Source: Calonectria ilicicola (Eukaryota > Ascomycota > Sordariomycetes > Hypocreales > Nectriaceae). From it: DNA of 64,000 nt. A program made the translations under genes and the position numbers. A model generated the notes under the pieces. The model saw nothing but the letters and a program-made list of their open reading frames with translations, searched no databases and was not told where the DNA came from. Below are positions 1 to 64,000 of the stretch, one piece after another. The stretch is from positions 8,060,001 to 8,124,000 of the forward strand of contig CP085825.1 of the NCBI GenBank assembly GCA_020809705.1, in the 5' to 3' direction. Numbering within the stretch: the stretch's first letter is position 1; the number at the start of each line of letters is the position of its first letter.

Positions 1-668
1 GCGGAAGAGGGGCACTAAGACGGCCCCACTTATCCAACCAATCACTCTGTCTCTGCACCTCCACTTAATCTTGAGGGGGTGGCCAAGGTCATTTTCGGTG
101 CAGAGGACCGAGATAGAAGTGATTGATTCCAGCTTTCTCGTCAACTCTGGTTTGAACATGCATATTCTCCGTGGGTCTATTTCTGGGTCTGTTCCAGGCT
201 CCCAGTCACTGGCCCATTTTTCGATCCATGGTAATTGGCATGCAATACACACCCTTGAAAGAGTGTGCCACAGGACTCACAGAACTCAACTACCCTAAAA
301 CACCAATTGGAGAGCAAAAAGAATGAGGGAAATTGGCACAAATGTGTATCACCTAATTTTTTAGTGAATTTCTTTATAAATTAGTCAATTTATGGTTGGG
401 AAAAGCAGAGGGGGTTCAATTTTGCAAGATGTTGCCTTGTATGTTGGTCCCAGGGTCGAAATTGCATCCCGGTACTGGTTGTGGAAGAAGACGACGATGA
501 AGACGAGAGAGCCGATTTTGAACACAGTCCGATTCTGGACACACCCCAGAAGGTTAATTACGAGACAACCTCGCACTATTTTTCTGCTTCTTTGCTTCCC
601 ATCCCAAGCAATCAAGCACTCTTTGGAATAAAATACAAATAAAACACAAACTGTCATCTTTCAAAATA
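1..668. other. Intergenic, no gene seen
   Basis: Short open frames occur on both strands here but none resembles a protein family or has convincing splice structure. A plus-strand gene could use the later part as promoter, since an ATG with an A at -3 opens a longer frame at 669. Confidence 0.5.
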
Positions 669-1241
669 ATGTTCAACCAGCCTCAGAATAACAATACCAT
701 CAATGACAACAACCTCCAGGATGGAACTTTGCTGATCGATCAGGCGTCACAGGCGATTAGACTGCCCCAGCCTGAGCCTCAGCCTGAGCCTCAGCCTGAG
801 CCACAGTCATACCTGCTGCACCCACTTCAGCAGCCACAATCATCGTCTTACACGCCACAGACAACACCACTACTTCAGCCACAGCACTTTGAGAGCGTAT
901 CGCCACTCACTGTGCCTGACCTTCTTCGCCAACAACAAGCTCGTCAGGCTCGCCAGGCCCATCTCGTCTGGAGACGTCGACGCCTCCTCCTCCGCCTCCT
1001 CCGACAGCAGGCACTCTTACACGATGCCCCAGGCCGTGAAACCACAATCGTCGCCTCCCGTAGCCAATTTTCCGCTTCTCATACCAACTTGCAACTGCAG
1101 CGCCGCATGAGCGTCAGCCACGCCAGTCAAACTATTGTCCACCAACAGGCCGCGAGCGGAACCGCCAACGCGGCTAGGGTCACCCAAGTGTTTCTCCTTC
1201 ATGAGATAATAACCTGCTTCCAGGAACATCGACAGACTTGA
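669..1241 (+). CDS. Hypothetical Gln/Pro-rich protein
   Basis: This 190-codon frame starts at a true ATG. Its N-terminal half is rich in Gln, Asn and Pro, including a PEPQ repeat. The middle is Arg/Leu/Gln-rich with a run of four Arg. I do not recognise a family. The second half may not be coding: the minus strand and another plus frame are also open over 890-1290, and Arg/Gln-rich translations often arise from non-coding GC-rich DNA. If real, it could be an intrinsically disordered regulatory protein or the first exon of a longer gene. Confidence 0.22.
   Translation: MFNQPQNNNTINDNNLQDGTLLIDQASQAIRLPQPEPQPEPQPEPQSYLLHPLQQPQSSSYTPQTTPLLQPQHFESVSPLTVPDLLRQQQARQARQAHLVWRRRRLLLRLLRQQALLHDAPGRETTIVASRSQFSASHTNLQLQRRMSVSHASQTIVHQQAASGTANAARVTQVFLLHEIITCFQEHRQT
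768..803 (+). repeat. 12-bp tandem repeat, three copies
   Basis: Three consecutive copies of CAGCCTGAGCCT, the last with one change, encode the Pro-Glu-Pro-Gln repeats of the overlapping open frame. Confidence 0.85.
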
Positions 1242-2104
1242 TCCCGCCCCCAAAATGTCATGCTTATCCATGGCCTTCAACACCAGATGCATTTAGTATG
1301 AACTCGGGAGCATTTTAGCTAAATTTCGACACACTGTCGACTCATCGATTTTTTCATTCTATCCCTTCGACTGTGTTAGAGCTGCACTTAGGTCACGGAC
1401 AAGGGGGTCTAGCCAATTAAAGAACATCAAATTGAAGGTACATCTTTTCCCACCTAAGTTAGGCTGTGGAATAAGTCCTAGCAATTTCCGGATCTACATA
1501 AAGCTACATCGCACTGTTGACAGCGATATTGTGACTGCGGCAGCGAGCTGTTTTCACTGACTGTTGCTAATGGCCTTCTTTTTTTGTGTTGCCTCGGCTG
1601 GCCTAGACGGGCTCCTTGACAGGCCACACACCTAGCATTTCCTTTGCGGACAAAAATATGCTATGAAACAGGTGTAAATTCGTCTCCAGTCCGAATTTGC
1701 TTATTGGTTTGAATCTCTGTGCTGTATTTCTGGATAAGGCCATTCTAAATATAACAGCGCTAATCTACTAGGTGTGTAAATGGCTTCCAACAGGGCCGCC
1801 CTAGCTTCTATAAAATAAAGGGATTATTGAGATCTATTTCAAATGGAAAGTCCTAAGCAAGAGCCTTCCAACTACCCCTTTGAATATAGCGGCTAGGGCT
1901 CTAATACACCTGCATTTGGTTATCTTGATTAATAGTATTTGTTTTGTTATTGTAGGTACTAGCCACAGCCGGGATAGAAATCAGCTTGACAGGCTCGGTA
2001 CCAAAAAAACGCTGTATTGGCTTTTTTTGCTAATAGTTAATTCTTTCATCGCCTTTAAATACAGTTGATAATAATAATATAAGAGAGTTATCTTTCTATA
2101 TTAT
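1242..2104. other. Intergenic, no gene seen
   Basis: Stops occur in all frames and no domain-like translation is visible. Base composition becomes more AT-rich toward the degenerate transposon that follows, so part of it may be transposon flank. Confidence 0.5.
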
Positions 2105-3292
2105 TTAATTGACCTTATTATTAGAGGTTGGAATAGCTTTGAGCTTGTTAAAAGGAAGGCTGCTGGTAGTAGTGTTATTTGCAGCTTTTAGCTTGACTAG
2201 GTCAATGTGAATGCTGTAATTGTGGCGGGCTGTGCCTGTGGCCCTGTGCCTATATTGATGGAGCCTGTGAAAGAGGTTATAGGAGGAAAATAGGTTATCT
2301 AAAAAGATATAATATGTGGACTTTGGTAGTAGCTTTACTAGGGAAATAACCATAGCTTGTGTTAGGTTTAGGTAAATGCCGCTCTTTGGCTTCTACTGCT
2401 GTTGCTGCTATAGTTGTGATGACCGTTGCCGGTAAGCTGGCCTGACCCGGGCTGCCCGGGCTATTCCAACAGACCCGAACTTTGGGCCTGGCCTGTGCTA
2501 AATCTACTTAAGAAAATAGCCTGCTTGGGCTACAACCTATACTTTAAAGCCGGTTGGAATAGGTTTATTTTTGATGGTTATTATCTCTGTAGATCTTCCT
2601 AGGTAGTGGGCTATAGCTTCATCTACAGTAATATTTATGTCTGGCTTATAGAATTAAGTGGATGCTTGTTGTATTAGGTCAGACCATTTATCAACCCGGC
2701 TAAAGGTCCGACTGTAAGGCTAACCTGCTATAACTATATAAATAGTTATATAATCAAATATTCGTAAGTGCTGTGATAAGAGCTAAAACCGGTCATAAGA
2801 TATCCACTTAGTAATTGGATAAATAGTATATTAAGCCTCTGGCTGTAAAGTCTTCCAATAATCTTCAATCCTTGGTTTCTTAGTTATTTATATATAAATT
2901 ATGATTGCAATCCACACATAGATTTCTACAATAGAGGTCGGTTTCCAATTCAGCAGCTGTGGCCATGAGCCTTATTGACTGCGGCTTCAAGCTTAACCAA
3001 GTAAGTAACTGACCTAGCTATTGGTATATTAAACCTATCTTTCTACTAAGAAAACAGGAAGAAATTGCTAGAATAGTAATAGCGGGTCTTGGGGCAGCTC
3101 TTCAATTGTTGCTGCCCGGGCCGGCAGCTCAATTGGCTGAAAGCTGTAGCCGCGGTCAGTGGTTGGGGCCTTTGTTGGCCGGCAGGTGTTATCGTCAGGC
3201 TGCTCGCGGCGGCAGTCATCAACTGAGATAAAACTGTCATCGTCATACACATTGATGGCCTCGTCGGGGGGCTCTTGGGTATCCATTGTCAA
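2105..3292 (-). mobile_element. Degenerate piggyBac-like DNA transposon (transposase relic)
   Basis: On the minus strand, the frame over 2105-2353 encodes a segment with FLDNLFSS followed by an ATGTAR-like stretch. This is characteristic of the piggyBac-type DDE domain (DDE_Tnp_1_7), whose second catalytic Asp lies in a LDN(F/L)F(T/S)S motif. Upstream on the same strand, 3068-3292 reads as an acidic N-terminal segment like those of fungal piggyBac-type transposases. The roughly 700 bases between them are AT-rich and full of stops, so the element is inactive. I could not identify terminal inverted repeats or TTAA target sites, so the boundaries cover only the recognisable transposase. Confidence 0.65.
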
Positions 3293-4025
3293 TAAAATAA
3301 TTAATTACATAGTAAAATGAGTGGCATTGATTCCGGAAGTCATTGATGTCACTCGAGGTCACTTTGCTTTTGCCGGGGTTATGTGGGGCGGGGTACGTGG
3401 GTGCAGCTCTAACACAGTCGAAGGGATAAACCTGCCTTTGGCACCTATTTATAGCACAATATTTATACAAAGCCTCAAGCCATCTCCTGTGCATATGTGG
3501 TGATTCTTCATTGTTTTTTCGGCTTTCTGAATTCATGTGAATTCAGGCGGGGTCTCAAATCCGGCTATCGCCCCTGTAGCCGTTCTCCTTGTCGTGTTGA
3601 GGTTTCCTCGATCGCCATTTAGTATTTTGTGCATCAAATAATAACAGGTTCGCCAAACAACGGGATGGTAAACTACTGCAGACCAAGTGGCTCTTTAGCG
3701 CGGCCCATGCAGTGGGCAACTCATTTAAAACAAATGGGGTTCTGTAGCAGCACACTAGGTACTGTTGGCGAACTGCTGGCGAGGCAACAGCCAACCAGGT
3801 ATTCTTGCTGGTGCTTAGCACATGATCTACAGCCTTTGCTGAGTTGGCATTGCCAGCAGTTCGCATTCTCCGAGCGGAGATTTCTGGAAAACTCCTTGAA
3901 AACTGTACTTGTCCTCTGCTCATCACCCGTTTCCCGCCTTCTCTCAAAGTAGGAAATCCATCTGGCGAACTGAAGCAAGAAATTATTAGATTTGTGCATG
4001 CATCTTCGCGCTTTAAATCGGAAAA
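3293..4025. other. Intergenic, promoter side of the ankyrin gene
   Basis: No recognisable coding sequence. Small open frames on both strands overlap one another and have no family resemblance. The last few hundred bases presumably carry the promoter of the ankyrin gene starting at 4026. Confidence 0.45.
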
Positions 4026-7000
4026 ATGGAACCTAATGGGATTTTTGGGTTCCTCCTCGTTTTCTCTTTCGTGAGATCTGTCGTTGCGGATAGTGGCGAT
4101 GATTTCTCTAACAACTTGTTCTCTGACTTGGTGCCGTATGTTCCACTACCTTTACCTAGTGCCTGGGGGTTTTATTAACGGTATCCTACCTTCAGATTGC
4201 TGGCTCTATTTGGAGAGCGAGTTACTATGCAATTCATGAGCCAATCTATGGGCTGGGCCGACAACGTGGCGTTAGCAATGGCGCCCTTGGGCATACTAAC
4301 TATTATTGTCAGTGCTATTAGAGTTGGCGGACCATCATGGCTCAAGGCAATTGTGGGAAGAGCTCGGGAGAATCTTGCTGCAGCAGAATCAGAGCTAATG
4401 TCCTCTACCTCGAAAGAAGTTTGTGAGCTCTGGAATGGTCAAGAAGTAGTCCGATGTATGGGAACAGCTCCTGTTTCAGAGTTTATCTGCTTGATCCCCA
4501 CATCTACTACGACGCCACAAGACAGTACCACGCAAGATACTGGAGATTCAGAAACTAAGAATCTGGATATAGACGATATGGGGATTGAAGTCTTGCGATT
4601 AAAAGAGGCGCTCGATGACGGGTATCTAGCAGAGGAATCAAGTTAGTCTCCTTGCCCATCTCCGAAACTTCAGGCTAACATCCTTATCAGATCCTTACAA
4701 CCAAGACGAAACCGACCCCAATGACGTCGCGAATCTTTCAACCGACGAGGAAGCGCAAAGATCTCCATCCCTATCCAAAATAATCATCATACGGAATACG
4801 AATACCGATGCTCCGAACATCTCTCTTAATTGTCATAATGTTCATGGGCGGGGAGAAATATATGGCGTGGCTGTGATCGGAACCATTCTACAAATAGGAG
4901 TTCTCGCCTTCTCTGGATTCGCGACCTATTACCCAACCCTAAGATTCTTCAAGGATGACCGTCCTGTGGCAGGATATGCGTTTCCCTGCACTGCAACTGG
5001 AACCCTTATACTGATTGCCGGGATGATGATATGTGCCCACGTCGTGGAGAGCAGCACAGAAGAAAAAAGATATAAGCCAAAACCAGGAATGAGAGCACGT
5101 CTGGTATGGTTGCAAAAGACCCAAACTGTGAGTGACCAGTCTTTCAACTCGACCGCGATTTTTGCCTCGGATGATCGACCTGTCATCACAACGTCTTCAC
5201 GAGTGGACAAGAGGGGCCAAGCTTTGATCTTGGAATTAAAAGCAGTAATTGGAACGATGATCAGTCTCTTGGGATTCTTCATACAATTTGTGGGCTTGCG
5301 AGGAATGCACTGGTCAGCCTCGATCGCTCAACTCGGTGCAGTCATTACCATGACAGCTCTTAGGGCGTGGGTGCGTCGTGGACTTGCTATGCCTCCTGAA
5401 TGCCTACCTCTTGTCCAAGGATTTGAAATTGACTGGTTTGCGAAGACACTGGGAGATCTTAAGAATGCACCCTGGTTGGATACGTTGAAGGCCGAAGCAA
5501 AAAACGGCGGCAAAAATGAAACAGATTGGAGAATCCTCACAGGAGAAGACCCTAAACATTTGGGGTTGATTGAGAGAGAAGGCAAAAATACCAGAGAAGA
5601 AAATGGTACGAAAGTTACTTCTGGACCTAAGAGTAAGACAGACGTGTTATTTAAAGCGCAAAAGGTCATGGATATACGAAGACATCTTGGTGAGCTCGCT
5701 GACTCGCGGGGCCCCGCATGTCCAGAAGCGATTGCCTTGGCGAGATCGATTGAAATCATAATGAATTCCATCTTCGATAGCCCTGAGAGCAATTTTACTT
5801 GGTCAGTCCAAACTTTCGGTGGCCAATCCATCGATTTCCATATCGAGCGATCAAAAGGTGGAAATTGGAAAGCGTACTCGGATGAGATCGACGCTGCCTT
5901 ATCGTTGTGGCTCCATTCTGTTCATGAGAAATACGATAGAAAGAGCCAAAAGGAGAAAACAAGCGCAAAGTTTAGGATAGGCAAAGTTAGAGATGATGGG
6001 TGGTTACGGGATACAGGATTGATCTCCAAACAAAATCTGCGAATTCTCGGTGAAGATTCCCCGGCTCTTCGGCGAGATCTTCGATGGTGGATGCCTAATG
6101 GTGTAACTGGGCTCATGAAGGTGAAATCTCATCAAGAGGGCGAGTTAGAGGTGGATAGTTTTAGGGTCATCGGCTGGAGGCTCTGCGAATCTCAAGGTTA
6201 CGGCGAGCAAGCTAGATATAGCTGTTGTGAGATTGCGCAAGATGCTGATGACTCTGACACTGATGACTCTGACACTGAGTTTGCCAAGAATGTATCCAAG
6301 GAAAATGAGAAACCTAGTTTCTTAGCAGCGACCTCCTACGCTTCCTTGAATTTGCTGTACGTTCAAGATATGTTTTCAGCCTTTCTATCCGCCATAGCAA
6401 AGGCGCGATTGGATCGGTTCAGTGGAATGGCTGAAATTCGACTCAAGGACCCTAGGCTCTGGACATCTTTCAGCCTTCAGAACAACTCGTTGCTGAGAAT
6501 GGCTCAGGATGTCGAAAGCACTGGACTCGGGACCCTGCAAGATATCTATCTGAGTATTATTCCTATATTCAGCGTCAACGATGGGCTACCACGAGCTGAC
6601 AAAGTTATTGAACACACCCGGCAACAGGCTCGGCGAGATGAACAGCTAGGACACTGGGAGGAAGCAAGCAAAGTATATATGTGGCTTCTACGGATCGCAA
6701 ATACATTTTGCGTAGAGAGCAGCTTCTCTGTCAATGCCATCTCCGTCTCCTTGGAATTCTTACGGCAGTTTGAACTGGTTACTGAACTACAAAGAAGCCA
6801 GAAACTCAGCAACAAGATCCAGGAGTTGAATGAATTCAAGAGCATGCTTTTTGGTGATTTTAAAACTATTGACGAGACAAGGAAGCATGAAATATTAAAT
6901 ATCGTGAAATATCTATTTGGACTGTATGGCAAGCAGGGCCGTTGTTGGCGGCCGCGTGGGCTTGCCCTGGAATTTAAAGAGGATGAGTGGGATCGACGTT

Positions 7001-7881
7001 TCCTGGGAGTTTTCAACCACAGGAACCCCCCTAGCATATTTAGTACTTGGTTCGAAATTTTTCCGGGCATGAAAACGGATGATATTCACAATTGGACACC
7101 ACTTCATTACGCAATGGCAAGCAAAGACCGCTATTGGTCGATTGAACTGTCTGACAAGTATCAAGCGTATGCAAACGTCCCCGACTTACAAGGATGGACG
7201 CCGTTTCACTACGCAATAGCAACCAAAAACCGCTATGGGGTCAATGAACTGTTTGATAAGTACCAAGTGGATACAAACGCCCCGGACTTACAAGGGTGGA
7301 CGCCACTGCATTACGCTTGTCGGGATGGCGATGACGAGATAATTAAGCGTCTACTCCAAGAAGGCACAAATATCAACGTACAGGGGAGGGATGGAATAGT
7401 TCCATTGCACTGCGCGGCAATCCATGGCCACCTGAAGACGGTAAGCTCCTTGATTGAGGCTGGAGCATCCAGTTACGTTTTAGACACATTGGGAAACACA
7501 CCAATGTTTTGGGCGGCATTCAAAGGCCATGCAGATGTGGTTGAATATTTGTGGTCAGACGTGAACAAGAGGCTAAGAGATCGTAATGGAAGGACTGTGC
7601 TTCATTTGGCAGTCCTTGGAGGGGGAAAAGAAGTAGTGAAGAGTCTCATTAAGTTGGGTGCTGATGAAGATGCCCGGGATAAAGACGGGCAGACGCCGCT
7701 GCATATGGCCGCTGCAGGTGGTGGGGATCAGGTTGTTGCAATGCTGGTCGAGACAGGTGCCGATAAAGATGTCCAAGATGAACGCGGACAGACGCCACTG
7801 CATCTCGCTGTCAAAAACCAGCAAGATGCCATTGTTACAATGCTAGTCGAGGCAGGTGCCAAATACAGACATTCGAGATAA
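4026..7881 (+). CDS. Multi-pass membrane ankyrin-repeat protein (frame closes early)
   Basis: Exons 4026-4135, 4196-4641 and 4691-7881 join in phase and give 1,248 residues. The N-terminus is signal-like and hydrophobic (residues 6-21). Further hydrophobic segments lie near 61-81, 247-266, 283-304, 368-389 and 395-411, so it is probably a membrane protein. A long middle region without recognised domain follows, and ankyrin repeats (TPLHxA signatures) begin near residue 985. Molecular function is unknown; ankyrin repeats bind proteins, and this N-terminal architecture is common in lineage-expanded fungal ankyrin proteins. The frame closes in an ankyrin repeat after a single extra A in an AAA run near 7860, although in-frame repeats resume downstream to 8767. 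An acidic DSDTDDSDT duplication is encoded at about 6247-6279. Intron boundaries follow GTATGT/CAG and GTTAGT/CAG sites. Confidence 0.75.
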
Positions 7882-8270
7882 AGATAGGCAAACGCCACTG
7901 CATTTTGCTACTGAAAATAGGTAGGATGCCATTGTTGCAATACCTGTCGAGGCGAGTGCTGATAAAGATGTCCAAGATGGACGCGGGCGGATGCCACTGC
8001 ATCTCGCTGTCAAAAATCGGCAGGATGCCGTTGTTGCAATGTTAGTCGAGGCGGGTGCCGATAAGGATGTTCAAGATGAATATGGACGGACGCCGCTGCA
8101 TCTTGCTGCTGAAAACGGGCAGGATGCCATTGTTGCAATGTTAGTTGAAGCGGGTGCTGATAAAGATGCCCAAGATGGACGCGGGCAAACGCCACTGTAT
8201 TTTGCTGCTAAAAACGGACAGGATGCCATTGTTGCAATGTTAGTCGAGGCGGGTGCTGGTCATGTTAAAA
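7650..8270 (+). repeat. 99-bp tandem ankyrin-encoding repeats
   Basis: About six consecutive 33-codon units are highly similar in DNA sequence, with recurring ACGCCxCTGCAT and GTCGAGGCxGGTGC blocks every 99 bases. The flanking ankyrin units are more diverged, which suggests recent expansion or homogenisation of the central units. Confidence 0.8.
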
Positions 8271-8767
8271 ATATGCATGGGCTGACGCCGCTGCATATGG
8301 CTGCTGCAGGAGGGTATGATTCTACTGTCGGGTTGTTGATTGAAGCAGGTGCTGAAAAGGAGGCTAAGGCTTATCGAGATTTCACCGCACTGCATCTGGC
8401 TGCCTGTGGAGGACACAAGACTGTCGTTGAATGCCTAATTGAATTGGGTGCTGAGAAGGAGGCTAGGAGTATTGACAACGAAACCCCACTATTTATGGCT
8501 GCTGCGAATGGAAAAGAAGATGTGTTTAAACTATTGATAGAGGCAGGTGTTGGACTGGATGTTGGAAACAAGCGCTCCGGAACGCTGTTGCATGCAGGCG
8601 CTCGTTCTGGAAGTAAGGAAATTGTTGACTTTTTGATCAAGGCTAAGGCCAATTTGAATTCTGAGGATGCAAAAGGACGCACTCCGGAGCAAGTAGCATC
8701 ATTTTACGGAAACCATGAATGCGCCAGATTGTTAGCTGAAGCAGGAGATAAGGGTGCTTGCGTGTAG
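7882..8767 (+). pseudogene. Frame-broken C-terminal ankyrin repeats of the preceding gene
   Basis: Removing one A from the run near 7860 restores the repeat frame, but an in-frame TAG then appears at 7921-7923 where sister repeats have CAG. From 7991 to 8767 the frame is open again and encodes 258 residues of canonical ankyrin repeats ending in a normal stop. The damaged unit also carries Gly-to-Arg or Ser and Met-to-Ile changes, each a G-to-A or C-to-T transition relative to its neighbours. No GT-AG intron that skips the damage in phase was found. It is either the dead tail of a truncated gene or evidence that the whole locus is decaying. Confidence 0.7.
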
Positions 8768-8933
8768 CCTATTACGACTTTATAGGTGAGAAGCAGGATG
8801 TATCTTTGCTACCTGTATTTCGATACACCACCAATCTACACACCTTTTCATTAAATAAACTTACTTTTAAAACTCTTTGATATTCTATAGTTGATAAAAC
8901 TATTGAGTCGCTCTTATTTAATTCAATATTCAT

Positions 8934-9090
8934 ATATGCCCGCACTGTAGAGAGTAGTACTGAAGAAAAAAGACACTAAAATCTGGAATGAGAAGGCTAG
9001 GGCAAACGCTCAGTGGAGACAAGAACTATACTGAGTCATTCGGTATAATGGACGAGACCCACCCCTTTCAGCCGGTGTCCACAAGTTCGG
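8934..9090 (+). pseudogene. Scrap of a second ankyrin-family gene
   Basis: The translation of 8936-8980 reads RTVESSTEEKRH, nearly the same as the VVESSTEEKRY segment of the intact gene (5041-5075). The following bases match its PGMRAR and QT(V/L)S-D segments, but with stops and indels. It lies directly downstream of the intact gene's 3' end in the same orientation, so it is probably what remains of a tandem paralogue. Confidence 0.65.
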
Positions 9091-9270
9091 CGGCCGAGAG
9101 CTCCAGCTCCGAAGTGATTTGGCAGCCGTGCCACTCAATTCTTGTTGTCGCATTCAGACTATCACTATATAATGATTGTTTGCCCTTGCTTGCCTTCACG
9201 GAGACTTCAATCCACTCGACATCCACATGGGCCCTCTTTGTTTGCCATCTGCGTTATCAGAAAATCCACC

Positions 9271-10872
9271 ATGGTATTCAAAGTCATCATCGTTGGCGGC
9301 AGCGTGTCGGGGTTGTCTTTAGCCAACATGCTTGAGAAGTTCGACATCGACTACATCCTTCTTGAGGGGCATTCAACAATTGCTCCTCAGCTTGGTGCTA
9401 GTCTTGGGCTTCTCCCAACTGGCTTACGCATTTTGGACCAACTCGGTTGCTACGAGCAAATTCGGGCAATGGCCGGAGATGTCTACTATCAAACGAGCAT
9501 GCGTTTGTTTAGTGGGAAGACTTGGGTTGACACGAAGCCCGTCACTTTTTCCGAGAGGTTGGAGGAGAGGTACGTATTCAGATCAACTCTGGAGGAAACA
9601 GATTCGTATCTGAATCCTACTAACACATTTGCGTAGAATCGGGTATCCTCAAATTTTCATCGATCGTCAGACAGTTCTTCAAGTACTTTTCAGCAAGATC
9701 AAATTCAAGGACCGAATTTTGACCAATAAGCGCGTCACGCAAGTGGATTTGGCTGAGGATCAAGTTACAGTTCATACACAGGACGGGTCTGTGTATGTGG
9801 GAGATATTGTTGTAGGCGCCGATGGCGTTCACAGTAAAGTCCGAGAGGAAATGTGGCGTAATTCCCATGAAGCTAATTCTGGTCTGTTCCGATTGGATCA
9901 AATTTCTGGTTCGTAATTGCGGTTATCTGCAAAGACTAATCCAATTCCTTACCGTTAATCTTTTGATCATTTTACAGGACTACAATCCGAGTCAAAATGT
10001 ATATTTGGCATATCTAAGCGGCCTGCCGGGCTACCTACTACCGCCCTGCAAATCAATGCGTTTTTTAAAGACTGCAACTACATGATGCTCTCTGCTCCCG
10101 AGGATCGAATCTACTGGTTTATGTTCACAAGCATGGACAAAGCATATGGTAAAGACATCCCTAGATTCACCAAGGAAGATGAACTGCGTCTTGCAGAGCA
10201 GCATTTCCATGACCAGATCAACGGCGCAACGACCTTTCAGAGCATATACAACAACAGGCTGCATACTACACTCGTGGCTCTTGAGGATCATGTGTTTCCA
10301 CGCTGGCATTACCGGAGAATTCTCACGATCGGAGATGCTGCTCACAAGGTATGCAAAACTCGAAATTTCTGAAATTTTTCAGGGCTAACTGTTCCAAATA
10401 GGTACACCCTATTAGTGCTCAGGGAGGCAATAGTGCTCTGGAAACCGCTGCTGTCCTGGTCAATATGTTGAGGCAGAAGATGAAGGCTGAAATTTCCAAG
10501 GAGAGGCTGACTGAAGCTGACATTGAGAATGTATTCGCTCAAGTGCAGGCAAATCGCATCCATCGCACTGAGGGTGCGGTGAACCAGGGTCGTCGAACGA
10601 CTTCAGCCTCCATCAAAGAAACCCTCTTCTCACGAATTTTTGTTGATCATTTTTTTACACGCTTTGGGCAACGCTTAATCTTCAGCCTCATAGTCAAAAA
10701 CACCGAGACTGGGCCTACGATAGATGGCATTCCTGTGCCAGCAAGGTACGAAGAAGCGATTTTACGCCATAAAGCAAATGAGTACAGGAGTAGTTGGGTG
10801 CTGTGGAGCCTTGGGTTTGTTGGGGCTGGAATTTTGGCCATCATTATATATTCAGCCGTGAGAAATATGTGA
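9271..10872 (+). CDS. FAD-dependent monooxygenase, PaxM type
   Basis: Exons 9271-9569, 9637-9908, 9978-10348 and 10402-10872 join in phase and give 470 residues. It has the GGSVSG dinucleotide-binding motif at 9-14, the GADGVHS motif near 160-166 and the GDAAHK motif near 309-314 followed by a GGNSALE stretch. These are the three fingerprints of class A flavin monooxygenases. A single hydrophobic helix near 444-466 fits a C-terminal membrane anchor, as in the PaxM-like epoxidases/hydroxylases of fungal indole-diterpene and meroterpenoid clusters. Such enzymes use FAD and NADPH to epoxidise a prenyl chain or hydroxylate an aromatic ring; the substrate cannot be read from sequence. No prenyltransferase or terpene cyclase lies in the window. 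The start ATG (CCACCATGG context) sits directly before the FAD-binding strand. Confidence 0.88.
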
Positions 10873-11392
10873 TTTGGTCACATTGCCTAGCATTATCAGC
10901 CATCCGTATTGGTAAGCGAGGTTTTTGATTGACTAAGTTTGGCTTTATATGTTGACGTAGCGGAAGTTGAAATGGCTTTTGTACTCTAGTGGGCGAGGGC
11001 GATGATAAAGGAAATCTTCAAAGTCTTGGCCTTTCATCCTCCCTTTATTAGACAAATCAGAGAACATTAAATATTTTTCACATTGGCTATGCGTTCAGTC
11101 TGCTAACGCATGTCTACCCATGACTCTGCCTTTGGCTTGCTTCGATATGTTTGATGGAAATGACTCAATTGTGAGTTTTCTTCGTATCTTATTATTTATA
11201 TTAACTTGATTTGTGTTATTGAAGTCAAATTTTCCTTTTTTTGTCTACTGTCTTCTCCCCCCCTTTTCTTTCTTCGCAGACTTAAAACATGAGGATTTGA
11301 AATTATTCACCATGTATCTTATATATTTGAATGGCTGTGACGTCATTTTGATACATATTATCTCTAAAGTCTACCTATTTCCCCAAGTCTAT
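10873..11392. other. Convergent 3' intergenic region
   Basis: This region lies between the 3' ends of the monooxygenase (plus) and the first regulator (minus). No coding signal is visible; it presumably holds both 3' UTRs. Confidence 0.6.
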
Positions 11393-14048
11393 TTATACTT
11401 GGAAAGAAGAATTGGTGCCGGGATCCTGCAGCAATTCAATTGATGCCTGATTATTGTATAACCAGTCCTCCAATTGTGCCCCATTGCCCATCAATAGCAC
11501 TGGATTTACTAATTGCTGTTCGTCAGGAAAGATGTTGGCAATCATTTCTGTGTCATGATTATCCTGGAAACCCATTGCATTACCACCCTCATGTGAACTT
11601 GGCTGCTTGCAATGTTGCTGGTGGTGAACTTCATATATTCCTGCGTATGGGAATCCCAACACGGCAAGATGGGCTTCCATAGTAGATGTAGCCATTTCCT
11701 GGATCTCATGCGATACGGAAATGCTAGGCTGAACATAGCGAAGTGCAATGTTATAAAGTACTTGGAAAAGGTTGTGCATCTTGGCGGCGGGTTCTGAGAT
11801 GGCAGATGCGGATTGAATTGAGGCAATGAAAGCATCGAGACTGTTTAGATCTGTGTGACTTCGAGTCTCCATTACGTGACAAAATAAGACAATGAAGGGG
11901 ACAAAGGGAGCGAAGAGGAGGGTCCTAGGTACGTGAAAAGTGAGTGAGAAGTGGCTTTGCAGGTAATCTGGCGCACAACATACAAATGGATATATGCCTG
12001 AAAGTAGATGTCGTTGGTCTTGTGTATGATTGCCATGCAGTCATGATGCCTCTCTAGTGTAGCTCTAGCTACTTTGATGCAATCGGAGCTGAAAGTTGTA
12101 GTGGAACTTGTAATTCTCGGAGCAGCCCTGTAGACGTGAGTTAGGAGAGACAACCTGAGGATATCATCTGATATGGCGTAGAAGTCCATTAGGTCCTCCC
12201 CTGAATTTTTCTTTGAGATTTTGAGCCATAGATTCTGCACATAGGATTAATGATTACTTGCTTCAGAGATGCGGCTTGATGACGCAGCTTACATGCGTTC
12301 TTTCAGTTTCTTTTTGAAGTTCATGTAAACTCGACACTAAAAATTCGACTCTGGATTGCCGTGTAGAATCTGACTGGTTCAAAGAACCCGGACAGTACAG
12401 CATCTCGTATATTCTACCCTGGCATTTTGCGGCCTTGATCCATAAAACAAAGTAAGCTAACACAGGCTCTTGATTGTGTTTTGTTATCGAGAGGAGACTG
12501 GAAGTAATCTCGCAATCAGGAATCGTCGAGGCTCGGCCTAGACGAAGTGATAGACTCTTGTCAAGGTAATAAGTAGTCCAAAAAAGAAATTGTTGATACT
12601 TTATCTCCTCCGGCTTGTTATTACTCGTAGTTGAAGCTCGATGGTACCCCAATGTCTGGCACAATTCCGATGCCTTTGACGATAACATCCAGCAAAGAGC
12701 GGACTTTGAGGACTCCATAGCGTAAAATGCCTGCAATCTTGTCAGCATGAATATTAAAATTAAGTTTGGGTCTAGGTACACCGAAAAGTAGTGCAGCGAT
12801 TGAGTTTGAGGTTGCTGGTAGGTGAAGTGGTAGATTAGCCAGCTCAGTTTCGAGGTTCTCACGGCATAAGTGAGAGTATACAGTGTACTCGTCTTTTTCA
12901 TCTTGTACAATGTTACCTACACACGCGTAATCCGAACACAAGGAATAAAGACCGGCGTTCACACTGATGATGTCGAAAGAAGAAGGGTTCTCCCGGAAAT
13001 AAACGTCAAGACAGAGGTCTCCGAAAGCCTGCATCGTTTGAAACTCGTAGATCCATCCGGTGCCGGCAAGGCGTTGGCCTATGTATCAACGACGTGAGCT
13101 TGAGATGTATAGTTACTGATATTTTAACACCATGGACTCACTTTTGGCGATGCGGATCAGGGACACAGCCTTCTGAATAGGAGGCAGCTTGCACCTCTCC
13201 TGCTGCACACGGGCCCTTGGCCTTGCATAAAAGTAGGATGCCTCATATTCGCTCTGGTTCTGCTTCGAGGCGTTGACAATCTGGAAGAGTGCGTCAAGAG
13301 TTTGATGAGTTTCCAAGTCTGGATTTTTCAGACATTCTGCCCCGTCAAAATTCTGCAGGAATTCATTTACAAAGATGGAGTGCGCTGATAGCGATGACTC
13401 CCCTTCTACGACCGGTCCAGTAACAGAGGTTGACGGGACCGAATGGTGGGGGGAGGAATTGATGGTGGACACAACTGTGGCTGGGGTTGAGTCTTCGTTT
13501 CGCGGCTTATTGTTGTCGTTATGGGCCGAAATATGTGTGGCAAGCCCCCCCAGCAGCTTAGTGATGTCTTCAAGCCGATGGTCAATGCGGTCAATTTTTT
13601 TCTCACTGCATAATGATGGAATTGTCAAAGAGAGTATTCTAAAAAGCGTCTCCAGGAGCATGCAGTAGCTATGAAAACAATTGAAGGCAAACGTACTACT
13701 GAGGAGTGAGGAGAATGCGCGTCCGTTTTTCCTTGGGCGCTCTGGCTTCATTAACGCAATCAATATCGGCACGTTGACAGTGGGAGCACGGAGATTCTCG
13801 ATCACAGCGGATCTAACGTGGTGTAAGCATTGGCAATCAATTGGATAGTGTGGGGCTAGCAATGGGCGTACCTTGCGAGCACGGCAGGCTTCGCACTGCT
13901 TTGACGTTAGACTCGACGTAGTTGAGACGGGGAAGAAGGGGCTGACAGCTCTGCGAATGGGAAGAATCGAGTTGGGAATCTGTACTGGTGGCATAGACGA
14001 CCCAGGGGCCTCTTCGCAGTCGCTCGCAGCGGCCTGCATGTCATCCAT
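11393..14048 (-). CDS. Zn2Cys6 transcription factor with fungal-specific TF domain (regulator 1)
   Basis: Seven exons on the minus strand (13872-14048, 13700-13812, 13142-13605, 12780-13078, 12293-12730, 11984-12234, 11393-11924) join in phase to 757 residues. The binuclear zinc cluster lies at about residues 52-78 with spacing C-x2-C-x6-C-x5-C-x2-C-x6-C, split by an intron after CRARK. A short coiled-coil-like linker (EKKIDRIDHRLEDITKLL) follows. The middle region carries fungal_trans hallmarks, including a segment near AFYAMESSKSALCW and an LCQTLGYHR motif. It presumably acts in the nucleus as a dimer on CGG half-sites. Its place beside the MqnA-like gene suggests a pathway-specific role, which is inference. 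A non-ATG frame extends upstream; ATG 14048 was chosen, with 14039 as an alternative. Confidence 0.82.
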
Positions 14049-14477
14049 GTCGTGGAAGAGGCATTCCAAAGCGCCGCGGGAATAAGACGAGGCGCGTGAC
14101 GAATGGCGGGAAGGGAAGTTGGGACTGCACCGGAAAGGTGAAGTCGGCCTCCGAAGATGGATCCTCAGATATACCTTATGGCCGTCGACGCCGGTTGAGT
14201 CACCGGTCAACTGTGTGGAGACCTGATGCGCTCACGGTGCTGCGGGGGCCGCCCGTCCCGGTGTCCGAGAAGCTGGGACCCGGGAGGGTATGTGTTTATC
14301 CACGGTCATTTATGGAACCCACCCCGATATTTTCCTTTCACGTGTCTTGAATCTGCCTGCTTGCCTCTCTCTTGTTGGTAGATTTATTATTAGACTAGAT
14401 TGTTTTGTGTTTGCCGCTCGTACCACAAGCGAGCATCTACAAACGACTCCAAGAAATAACCAAAATATATCTAGCTA
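14049..14477. promoter_or_regulatory. Upstream region of regulator 1 and 3' flank of the MqnA-like gene
   Basis: This is a GC-rich stretch of about 430 bases. It contains TGAGTCA at 14196-14202, which matches the classical AP-1/Gcn4 site, inside an imperfect GTTGA...TCAAC inverted repeat with CCGG cores. The role of these sites is inference. Confidence 0.35.
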
Positions 14478-15329
14478 CTAGATTATCTCAGAAACAAATG
14501 TAGGACTATATACGTCGCTAGTTGTATGTTTGCGAAGTAGTTCAATAAATTTCCCAATTCCTCTCTTTTGGTCGAGGCCAAGAGAGTAGTGAATGTGTCT
14601 GCCCAAGTATTCTTTGCGAAACTCTTGTGAATATTCGGGACGTTCACGAACCACACTGTCCAATGTGTCCAACCCATACCGCCGTGCTGCTGTTAGCCGT
14701 TGACGCAAAGCAGATGTTTCTATCCCTCGTCGTAGAACCCAGACAGCAAATACAAATGGCAGGCCTGTCATATCCACCCAGGCTGACCCTAGGTCAAGAA
14801 TTCCATAGCTGCAGCTGTGACTGCTAAGGATGAAGTCTATTGCTGGGTCACCGATCAATAGCACAAAGTCTGGCAAGACACTGAAATCGTAGCTAGAGAG
14901 CGGCTTGAACTCAGGCTTTAGCCCACGCTCGGCTAGGATTACTCTCAAAAGATTAACGCTAGTGAGCGAGGCAGTATCACAATAGACCTCGCGTACTTGC
15001 TCAATCGGCTTGTGATGTGCCAGTATTACGCTCTTTACTTCTCCCAGCGTACCAATGGCTGTGCCGTCCAAAATATGATAATCGTCGTGAAAGAGAGCTT
15101 CGGCGATACTGACAAGCGCGGCGTCCAGCTCGTTGTTGCGCAACATTCTGGCGAGTGTCGAGGGCTTATCGAACAAGATCTCGTTCTCAAGACCACGAGT
15201 AAGTGGTGCAGCATTGAGGTAGTGAACAGCCCCAATACGCAAAGGTACAAGATCTATAGCGCGCGAGGCATCATGCTTGGCTGTAATGCCATCGGATGAT
15301 TTGTGATACGCAGCCACAGAACTACCCAT
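14478..15329 (-). CDS. MqnA-family protein (chorismate dehydratase-like, bacterial type)
   Basis: One intronless frame of 283 residues starts at ATG 15329. It matches the MqnA/MqnD (VitK2_biosynth, PF02621) pattern throughout: RIGAVHYLNAAPL at 31-43, a PSTLARMLRNNELDAALVS stretch, LGEVKSV, an S-x-TSVNLLR segment, a LLIGDPAIDF motif, and DLGSAWVDMTGLPFVFAVW near the C-terminal half. Length is normal for MqnA. In bacteria MqnA dehydrates chorismate to 3-[(1-carboxyvinyl)oxy]benzoate, the first step of the futalosine menaquinone route, which fungi are not known to have. The lack of introns in an intron-rich neighbourhood fits horizontal acquisition. The first 30 residues are not obviously a targeting peptide. 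Some family members are substrate-binding proteins or MqnD, so the exact reaction is unproven. It is flanked by regulator 1 and a CoA-ligase-type gene. Confidence 0.85.
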   Translation of the reverse strand: MGSSVAAYHKSSDGITAKHDASRAIDLVPLRIGAVHYLNAAPLTRGLENEILFDKPSTLARMLRNNELDAALVSIAEALFHDDYHILDGTAIGTLGEVKSVILAHHKPIEQVREVYCDTASLTSVNLLRVILAERGLKPEFKPLSSYDFSVLPDFVLLIGDPAIDFILSSHSCSYGILDLGSAWVDMTGLPFVFAVWVLRRGIETSALRQRLTAARRYGLDTLDSVVRERPEYSQEFRKEYLGRHIHYSLGLDQKRGIGKFIELLRKHTTSDVYSPTFVSEII

Positions 15330-16636
15330 ATTGTGTGGATCTGTGGTGATGGAAGGCGAACAGTCGCCTTTTGGAATTCTGCTCAGAAAAATGGGCTTTT
15401 AACGGAAGTCGAAGTCGTTTTTTTTTTTTTTTTTTTTAAAAAAAATGTACTTTATTCTCCTTGGTCCATGAACTGGGATCCAAAAACAGTATTCTTTATG
15501 TAAAAGGGTCAACAGGCTTGTTCCTGATATATTAAATAATGATTTCTCTCTAGGAGGAGTATACAGGTGGCTGGTGGATTCATGGAGGTAGCGGTGTGCG
15601 GGCCTCAGAAGTACTGAATGAATGGTAGCTGCATCAACTCTCAAAGTAAAGTGACTAACTCTACAGGCCAAATGTTCTCGAATCTAAAGTCGCGATACGC
15701 TTACTTGGGAGAAAGTATTGGCAGACGCTAGTAGCAATGCCGCCTTTCAGCCTCAACAGACTGAATCGATAATGTCTTACTCAACAAGAAAAATATGGAG
15801 TTAGCATTTACTAACTCTGCCGCCTGTATCTTGTCGAGTAATTTAAGCGCCGATCAAAATCTGGGATTGTGAGACCTGTGTCTACACAATGTATACAGAC
15901 CAAGAAAGAGTAGGCTAGCTCCTCGGCAATGTTGAGGACGGGCTATTTACAGGGGCCACCTTGCAATTTCTCCCTGCCTTGGAGTGTACTGATGTACCTT
16001 GACCCAATATCGGGCCCTGTGGGTCTTTAGATGGGATGCTAAATGTGCTCTTGGAATTTGTATCACTTTGCCAGACCTGAGCTAATCAATGTATCATCAT
16101 GTAGTGGGACAAAAATGACACAGGTCGAGCCGCTTCGTGATGTCATTGGCTGCGCTTGGCTGCTTATGTCGTAGTGTTATTTGCCGTGTCTCGGTTTGCT
16201 TTGCTTTTGCTGCATGAGGTGACCTTGGCACATTGGAATGTGTATGATGGAGGAGCCTTTGAAAAGTATTGTCCCAAGCTAGTGACGCCTCCTGCGTCAA
16301 CCCTCACACCAACCAGCAAGCCACACAACATCAAACACTAGACCCCCTGTATTTTTAACAACAACAGGCGGTCAGCACAACAGCCAATTGCCTAGAAGCA
16401 CTGTAGCATGTGTATTGTAGTGGATTGTTTTTGCGCTTGTATTTAGTGTATTATTCTGATAAACGCAATGTGTGGCTTGTCCACTGTAGTTGTCTGCAGT
16501 ATATTATAAGCGAAAAGATGAAAATCGCCTAACTTGTCTTACCATCAAGGTCATCCACAGAGAGGCACACCAAAAAACACGCTCCCGCTGCATCCGTGAG
16601 GGTATGTTTAGGCAAACAATATCCAACCCTGACAGC
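15330..16636. promoter_or_regulatory. Divergent intergenic region between MqnA-like gene and ligase
   Basis: This 1.3-kb region separates two divergently transcribed genes and should contain both promoters. A run of 20 T followed by 8 A at 15418-15445 lies about 90 bases upstream of the MqnA-like start; such poly(dA:dT) tracts commonly exclude nucleosomes. No protein-like frame is visible. A possible intron acceptor just before the ligase ATG suggests a spliced 5' UTR there. Confidence 0.5.
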
Positions 16637-18578
16637 ATGGCCAAATTTCCATGCGACCCTATTCTCATGGGTCTTCTTGAGGCATCGCGGGGGTCTCATG
16701 ACACTAGAGTTATTATCCATGATGTGAACGGCTTCGAAAAGTCGTACCCAGAACTGCTACAAGATATCCTAAGCACTCGTCGACTTTTCTGTAAAAAGTT
16801 ACCCTCACTTGCGCTGGACGGGAGATCCGTTTTGCGTGAGGCTTATAGAAACGTGGCAATCCTATCGCGCAGCGCCTATGAATTTCTTGTCGCATTCTTC
16901 GCTATCCGAGCCTTAGGCGGTGTATGCGTACCGTTAGGTATGTATTTCCATGGCTACGGGTGAGAAGTCAAATTGAACTTTTTCTAGCTTCTGGAATTCT
17001 TGCTGAAGAAGCATTGTATTTTCTGAAGAAAGCTAAGTGCATCTGCATGCTATCAGGGAAAGACTGCTTGGAGAAGGCAGGGGCCATATATGAGAAAATC
17101 CTGGAGGATGGTTGTGCAGAGGGATTCTTTTCATCCACAATTACGTCAGATGCTACAGTCCAGAGCCAGGTGATGATCGATATTGACGAAACTCTCCAAA
17201 TGGACCCAAATGAACCGGGCCTTATTGTGTACACATCTGGTACAACTGGACGCCCCAAAGGTGTAGTGCTTCCACGGTGTTGCTTAACCATCTCAGGTGC
17301 TCCAAAGTCATGCGGTGCTATTGTTAATTACCGCCCGTTCCATTGGATGGGTGGCATGCTTGCTCTAGTTTCTGCGGTGCTCAATGGCAAGAGAGTTTAC
17401 CATGTAGGGGAGGATGCAGGCGCCGAATCCGTCCTTGCGGCCTTCAAAAACCACCAAATTACTGACGCCACTTTTAATCCGGCCCTGCTTCGGAGGATGA
17501 AGGAGGCATTGCTAGGCCAAAATGGACAATTGTCAGAAATCGACCGGGAGAAATATTCCAGTTACTTTAAAAGTTTGACAAGAATTAGATGTTCAAGCGC
17601 AACGCTAGACTGGTCAACGAGGCGATTTTGGATCGACTTGACAGGCCTACCAATCCAAAATGCCTACGGAACGACAGAATTGGGATGTGGAGCAATGGAG
17701 ACGGAACCGTCCGCATCAACTTCAACAAGTGAAGAGGTGCGTTGTCGTTACGAGAACGCATAATGTTTTTCTCCGTATTCTAACTGGAAGCCTTCAGGTT
17801 GCTATTGGATTCCCGATGGCTGGCGTCAAAGTTAAGCTGTCAGAAGGGAACCATGGGGAGATTCGCATCAAATGCCCAAATATGCTCTTGTGGTATGTTC
17901 ATAATGTCGTCCTGGAAGCCCTTAGTGCCCTAGACGCTAATTCTATCCTCATTCTACAGTTACCTGGATGATGAGAAGTCAACAAAGGCTGCGTTTGATG
18001 AAGATGGGTATTACAAGACAGGTGACCTGGGCGAACTGAAAGATGGCCAATGCTTTTTTTCAGGCCGAGCAACTTCAGACTGTGGGTGTCGAATCAGGGA
18101 TGGCTGAATCGAGCTTAAACTAAATAAGATCGCAGTTATTCTATTTCGAACCTTGCGGATCCCGATACTGAGGGTTGAAAATGCGTTGATGGATCTTCCA
18201 TACATCACGGAGGCCTGTGTCGTCGCATTGCCGCACAAAGAGGCAAGGGAACTTTGTGGGGCAGTTGTTAAAATTAACAAGACACCCACCGCACAACCCA
18301 ATTTAGCCAAAATCCAGTCCGATCTTCAGGATCACCTTCCCTTTTTTATGATGCCACTTGCACTACGGCTCATGAATAGTGGAGAAGAACTATCGCGCAA
18401 TGCCTCGGGGAAGTTCATAAAGAAGCGGGTTTTGGAGGAGTTTTTCAACGTTAGAGACTGGTTTTCAACCGATGACTTGTTACCGGGCGTGGAATTTAAT
18501 GGTAGCATCGTACCCAAACTGATTGAAAGTGGACAGAAGCCATGGGAATGGGGTGGTATACAAAGAGCTAGCGATTGA
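16637..18578 (+). CDS. AMP-binding acyl/aryl-CoA ligase-type enzyme
   Basis: Exons 16637-16937, 16988-17736, 17798-17892, 17960-18081 and 18136-18578 join in phase to 569 residues. ANL-superfamily core motifs are present: YTSGTTGRPKG near 182-192 (phosphate loop), NAYGTTE, YKTGDLGEL and the C-terminal ASGKFIKK with the catalytic Lys. These enzymes adenylate a carboxylic acid with ATP and usually transfer it to CoA. The protein is a standalone ligase with no carrier domain or peroxisomal SKL end. The substrate is unknown; next to an MqnA-like enzyme, an aryl carboxylate derived from chorismate is an attractive guess but only inference. An earlier in-frame ATG at 16604 exists, but 16637 better fits the family's start and follows a CAG that may end a 5' UTR intron. 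Confidence 0.85.
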
Positions 18579-19449
18579 GCATTCACTGCTGTGGCAACCA
18601 AGAAATTGCTATGATACATGTGATTTAAAATCGTACAAATATAAAGGAATCTAGGTACTTATCCTCAAACCTACAGGCTTGCCCCCTCATGTGTACAACC
18701 CAGGCTAGAAACTCTTTGACTGGGCTCTGACTCATGAATACAGCCTCAGTCTCAAAAGGTTGATTCGATGATGGAGTGATTCAATAGCCTTAAATTCTCT
18801 TTTTGGGGTCGACCTTCTGCTAAGAGAATAGCAATTCTTCCGCTTGTTCCGGATCCACAAGATGATCGGTCGGTCTGCCCATCATCATGAACTCCTTTCG
18901 GCCGTACCGTGCCCTGTCTCAAAGATATACTTTGGTCTCTGATTGGAACCTGATGAACTCGTTTGCATTGCTTGGTTTGACTTCGAGGCCTAGTTGAGTG
19001 ACGCCCACTGAGGTGAAAACAGCACGCCTAAAAGCTAGGTCTACACTAACGTTGGTATCATCAAAAGGGATCGCAACATATAAACATTTTACTATCTGAT
19101 ACGTAGAGGCTTTGACTAAGTCGGCATGCACAAACCTGTGATCCCTTCTCGCGACCCTCTCGACTACTCGACCCGATGGGGCATGAATCACTACGCCTAC
19201 CTACCTACCCGGAGAGTTGACGAGAGACCGTTATATAACGCCAAATATCACATGTGGCGTTTTTAAGACAGTAAGACTAAAGAAGCGGTGACACCAAATT
19301 GCGCTAGCTTACTAAGCTTGTTCTTACTATTAAAACCCAACCTAAAATTTAACCACGCTGATAATTCCCTGGTTACTTATTCTTGCACCAGGAACTGTTT
19401 GAGCCAGATACATTACAATTTTTATACCTCTATTATTTAATTAGACACC
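18579..19449. other. Intergenic, promoter of FPGS-like gene
   Basis: No gene is supported. A small hairpin with 7-bp arms (AACGCCA/TGGCGTT) lies at 19237-19261. The rest is moderately AT-rich and should hold the ligase 3' UTR and the promoter of the next gene. Confidence 0.5.
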
Positions 19450-21078
19450 ATGGCTCAAAAGACATTCAGGGTAAACTATGGACTCTTTACCAGTTAATCT
19501 TAACTAAAATTCCCTTTTTTAGGAATCGATTGAGTTATTGAACTCCTTGCAAAGCAATGCAAGCGCAAGAAAAGATGCCACAAATGCGACTACAGAACAG
19601 CGCCTTCAACGGTTCAGACTATACTCTGACATCTTGAATGAATTAGGATATATAGTGAGACGATTGAAAAAGATAAATATTCTACGCTTGCATGCTGATA
19701 AGATTAGCCTAGCGATTTCAATAAATTGAACATCATTCACATTGCCGGATCCAAAGGTAAAGGATCAACAGCAGCGACTACAGCATCTATTCTGTCCCAG
19801 TTACTATCAACAGATCAAACACCTCGGAAAATCGGGGTGTTTACTTCTCCACATATTCGAACCATCCGAGAACGTATACAAATCATTTCTGGCCCAGTGA
19901 CTACGACCTCCGACTGGATGATTTCTGAGAATCAATTTGCAAAATACTTTTTCGAAGTTTGGGAAATTCTTCACGAAAAACATAGGAAGGGTATTCTAAA
20001 AAAGCTACCAACCTTTTTTCAGACCCTGTTTTTCGTTGCAATCCACGCCTTCATGCGTGAAGGAGTGGATGCTGCAATTATCGAATGCGGCATTGGAGGA
20101 GAACGCGATGTTACCAACATACTCGACACACCTGTAGTCAGTGCTATTACCACTTTGGAACTGGAACACACAGACCTTCTTGGGGGAACCCTGAAAGAAA
20201 TTGCATGGCACAAAGGCGGAATCATGAGGGCCGGTGTCCCGGCATTTACGATTCCTCAGCAGCCTGAAGCGCTTCTCGAGCTACAAAATCGAGCCGCTGA
20301 AAAGGGGACCAAACTAACTGTTGTGGACCCTAAAGATCTAACTGGCACATCTGAATTTTACAGTGAGATGGAAGGGTGGCAAGTGGTCAACTCTGCCATG
20401 GCCAGGCAACTTGCATTCACGTTCCTTGACACGCTGAGTAGGAAAGGTTTCAACGATTACCCAGATGCCGAGTTCGAACATCATGTTCAAAAAGGAGTTA
20501 GGGACGCAAATATCGCTGGTCGTTTCGAGATACGAAGCATCGGTTTGAGTGAATGGTATCTCGATGGTGCTCATACTCAAGGGACCATACAGAAAGCTGC
20601 CCAATGGTTTGCTTCCAAATGCCAGAGGAAACCAATAGACTTGAGAATCCTCCTATTCAATCAAGAAGGTAGAGAAACGGCACCAATGCTGTCGCTTCTT
20701 CACCAAGAGCTTTGCCGAGGTAAAGACACGACGCGCCTGACTCATGCGCTTTTCTGTTCAAATGCACCGTTTGCAGTGAACCAATTCAACCTTGAATCTG
20801 AATCCATGGTCAAAAAGGCTGAAGGAACAGAAGTTTGCCTTGATCCAGAGAATTACCAAACTAAGAATGCCAAGCTGTGGGAGGATGTTGCTCAAAGTTC
20901 AGATCAAACAGTCTTAACATTCCCCACCATTAGAGATTGTGCTGAGTACATAAGAGGGGAAACTGTAGCGAAGCAGAGAACAGCGGCTTGTTTCGTGACT
21001 GGCAGTCTACATTTAATCGGTGGAATGGAAGTTGTGCTCGATCTTCTGGCTAAGGATCCGTCTAACTGCTTGGTCTAG
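19450..21078 (+). CDS. Folylpolyglutamate synthase-like ligase
   Basis: Exons 19450-19470, 19523-19654 and 19708-21078 give 507 residues, a normal length for fungal folylpolyglutamate synthases. It has the P-loop GSKGKGST at about 65-72, ECGIGGERDVTN, a LGGTLKEIAWHKGGI segment and YLDGAHT, all Mur-ligase/FPGS hallmarks. The family uses ATP to add glutamate through the gamma-carboxyl to reduced folates. In this neighbourhood it could be an ordinary extra copy, a glutamyl-ligase acting on the cluster product, or a spare target for an antifolate-like product; the sequence does not decide. The first exon is only 7 codons. The second intron uses GTGAGA and a TTAG acceptor that restores PSDFNKLN before the P-loop. 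Confidence 0.85.
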
Positions 21079-21455
21079 GGCACGGAGGGCACGGAAGGCA
21101 CATCTTGTTACGCAAACGAGGTCTGTTATTGACCCCGAGGATCCACTATCTGCAGAATTCGTCATGTATCAGAAATGTACTTTTTTCACGAAGAATATTA
21201 CTCAAATAGAAGGCAAAATCTGGATTATCATGGCTGGTTTGCCAGGAGGCGTGGTATCCACTTGACCTCGTTTTCACTGTTGCCCCTCATTTCACAATTA
21301 ATAAGCAATCTCGAGGGGAGTGGAGCATGGCTAAGCTTTTGCCGAATCTAGGTGGAGGTATAAAAGATAACCGGATGAGTGATGAAATAATACTGGCTCA
21401 GTAATCTTGGATTTCCCAATAATTCAACAACACAGAACTACTGTATTTATGTGCA
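21079..21455. other. Intergenic between FPGS-like gene and regulator 2
   Basis: No coding signal. It contains the 3' end of the ligase gene and the presumed promoter of the next, including TATAAAAG at about 21359-21366. Confidence 0.5.
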
Positions 21456-23770
21456 ATGGATACTCTAAAAAGTACTAGTTGAAAGCTTCTGGCTATATGA
21501 GCTATATTAATTGTTACTAGGAGGTCTAGTGCCCAGGCGGAAACGAATGTCCCACGCTTGTCAACAGTGTCGTTCACGCAAAGTGAAATGCAATGGCCTC
21601 AATCCTTGTGAAACCTGTTGGCGACATTGTATTTCTTGCACTTACACCGATTCCACCAACCGATCTCGAGAGTCACTTCAGCCTCAAAATGGGAGCACTG
21701 CAGATACCGACTCAGAGTCAACCACTACCATTTCAAGTAACCAGGCCTCGCGTTGTGTAGCAGCAGGATACGACCCAGAGCAATATCGTCGTCAATTGGA
21801 GTTGCGGGCTGGGATTGGCGTCTCAAACAGTCAGGCTGGGTCGTTCCAATTTTTCGGTGAGCTCCATGACCCCAAAGCAGTCTCACAAGTTGTAACCCTA
21901 ACTTTCTGACCACTACAGGCCCTTCCTCTCATTTCTGTTTCATTCAGCGCATTTATCAGCGAATGAATAAACAAACCAATGCCACTCTTCTGGCGAAACA
22001 GAACAAGGCCGTCCCAGATGGTCTAGAAAAATGGGGACTTGAACATTTTATGTTCGCTGCTGGAGCGGATTCCCTTCACTCTTCGAATGCTTTGACCGAA
22101 GCATTTTTACCAAAGAAAGTTGGCCATGAGTTTATTGATGCCTACTTCTACATAATTCATCCCCATATGCCAATCCTCAGTCAGAATGTCATTACTGGTT
22201 TATGGGAGCAGTGTTGGGAGGCACCTACGCCGAATAGAGAAATGAAGTGGAAAGATGTGCTATACATGGTTCTAGCTTTGGGAGCCCGAACAATTTCCCG
22301 CGGGGCCGGTAGAAGTATCGAGGAGCTAGATGGCTGGGCGGATTACTTCTGGAGGCGTTCAAATCAGTTGCTGACTCTTTTCCAAGAATCGAGCCTCCAA
22401 GGCATCCATCTGATGTTATTGAAGGTTGGTAAAGTCTCCTACTCTTTGCGTGTAATATATTGATCCATGATTATTACATTAGGCAATGTACGCTTTGCAC
22501 GGAATGCGGCCCAATGATGCATATTTATATCTGGGTCATGCTACCCGTAGTGCTCTTGCATTGGGTCTTAACCGAAGTCAAGTTGCTAATGGCAGTGGGT
22601 CAACTATGCATCGTCTTCGTGTCACATTCTGGTCAGTGTACTTTTATGAGCGCCTCTGTGCCTTTTTTACCGGTCGTCCATCGGGCTTCCTGGATGCTCA
22701 TATTGATGTTGCTTACCCTGAAGATCTTAATTTGGGTAGCACATCTATTTCGAAAGGCTCAACGGAAACAAAGGGCCCAACAGCTGACTGCGCTTTTCTG
22801 AGAGCAATGGCCCACCTTGGAAAGATGACGGAGAGAATTTCTAACGGCATATACTCCCTCGCCAACCTTCAGACCTTGTATGATCAAAGAAACGTCCAAA
22901 TAATAATCGACGAGTGTGACCAGTCGCTGGAGGTACTCATGAAGAACCTGCCACCCTACTTGCATTTCTTCGACAATGATCTCACTATGGGGTCTTCATG
23001 GCAAGAAATCCAGCGGACTCACGTTGGCCTGGCATTTCATCTTATTAAAATGATGGTCCATCGACCGGCTCTCGTATACTCGAGCTTCTTTGGGGATATC
23101 AAAGATAAGCAAGGGCAAGATGGTGAATCGATTTCCCTTGAACGATCGATTGATGCGTCAATCGGATCGGCTAGAGAAATTATTGAAATTGCCAGGGTCG
23201 CAATCTTTGATCGCGCACCTTGCATAAGGAACGATGCTTCCATCGCCAATTACATCATGGCCGCTACCGTCACGCTGTTGTACAACGTGCTTAGTGCCTC
23301 AGCGACAGCGGATGGTGCTCGCTCCATATTTAAGTCCGTGGAACACAGTATTCACTGTCTAGATCAGATGGAACATAGGGGCCCCATTGCCGGGAAAACG
23401 CTCAGCATGGACATCATGAAATGTGCCAAGGATGCATTGGTGCTATCCAACAGCGATGTGCACCTGGAACAAGATCTGGCAGCCGATTTTCCATGGCTAA
23501 AGTGAGTCACCCAGTCTATAGCAATAAGGTGAAAGCATCTAATTTGTATCCTACAGCGAGGTCTTTGGCTCAGAAACTCCAGTTCAGTCGGCTGAAGCAA
23601 TTGGCCAGCCAATCGCACCCAACTTCGACGTCGCCCCGCCGATGGTTTCTTCCATGACGGTAGGCGACGCTAATGACTTTCTGTCAGCAAGGGTACGTGG
23701 AGTGAATTACAAATCATATTGGTTCAATGGCGACTCGAGTGATTTGGATTTTCTAGACACGTCGTGGTAG
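21456..23770 (+). CDS. Zn2Cys6 transcription factor with fungal-specific TF domain (regulator 2)
   Basis: Exons 21456-21471, 21521-21856, 21919-22424, 22483-23501 and 23557-23770 join in phase to 696 residues. The zinc cluster is at residues 19-45 (C-x2-C-x6-C-x5-C-x2-C-x6-C), preceded by a basic RRKR. After a low-complexity Ser/Thr linker comes a FFGPSSHFCFIQRIYQR segment, and the fungal_trans domain follows (HGMRPNDAYLYLGHATRSA, then a FYERLCAFFTGRPSG stretch). The first exon is just 16 bases; without it the protein would start at ATG 21547, four residues before the first zinc Cys. It lies between the FPGS-like and ABC transporter genes, all on the plus strand, so it may regulate them; this is inference from position. 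Confidence 0.85.
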
Positions 23771-24274
23771 GGAAAGAAAGGTCCGCTATTTGCTTGCGTC
23801 CTATCTGATAAGGCCTTTGATTAACAGATGGCGAAGCGATGGCTTGACCCACTCAGGCCGGAATTTAATGCCCTATGGTGTCCGTAGTGCTCGGCAGATT
23901 TCTAAGCTCTTGATATACGAGCCAATGAGAGCGCCCCGTATCTCCGAAACGGCTCGGCAAGTGGGAAGCACCTTAGAAACACATTTGTATTCCTCCGAAG
24001 ATCTAAAAAAAAAGCAGAATGCTTAAGTAATAGAATTCTTTTTTTTTCAGTTTTTTTTTCAGTATTGATAGCAATAAAAATTGTACAGCCCCTAATTGGA
24101 ATTTCCTACCTTTATAAATATGCTCTTGGTTAACAGGAGAGCCTGGCTTGGATCACCTTGTCCATTATCATTCTGATTCAAAGAGGATCGATCTGACCCA
24201 ATCAATATATCACGATCAAATAATCATCTACCGCCAGGCTTGACTCATTCCGATACAATGGTAATCGGATTTTC
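23771..24274. promoter_or_regulatory. Intergenic, promoter of ABC transporter
   Basis: About 500 bases with TATAAATA at 24113-24120 and T-rich tracts. An ATG at 24258 lies just upstream of the transporter frame but out of phase with it. Confidence 0.45.
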
Positions 24275-27200
24275 TTGGCCAATGATTCAGACAAGTTTGC
24301 TAACATATGTGCGAAGACAGAAAAACCCAATACCAGCTCAATTCGACACACAACTGCCATATATCGCGATCAAGGACGCTCGCTAGGTGTTGTGTATGAA
24401 AATGTGGATGTGCTAGGTCTCGAACCGGGAGTCAATGGCATCTTGACGCTGCCAATGGTATTTGCAAAACTCTTGCAATGGCCGAAGATCATTGTCAGTC
24501 AAATGACAGGCAATAATGACAAAGCCACCAAAAAAATTATTTGTAATGCAAACGGGGTTGTATTTCCGGGTGAGACAATGCTCGTACTTGGAAGACCCGG
24601 ATCTGGTACTTCAACATTGTTGAAGGTACTTGCCAATAACCGTGATTCATTTGAAGAGGTTCAGGGTCGTGTGGAATACGCTGGTATATCTAGTCACGGT
24701 ATGAGGCACAGGTTTCGGTCAGAAACTGTCTATACAAGCGAAGACGATATACATTTTCCGACGCTTCCTGTCAAGGATACAATAGGGTTCGCATTTCGGC
24801 TGCGGAAGCCCGCTGACGAGCATCTGACAGATTCAGAATTTGCCCACGGAATGACAGAGGCCTCGCTAAAGTCTCTCGGTCTTTCTCACACCTCAAAAAC
24901 CATTGTTGGTGATGCTTTTGTTCGCGGGGTATCAGGTGGCGAGCGTAAGCGTGTTACTCTTCTTGAAGCGCTTTCAACGAACCCGGCTATCGCATCCTGG
25001 GACAACCCGGCTCGTGGACTGGATAGCTCGTCTGCTACTGAATTTGCCCAACTAATACAGTCTATATCGAAAGCAACTGGCATGGCCAACATTGTGTCTA
25101 TGTATCAAGTCTCGGAGACTATTTACGAATGTTTCGATCGGGTTACCGTGCTATACGATGGATATACCATCTTTTGTGGAACAGCTGCCGACGCCAAAGC
25201 CTACTTCATCAACCTAGGTTTTGAGTGTCGCAGCCGTCAAACAACGCCCGATTTTATCACATCTGTGACTTCATCCACCGAGCGTCTGATTCGACGAGGT
25301 TTTGAAGACGTTGTACCCACGGATCCGAAGGGTTTGGCAGAGGCATTTAGTAGTAGCACCGAATTTGGCCGCCTGACAGAGGACATTGAAAAATACAAAA
25401 ACATTGTCTGCACAGATTCGGTAATGAAGAAGAAATTTTGCGAAGAAGCGCAAAGAATACGCTCTAGATGGGCTCCTCGATCGGCAATTGCACCTCGCAC
25501 ACTTGGTAAACAGATTTGGGCTGCTCTTATTCGTCACTATCAATTGGTTTGGGGGGACAAGAGGACTTTCTTTACCCTGATCTGTTTCAACATCCTTAAC
25601 GCAGTCATCAACGGTTCTTCTTATTACATGGCTCCAAAGGATGTTACCGGCTCATATGAAAAAAGCAGCGCCCTTTTCTTTTCCTTAATCTACTTTTACC
25701 TTAATGCACTCACCGAAGCGACATCCACGGTCAAGTCACGGCCTATCCTGCTGAAGCAGGTTCAGTATGGCTTTATTCACCCCAGCGCCTTTGTTATTGC
25801 TCAAACTATTGCTGAGATTCCTATTGCCTTTGTTCAATGCTTGATCTTCGCCTGTTGCTATTATTGGCAAATCAATCTTCAACGGACTGCCTCCGCATTT
25901 TGGATCTTTGTTCTTATTGTATTTACCCACTACTAGGCCGTTCAGAGTCTGTTTCGGATGCTTGGTGCTTGGTCACCAAATATCTCCCTCACATTGATGA
26001 TGGCGGGCAGCGCCATTCCAGTTGGATTACTCTATTCTGGATTTGGCCCGACAAGGCCTTCACAGCACCGCTGGGGGTCATGGTTGCGCCGAATCTCACC
26101 TTCTCCATGGGCCTTGGAGGCTCTGATGGGGAATGAGTTTTCTGGAATCACGCTGACGTGCTCCGATGCTGACATGGTCCCGTCAGGTGCTGGTTACAAC
26201 GACTCGCAGTACCAGACCTGCAGCATTACCGGCAGCAGTATGGGACGACGCTCAGTCGATGGGTCTGTCTATCTTGAGCACCACTTTGGGTTTACTCGGG
26301 CTCATCTTTGGCGCAACTTTGGCATTATTCTTGTTTTGTGGTTTTTGTATACCGTGATTGGTTGCGTCGGCCTTTCATTCATGACTCGCGACGGAAGCGG
26401 CCCTGGTAGTCGCGTATTCAAAACCTCAAAACAGCTTGACGAGGAAAATCAGCCACAATCTTCCAGCTCGTCGGTGACAGCGACGGTACCCGCCGATGAC
26501 GTGCCTACTGAGAATGATGAGGCCACAAGCTCCAGTACATTTACTTTCCAGAACGTTAGCTACTTTGTGGATGTTAGCGGAGAAGAGAAACAGCTTTTGC
26601 GAAATGTAAGTGGTTATGCAAAACCAGGTCAACTTACCGCCCTTATGGGCGCTTCTGGGGCGGGCAAAACAACGCTCTTAGACACTCTTTCGCAGAGAAA
26701 GAGCACTGGCCGGATCACCGGTACATTCCAACTAAATGGGAAGCCATTGGATGAGTCCTTTTCTCGGTCTTGCGGGTTTGTGATGCAACAGGATGTGCAT
26801 GAGCCCAATGCCACAGTTCGAGAAGCGCTTGAGTTCTCTGCCAGACTGAGACAGCCCCAGCACATCTCAGATGAATCAAAGATAGCATATGTTGAGCATG
26901 TTATTCATCTGCTCCAAATGGAGCCGATAGCTGAGGCTTTGATTGGGCAGCCGGGAGATGGGCAGCTCAGTGTGGAAGAGCGGAAGCGGGTCACCATCGG
27001 CGTGGAACTTGCGGCACGCCCGAGCTCTTTGTTATTCCTTGACGAGCCGACTTCCGGGCTGGATGGCCAGGCAGCTTTCGCTTTGGTCAAGTTTTTGCAG
27101 CGGATTGCTGCCGAGGGAATCCCAGTGGTTTGCACTATCCACCAGCCATCTGGCGTGCTTTTTGACATGTTTGACCATGTGTTGCTCTTGGCTCCCGGGG

Positions 27201-28450
27201 GCCAAACAGTATACTTTGGTGAGACTGGAGATAAAGCTTCTGTTGTGGCTGAGTATTTTAGCCGTTATGGAGCCACGATGGATCCCGACGAGAATCCAGC
27301 CGAGTTCATTCTCTCCACTGTCACAGTAAAGGGAGAGGGGTCCCTGGACTGGCCTGCAAACTGGAACGCATCGAGGGAATGTGTGGAGCTACAGTCCAAG
27401 ATATCACAGCTAAACTTGGCAGTGAAACAAGAGAATGATGAATTTCCAACTGATGGCACTAATCAGAACTCTTACGGCAAAGGCCAATTTGCATTATCGC
27501 TTCGGGCGCAGATAGCAGCAGTTACCCAGCGGCACTGGATATCAGTCTGGCGAGATGGCATGTATAATTTCAGCAAAATTGCCAAATCGCTTTTTGTGGA
27601 AATGTTCATAGCCTTTAGCTTTTTCAAAGTTGGAGGCAGTGTCCAAGGGCTTCAGAACAATATGATTGCAATCTTGCTACTTTCGTGGATCATCCCTTCG
27701 ACCTGTGCAGATGTGCAGGATATCTGGTTCCGCAAATGGGACATTTTCATGGCGCGAGAAAAGAATGGCATTTACGACTGGAGGGCGTTACTGTTTGCAT
27801 TAGTTATCGTTGAGATTCTGTGGCAACTGGGTACATACTCCCTTATCTTCCTTGCCACATATTGGACTGTTGGATTCCCAAACATTACTGCAATTTCGGG
27901 ATTCAATTATTTCATGTGGCTTCTCTTGGGCATATTTGGCACCGGATACTCGCAACTGCTGGCAGCAATGTTCCCAAACACGTTGATGGGAGGGTATGCC
28001 AACTCCTTGTTTTGGGTCATTCTCATGGTATTTTCGGGTATGCTCACTCCGCATTCTTACATGAACTCTTTCTATCGCCCTTGGATTTTTTGGGCGGACC
28101 CTATGCGCTATTTTTTCGGTGCCACTGTTGGGACAGTCTTGCATGATGTTCGCGTCAAATGCGAGCCGAGTGAGTTGACCGTATTTCAGCCTCCATCCAA
28201 CCAAAGCTGCCTGGAATATGCTCAAAGTTTCCTTGATGAAGCGACGGGGTATCTTCTTAATCCAGATGCAAAGGGAAAATGCGAGTATTGCCAGTATGCA
28301 GGTGGCGATGACTACTTGCAAACCTTGGATTATGCATTTCATGAACGTTGGTGGAACTGGGCTGTATTCCTTGGTTTTTGTTTATCTAATTTCGCTCTTT
28401 TGTATGTTGTCGTGGGTTGGACAAAGGGTAGACACCAACGTCGCATGTAA
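24275..28450 (+). CDS. PDR-type (ABCG) multidrug transporter interrupted by an in-frame TAG
   Basis: One frame runs from 24275 to 28450, broken only by a TAG at 25934-25936. The two parts (553 and 838 codons) are otherwise continuous: ...VLIVFTHY, stop, AVQSLFRMLGAW. The first nucleotide-binding domain has GRPGSGTSTLLK, VSGGERKRV and WDNPARGLD. The second has GASGAGKTTLLD, LSVEERKRV and LFLDEPTSGLD. Two membrane domains follow the NBDs in the reverse (NBD-TMD)2 order of full-size PDR pumps, and a NANGVVFPGE segment precedes the first Walker A. Such pumps export drugs or secondary metabolites through the plasma membrane. The frame lacks an ATG before the conserved LGVVYENVDVLGL; the nearest ATG (24258) is out of frame, so the N-terminus may also be damaged or misread. 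It may be a pseudogene, a read-through gene, or carry assembly errors. Confidence 0.8.
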
Positions 28451-29091
28451 ACTCTCAAAAGGTGGTGTAAGTAATGGAGGGCAGATACACATGCATTCAA
28501 TAACTTTGCTTTGTTGTAATTTACCTGGGTAAGGAAAACCACCTTTTAAAGTCGGAGTAAATCTTTTTAATTTTTCAGTATTTTATTTAATGGTCTAGGG
28601 TAGCACACTCTTGGCTTGGGTGGCATTTTGTTGTCACTTTGCACAGACCACACTGCCATATTGCCCCGCTGCATCGCCACAGCGCAAGAGCCCACGCTAA
28701 GTTAGTTAATGCCCCGAATTCCCGCGGGATTTCAATCGTTCGTGCTCCTAAACCAAACTTCAATCCAATTGTTTTCTGGTGTTTTTTTTTCTCAACCAAC
28801 TCTCGGAATTGAAAAATGGCTGCTTGCATGATGTCCTGTTTTGTTTATTAGTTAGATTGGGCCTTCTCTTCAAATACATGCGCTGAAATATTGAAGCAGA
28901 ATAACCAAAGCTCAGCAAGTTTTTAAGTTTTAGCACCGGCGAGTCAATCACTAAGCGGGCAATATGCAAATTTCCGAGGTAAAGCCCGAAAACCCGCGAG
29001 CCATAAGGGGAGCATACTCCCAAGCCCCTCGGCGAAAGGGCTGCATTCGACATTGGCCCTATCCACAACTACCGGGCGTTTCCTCATCGAA
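28451..29091. promoter_or_regulatory. Intergenic, promoter of regulator 3
   Basis: This region lies between the ABC transporter 3' end and regulator 3, both on the plus strand. It contains a perfect TCCCGCGGGA palindrome at 28720-28729, about 360 bases upstream of the regulator start. No protein-like frame is visible. Confidence 0.5.
28720..28729. promoter_or_regulatory. TCCCGCGGGA palindrome
   Basis: This 10-bp perfect palindrome contains two inverted CGG half-sites, the form many dimeric Zn2Cys6 regulators bind. Near-identical sites occur upstream of the aldehyde dehydrogenase and between the LinD-like and SnoaL-like genes. Confidence 0.45.
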
Positions 29092-31594
29092 ATGGACTCA
29101 GCGACTTCTACAATTGACTCGGCTCCGGCCCAAACTCCGGTCCTTTCATCCAACCAGAGAACCGGGCTCAATCGGACGACGAAACCCAGCAAGGCATGTG
29201 TTCCTTGCAAAGCACGCAAAGTAAAATGCAACGCAGCATTGGTGGGACTTCCTTGCGGTAGCTGTGTTAGCAAAGAGTGCACCGAACGCTGCGTCTTGAC
29301 GGTTCGCAAACGTCGAAAGCGGTATGTGTTTTTTTGCAAGGTGATTCAAGGATTTGCCTAATTTGGGTTGCTTCAGAGCTGTTGCACCTATTATACAGTT
29401 GCCATTATCCGATAGCATACAAGAAGTGAAGTTGGGTCCAGCAAGAACCGTAAGTCCCTTTTCAACCATTCACTCCGTATTCCACACACCTATCTCGTTT
29501 TTTTTTAAGACACTTTCATCTTAACTATTGCTCGCCCGTAGGCTTCCCCACAAGCTCATTGTTCCGTGGAAAGTGAGCACTCAACGCAAGACGTAGGGGC
29601 TACGACCACCATTTGTGAAGCCAATTCTCCCCCCCAGCATCATATTTTAGACCCTTCAGTCAGCGAAGGCCCCCAACAGTGCCGCACTGACCTGCATTAC
29701 CTCACTATATTATCAGATGCAATGAGTGATGCCGATACATCATCCAACTTATCTGATGGGCCGACTCTTAGCATTTCTGCTGCCACAGGAGCTGAGTGCA
29801 ATAGGGCTACTAAACCGCCATTGTGTTACAAGCCAAAGCAAATGGATCCCGTTGACTTGGAATTTCTTTCCAAAAAGGGAGCTTTTGACATACCTCCTAA
29901 GCGCTGCGTGTATTTTTCCCTGCCCCCATTCCTAATCTGTTGCATATGCAAATGCTAACATACAACAGAGACGCACTCCTAAAGATCTACTTTGTGTATG
30001 CTTACCCTTACGCCCCTATTCTCGACCGAGTAGACTTTATGCAAAGTTATATGCAGAGTAACTATTCACTGTTCCTAATGCACGCTGTACTTGCAACTGC
30101 TACACTATATGCGCCCGCAGATATCTTGTCCGAATGTGGGTTCCAGGATCGATCCACCGCTCAAGAGTCCTTCTATTGCAAAGCGAACATGCTTTATGAC
30201 TTTCAGTACGAAACAAGTCTTTTGCCTATCCTGCAGGGATCAGTGATCATGGGAACGATTCTTCTTGACCGCGCCACTGATAAGGATTTTCAGTACTGGT
30301 TCCATAATTCATGCCGCGTCGCTATTAAGCTTGGTATTCATCATATGTAGGTACTCGGATACTTCTTGGTCCATCATAGACTGGGAGATATTAATTCAAG
30401 TAATAGTAATTCTCGAGAGGACAGCAATCGCAAAATAACGAAGATTTATAAAAGAATTTGGTGGCTTCTCCATGTGTGTTTCGCATCCACTAATCTCTTG
30501 TTTAAATATTACTGACCAATGTAAATCTGAAGTTCCGTGACATGCTTCATTCATTTGTCGGCTCACAAAACTTACGTTTTCTCAGTAAATTTTCTCGCAT
30601 CAAGCCTCTAAATATAGATGACTGGGAGATGGAGACTATTCCAGACGAATTTAAATTAATACTGTCACCTATTAGTAATAGGGAAAAGAATTTGTTCATA
30701 GAAACATGTGAACTAGGTCGGATCGGTATGTGGAACACAGCTCATCTGGCAATCATATTAATAACATTTGATAGGTGGACAGTGTCTGAGCATTGTTGAG
30801 GAAAATGACTCCAAAGACCCCATGCAATTAATGGGCTTACTTGACGCGTGGCGCTCATCACTGTCCAAGACAATGCAAGTTCCTAACCGATCCGAATGCA
30901 ATGATACGTTTAATGAAGTGTTACTTTCTCTGAGCTTTAGATTCGAAGCGGTACTGTGCCGTCTTGTTCGACGTCGATGGTTGCATAGGGACGCTGCCAA
31001 GACCAAATGGGCAGCGACAAGGCTCCGACAGGCAATATTTGAACTTGATGCCATCATATGGAGAATGCTACACTCTCAACGACTCGAAGGGCTTCCAATG
31101 ATTTTGTATGGCGCCATCTTACCCAACTACCGCGGAAATGAAATATTCAAATGCCTTTTTATACTAACTCGACATGCAGCACAACTACTATCCCGGTTTT
31201 GCTTGCATTTCACATAGAGACGGCCTTGGATAATTCCGAAACTGGTATTATTTATTCGGCATCAATAATATCCATAAACCAGACGATGTTGGTTATGCGG
31301 CAATTACGAGACATCCCGGCTATACAAAGAGCAATACCAGTTTTCGAAAAGATTATTTCAATAAAAAAACTCGACTCCATGCCCGGGCCAATTCCAATTG
31401 TTCACAACGATGGCCACCATCTGGATGATCGGCCACTAGAGCATGGACAACTCACAGCAGCCTCATTTTTGCAGCTGGAGAGTTCATTTTCACAATCCTT
31501 TTCAGGTGAACAGGCCACTTGGATAGAGGAATTATTGGGGCTTGACTTTATGGAGAGTTGGCAAATGGGAAATATGGTTTTAACTGATTTGTAA
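29092..31594 (+). CDS. Zn2Cys6 transcription factor, Ctf1/FarB-like (regulator 3)
   Basis: Eight exons are inferred: 29092-29321, 29377-29449, 29542-about 29905, about 29971-30346, 30401-30473, 30533-30725, 30775-31105 and 31180-31594. The zinc cluster at residues 36-67 has a long loop and a long last spacing (C-x2-C-x6-C-x8-C-x2-C-x8-C). That form is shared by Ctf1/FarA/FarB-type regulators of lipid and cutin breakdown. The later exons encode the fungal_trans domain (LLKIYFVYAYPYAPILDR, CRVAIKLGIHH, then KRIWWLLH). The junction after PPKR is a problem: the GT donor at 29908 with either AG (29968 or 29970) breaks the frame. Only a GC-AG intron (29906-29970) preserves it, so a one-base error or frameshift is possible. 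The gene runs toward the aldehyde dehydrogenase. Confidence 0.78.
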
Positions 31595-31839
31595 TATATT
31601 TTCATAAATCCTTTCCGTTTTTTAATTAAACTAATGGAAATTGAATCAAATAGTTAAGCGTTAAATCTTCGTTATTGGTTCGCCGACTGCAAGAGCTACA
31701 ACAAAAAATGCGGTGTGTTGAGGAGCAGTGTTGCAGCGGACTAATCTACTTTTTGCGAACTATGCCATCGAACGGACTACTCCAAAATAAGTTGAAGCAA
31801 TCTAAATACCATCATAGTAGCTACCCACTACACTGATTC

Positions 31840-33608
31840 CTAGTTCACAACATTCTTGTTCAAAAATAAGGTCTGGACATTACAAAAGCCTTTTAATCCA
31901 TTCAGGCCCCATTCAGTGCCGATACCACTTTCTTTATGCCCACCAAATGGAGCTAAGGGTGATATGTCAAAATGATTGTTAATCCAGACACTTCCAGCTT
32001 GGATTTGTCTGGCCACTCTCTCTGCCTTTTTCAGGTCGTTGGTCCAAACCGACGCCCCCAGGCCCAGAACGGTATCATTTGCACGGGCTATTACATCTTC
32101 TTCATTGCCCCATGGAAGAATGGGCACAATTGGTCCTACCGAAAGTTTTTGTTAGAAAGAATCTAGAAAAAATAGACAGGTAAAGCATGAACACCATACC
32201 GAATGGCTCCTCCACAACGATGCGTGAGTCATCTGGTGGACTGTCAATAATAGTCGGGTTAACGAAATAGCCATGCGATTCTTGAATGCTCCCCCCAACA
32301 GCAACTTTCCAGCCTTCTGTTTGGATATCGTCGAAGAAGGTCTTGACTCGCGCAAATTGCATCGAATTTTGCAGTGGCCCATGGGTCGTGCCCTTTTCAG
32401 AACCATCTCCCAGCTTGTAGCTCTTGACATGCTTTACCAATGCTTCGCGAAAGTCATTGAAGATAGATTCATGCACATATATCCGCTTTAAATTTAGACA
32501 TATCTTGTTCAAGATTGTGTCAGTCGACTATTGTATTGCAGCATCAATAAATCACCTACCTGGCCAGAATTCAAGAACGCATAGAAGGCGATCTACATCA
32601 CATAAGCTTTCTATACATAACTTGGTATTCAAACACAAACCTGTTGAGCAACTTTGTCTATGTTGATGTCCGGGAATATGATTGCGGGGTCATTGCCGCC
32701 TCTGGTAGCGTATGAGCCAACCTCACACGCCCACTTGAAAGACGATCAACTCACAACTCAAGGGTTATCCTTTTCAATGTTTGGCTTGCACTTCGCATCA
32801 CGGCTTTTCCGGTATTTGTAGAACCAGTGAAACTAATCTTGTCGATTCCAGGATGACTCGTGATCCATGGTCCGAGATGGTCATCGCCGCTAAGGGATTG
32901 AACCACTCCAGGAGGGAAAAACTGTTGCGCCAGTTCAACCAGCTTAAGGCCACAGTATGGCGTAAAGGGCCTTTTTGGTCAATTCAGTTGCTGGAAATAT
33001 TTTGACAAGATTGAAAGTACTCACGACGGCTTGACAATAATAACATTACCTGCCAACAAAGCTGGTGCGATTTTCCCGGCTGCCAGAAGGAGCGGAAAAT
33101 TCCATGGGACCAGAGCAGCAACAACGCCAATGGGTGTGTATCTGGTTATCACTTTCCTGTGTTCATTATCTTCAATAATATCCTCTGGAAGCGTAATGTC
33201 TGCCATCTCTCTCATCCATCGAACGGCAAAGTGAGTTTCTGCATCTGCCTGGGGGATCTTGATTTCATCAATACATGAAAAACCACGCAGCACAAAGGTT
33301 TGGGCAGGTCTTACAGGCTTGCCTTGTTCAGAAACCAGCAAATCACTAAACTGACACTTGTATTTTTCCACGGCATTTGCATAGGCCACCACTGCACTAC
33401 GGCGATGGTCTTGAGGTACTTTGGACCATGCCTTGAAAGCTTCCTTGGCCACCGAAACAGCACGATCAACGTCGGCAATGGTGGCAACGGGAACTTCCCA
33501 GTTGGGCTTCAAATTGGCAGGATTAATGCCATGCCTTTGCTGCTCAGTCGGAGAAGACTTTGCATCAATTATTTGGATAAAGCTTTCCTCGAAATTCAGG
33601 TTGCTCAT
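31840..33608 (-). CDS. NAD(P)-dependent aldehyde dehydrogenase
   Basis: Six minus-strand exons (33025-33608, 32755-32970, 32641-32701, 32560-32592, 32200-32503, 31840-32135) join in phase to 497 residues, standard for the family. The catalytic Glu is at about 266 in TLELGGND and the catalytic Cys at about 300 in NSGQICLNL, 34 residues apart as in characterised ALDHs. PWNFPLLLAAGK and FTGSTNTGK form the cofactor-binding region. Exon 4 is only 33 bases (IAFYAFLNSGQ). It oxidises an aldehyde to a carboxylic acid in the cytosol (no targeting signal seen); the substrate is unknown. It is convergent with regulator 3, and its upstream region carries TCCCGCGGAA, a motif also found near the LinD-like and SnoaL-like genes. 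Confidence 0.88.
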
Positions 33609-34261
33609 GATGAAATCAAATTGAAGAAGTTGCTTAGGTGTCTTGGAGGAGTTTTCTACAAGTAGTGAGCCGTAAAGACATTTGAGTAAATGGGAGTTGG
33701 GGAAACGGTATCTATTTATTTTAACATCATACTTTGAGTTTGTGACTCTTTCCTGAACCAAGAACCTATTGTCGAGCCTCGGCTACTCAATAAACTTTTA
33801 TTCTTTTAGACTAATCAGGAATAGCAATGCAATGGAGGTTTGCGGTGGCGCCTTGTTGTCAGAGATCCCGTTGTCCAAATCCCGCGGAAATCTTCTTGTG
33901 GGCCACTTGATATCCAAGAGGCGGACCAACCAAAGCTCACCGCATTCATTCGTTCCTATTATATATAATTGATCAACATAAATGTGATATTGCTCCATCC
34001 CGAATTGCGGCATTAAAGTCACCACCGCTAGGTCGGACTTATGTGTAAACGGCATATTTAATTCACAGCATGTCAATAACAGGATATTATTTGGCCATTG
34101 GTATCTAAATTCGATAAATTTTCCAAACCCTCGACGAAAAAAAAGAATCCAGTCTTTGCTGGAGAAAATCCCTGTGCACGTGCTGATTTTGCCAATTACG
34201 CGATGGCTTATTAGTAATGCTGGCATAGAAAACTCCGCGGCATTATACAAAAAGCTCTTTT
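33609..34261. promoter_or_regulatory. Upstream region of aldehyde dehydrogenase
   Basis: About 650 bases between the dehydrogenase start and the retrotransposon. It holds TCCCGCGGAA at 33880-33889 and TCCGCGG at 34234-34240. A 150-codon minus-strand frame here begins at a non-ATG codon, has no family resemblance and is not called. Confidence 0.5.
33880..33889 (+). promoter_or_regulatory. TCCCGCGGAA motif upstream of aldehyde dehydrogenase
   Basis: Identical in all ten bases to the site at 44782-44791 in the LinD/SnoaL intergenic region, and close to the TCCGCGGA palindrome known as the yeast Pdr1/Pdr3 response element. It sits about 270 bases upstream of the dehydrogenase start. Confidence 0.45.
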
Positions 34262-34266
34262 TAAAA

Positions 34267-34441
34267 TGTGGAGACTAGTTGTGGCTGGCCTCGATGGCCT
34301 CACGGCCTCAATGCGTTGTCGCAGCCCCACAGCCAATTGGGGCTGGACCTAGCTATAAAACACATAGTTGACTGCTCTTTATTTTATAGGAATTAAGGCT
34401 CTTTTAATCTCTCGTTATGACCTAATGACCAAAGTGTGATA
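34267..34441 (+). repeat. Left LTR
   Basis: 175 bp, starting TGTGGAG and ending GTGATA. It is only lightly mutated: relative to the right copy it shows just three C-to-T type changes, and its internal GGCCTC and CAGCCCCAC blocks are intact. Confidence 0.9.
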
Positions 34442-37400
34442 GTTATAAGCTCAAGTGGCTATATAAGCTAGTAACTTCTATTATTATATCTTATATTTAG
34501 TTGAATAGATTAGATAATGTTTTTTTTTATTATTTTTTAGTATTAGATATAATAATTATTATTATTATATATTTAAAATAATTATTAATATTAATATTAT
34601 AAGTATTTAAAGATTTTTAATTATTATTAAATTTTATTTATTAAAGTAATAGATTAAATAGATCTTTATATTAAAAGGTTATATATAAAGTTTAAGATTT
34701 TAGGAATATATTAATTTTAATAAAGAAAATATAATAAATAATTTAAATATTATTTTTAATTTAATATTTTTTAATAAAATAAAGAAAAAGATAAAAGATA
34801 AATAAAAGGAAAAAAGATAAATAGGTATATTATAAAATATAGATATTATTATAAGGTTAAAAATAGAGCTTAAAATAACTAACTTTAAGCTTATTATCTT
34901 TAAAAAGTAAGCTTAAGAGAAATTAATTTTATATATTTAGATTATTAAGATTATTAAAGAAGTTTATTATTAAAAAATTATTAATAAGATTATTAAATAA
35001 TATAAAGATTATATTACTTATAAGCTTACTAAAGCTCTTAAAATAAAGTTTATATTAAAAGAAAATAATATAGTTAATAAGGTAAGGCTATATTATATAA
35101 ACTATTTAAAAGATATTAATTATATAAATTAAGAATTTAAAATTTAATATATAATTTAGAATTTAATCTAAGCTTAAAGTAATACTTATAGTATCTTTAA
35201 GATTAAAGGAATATTTATTATTTATAATTTCCTTTAAGTAATTAGTACTTAGTTTACTTCTTTTTAAATATAGAACTAATTAGATTAATTTATAAAAAAA
35301 AGTTAAAAAATAAGTAATTAACTTATTTAAAAGTTATAGAAATATCTTCTTAAAAGTTATTTTAAGCTAATTATATTCTAAGTATATAGGTATTTATATT
35401 ATACTAAGAGATCTTTTAAAGATATAGTAAATAGTCTTTTTTAAGAGCCCTAAATGCTTATATAATAGAAAATTTTATAAGTTTATAGTAATTAAATATA
35501 TATACCTTTAATATATACTTATAGAAGACTTTAATTTTAAGCTTAATAAGAAGCTAATAAATAAGGATTATACTTATATATATATATAATTTTAGGAGTT
35601 TAAATAGAATAAGCTTTATAAAGAAATAATATAAAAAGATTAAATTTCTATTATAATAATTATAAAAAATAATAAATAAAATATAATTCTATTAATTATT
35701 ATTATTATAATTCTTAATCTAATACTATTATATATAGTATAAAAAGCTATATTAATATTTATAATATTAGAAATAACTCTTTACTTACTCTATTAAAGTA
35801 TATTAATTAATAATTATAATATTATTCATTTAGTTAACTTAAAGGAATAGCTTATAAAAGGATCCTTTATACTAGAAAAAGGAGGCTATATAGAGGCAGG
35901 CTTGAGCTAGTTTTTAATTATAGGAAAAGGTAAATATATACTAAAGAATCTATTTAAAGATTTAATTAATACTTATATAATTAATTTAAAGTTTAATAAT
36001 ATTATTATAATAAAAAGATTTTATATTAATATTATATTAGAAGCTTATTTAAGGGAGATTAGAGTTTAATATTATAATTTTAATTACTTTTTATATTTTA
36101 AAAGCTTAAAGTAGAGTATTTTTTTAATTAAGTATAAATATATATATAATATAATAATTCTTTAATATAAACTAATTTCTATTTATTTATTAAATTAACT
36201 AATACTTAATAATATAATTCTAATTAATAATATAGATATTTAATTAATTATTATTATATTAAAAAATAAAAAATAAAGCTCTATTTATTAATTTAGACCT
36301 TTAAGGGACCCTCTAAAGCTAAGGGAGGATACTAAGGAGCTATAATATAAATAAGTAAAGTACCTTAGAGTTATAGTATTAAGGGAGCTAGTAAGAAGGG
36401 GTTATAATATATAAATTAAAGGAACTATAAGAATAGACTATAAGACTTATATTTAAATATATATAAAATAAGTTATATTATATAGGTAGTCAGATTATTG
36501 TTTACTAAGGCCATTTTAGTATATTTATTAGAACTTGTAAGACTACCTTAGAGGATATAATGGCTCTAACTAGCTTCTAGTTATAAAAAACAAATATAAT
36601 AGTATATTTTATATACAATCTATTATTAATAAGTAAGGAATTACTATATTTAATAAATTATTTTAGTTTAAAAGCTAGATTAAGAGGTAATTTGGCCTTT
36701 TAATATATATTATTAGGTATAATAATAAGGTTACTGCTATTATAATTAAAGATCTAATTAAATACTAAAAATAAATATATAAATAAGATATAGATTTAAA
36801 GCTCTTTTTACTAGAGACCCATAAGCTAAATAGTACTATTAAATATATAAATTAAAAAGTAATAAATAAGTCTAATATAATACTTAATAAAATAAAGCTT
36901 CTAATAAAACTATAGCTAAAAAGTATTAAAATAATTATATATTTACTTAATATATTACCTTTAAAGATAAGGAATTAAATGTCCTTATTTAAGAAGTTAG
37001 ATATATAATTTAAATATTATACTCTTTTATTAATAAAAGAGCTTATAATTAACTTAAGACTTAATTAGAATAATATATATATATATAGTTACTATATTTA
37101 TCCTTTAGTTGAAGGTAGGGCATTAGGCTAATAAAAGAGAAATATAAAAGTTAGCCCTAAAGACTATATAAGGTATTTAGTAGGATATATAGCTTACAAT
37201 ATATATTATATATAAATACCTTAACTTATAAAGATTATTATAACTTAAAATATATAATTTAATAAGTATATTAATTATAAACTAGATAAGCCAAGCTTAG
37301 CCAAGTATATAATCATCTAATTTAAAGATTAAGCTCTCCAAATTAAAAAGGAAATTAATAATAAAACAATATATAAAAGATCTTTATAAGAACCAATATC

Positions 37401-40400
37401 TGCAGATTTAAACTTAAAGGTAGAGGCATCTATAAACATAAAAATAACCACTTAAAGCATAATAAAAGATATTAAGCATATACCTAGTTAAATATTTATA
37501 AAATTTTAAATATTAAAATAAACTTTAAAACTAAAAAATATATATTTAAGAAATATAATAAAAGCTTAATAAAATATAAATTAAATATAATAAATAAAAA
37601 TAAATATAATAAATTAATTACTAATAGAATAATCTATAAGCTTAGAGATATATATACCTAAGATAGTAAATAAGTAATTAAAATAATTAAAGTAGGTAAT
37701 AAACTAATTAATAAGTAAGGTAGTAGAGGAAGTAGTAGTTATATCACTATCTAAGCTACTAGAGCTTATAATTATTATTAATACTAATATACTATAAAGT
37801 TAAGAATAGAAATTAAGACTTATATATAGAAAAAGTAGAGGTTAAAGATAAAGCTAATTAATTATTTAAATATTTATAAATATATAAATATATTATTATT
37901 AAGTTTAAAGAAATAATATAAAGTAAAATTAAAAAACTTTAATATAATAAAATTATAATAAAGATTTAATATTAAATTTCTTTATAATTAATTATTATAA
38001 AATAAATTATATAAATTTTAAAAGTATTTAAATTATATTTATAATATTTATAAAAGTAATAAAGTAAAAGGAAATTACTTAGATTAATATAGTATTAAAT
38101 TATTTTAAATTATATTAAAATAATCTTCTTAAGCTTTTATAAAATTAAAAAAGATAATAAAATATTTATTAAATAAGTTATTTATTTAAATAATATATTA
38201 GAAGATTAGAACCTTAATTAAAAAGAGAATATAAAAAGAAATAAAGCATATAAAGGCATAAATTAAACCATTGCTGCTTAAATAGGTCTTTACTTATAAA
38301 TTTAATTAAAATAAATATTTTAAATAATATAAGATAAGGTTATATATTTAAGATAACTTATAGGAAAGCTTTATAATTAAGAGTATATATATTATAATAT
38401 TTATAATATAATTATTCTATATAATTATTATTTTAATTATTTAATTTAATTTAGAAATTAAGTAATTTAATATTATTAATACTTTTATTAATATAATAAG
38501 AAGTAAAGATAATATATTAATTATATATAAGTTATTAAATAGATTTAAGTAATTAAATAAATATATAGAGCTAGACTAAGCTTTATATAGTCTTAAGGAC
38601 TTACCCTAATTATAATTTAATAAGTTTATTTTAATCTTTAAGAAGCTAGGAATAGAAGCTAATTTAAAAGAGCCTTATTTATTTTATATTAAAGCTTATA
38701 ATATATTTATTATATTTTTTATAAATAATATTTTAATATTATATTATAGAAATAATATATTTATAATATTAAAAATAATAAAAGATATTAAGAAAATATA
38801 TAAAACCTTAAATAAAGATAATATATAATAATTCCTAAATATAAAGATAATTTAAAATTATATAAAGTATAAGATATATCTATCTTATAATTTATATATT
38901 AAGAAAATAATTATAAAATTCAAATTAAATACTATAAATACTTACCCTAGTATACTAATTCTAATAATAGAGCTAGCTAAAAGGCAAGATTAAGCAATTA
39001 TATAGGAAATAAAGATATATTAGGAAAAAGTTGATTCCCTACTATATATAATAATAATAATTAAACCAGATCTTATATTTATAGTATTATTATTATTCTA
39101 TTTTCTTACTAATTTAAATTAAAAGTATTAAAATACTATTAACTAAGTTATTTAATATCTTTTTATAATATAAAGCCTTATAATTTAATATAATTAGAGT
39201 AATAAATTATAAGCTATAATGATCATTAATGATATCTCTTTTGCTAATAACTCTAAAATATAAAGGTCTTTATAAGATTATATGATAAGCCTATTTGGCG
39301 GATTAGTTATATAGAAGGCTACCTACTAAGTTATTATAATAATATTAATAATAAAGGTAGAAATACTTACTTTAAAATATATTATAAAGAAAATAATTAG
39401 TTTAAAATACCTTTTTAATAAAATATACTTTAATTTAGAGGTAGATTGGAATCTATAATATAATAATCTCTAAATTATATAACTTATTATTAAAAAAGGC
39501 AGCTAAATAATAACCTAGCTATAATATATTAATATTATAAATATATAATTATATTAAAAGTATAAAAAAGTTTTTTTAAAATAATTTATTTAAAAATAAA
39601 ATAAATACTTATTAATAGATTTACTAAAATATTATTATAATAATGCTTTAAGTAATTTTAAGTATTATTAAATATAATAGATTTTAATTAAATAAAGCAA
39701 AAATAATATATAAAAAAAATAATTTATTAAATTAAGCTTATTTTAACTTTTTCTTAAATAATATTTAAAATTATTAAATTATATATTATATTACTTTTTA
39801 AATATACTTTAAATAATAATAATATCTATAAACTTATTAAATAAAATATAAATATATAAATATTATTTCTTTAAATTATTAATAATACTCTAAGACTTTC
39901 TTTTACTTACTCCCTAAATAATTACCTTACTAATATCTTACTTAAAAAGCTTAAAACTTTTATTTAATATCTTTATAAATAAATAAAAGATATACTTTAT
40001 ATAAATTACTATTTATATAATTAATTAATATAAAACTTTAAATAAATTAAATAGTACTTATTTACTTAATATTTTTTATTATTTAAAATAATAATAAAAT
40101 AATATATTAAAAATATAAATATTTAATAATTATTTATAAATTAATAATAAAATATAAAATTAATTAATATAAATATATTAAAAGTAATATTAATAATTAC
40201 TTACTTTATAAATAATATAATATTTAAAATATCTTTTTATTATATAATAATTTTTAAATTAACTTTTTTTAATAATAATAAAATATAAATAATTCTTATA
40301 AAGTAGATTAAATAATACTTTTAAAGCACTAGAAGCTAAAGGTTAAGTATAAGAAGAAAAATCTAGAGTATAAGAACTAGAAGTTCTAAGCTTAGTGGTT

Positions 40401-40907
40401 TAGGTATATTATAGAATATAAATTAACTATATAAAATATAGAAAGTAAATATAAAAATACTTATAAATATATATTTAAAAGTAAATAATAAAGAAGTTTA
40501 TACTAACTTAAAATTAAATTTTTTAATAATAATATATTAAGAATAAATAATAATAGATTAAAATATAATATTAATAAATATAAATAAAGCTATTATATAT
40601 ATTTATAAATAAAAGAAAGAAATCTTAAATTATTATATTAAAATTAAAAATAAATAAGAAAAAAGAAATAAAATTATAAATATAAAAAACTATAATATTT
40701 ATAAACTTTAATTATATTAAATTATAAATATCACTTAAAATTAAATTTCTTATACTCTAAAAAATATAACCTTATAATTACCCCTAAAATATTATTTTAA
40801 AAAATAATTTCAATTATTATATTCATTTATATAAAATTATAATAATAAAAATAAAACTATTCACAACATTCAATAATTCACAACAACAGACTATAAAATA
40901 AAAAGTA

Positions 40908-41082
40908 TATAAAAACTAGTTATAGCTGGCCTCAATAGCCTCACAGCCTCAATACATTATCGCAGCCCCACAGCCAATTGAGGCTAGACCTAGCTATAAA
41001 ACACATAATTAACTGCTCTTTATTTCATAGGAATTAAGGCTCTTTCAATCTCTCGTTATGACCCAATGACCAAAGTGTGATA
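40908..41082 (+). repeat. Right LTR
   Basis: 175 bp and the same length as the left copy without gaps. By my hand alignment it differs at 19 positions, all transitions; 16 are G in the left copy and A here, consistent with RIP acting on one strand of this copy. Confidence 0.9.
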
Positions 41083-41087
41083 TAAAA

Positions 41088-41633
41088 GAATACGGGAATT
41101 TTGGTAAACTTTGGAGACATCCTTGGTGTTCGATCCTTGCCGTAACTTTATTAGCACGTCTTTCCGGTAAACCATAGCCACGCGCTTGTGTCAAGTCCAA
41201 TTCCAAAACCTTTTCTACCACACACACACGGCCGCTGAGAAGATCTGGGTCTCCGGAACAGGGATCTTTGGTACCGCAATGCATTGTACTCACTACCAAA
41301 ATAGTGATTATTGATCTCTATTTGTCCCTTTGTACAGCGGGCAACAACACAGTCGTTGCAGTTAGGGCCTGCCGGAGGTGTCTGGGCACGCATGTACAAA
41401 CTCTCAGAGTGTGTTGGCACTGTTCCCAAATCAATATCCCATTACTTTATAATCAGGTGCATCTTGAGAATACTAAGAAAGAAAGCTCTTTAAAGGAAAT
41501 AATTAGGAAAGGAACAAAAGGATATCTCGAATACAATCAAAATTTACAAGCAGTGAAGCTTTTAATATGATACAAATACCAAGGCCAGCTAGACTGGCGA
41601 CCAGTATTTAGCAGCAAAAAGGAAAAGTAAATC
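41088..41633. other. Intergenic, right flank of retrotransposon
   Basis: Base composition returns to normal immediately after the target duplication. No protein-like frame is recognised; this is the 3' flank of the LinD-like gene. Confidence 0.5.
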
Positions 41634-43601
41634 CTATACCCTTTTTATCACAATGTCCAAGCTATCCTCTATCACATTTTGCTTAATTTGGATAATATCC
41701 GCCCTCGAACTGACGCGATGGAAACCAAGAAGCTCCTCGTTTCTATAAGCAGCATACTTTCCTTGACTTAATCCGGAAAGATCAAATTCAGCACTAGTAG
41801 CGGTATGTTAGTGGAACATAATATTAGAAATGGGAAATTGACTCAATATTTACATCTTGCTATCCCTAGAAGAGGATCGCATAGTGATAGCCATGGCTGC
41901 AAGACTTTCATTCCAGCTTCCACGCATAAAATCGACGCCACTAGAGAGGTCGATGTTGCTGATGAACGGATAATTTGAGAAGTGCTCCCCTGTCCAAGGA
42001 TCCTCATACATCTTGCGCTGGCCCTGGAATACGTTCAGCCTCGCATATGGAATAGCTGAATTTCCACTGAAGGAATCCATAGGAGGCAGCTTGTCGGTCC
42101 TTTGACCCGTGGCTGGATAGAAGAGTCCACCATTTTCCCAAGTCGGAGAGTAAGCTGTGTCAACGAAGTTTAGGTACTGATCTAAGGCCGACTCATCGCC
42201 GAGTTCAGAGATCATCTGCGCTGTGTATCCAAGTGTGGGTTTGACTAGTGGCTGCGAAGAACCAGGTGATTGCGCTCTTGAGACTAAACTCCTTGGTGCT
42301 TCTGCAGTCGTGGATTTATTCATTGGAATTGTTTCAGTTACCATTCTATACGCCGTTCTATACACGGTTCTCGCTAGCTCTGGATTCCAGGCGTTGATGA
42401 AAGCAGCAGCCCTAGTATTGTTCAGTATAATTGTATCTCTAAACGGCGTGTTTGGTGTATTTACATACCAGGCTGTGAAACCAAAGTCAGTTGCATATGT
42501 TTTACTGTCTTGCTTTGGAGAAAACCAATCAATGATAAGGCCGTCATCTTGAAACATGCCTGTTGACTTCCAAGCGTTGAGGTATTTTTCAAGAACAGTG
42601 GGTGCTACATTAGTACCATCCCGAATATCATTATATCGCATTCCGATCATCTTGATCCCAACATGTCAGTTGCCTAATGTCAATGCATAGATGGGTGAAG
42701 GTTTTCCTACTGGAAATTGGTTGCAGACAATAAAAATACTGTTTGGCTCACAGCAGACGCCCAACCAGTTTTCCCTTTCCATCTCCTCTAATATCGCTCC
42801 CTGCAAGGAAGTTCGGTTATAAATGAATGTCTCTGGTCCCATACCCCAGAAAACCGGGATCCAGTTAAATTCTAGAGCACCATACTCGTCGTATTTATCA
42901 TCGTTGAATAGCATTGAGTATAGCGATACCATGTGAAGAAGATGACCAGAGTACTTCATTGTGTCAGTGAAAGTTCATTACTCTTCAATCCAGAGTCTAA
43001 AGTCTTACCATGATATTCTCTTTTATGATCGGATCGGCCCAGGGTTTTCGCAACTCGGTGAGGTCGGGATCAATGGTAATGCCGCTATGGCTAGTGAGAA
43101 ACCAATAACCCCACACATCTCGCAACAGCATTTTAGCAATAAGGTTCTCGAACAAGGTTTTGAAAAGGGACCTTAGTAGAGGAAGCCGAAAATAATGAGT
43201 TGCTCCTGCAGCGTAGCTCATCGTCGCTAGTTGATACCGGTACCCATCCAGCCATTCTTGGGCGGGCTCTTGAGAACCCATATGGCGCCATTCCCCATCC
43301 TTCTGATTTGCCAAATTATGGAAATGTCGTAAGTGCCCCACTTGTTCATCAGACATTTTTGGGAAATTGTTGATAAAGCCCTTTTCGAGTGATAGGGCCA
43401 ACCGAGATCCTGAGTCGACATTTTGAAGAGGAACAATACGGCTTTTTTCTATGGCCGACCTAGAGAAAATTTAGTCATGACTGATATGAGTGATACCTGA
43501 ACTAAGCTGTCCATAGTATTTTGAAAGTAGAACAACACAGACGATATATCTATCGAAGCTATGATGATAGCACCGACTCGGAGAATAGTTTTAAGATGCA
43601 T
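41634..43601 (-). CDS. Linalool dehydratase/isomerase (LinD)-like enzyme
   Basis: Minus-strand exons 43009-43459, 42711-42953, 41854-42650 and 41634-41793 join in phase (about 550 residues). A further 5' exon probably starts at ATG 43601 with a hydrophobic N-terminus, but its donor could not be matched in phase, so the first 100 bases are uncertain. The protein carries NIMYSGHLLHMVSLYSML, then GMGPE and W-x-G-V-C-CEPNSIFIVCNQFP. Two Cys spaced nine apart in CEPN-x5-C match the catalytic C171/C180 pair of the Castellaniella linalool dehydratase-isomerase. The bacterial enzyme isomerises and dehydrates monoterpene alcohols; fungal homologues are poorly characterised. It is divergent from a SnoaL-like gene, sharing a 1.4-kb promoter region with TCCCGCGGA-type sites. 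Confidence 0.78.
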
Positions 43602-45017
43602 GATGGTAATAAGACAATTGTGTTGGGGTTGATGATTGTGGCGAGAAAATTGTAAAAGAAAGAAATATGGCTAAAAAGTCTCTCGCGATTAAGAGGAATT
43701 TATTTGTATTTAATAAGAGGCCGAGGGATCCAGCAGTGCCTGCCGTGGCATCCGAACCTGTCGAAGCGGACCCCCTGAGGTGAGTGTCAAATTACCGTCG
43801 CACTAAGTGGAAAACAATTTACACTCCGCATTTACGGAGTACAGGGTTGGGATTAATCTTCATATGTCAATGAAAAAATTATAAACTCTTCAAGATCAGA
43901 TTCTTAGAAGCAACATCGATTGTTTCATTTTAAGCCCAGTATCCATCTATTCTCAGTACAAACAAACGTGTTCTAAAATGACAATCTGACTTTTGTCTGT
44001 TTTAACATACGTAGATCACGTTGGATTAGAAATCCTCTTAAAGTTACGGTTACATCATCATCATTCCCCCTGGGAATGGGTAGGATGGCTTGGACACGAC
44101 GAGTTAGATCAATTGCGTAGCGGAAGTTCACTTGACAAATCGACTTCGTAATAATTCAAAGTTGTCCCTTTAGATCGAGAGCCGGACGCTCGGAAATCAA
44201 CCGTCTCCGATATCTACAATCAATCAAAAACTTCCTTTCAACGGAGATGCCGTGCATGAGGCCATTCGACTCCACTGCTCTTGTTGTTTATGTCATCGAC
44301 TCCCATCCAATCTCCTACTCTAATCGGCTAGCATAAGCGACGAGAGACGGATTTGAAAGCATGTGCACAGCCCAGCATATTGGCGGCGTCATCCATGTAA
44401 TAAACCTTTCCCCGAGCCTGTTCCATTTCCCGCGGTGTTTCGGAGTTTAGCAATAAAGTGCTCCCCGATTAGGTATTCGTTTTACTAGTTTTTTTTTCTT
44501 CTTTAATCTAAATTATGCACCTATCTAACTACTTTCAATTCAAATTCGATTCAAAGCCTGAGCGGGATTGAATCTTTCACAATCCAGCCAGATGCGTGTT
44601 TCATCGATTGCCTTGGCTAAACTTAAAAGTCTATTGACATCCATAGAAACACTACTGGTGGAATTTTTGTTTTTTTCACGGCACTAAGTGAAGTACTTGG
44701 TCTGAACGGAAACCAGGGGAAAATTAGACTATCCGAGATGAGTATTTCAATAAAGTTTGATAGATCATCCATTCACCACAATCCCGCGGAAGGAATATAC
44801 GTATTTGCAATTCTTAACTCCGCGGGACTTTCATGGTTTTGATAACTAGTCTTGAGCATCGACTTACCTAAAGATTCTATAAAAAGGAAGATATGTCACT
44901 TCTAAATGTCTCGATAGTTTCAAATTCTACAAAAACCAAAACCAAATACAAAAAACATTTTGTGGCACCACCAAAAATCCCCAAAGTCCATTTTTCGTTC
45001 TTTGACAGACACAGTCG
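43602..45017. promoter_or_regulatory. Divergent promoter region of LinD-like and SnoaL-like genes
   Basis: No gene is seen. The 1.4 kb carries three CCGCGG-type sites: TCCCGCGGT at 44428-44436, TCCCGCGGAA at 44782-44791, and TCCGCGGGA at 44819-44827, which is the same motif inverted. A TATAAAAA lies at 44878-44885, 133 bases before the SnoaL-like start. Confidence 0.55.
44782..44827. promoter_or_regulatory. Inverted pair of TCCCGCGGA motifs
   Basis: TCCCGCGGAA (44782-44791) and TCCGCGGGA (44819-44827) face each other about 27 bases apart, upstream of a TATA-like box. This arrangement would suit binding by two Zn2Cys6 dimers. Confidence 0.45.
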
Positions 45018-45534
45018 ATGCATCGAAAAACAATGAGTAGGTGAGGTTCCAATATTAAGGCAAGCTCAATCTAACACTTTTCTAGTTCCTTCAGCCGCAT
45101 CAGTTGCTCTGATCTCCCAATGGGTCGGGGGATATTCAGGTTACATTAACCAATCCAGCTGGGTGGATATGCACTCTACCAACATCACTTACACCGACCA
45201 TGCTTTTCAACTTTGGCGAAATGGCCATGAGGCACTTGGGAATCACATGAAAATCTGGAGGGGCTCAATCCCAAATTTCAACCTGGAAGCCAAGTCAATC
45301 TGGGTAGAGGAGAGCTTGCCTGAGGATAAGACAAAGCTGGTTTTTCAGACCACTAATACTGGTACCTTTACCAATGATCTGCCGCAAATCAACGCTACTG
45401 GAAAAAAATTTTGGTTTCCTGGCGTCGTTGAGCTTATTTATGATTGTGATGGGTTGATTGAAACCATTGACGAGTACTACACTTTCATCTTTGATGGTGT
45501 TGATTCGCGCGAGAGCTATCCTCAGGCCTTTTAA
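45018..45534 (+). CDS. SnoaL-like (NTF2-fold) small protein
   Basis: Exons 45018-45036 and 45086-45534 join in phase (GTAGGT donor, TCTAG acceptor) to 155 residues. The frame without the first exon has no ATG, which supports the intron. The pattern of a helix ending in a W-V-G-G-Y segment, ITYTDHAFQLWRNGHEALGNH, a W-x-x-x-x-PNF stretch, and alternating strands ending IETIDEYYTF is typical of SnoaL-like polyketide cyclases and related NTF2-fold enzymes. In fungal clusters such proteins act as small isomerases or cyclases on polyketide or meroterpenoid intermediates. The substrate is unknown. It is divergent from the LinD-like gene, which suggests a shared pathway. Confidence 0.72.
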
Positions 45535-46221
45535 GATTCAATTGAGGGGCAGCAACATGGGCTTGTTCAATGTCCAACTGGAAAAGACAGAGCTGTTATC
45601 AATTCCGCATAGTCAAAATATCCTTGCTATGACAGAATCTTTTTGGCATGGTATCGCTCACGAAGTTACAATTCTGAATACATAGTTTACAAATACGAAT
45701 TCTTTACTCCCTCCTCTGGCGGAGGTCATTAATTTTCTCGAAGTCTTGAAATGAAAGAGCGTCAAATTTAGAAGCGTACGGATTTGAAATCACATATTCA
45801 TAAGTCTTTCATTTAACATTCTAGTATCAAATAAACGGTGGTGACCAATTCAAGCAAACTTAGTCCTGATTTGCATTCAATCTTCTCTTTGTTTTATTTA
45901 ATTATTATATAGGAGTTTTTCTTTTTTTTGTATCAATAAATATTTTCCGTAGATTTTTTCCGACTTTTTGTGGACAGCGGCAAAATGGTAGGTCGCATTT
46001 TGTTGCCTTCTTGCACAGCCCACCTGCCTAAATTTCGCCTCATCGCTGACATAGCCACAACAAGGTGCCAGATCCCTCTCACCTCCTCCATATTCTGTTT
46101 CAGTCATTTCACTCGTGTTTCGAATATTGCAGCTGTTTGCGGGAACTTTTTCGTCAATAGGCTGGTTTTTTTTGTTTTTTTTAATATCATTTCCCAGCTG
46201 CTCCAAAAAAAGGACACCAAC
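45535..46221. other. Intergenic between SnoaL-like and CorA-like genes
   Basis: No additional gene is supported. Short frames on both strands near 45.9-46.2 kb are Lys- or Phe-rich translations of A/T-rich DNA. Confidence 0.5.
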
Positions 46222-47892
46222 ATGTCCCACACATATTCCGTTCCCCTGTCAGTTCCAGTGCCAAGGAATTCGGCCGCACCCTCCATCGTCAGCTCCACTG
46301 GCCCGACAAGAATTGCAGATAGATATTTTTACAATGACCGGGGGTGCGTTCCAAACTTCACAAAAAACATTCCAGTGCTAAGTTTCTGGTCTACAGCGAC
46401 TGGGAATCCGAAAATGACATAACCCTAGAACGTCTGATTGAAATGGCTGTGAGTTCGATGGCTTTCAAGAACGAGTAAGAATCACATGCTAATATACTCT
46501 TCCGATAGGCGGCCCCGCAACCTGGCCTACAAGTAATGTCAGCGCCCACAGCATGCGTGAAAGAGGAAATTTTCTAAAAATGTGAGCAGATTTTTACCCG
46601 AGATCCAGTCTGTAGAAGTACAGAAGGACATATCATCGGCATTCGGCATTCCTGCCTTTTTCTGGAGCAGAGCTGGGCTCAAAGCAAATGGCTTCTTTAA
46701 TTATAACCCCTACCGACTGTCTAACCCTGAAGGGCCTCGTTATGGTATAAATCCCCCGAGCTGTGTTGATGATGGAATTTGATCTACAATGTTCATGGCT
46801 TGCTGCTTATAAACTGACTGTAAAACGCTCAGGTACAATGGCACGTTTCCTCATCAAAGAGATTGGATTTGCCACTGAATCAGGAAGGGATGAATATAAA
46901 TGGCAGTATCTTACTTTTGTCACGTTCTGGTATTCTCCAGACAGCACAGGATCCAACGCCACACAAATTTTATTGTGTTTTAATCCCTCAACTGAGATGA
47001 AAGATACCATCAAGGACGCATTCAAAGGTTTCGATTCGTCGGTCTTGTCTTGTCCGCTAGGGCTTTATTCCATTATCGTACCACTTGTCATACATAGGTT
47101 TGATGGCGCTGTCTGGGGGTTTAGGAACCCCGTGAGAAAAATTGAAAGTGTAAGAAAACATAGGTCAGTGAATAATTAAAGTTAAGATATGCTAAGCAAT
47201 ATTACAGTCACGAGACCATCCTACCCTCACCCATTCCATCCAAAATCACTATAGGAAATTGCACGAACTTTCGCGACATATTATTCATGAGGCAGAGACA
47301 CTTGGAATCGCTAAACGCACTGTGACCTCGATCGCCAAGCACCATAAACAACATCAGCTTGTCACATGTGCCGCAGGGAATAACGGCAATGACGCGCACA
47401 ACTTCCAGTTTTATCAAGATTTTCTAGAGAACCTGCATTCTCGGGCAGACTCTTTTGAGAAGAGACTGCAAAACGAAATCACGCTAGTATGTAGTTTTCT
47501 TGGTATAAATTTAAAACCTGTCTCATAGCTAAAATCGCATCAGGCTTTTCATCTTGCTACTTCGGAAGAACAAAGAGATGGAAAGAAACTCACCCAACTT
47601 GTCTCAGCTGCGACTTTGGTTTTCCTTCCTGGTTCTTTCATGTCGGTAAGCTACCTTGGTCTTTTCCATTTTCCAGATGACTCCAGTAGCTAAGGGTTCA
47701 TGATAGAGTTTTTTCGGGATGAACTTTTTCGCGTTTGGCGATAACAAAATACAAACATCAAATCAAATCTACATATTTGTCCTTGCCACGGTAGTGATTA
47801 CAATCATGGGGGTTTTTGCTTGGAAATTGGCTAGACGGCGTCATACTAAACGCCGGGATAGTGACTTTCGTAATAACGATAGCATCGCGTAG
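46222..47892 (+). CDS. CorA-like membrane protein, probably frame-damaged
   Basis: Exons 46222-46343, 46397-46448, 46509-47163, 47255-47486, 47529-47645 and 47707-47892 are supported by splice sites. The C-terminus reads AATLVFLPGSFMS then FFGMNFFAF, then a second hydrophobic helix (IYIFVLATVVITIMGVFAW) and a basic tail. This two-helix hairpin with GMN is the CorA Mg2+-channel signature, found in a large fungal family of CorA-like proteins of unclear role. Within exon 3 the clear family sequence (SRFLPEIQSVEVQKDISS, then KLTVKRSGTMARFLIKE) changes frame twice, at a T run (46570-46573) and a C run (46753-46757). Dropping one base at each restores continuity. A GTATAA intron could skip the second break, but the skipped stretch looks coding. 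Pseudogene or assembly error. Confidence 0.62.
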
Positions 47893-49288
47893 TAGGCTAG
47901 CTATCACAATACAATTTCCTACTCTTGCACAGAATCAATCCTCATAAAACTTTGGCCTAATTATTAAGTAAATTAAAAACTACTATTAGGACAATATTCA
48001 ATAATACCGGTGGAAAATAAGCTTTAAGAACAGAATATCAACAACACATCTCACTTTCGAACGCTCAACGGCTGTATTGTCAACCTATTCAGCAGTTTTA
48101 CCGTTCATGAGCTCAAGGACGATACATTCCACCCCAAAGGTGTATTCCCTTGGCGGTATAATAATCTACGGTGCAATGGTCTCGGGGATCGACAGGGCTG
48201 GTGTGCTAACCATTTCTAAACTCTGTTTTAGTTGAGTGACTTTGGATGAAGAGGTGAGAATATTTGCATACATTACTTTAGCCTAAACTGCGTTTTTGCG
48301 TGGCGCTTGTTTAACGACTAATGATATTATGCTTTCTCTTTCTGGTAGTTTTGTACTGTGCATATTACGTGGCTGAAATGTGACGTTTTTGCGTTGCATA
48401 TTGAGATCTCTAGATTTGGAAATGGGTCGATGTATCTCGATGTCAATTTACAGTGGTCTATTCAGATAGATTTACGGCTTCAGATTCCTCAAAACCTGAT
48501 GAACCGCTTTATAGTATAAATACCTCAAGAGAAGCCTTTCGACTTTGTGTGTTCTGCTGGAAAACTGGGCCAGTTTTTGTTGACATCAATTTTAGTGATA
48601 GCGTATTTGTCACAGGCTGAAGCCTGGCAGAGGATTACGGCTATGCCGTATCCACCTAGATTAAGCTTCCTTATTACATTGGTAGCGAGGGCATACCAAG
48701 GCATATATAATCAGAAGAACGTGTTCTTCTGATTGTCTTCCTTTCTTTCCTCCTTAGCTTTAGATAAACCAATACGAGGCACCAGTTCGTGTGAGCAACC
48801 AACTGTCCCGCCCTTCACAGTATTTCATAGATTCAAAGAGATTTGATACGTGTCGTTGACCGTTTTTACCATATTTAGTTGAACTAATCGATTATTTGAC
48901 CATAAAAACAAAGCTCACATCCCGGTTTAGTCTCTTTTCCAACATGGTTAGTCTATTTGTAAGCGAGCAACTTGAAGTGAAAGGAAGTAACAAAGAGCCT
49001 GGCTTTTGGCGTCAAACTAAAGAGATCAAGTGCTACACCCCAGTCCTGGATGGTAGTGTGTGTGTTTGAATGAATGAATAGCGCGGTCGATCATATGATA
49101 CCTTTCATTGTCCCTCTTCCCTTCCTGCTTTTCTTACTTAGTAATGATCTGTTCATAACAAAGACATATATAATTCTGAACAAGAAATCTTTTTTTGCAT
49201 CTGCGCATAATGTATCAAATATATTCGAAGGTTTCTGTTTTAACATTTCAACGTTAAACAAACCGGGTTTGAGCACTTTATATCAAAT
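47893..49288. other. Intergenic with a short hairpin
   Basis: No gene is seen over 1.4 kb. An inverted repeat with 11-bp arms and a 2-bp spacer lies at 48710-48733 (arm ATCAGAAGAAC). The last part should be the promoter of the kinase gene. Confidence 0.5.
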
Positions 49289-50892
49289 ATGAGCATCTCA
49301 CCTCCTCCCAGTCCATCAAGAAAACAACCAGACAGAGGAGAGGAGAGATTCATTCCCATTCACTTGCCATGTGAATGGATTGAGAATTACCGTCCAGGAG
49401 GGTACCATCCGGTTCACTTGGGCGATGTCTTTAATAAGGGACAATATAAGGTTATTAGAAAGCTTGGTGAAGGTTCCAACTCCACGGTTTGGTTGGCCCA
49501 TGATCTAAGGCGAGAGTCCTGTTCTATTTGCAAGGAGTTCACGAATGCTAACATTGTTTAAAGAAGGAATAAATATGTTGCACTAAAGATACTAGTCTCG
49601 AAGGTTTCAGATTCGACAAACGAAGCACGAATCCTTCAGCATCTCGCCAGAGTTGCACCAACAGAAGGGTGCAGCCACATCACCCAGCTTCTGGATGAAT
49701 TTGAACATACTGGCCCCAATGGTATTCACAAATGCCTTGTCATGGAAACTATGGGTGCAGATGTGAATCATATGAAGGAATCGTTGCCTGAATTTAGAGA
49801 TTCCAAGTGGAAATTTTCAAGTCCCCCTCCCATGTACCCGCTCAAGATGGCTAGAAGCGTCCTCAAGCAATCACTGCAAGCACTGGCATTTCTTCATGCG
49901 AATGGGATTGCTCAAGGGGACTTTCAGCCGGGAAATATTCTTTTTTCTTTGAAGAACATCAATTTTTTACCCGAGCATTCTCTTCAACCCAAGACCTCGC
50001 CTCCGGAAAAGAACGAGTCTGCAGACAATCAGGACGAAATGCGAACAGAGAATTTAAGGCTCAATTTAGAAGGAGATGAAGAAAATGACGAAACTTCTAC
50101 CTCGGAATCAAACTCCGAAGAAGATACAGATGAGGATGCGATTGGGAATCTAGTTGTTGAAGAGTTCTCTCCTCTGGTAAGGAGACTGGATGGAAAAGAA
50201 GACAAATGGGCACCACGCTATCTATGCATCGCGCAGCCATTAATCGACTTTACCGACTACAGTGAAGGCTTTAACATCAAACTATCCGATGTGGGTGGTG
50301 GTGAGCATCCCGTAATCTTAGCATGTGCCAAACCTCTGCTTACACTCCGGCAGCATACTTTTTTGCCGATCCACCAGCCAACATACTTGTTCCACGGGGT
50401 CTTCGAGCTCCTGAGTTGATTCATGGTAAAGATTTCAACAAAAGCTTTGACATATGGAGTTTTGGTTGCCTGGTCTTCGAGTTGATCACTGGCCAGCCTC
50501 TTTTCTGTATTCCTTGGGGCCCATCCACTGTCGAGATGGACGATGATCACCTTCTATCTCTCGCTGACATATTAGGCCCCCTCCCAGAAGACATTTTTAA
50601 TCGCTGGGAGAGATCTTCTCTCTACTTTACAGCTGATAGAAAGATATATAACTATCAGGTTGGGGGAGTCAAAGAAGGTGAGGAGCCACTTATGATTGAC
50701 AGCTTTTTCATGGAGGAGTTGTTTGATCAAGCCGAACCCAAGGTTAACAAGGAGGAGGCGGAGCAAATAAAAGCGCTCATCCGGTGGATTTTGCAATACG
50801 ACCCAGCAAAAAGACCCTCAGCAGCTGAGATTTTAAATGACCCATGGTTTCGTGAGATTAATACTGGCAGGGTGGATGATCTAAGTAAGTAA
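49289..50892 (+). CDS. SRPK-like serine/threonine protein kinase
   Basis: Exons 49289-49515, 49567-50300 and 50354-50892 join in phase to about 499 residues. The N-lobe has GEGSNSTVWLAHD (glycine-rich loop) and KYVALKI (ATP-binding Lys). A long acidic Glu/Asp/Ser insert splits the kinase, as in SR-protein kinases. The catalytic loop is GIAQGDFQPGNILF, keeping Asp and Asn but not the HRD His/Arg. The Mg-binding motif is SDVGG in place of DFG. GLRAPELI and FDIWSFGC follow. Fungal genomes carry many such SRPK-like genes in accessory regions. The first intron is ambiguous: a GT donor at 49516 or a GC donor at 49510 both preserve frame. A GTAAGT at 50885 may start a last intron, moving the stop to 50945 and changing only the final residues. 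Confidence 0.8.
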
Positions 50893-51075
50893 TCCAATAG
50901 TTTGCTGATCACTAAGTTACACCATTGACTGCAGTACCAAGATAATGGTTCATTTCATTATGGTGGTAAAGGAAAGAGTAATCTATCAAATAAATGCTTT
51001 AAATCATATTTTTGTACATCTACATTATCGCTTCAGCCGTCAAATACGTCGCTACTCATAAACTAATTCCACGCT

Positions 51076-53589
51076 TTACCAATCCATGGCATCCTTCTTC
51101 TGGGTTGCGCTGGCCTTCTTGGCCGGCACAGAGCCGCTTCCCGTAAGGGCATTATAAATACGCTTGCCAAATTGGTTAAAGGCCTTGGCCATACCTCCTA
51201 GCTTGGTCATCTTCTTCTCCATCTCGGACAGCTCAAAGTGGAATGTCTCGCCACCAACAATGAGCTCGTTGCGTGTTAGGTTGATCTCGATCTCCTCGCC
51301 CATCTGGGCCTTCTCGAAGAATCGGGGGTCGGTCATCTGGAAACCCCAGAGACCCAGTGAGGGCATGTTACGGTGGAAAATAAAGGCAAACTTCTCGGCA
51401 ATAATGCACTTCATGCCACAACCTGTTTGCTTGTTAGCGTTGTACCATCTGTAAAGTTGACTCTGGGTGTTACTTACCAAGCAGTGCCTGCACAGCTTCC
51501 TGTCGGCTAGAACCGCAACCGAAGGCCTTTCCAGCAACAATAACCTTGTAGTCCTCCTTGATTCTCTCCTGGAAGTCGGGGTTGGTGAACTCGAGACAGT
51601 GGGTTCCGAGCTCCTCGTTGTCCTTTGATGTGAGAAGGAACTGTGCAGGAGCAAGGGCATCAGTGTCGACGAAATCGCCTAGTCTGTAGATCTTGCTCTT
51701 CACCACAGTCTCCTCAGCCTCAGTCTTCTGCTCACTGGCCTCGCTGCTGGCAGCAGCCTCGGTGCTCTCCTCAGCGGGCTCCTCCTCCTTGGAAGGAGGC
51801 TCAACCCACTTGATATCAGATGAGCCATCGGAAACGACGGAGCCGCGACCCTTGACGCGGTCCCAAGCATCGTCAGGGATGCTGTCAATCAGCTCCTGAG
51901 GAGAGGTGACCTTCATGTAGAAAGATGATGCGGCGACGGTGGCAGCGGAGGCCAAGTTACCGAAAGAGCCCTTGCCCATGCGGTTCTCGAAGTTACGGTT
52001 CTGGCTGCTCAGCCAGACCTCACCAGGGGCGGCAGCATCGGCACCCATGCCGACACAGTAACTGCATCCGGGGACACCAATGGTGAATCCAGCGCGCTCG
52101 TAGATCTCAGCAAGGCCGTTCTTGCGCAAGAAGTCGGCAATAGGGCGACTGCCGGGGACGACGTGACGCTTTCCACGGGGGACGGGGGTCAGACCAGCAT
52201 CGAAACCGGCCTGGAGGACAAGGGCACCGAGAATAAGATCCTCCTCGGCAGTGGTGCAAGCTCCGATGAAGCAACCATCGAGCTCGAGGTTGTTCATCTC
52301 GGCAATGGGCACGACATCATCGGGGCAGGGGTTTCGGGCAACGAAGGGCTCGACCTTGGAGAGATCGATCTCGTAAGAGTCGGCGTAGGAGCATCCCTCG
52401 TCGGGCTTGAAGTAGTACGAGTCGCTCTTGTGGCGGCTAGTCTTTCGGGAGTTGACGAAGCGCTCAGTGACCTCGTCAGGGATAAAGATACCGGTGATAC
52501 CACCAAACTCGGTCGTCATGTTGGCAATGGCGAATCGAGCATCAGCACTGAGCCACTTGCATCCGGGACCAGTGTACTCGACAATGCGGTCGGCAGCGAC
52601 AGTGTTACGCTTGAGCTGCTGGAGAATGTAGAGAATGGCGTCCTTGCCACCGATTCCACGGGCAGGCTTGCCGACCAGGCGGATCTCGACGACCTCGGGA
52701 ACCTTGAACCAAATCTCACCAGTGACGAGGGCCATGGTGACCTCGGTGGCACCGAGACCAATGGACAGACAACCGTCGGCACCGGCACTGCAGGTGTGCG
52801 AATCAGAGCCGATGATGAGCTGACCAGGCTGGGCACGCTCACGGTGGAACTCGGTGTGCATGATGGTGTAGTTGTTGCCCTGGAACTCAGTCATCTTGAA
52901 CTTCTTGCGAGCAACGTTGGTCTCGTCAACCAGCATCTTGACGAGGGGAGTGTCCATGATTCGGGGGTCAATGACGTGATCACAGGCCAACCAGAATCTG
53001 TCGTTACGGAAGACACCAGGGTCGCCAAGCTTGTTGTAGACCTGGAGCATGCCCTATAATTTTTCGTGATTAACTACAGAATATTGCCAATGGCGCTGCT
53101 GAGGCGACTTACATGCCAACTGGCTTCACTGGCCATGACCCAATCAACAGAGGTCAGAATGGTCTCGCCAGGGCTGACGGATCCCTTGCGACTTAGGTCA
53201 TGAAGGGCAAAGATCTTTTCTGTGACGTTCATGGGGCGGCGGCCCTCGGGTTTGGTGGTGAAGGGAACAATGGGCTGGCTGGACGTGCGGTCGGCAGAGT
53301 TGAGGGCCTCGAGCCAGGCGGAGGCAAGCAGGATCAGCTCGCCCTCGGTGACATCGGTGATATCAGCAGAGGTCAGTCCCATGCCACCATAGTCGGGAGA
53401 ACCGATGGCGATGCGATGAACCTGCTGCAGCGCATTGCCCTCACGGATGTGCTTGTTCTCCAGCGCCCAGTCGGCGAGGCTGGTGATTGCGTCCAGCGCA
53501 TCCCCACTTGGGCTAAATTCAGTGGGCTTTACCTGGCGGGTCGTGTCAAGGACCTCAGCCAGCTGTGACGCAAATTCTGTGGGAGCCAT
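51076..53589 (-). CDS. Fused aconitase/isopropylmalate-isomerase-family hydro-lyase
   Basis: Minus-strand exons 53113-53589, 51478-53053 and 51076-51422 give 799 residues. After an unusual N-terminal region of about 150 residues comes an aconitase-type catalytic domain with [13 protein letters not shown] and three Fe-S cysteines: IGACTT (about 425) and PGCSYC (about 489 and 492). A charged Glu/Ala-rich linker then leads to the swivel domain with [11 protein letters not shown] and [13 protein letters not shown], as in LeuD. Large and small subunits are therefore fused, as is usual in fungi. No mitochondrial presequence is obvious, so it is probably neither mitochondrial aconitase nor homoaconitase. 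A 2-isopropylmalate synthase lies 1.4 kb away in the same orientation, and a Leu3-like site lies upstream, so a leucine or leucine-like chain-elongation step is likely. Exact substrate is not proven. Codon use is GC-rich and strongly biased, unlike genes to the left. Confidence 0.82.
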
Positions 53590-54970
53590 GGCGAAATACA
53601 CAACGAGAGCAACTGAGCTTCAGTTACCTTTGCAACGCGATCTGCAAACAGGAAGCGTCACTGTATCTAAATACACGGCGCATCCGCTCTTGTAAGTCGA
53701 GGCTGACGAATTATAGTCGTCTTATATCAATTAGTCTTTTGGCATAGAGCCATTGGGTCGAAGGCATCCCATCAGCGGCCCACCGCCGGTCCACAGTTCG
53801 CTTAAGTGCCTTGACCTGTACTAGTGTCCAGCGGTACCGGAGTCTTGCCTGTCATTCACGCTCGCTGCATGGTCAGACATGGGTATGCAAGGGCCAGGGA
53901 ACAACCGATCTCACCAATCGGGCCCGGCCTGGGGATGGCCAGAGGATTGACCGCCCGCCCCGGACGTCAGAAAGCGACGCTAGACATCAGTGCGCCGGAT
54001 GGCTCTATTCCCCCTCGGTTATTTAACTTTGTTCTGCTGCCCACGGTCCCGGGCTTTGCGAATTGAAATGGCGGTCGCTCCTACAAGAGCCCGTCCCTGG
54101 TCAAGAAACCTTAGTAATAGCCGGGAGGAGCCAAAGGATTTCTTAGTCAAGGGGGCTGCCCACCCGATGTCGGATTTTGCCTAGGCTGGTTTAGTGCCAT
54201 CGTTCCCAGACAAATGCGTGTCATGTGTGTCATGCGTGTGAGGACACGAGCGAAGCGAATTATCTGATTCCGTTGCTGATGTCTTTAATTATCTTGTCTC
54301 AGAACCGACCAGGGTTTCAGCCTTGTTCTGTCTACCATCTTCTAGAAGATCTAGTGTCCGCCGTCAGGGTATTGAACGCAATCTAATTAATTGCCTCGCT
54401 TTTCAAAAGGTCTCCCGTGTTCATCTTGACCGAAAACTTACAATTCATACCAATTAAGCGCCCGAGCGTTCTGCTTGCTGGTGCTTCCGTTCATTCCGGC
54501 CACCACTACGCCGTGTGCATGCTGACCGCCATACTGACGACAGTTGAAGCTCCTACCACGCCCCAATGCGGTTAGGCAAATCGTATCCTCACAGCTTGCA
54601 TAAAAAAACCGAAAAATGCTGGTGTTGAGAGCGAAAACACCCCAGTCATCAATTAATGCCAGCCGATGTAACCGTAATATAATTGCCCATGGGGAAGACG
54701 AACCATTGTGAAATCTGTAACAATCATGATTTGTTTCAATTGCGTATACACTATCTGTTGCTATTTTGACCGCTATCCTCTTCCATCCCCTCCAACAGAA
54801 GGCCAGGACTTGAACTTGTCCACTGGCTCTATGAAAATGTATTTACTTAAAATAAATATAATAAAAACAAAAACCGTAGGATATATATAACCATAGTACA
54901 ACCAAAAAACGCTAGGGGTAAAATGCGGGGGGAATAAACACCATGATATCCAACAATACAGTAAAAGTCA
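53590..54970. promoter_or_regulatory. Intergenic between the two leucine-pathway-like genes
   Basis: This region holds the promoter of the hydro-lyase (near 53.6 kb) and the 3' end of the synthase gene (near 54.97 kb). A Leu3-like site is at 53831-53840. No protein-like frame is seen. Confidence 0.5.
53831..53840. promoter_or_regulatory. Leu3-like binding site (GCGGTACCGG)
   Basis: Nine of ten bases match CCGGTACCGG, the everted CCG pair bound by Leu3, the fungal regulator activated by 2-isopropylmalate. It lies about 240 bases upstream of the hydro-lyase start. Confidence 0.45.
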
Positions 54971-56904
54971 TTAAGCAGCAACCTGGAGTCCAAGTCTTGA
55001 CTCAGGGATGGAAATCTCCTTGACGACCACTTCGGCCGCGCTCTTCTCGTTGATGACCTCCTCGCCAGTAGATTCTGGGCATGGGGCTTCCTCGTACAGC
55101 TTCTACAGCAGGCGTTAGTACTAGACGGGATGCGCTAGGAACTAGTGGAAATGCTTACCAGGGCGGCTGAGACCACAGCGAGAACCTGGGCCCGGTCAAT
55201 CGAATCGTCGAAGTGGCAGCCCCAGTGGGTCTGATCGCCAACAGTGCAGGTGGCGATGGCGCAGAAGCGGCCGTGCTTCTGCTCGCTGCTGAGAAGCTGC
55301 TCGTGCTCAATGGCAACGGTAGCTCCAGTGCTGATGACGGAGTTGAGACCAGCCAGGACAGCGGCCTGGATGTTCTCGCCAGAGTGGTTGAGCTGGACGG
55401 AGATGTCGCCAAGCTTGATGGCGCCCTTGACATGGACGGAGTTAGCCTCCTTGGTCACGGCGAGGTCCTCAATGATGAGCTTCTCGGCGTCACTGCCAGT
55501 CAAGGCAGGGGTGTAGTTGGCCTCGAAGATGCCAATCACCTCTTCGTGGCTGATCTCTCCACCACGAGCCTCGCAAACCTTCTGCACGCGGCCACCAAAG
55601 TCGACCTGCATGGCAGCAGGGATGTCAAGACCCCAGCGGCGGTCAACGATCCAGGCAGCGGCGGCCTTACCGCTCTGGGAGTTGACGCGGATGATGTAGT
55701 CGAGAGGGATGCCAAGATCCTCGGGGTCGAGGGGAAGGTAGGGAATGTCCCAGATAGGGCTCTCACCCTTGGCGAGAGCGGCCTGGCGGGTGCCCCAGCC
55801 ACGGCGGATGACGTTCTGGTGGGTGCCGCTGAAGGCCTGGAGAGCGAGCTCACCGGCGTATGAGGCACGCTGGTGCACGGTCAGACCGGTGAGCTTCTCG
55901 TATCGGGAGCGGATGTCGTAGAGGTTAGAGAAGTTGAGCTCGGGGTTGATGCCACGAGAGTAGAAGTTGAGGGCCAGGGTGACCAGATCGGCGTTACCGG
56001 CACGCTCACCGTTGCCGAACAGGCATCCCTCAACCATGAGACCACCAGCGAGCATACCGAGCTCAGCGGCTGCCACGGCGCATCCACGGTCGTTGTGGGT
56101 GTGGATGCTGAGAACAGTCCTGTCCTCACGGCCAATTGCGGCCTGGAAAAGCTCGAGCTGGTCGGCGTAGATGTTGGGAGTGGCAATCTCGGTACTGCAG
56201 GGAAGGACAACGTGGGCGGGGTCCTCGGGAGTAGGCTCCCAGATGTCGAGAACACGGTTGGTGATCTCAGCAACGAACTCGGGGTCACCCTCGTTGAAGG
56301 ACTCGATACCCCAAGCCAGGCTCCATTCAGTCTTGGCGGAAGAGACGGGGTCGTCCTTTGTGATGGATCGCAGGTAGCGGATGGCGTCGGTGGCCTGCTT
56401 GATGGCCCTCTCGCGGGAGAAGCCCATGGCCCTGAGCTGCTTGTCGCTCACACCGATGTAAGCGCACACGGTGGCACGCTTAGCACCGCTGAGGGCATCG
56501 ACGGTTCGGCGGATGAAGTCATTGCGGGTGGGAGTCAAGGCGCGGATACGGACGCCCTCGGGGATGGTGCCGGGGGTGTCGACCAGGCGGCGGGTGAAGT
56601 CGAATTCGATCTGGGAGGCGGCGGGGAAGCTGACCTCAATCTCCTTGAAGCCAATCTCCATGAGGAGGTGGAAGAAATCCCACTTCTGCTCCATGGTCTA
56701 AATTTGAGTTGTTAGTATGCTACGCTCAACTGCGCATGTAGTTGAAGGTGGACTGACCAGTGGAGCAACCAGGGACTGGTTACCATCGCGAAGATCGGTG
56801 GACAACCACAACGGAGGCTTTGTGAGCTTCTTGTTGGGCCATTTTCGGTTGGGGTTCTCAATGTCCTGGAACCCGGAGTACTTGGTCTCTGGCGATGACA
56901 GCAT
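54971..56904 (-). CDS. 2-isopropylmalate synthase (class II)
   Basis: Minus-strand exons 56758-56904, 55159-56697 and 54971-55102 give 605 residues. It has [12 protein letters not shown] (HMGL-like domain start), the metal-binding HTHND at about 248-252, and [14 protein letters not shown] at about 276-289, which are hallmarks of class II IPMS. A LeuA-type C-terminal domain follows. It condenses 2-ketoisovalerate with acetyl-CoA, the committed step of leucine synthesis. Paralogues of IPMS act in some fungal secondary pathways (for example L-homotyrosine in echinocandin clusters), so a specialised role is possible. However, its strong GC-rich codon bias points to core metabolism. The first ATG of this exon is at 56904; splicing a 5' UTR intron would add one Met upstream. 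Confidence 0.88.
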
Positions 56905-57028
56905 CCTGTTGTTGTGTGGTTAGTTTCTATGTGCCTCTTAAGTGCCGGCCAGGGTGGGGGCGGGGGTTTGTCTCGTCTCTGTGTGTGGGCTGAGAGAGAG
57001 AGAGAAAGACAAGAACTAAAGACTTACA
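56905..57028 (-). other. Probable 5' UTR intron of 2-isopropylmalate synthase
   Basis: On the minus strand a GTAAGT donor follows TTCAAAAT at 57028, and a CAACAG acceptor precedes the G at 56905. Joining AT to G would create an ATG across the splice junction, directly before the next in-frame ATG. Confidence 0.4.
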
Positions 57029-59940
57029 TTTTGAATAGTTGTGTATGTCTAAAGATTTCTCAGAAAATGGCTTCAGAGTGCAATCTTCAGGTGTTCGAGA
57101 ATCATGAGAAGACGTTCGAGGTTCGTAGCCCAATGTTATATACTAATTCTCGAACCCTAATACGTTCTCGCGTGTTGTTTCAGCAATGCAGTGAGATTGG
57201 ATCACTCGCTAGCTTGTCCCGAAGCTGTCAAGTAATGTGACTTTACCTCCAGAGTGGGTCTCGCTTCCTTGTTCCTGGTGGCCCCCGGCGATTAGCTTTG
57301 GACAATATACGTATTGCCTGGCCTTCTCGGTATATCCGGACTGGTAATTACAGGTAGTGAATCGAGGGATCACGAAGCGCAGGGATCCGGTTGGCAGGGT
57401 CATTTCCGCGGGCCTTGGTATGCAGAGATGGCGATGCCCTGCAGCCGCTCTGCAGACGCTCCATATTCCAAGCACGACGATCAGAAGGGAGAAGGGAGAC
57501 GATCGCCTCGAGTGTTTTTTCGCATTTGCCCTTGAACATCCTCGCTGCCCAGGAAGCTGGAAGGCCGCTAGAAGGTTTGGCAGGCTGGCATGGAATCGTT
57601 GTGGGGAAGGCCAGTGCCCAATGTGGCAGGCCGGACATGTGCTTCACTCGCAGCCCGTCGATTGCCTCGTTCGGTGCCCGTGGGATCCAGCGTGTCGGTT
57701 AAGCACGTCTTCCGTGGCCAATGGCATTGCTTGACGATCAGGATGCGTACCATGGGGCTGGGTGTCTCCGGGCGACGTGAGGAACGACAGACGCCGCGCA
57801 CGAGCCAGAGGGATCCGGGGTCTGGCTGTTTCGATATGCGCAGTCATCTCAGACTTCGACACTAATGCACAGTCAGTCAATCAGAATGCTGACCCTGCGG
57901 CGCGGGACGGCTCCTGCGACACCCCACTGGCTGCCACCACGTTTCACCGTCTTTGTTGCCCAGCGGTGAGGGTTACAGCCTCGCTAAGACATCTGATAGG
58001 TGAGGCCGCTTGTGCTATCGCGGTACTTCGGCCTCGGGGTCCTGAATTGTCTTGCACCTGCCTTGTTGCAACTGGAATATCTGGACTTTCAATTGAGCCG
58101 CCAATCCGATGTTGCGAGAGGGAATCCTTCAGAGACCTGGGACCTGCCCTAGGACGGTATTACGTTATTGTCCGTTTGGCGCCAAATAACGGCTGGAGCC
58201 GCGGGCGCTACTCGAGACCGACTTACACCAACGCCCTGTCAAAAACGGAACACTTTGAATGGACGACAAGTTACGAGCAAATGTATGGATGAAGTAGCGC
58301 CTCAACGCACTGAGCACCTCCGTTTCTTCCAAAGTCCACAGTTTCCAACCAGTCAATGGCTCGTGAGACAACCTGAAGGAGGGTGAGTAAGCCACCCAGC
58401 CCCGGCACTCCACACGCCAAGTCCCTGCCCCTGCTCCTCTCCAGAGCATAATCTATCCACATGGTCCGTGTCTTGACGTATGTAATCATTCACTAGTGCG
58501 TAGTCATCCCCTCCCACAGCGGATAAGGCTCAGGACTGGATCCCTCCGCTTGTGCCGCAAGCCCCAAATTTAGAGTTGCAATGGCCTCATCGATCCACTC
58601 TTGTATTCCTCTTTGCCGGCCAGTTGAGGCGGTCAGAAATCTCCCGCAGCTAAGCAGGGCGGGCTTACGAGCAATTTTAAATCACGACCAGTTGAGGGCT
58701 GCTCGTAATACACGTGCCTTTTCTTATCTTTTGCACCGTTGAAAGTATGCGCATTAGCGAACGGTGACAATTCACGTGGTTGATATTGGGGAACAGGGGT
58801 CATTAGGGTAAGGGACGATGGGTCACGAATTCCTTGTTCAAATTATCCTTGCCGATGAACCCGACTGTTGCGATGTGCTTCTGGATCGGTTCCTTGGCTT
58901 GGCTGTATCTTTCCAGAAAGGATCATCTCATTTCAGTTAAGACCAAGGTCTGGTCTTTCAGGGTTTATTCCTTAAGGACTGACTGGGGGCAGTCCTTCAG
59001 CCAATAACCACAACTAGCGAGCATCTTACGGGGCCATTCTGGAAGCTTACCAGTTACAAGACCTTGTACGTAGTCAGTGCTGTAGCTTTTGAGATGCATG
59101 GGAACAATGCCACATCCACGGTTCGTTCGGCATCCCTATAAGGCTCTGCTGTTTCACTGTGATTAAGGGGACTCAAGGAAATGAGCAGACGCTGCATCCT
59201 GGTCAGCCTGGACGCATTGTTAACAGATTTTGAATTGATTCCGCAAGTCAGCACGATTCCTATGCCAAGGTTATCAACAGTACGCCGCTGCGCTCCTGCA
59301 CAGTCAGACTTCAACCTACCCCATCAAAGTCATCTAACTATGCAAAAAGTACCTTGGAATCATCCCGTAATCCATACACCGATCTTCAAGGCTGAAGAGG
59401 AGTGGGTGATCGACTCTCACGCCGGATCCTGGCCCATATTGAGCTGCCAGTAAGTACATTGACCCACCATTGCTTGCATATCCATGGCATCCTTTCAGCG
59501 ACTTGGAGACGACATATCTCATGTACTTGGATCCACCACAATCCAGTGACACGTGTTAAGCAGGGAAATCGTGCATGAAGTCCGTTGTCTTTTAGCGGCG
59601 ATGTCCTTGACCCCGGACATCGATCCTGGAGACACTAGGACGAGGAAGACGCACACGCAGCCAGGTTCAAACCGTGACCAATCAAGTAAAGACCGAGGCG
59701 ATCTCACTCCCTGGGTGAGAGTAGCCAACTTTTTTCTTGGCAGAGAAAGAGTCTACGCCGCTCATAAGTTAGATTCAGCTGTGTCGAGGCTCGACACACC
59801 CCTTGGGAGGTTGACCTAACAACTCCACAACAGTTTCCCATTGGCTAGGCGTGATTCAAGTGTAGTTCTGTTAAGAGTTATTCACTATCTTTCTGACTCT
59901 GGTGTTGTAAATTTCAATCAAAGACTATGCTTCTAATCTG
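57029..59940. other. Long intergenic region, no gene seen
   Basis: 2.9 kb between the synthase start and the 3' end of the transporter. Many overlapping small open frames occur on both strands because GC is fairly high, but none has family resemblance or splice support. A GAGAGAGAGA microsatellite lies at 56992-57004. A non-coding RNA or a short unrecognised gene cannot be excluded. Confidence 0.45.
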
Positions 59941-62900
59941 TTACACAGTCTCCAGCACAGCTATATTGCTTGTCTCTCCAACAACCCGTTTTAGGACTAG
60001 CACCAACTCATCCAAAGCCACAAGCATCTCAACAAAGGCGTTGAGGATGACAGCATATCTCCTAGAGCTTTCATCGTCGATATCATCTTTATTATACAAA
60101 CCGTTCTCGTGCAGTCCTTCCTCAAGATGAGCCCTGACGAATTTAATGGCCCTGGCGAACAGTGGTGTTGGTAACACAGCTGGAAGTGGGTCACCGGTTT
60201 TGAGTGCCTGCTGCACCACCGTTACGACTGCCATGGTTTCTGCAATCATGTCTTCTTCCGCGGCACCAGTAGCTGGAATGATCCATCTTCTCTCCTTCTC
60301 TGTCAATCGGGTCGTGTAGATTAGAAGTTGGGCGACAGATTGATTGATGAACATGCAGAGCTGACAGACTTCCGTGAGTGTGGCTGTATCAAAGTTGGAT
60401 GATGAGAATTCGAATACAGTTAGTTTAATTGGCCCCGAAATGGAAAAGAGGGCTTCCATAACTGCCAACGCTTCCTCTTCGACCACATCACGAAGATCTG
60501 TGGCAGGATCTCTCCAATTTGACACGAAAAGGGCATACAGATCTCGAATGCTAATGAGGCTGTCGCCAAGTAGGCGGCGATAGTGTTGGTTTGCTGAGGG
60601 CGGCTTGGGGATAAAAGTCATGACGATTGTGCCACCGAGACCAATAAGCACGAGGACAACACGCCTCCAGAAAACTTCGTATCCCTTGCCGGGGTTGCCG
60701 TAGAGCCTTTCATGTGTATCGAGCCAACTGTAAATACTGACCAGGTATGCCGTTATTCCCATCATAATCCCCGCGGGCATTAGAGCAGGAGAGGTAAAAA
60801 GTCGCCACGACATGAATAGAACAATTACAACAGCCATAATCGCGGCTTCTCCGTAAGGGTTACCTGGGCCGTTTCCAGCGCCGATGTACCAGGCTGCCAT
60901 ACCGACTACACCGCCAAGTACTGTTCCAATTCCTCTGACTAGAGTTCCATATACCACATCAGCAGTATAAGGGAGCAGGGTCAGCTGGGCCATAATTACA
61001 GCCCATAGCCCCTTTTCGCGATAATAAAAACCAGCGCTAGAGCGAATGACAGCCGGTATTGAGAGAGCAATAGAGATGATCACTACTCGGAGAGCAAAAA
61101 TACCTTCGGCGTTTCCGAACCAGTTTGCAACCTTAAGCAAAATTTGACCACTTCGGTTTCTTCGGCGACTGTTCGGCTTTCTCATAGAAATCAACTCTGC
61201 TCGACTTGATTTAATATCTTCATTCTGATTAGAATTTTGAGATGACTTTTCGTATGCCGAGACAATGGTTGGGATACGGGTTAGAACAGTGTCACCAATA
61301 TCCGCGGCGGGCATGTCCTCAGGAGAATCTACCCTAGAGATCCACCTGAACAAGGATGTCAATTTGGTTGGAAACCACAGTCGCAGGCTGACCCGGTTTT
61401 TTTCTAGCTCAACAACAATGGACAGAATCGCTTCCAGCGCACTGGCCACGTGAGATAATCTTTCTTTGATGAGGAGCCCTACCATTAGCCCATTCAGCTC
61501 TGGAACGGTCCCCGCACTCACTTGTAAAAGCCCATCGCCATCGAATATTTGATGAGGTCCTTTAGAGAGATAATCAGATGTTGATGAATTAAATGTTTCG
61601 CATTTTTCTCTTAAACTTTTCAGCACGGAATCGTGCTTTGCTGCCTGTTCTTGGTAACCAGTCGAACCCCTGAGGGCGTTGGAACCCACCAAGGCTTCAA
61701 CAATGGCATTCAGTGACTCCTTGCAAACTTGGATCAAAACTTCGGCAGGATCTGCCAATTCTTGAAGACTTTGTTTTGCTTTTAAAGCTCTTTCGGGGAA
61801 GCTAGACTGTACGTGAATGTTGAATTCTCGACTTATTTGATGCCGTCCTGTCTTGTGCTTGTTTTGGCATTCTTTCTTATCCCGTGACAAGTCACGTGCT
61901 CTTCGAACCTTATCTTTCCGAGCCTCGGCTTGTCTGTGGATTTCCAGGAGACCAGCAAATTCGATGACAAGCTGTCGCAGAGGTCGAGACAATCTACTCA
62001 CATCATCCGCACTCCACCTCCCAACAGAAAAGTCGAGAGGTAAAAATGTTGTGATTGGATCTAGTTGCTTGTATTTGGTCAAGAATTTCAGCCGTGTCTC
62101 AGTCAGTAACTTGATGTTCATGTTCAGATCGGGCCGCTTCAGTTCGAGTATACAGGCATCCAGAAATGTTGGAATCGGATTGAATAGTTCTTTCATAATA
62201 TCGAGCGCTTCAGATGACGAAGAGGTCGGAAATACGAAGATGCTGCACACGAGAGCGATGCCTTCTGCTATAGCGCAAGGCAACACCAGCGTTTTAGCGA
62301 TATTGCCGTCAAAATTTGGCAGGAGTGGGGCCTCTGTGAGAAAGACGGTGCTAATAATGCAGCCTAATATTTGTGTCAGTCTAAATTTGGGTGCAGCTAC
62401 TCGAAGGCGAGCCTAAATATCATTGTTAGCATATCTGTTCTTACGGGTTGCAATATACATACCACAAGATATAGATAGACACAGATCATGCAAAAATATG
62501 TCACAGTTACTCTCGTATCTAGCATGAAGCCGTTGAGAACTTGGATTTCCACGTATGTGATGGGGTCGGTGGCATTTTGGGAAGTGGCTAGCTTCTGAAG
62601 CTCAGCTAGACGAGCTTGTTTGTCCGCTTCCGGCCTTGTTGCCAACGCAGCCTTCATGGTGATTACACCCCAGGCCCAACCGGTTGTGAGTCCTAGCAAA
62701 ACAGTAAATGCAGCGATGAGATGCATGAGAAATGTGCCGGAAGGTGGTGCAAGCCACAAGACGATACTGAGCGGTGTCAGAATTAATGATTAGACGCTGA
62801 TTAGTAGTTCAATGCTTACCATCCGAGGAAAGATGCTTGGCCCATCTCATTTTGGATCGGGGTAATATAGATAAAGACTGTCATAATCCACATTGAGAGG

Positions 62901-63109
62901 GAGCATCTAAATAATTTCTTAAGATCCTTAGGATGGATTTGGTTGAGCCATTTTGGGATCCGTCGACCCGACGCCTCCGCCTGATCCGCGCCGATGAAAA
63001 AGGGATTTTGAATCATGCTTGGGGGATCATGGCTTTCAGAATCAACGGGAAAACTTTCATCTCTCGATTTATCTCCATCGTTGCAGAGCGTTCCGTTTGA
63101 GCCAGACAT
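59941..63109 (-). CDS. ArAE/FUSC-type membrane transporter
   Basis: Minus-strand exons 62820-63109, 62463-62766 and 59941-62412 join in phase to 1,021 residues. The N-terminal half matches the fungal ER transporter 6TM N-terminal family (PF10337): MWIMTVFIYITPIQN, IVLWLAPPSGTFLMHLIAAF, GWAWGVITMK. A long soluble helical region follows. The second half has another cluster of hydrophobic helices (VVIISIALSIPAVI, LLPYTADVVYGTLVRGIG, IMAVVIVLFMSW), the FUSC_2 pattern, and a C-terminal soluble domain. This two-module layout is shared with bacterial and plant aromatic-acid exporters and aluminium-activated malate channels. The substrate is not known; aromatic carboxylates are plausible from the family name only. 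An earlier in-frame ATG at 63220 exists; 63109 was preferred because residues after it are the usual acidic cytosolic leader. Confidence 0.82.
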
Positions 63110-64000
63110 GGTGTTGTATCTGAAGGTTGAATTTGACCACAGTCTGAAACTGTTGTGTCTCGATGCACTCAAAATAAATATTCCATCACCCAAGCGTGAT
63201 TTACAACATTCATTCAACATTGAGCTGCTTCAGCTATGATGCTACGTCACAGGGACCAGCCACAGATGCTATGCAAGTCGCAAATGGCGGGCGCTAGTAT
63301 AAGGTTGGGTGTGATGGAATTGCGACCCTGGTCGGCAAAATTTTGCCGACACTGGAAGTTTTTGCCCATTAAATGTTCATACGCGACCCCAAGACCACTG
63401 CTAGAAGTCCACAAAATTTCATCAGGCAAATAAATATTTTCAAGAGAGACTAACTTTAAAGTACAATTGTATGCAAACAAACTTGTCGCATGATAATGAG
63501 GGAGGAATGCCCATGAGCGAAAAAAATACTGATGGCTAACTTGGATGTCGAAAATATGCATCTCGGCGACGCTGCGACGGTGGCTGCTGCAATACGCCCG
63601 TCCACCACGTGAATTAGCTTCAAATGGCTTGGTGTGTCGGACATATTCGCGGATATGGCCATTCAGATGCGCCTATTCGAAGGTGTCAGCTTATGGCTTG
63701 CGCCTGTCAACTCTGAATCGACAGGGGTTTATTTCGGAATGAGCGCATGTTGTCTGTCGAATCATGGATATCGGACGGATGAAGATGAGAAATTTTTAGT
63801 CAAATTAATTTCTATTCTTGGAAATTTGAGAAATTTGGCGAGAAGACTGGCATCAATATAAGCTGATGAATATTTCCAAGCATCGCAAAAGAATCTCAGA
63901 GCTGGATGTTCATACATCTATCAAGCACCTCACTATGTTAAATCCTTTCCCCGTTCAGCCACTTAGGTTCTTCCCATCCAATAATCATTTGTGCTTCTGC
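63110..64000. other. Promoter side of the transporter and window end
   Basis: No gene is supported in the final 890 bases. Open frames on both strands near 63.2-63.9 kb are short and lack family resemblance. Confidence 0.5.

Follow-up and report, generated by a model that had tools for sequence, protein, structure and literature searches.

We consider it probable that the ascomycete Calonectria ilicicola carries, likely as the outcome of a single acquisition from a soil verrucomicrobium, a protein of the MqnA family whose predicted reaction is the dehydration of chorismate to 3-[(1-carboxyvinyl)oxy]benzoate, serving a purpose other than menaquinone synthesis. In bacteria, MqnA acts on chorismate, a major branch point of aromatic metabolism, which loses water and aromatizes to this same compound. 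The only role of MqnA known to us is to open menaquinone synthesis in bacteria and archaea. The gene, which we call mqnA, lies in a stretch of 64,000 nucleotides (the window) corresponding to bases 8,060,001-8,124,000 of a contig of 8,361,424 bases, less than 0.3 Mb from the contig end, in a genome of 69.9 Mb assembled into 12 contigs (Table 1).

The mqnA frame runs from an ATG at 15329 down to a stop at 14478 through 283 codons free of internal stops, and it stayed open in none of 5000 base-shuffled versions. Its product begins with a fungal N-terminus of approximately residues 1-29, followed by a core that matches the Pfam family PF02621 over residues 30-266 and positions 1-251 of the 252 in the profile (E 1.7e-47), with a score of 162.5 bits against a curated cut-off of 26. 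The HMM search thus bears out the original prediction that the MqnA pattern extends from end to end of the 283-residue product. In an alignment of 39 rows, hand-picked from 127 MqnA rows, the core is colinear with the bacterial proteins, departing from them only by a 2-residue insertion (residues 172-173) and three extra C-terminal residues, and the N-termini of the fungal and bacterial proteins differ. Because the core aligns along the bacterial proteins almost gap-free, the gene needs no intron, and it is indeed a single exon amid split neighbors, as the sequence had initially suggested: the three neighbors that were modeled, encoding a ligase, a folylpolyglutamate-synthase-like (FPGS-like) enzyme and a monooxygenase, have 5, 3 and 4 exons, respectively, with all introns of the GT..AG type.

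Comparisons with solved structures favor MqnA over its relative MqnD, which belongs to the same Pfam family. A phmmer search of the PDB recovers the chorismate dehydratases of Deinococcus and Streptomyces from 1.9e-20, and MqnD of Thermus (2czl) only at 0.063. The predicted model of the product has a mean pLDDT of 72.3, with the first 30 residues below 50, and its Foldseek ranks 1-20 are occupied by chains of Deinococcus and Streptomyces MqnA (E 2.6e-19 to 1.1e-13), including 6o9a with 3-hydroxybenzoic acid bound; identity over these 20 best structural alignments is 25-29%. MqnD appears at rank 22, and solute-binding proteins from rank 23 on, at 4e-9 and weaker. MqnD thus shares the superfamily fold but is a much weaker match, and sequence, fold and tree rule it out as the identity of the fungal protein, for which an assignment to MqnA (chorismate dehydratase) is supported by sequence and predicted fold. 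An NCBIfam scan of the product gave one meaningless match (E 0.052).

Table 1. Coordinates of mqnA and of the annotated genes around it, numbered from the first base of the window.
Feature	Position	Strand	Remarks
FAD-dependent aromatic-hydroxylase-type monooxygenase	9271..10872	+	470 aa, 4 exons; PF01494, hydrophobic C-terminus
Putative Zn2Cys6-type transcription factor	11396..14048	-	Fungal_trans in 12266-12916; adjoins mqnA
mqnA, MqnA-family chorismate dehydratase gene	14478..15329	-	Single exon, 283 aa; predicted function
Adenylate-forming (acyl-CoA ligase type) enzyme	16637..18578	+	569 aa, 5 exons; divergent from mqnA
Ligase exons	16637-16937, 16988-17736, 17798-17892, 17960-18081, 18136-18578	+	Modeled
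Folylpolyglutamate-synthase-like (Mur-ligase fold) enzyme, divergent	19450..21078	+	507 aa, 3 exons
Zn2Cys6 transcription factor	21511..23502	+	Zn_clus + Fungal_trans
ABC transporter	24224..28447	+	ABC_tran + ABC2_membrane in first ORF 24224-25933; second ORF 25937-28447
Zn2Cys6 transcription factor	28927..31591	+	Zn_clus + Fungal_trans
Aldehyde dehydrogenase	32105..33782	-	PF00171

The relatives of the product point to a bacterial source. Among the 120 matches listed, of 6210 at <=1e-3, six carry an organism name: two are fungal, Dactylonectria estremocensis (69% identity) and D. macrodidyma (66%), and four are bacterial MAGs, namely three Verrucomicrobiae and one Candidatus Angelobacter, a makeup unlike that of a widespread, vertically inherited fungal protein. 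Identity to metagenome proteins in the same list reaches 69%. One bacterial homolog, run against bacterial and archaeal genomes in a scan that reaches close relatives only, found six loci, all in verrucomicrobial MAGs titled Verrucomicrobia, Verrucomicrobiia, Limisphaerales or Pedosphaera; the window MqnA is 58-62% identical to the proteins from five of them and 48% identical to the sixth. All six of these genomes carry two genes of PF02621, of which the copy related to the fungal one scores lower (154-169 bits versus 238-255), the higher-scoring copy presumably being MqnD. In two of the six MAGs, the fungal-related copy lies directly behind mqnE on the same strand, which identifies the source family as the MqnA of the futalosine pathway. 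Most of the verrucomicrobial proteins (L008-L011 and the homologs listed) carry at the N-terminus a charged and conserved extension of about 40 residues, which the fungal versions lack.

In phylogenetic trees the three fungal proteins are monophyletic, with 99 SH-aLRT in a quick tree of 127 rows and 100/100 in a tree of 45 rows drawn from these. A rooted tree of 43 rows combined 23 of the 127 with 20 outgroup loci, a partial 21st being excluded; the outgroup was obtained by sampling 194 genomes belonging to the same phylum, 22 of which gave a match. Here the fungal clade (100/100) is nested among the soil verrucomicrobial MqnAs, of the Limisphaerales/Pedosphaera type, in a group split 99/99 from the outgroup. 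All three trees drew long-branch warnings from the programs, the bootstraps of the 45- and 43-row trees were unsettled, and the end branch of the window protein varies from 0.33 to 0.8 changes per column depending on the tree. A sister relationship with the pair P0041 and P0063 (89 SH-aLRT in the 127-row tree; AU p 0.78 in the 45-row tree) was dropped as a pointer to the donor, since it lacks resolution in the 45- and 43-row trees. With the fungal clade placed within verrucomicrobial MqnA, a single bacterium-to-fungus transfer is the simplest history, and the bacterial descent anticipated from the letters of the gene holds in the phylogeny. Hence, a fungal lineage likely acquired mqnA once from a soil verrucomicrobium; both one transfer into a fungal ancestor and one transfer followed by fungus-to-fungus passage fit these data, with MqnA having diverged by about 31-34% between the fungal lineages.

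The partners of MqnA in the futalosine pathway were sought throughout the genome. Neither MqnE nor MqnC had a match in the fungus's own 69.9 Mb, in searches that for each of the two rang in 10 of the 14 control genomes, with 2 over the cut-off. There was likewise no second PF02621 (MqnD-like) gene in this genome, mqnA being the sole match in a search that rang in 4 of the 14 controls. The classical continuation after MqnA is therefore missing, and the initial impression that no other futalosine gene accompanies mqnA extends from the window to the whole genome for MqnE, MqnC and a second PF02621 gene.

The active site can be judged from the deposited variants of Streptomyces coelicolor MqnA, in which an Asn at chain position 18 is changed to Ser (7an7) or Asp (7ywc) and a Ser at chain position 87 to Ala (7an8). 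Asn39 and Ser100 of the fungal protein align with these two residues, which are the same in 39 of 39 rows and which we take to be Asn17 and Ser86 of S. coelicolor MqnA (SCO4506) in the numbering of the literature. At these positions, the loss of active-site residues against which the original prediction was to be weighed has not occurred. The Tyr changed to Phe in 7an9 (chain position 243) falls in the poorly aligned C-terminus, where phmmer pairs it with His245 and the hhalign alignment ends earlier. The window protein alters 6 of the 84 columns that are invariant in 36 bacterial rows, and the Dactylonectria proteins 6 and 7, versus 72, and 60 and 63, departures from the bacterial majority at 163 variable columns. 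Removing the divergent row L013 gives 107 invariant columns, 14 of them altered in the window protein, and 169 variable ones, at 89 of which this protein differs. The altered invariant columns include A93G and S94T, and also W244R if L013 is removed. Few changes at invariant columns as against many at variable ones are what one expects of a protein that remains under its old constraints.

These constraints bear on the alternative that survives best, namely, that the fungal MqnA kept its fold but drifted to another substrate, such as a different chorismate-derived or cyclic acid, with loss of the MqnA product. The fungal branches are long, such that the specificity could have shifted, and several fungus-specific changes fall in bacterially invariant columns; the failure of the genome-wide searches to find MqnE, MqnC or a second PF02621 gene would also agree with a changed reaction. 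We nevertheless regard such a drift as unlikely, given that 78 of the 84 invariant columns are retained together with Asn39 and Ser100, and that a number of the substitutions, namely two of L to I, one of A to G and one of A to V, are conservative.

If the fungal MqnA makes the expected product, a candidate to use it is encoded next door. The gene for an adenylate-forming enzyme divergent from mqnA is intact and its product has the adenylation motifs. Among the matches listed, its top two homologs come from D. estremocensis and D. macrodidyma (55% and 54% identity). In D. estremocensis, the ligase and MqnA are both on contigs of 1,523,266 bases, the linkage being read from equal size alone; in D. 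macrodidyma, both are on contigs of 1,538,279 bases, with locus tags 808570 and 808572. In a tree of 36 of the 120 homologs listed, the window ligase groups with those of Dactylonectria (99 SH-aLRT). That the top ligase homologs come from both MqnA-bearing Dactylonectria species, on equal-sized contigs, is good evidence for a pair that was probably kept, and mqnA and the ligase gene look like a retained module. Equal evolutionary rates, which we considered as a further sign of joint inheritance, form a weak argument, because the MqnA path from the window protein to Dactylonectria varies with the tree (1.37, 0.86 and 0.54 over the 127-, 45- and 43-row trees), the ligase path being 0.85.

Alternatively, MqnA could be active but unrelated to the adjacent ligase, the two lying together by chance and the product being used elsewhere, for instance as a free aromatic acid. 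Several paralogs of the ligase are present in the same genome and further members of its family in fungi in which no MqnA was seen, the FPGS-like gene further along is not common to Dactylonectria among the matches listed, and the pairing in D. estremocensis depends on contig size. Chance would, however, have to account for the two best ligase homologs coming from exactly the two MqnA-bearing species, on equal-sized contigs, and for the MqnA and ligase trees each giving the window and Dactylonectria proteins as a supported clade, and we rate this explanation as distinctly improbable.

The substrate of the ligase cannot be told from homology, since its nearest solved relatives are malonyl-CoA ligases/synthetases (8.7e-23), which offer no pointer to an aromatic substrate; these are followed by chimeras of such enzymes with benzoate-CoA ligase, and 2-succinylbenzoate-CoA ligases are found further down the list. 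It belongs to the same family as a set of fungal adenylate-forming enzymes, mostly of unknown substrate, that includes a protein annotated as AfeA in Trichoderma chlorosporum; among these, only the window and Dactylonectria members were seen with MqnA. AfeA of Aspergillus nidulans is described as a 4CL-like enzyme in conidiation (PMC4804170). The C. ilicicola genome itself holds about five further paralogs of the ligase (C5:375176-377056, C6:5268663-5270557, C2:1696424-1698323, C7:3556816-3558629 and C1:7235128-7237065), with pieces at 31-69% identity; some have stops within the six-frame match, which may be introns.

Two other neighboring genes are candidates, and only that, for tailoring enzymes. 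One encodes the FAD-dependent monooxygenase, which is nearest to tropone 2-monooxygenase and 6-hydroxynicotinate 3-monooxygenase, relatives that would suit an aromatic substrate. The other encodes the FPGS-like ligase, whose best relatives among the matches listed are from Hirsutella, Beauveria and proteins without an organism name. None of the 120 FPGS-like matches listed is named Dactylonectria, so conservation of a wider cluster is not supported. The Hirsutella FPGS-like gene is on a contig of 734,908 bases, away from the Hirsutella ligases on contigs of 452,379 and 240,912 bases. We therefore did not count the FPGS-like gene as a conserved partner, and from its distribution it may be a bystander. 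Other FPGS-like copies of the same genome, including two adjacent ones on C1, are at C1:2814997-2817721, C1:6515224-6516483 and C9:4025845-4026240, none of them exceeding about 42% identity to the window copy. At eight loci of the genome with paralogs of the ligase or of the FPGS-like enzyme, identity to the best of the listed proteins was 33-58%.

Beyond these genes, a Pfam scan of the window covered the mqnA product and 30 further ORFs or ORF pieces, yielding the regulators, transporter and dehydrogenase of Table 1. The Cys-rich N-terminus of the regulator that adjoins mqnA has no Pfam match, and its assignment as Zn2Cys6 was made by eye. No ORF of PKS or NRPS size was noted in the window or over the 30 kb to its left: the sole window ORF above 1000 aa encodes ankyrin repeats, and the ORF list for the left flank contains none above 600 aa. 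This long ankyrin-repeat protein (Pfam Ank; 4630-8764, plus strand), with repeats very similar by eye, adjoins the monooxygenase. On the other side, positions 34001-41000 form a block of about 7 kb with a GC content of 0.12-0.25, versus 0.41-0.44 in the flanks, which resembles the effect of repeat-induced point mutation on repeats. Past this AT-rich block lies a gene of the linalool dehydratase/isomerase (Ldi) family (PF18566; 41853-43470, minus strand), a family that is to our knowledge rare in fungi. At 51079-56697 (minus strand), about 36-42 kb from mqnA, are adjacent isopropylmalate-dehydratase-like (aconitase family) and isopropylmalate-synthase-like genes, with GC3 values of 0.70 and 0.78, respectively, unlike the other window genes measured.

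The composition of mqnA itself is that of its surroundings. Its GC3 is 0.468, within the range of 0.42-0.52 of seven other window genes or ORFs, versus 0.68-0.77 in four bacterial mqnA genes. A comparison of GC3 was among the checks proposed with the original prediction, and it shows a value like those of the locus and unlike the bacterial ones. Such local-like values indicate that mqnA has adapted to its locus, where composition alone would hide its origin. They also argue against bacterial contamination or mis-assembly, which the bacterial MAGs as nearest named non-fungal relatives among the matches listed might bring to mind. A contig of 8.36 Mb speaks against a stray bacterial piece, the neighbors bear introns, and the protein forms its own clade with those of two other fungal genomes; we reject contamination as having practically no likelihood.

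Two further readings concern what the protein does. It could bind or sense chorismate without catalysis, on a fold like that of periplasmic binding proteins, as this fold is common to the solute-binding proteins that enter the Foldseek list from rank 23 onward. Their matches are far weaker, however, at 4e-9 and beyond versus about 1e-18 for MqnA, and the Asn and Ser replaced in the deposited MqnA variants are retained, so that we judge this role very improbable. A complete futalosine route with menaquinone in this fungus, of which MqnA would be the first enzyme, is rejected for MqnE, MqnC and MqnD by the genome-wide searches, and with those searches ringing in 10, 10 and 4 of the 14 controls, we give it hardly any credence.

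Returning to MqnA as a chorismate dehydratase outside menaquinone synthesis, a course of reactions can be proposed. Cytosolic chorismate would enter the MqnA cleft, where, by analogy with the bacterial enzyme, loss of water and aromatization of the ring would yield a meta-substituted enolpyruvyl benzoate. The adjacent ligase would then likely activate the carboxylate of 3-[(1-carboxyvinyl)oxy]benzoate as an acyl-AMP or a CoA ester; alternatively, its substrate could be 3-hydroxybenzoate, formed after loss of pyruvate from the MqnA product. The unusual aromatic route from chorismate in a eukaryote that was envisaged for this gene would fit such a scheme, as far as it can be drawn from sequence. 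A broader idea, which we regard as possible and put forward tentatively, is that of a fungal aromatic branch in which a verrucomicrobial MqnA, cut from the futalosine pathway, feeds a co-inherited ligase to give an activated meta-substituted benzoyl unit, and with it a new class of natural products.

Compared with known systems, the fungal protein has in common with bacterial MqnA (EC 4.2.1.151; SCO4506 of S. coelicolor and DR0370 of D. radiodurans) the full-length PF02621 domain, the predicted fold and the Asn and Ser of the active site. Unlike them, it occurs in a fungus, where MqnE and MqnC were not found, with a local fungal composition and a different N-terminus. Bacterial chorismatases of the Hyg5/XanB2 type make a meta-oxygenated benzoate, 3-hydroxybenzoate, from chorismate, releasing pyruvate in the same step. 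Their product is similar, but they are of another family than the window MqnA. What seems new here is the setting: a eukaryote, pathway partners that were not found, and a fungal ligase apparently inherited with MqnA. Among the open-licence papers listed in our searches, none described an MqnA from a fungus or another eukaryote. A survey of 2014 states, in one sentence on Eukarya, that enzymes of the futalosine pathway are usually without homologs there (PMC3914697), and the accessible part of PMC10142127 makes no mention of chorismate or menaquinone.

The retention of the fungal MqnA through a divergence of about 31-34%, with MqnE and MqnC not found, suggests that its product is useful in its own right. 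The gene also represents a well-supported bacterium-to-fungus transfer with Verrucomicrobiota as the donor phylum, and we do not know this phylum as a frequent donor. For natural-product biology, one enzyme, one ligase and one predicted acid would offer a simple handle on a pathway, and a pathway of this kind is likely to be missed by cluster finders keyed to PKS, NRPS and terpene backbones.
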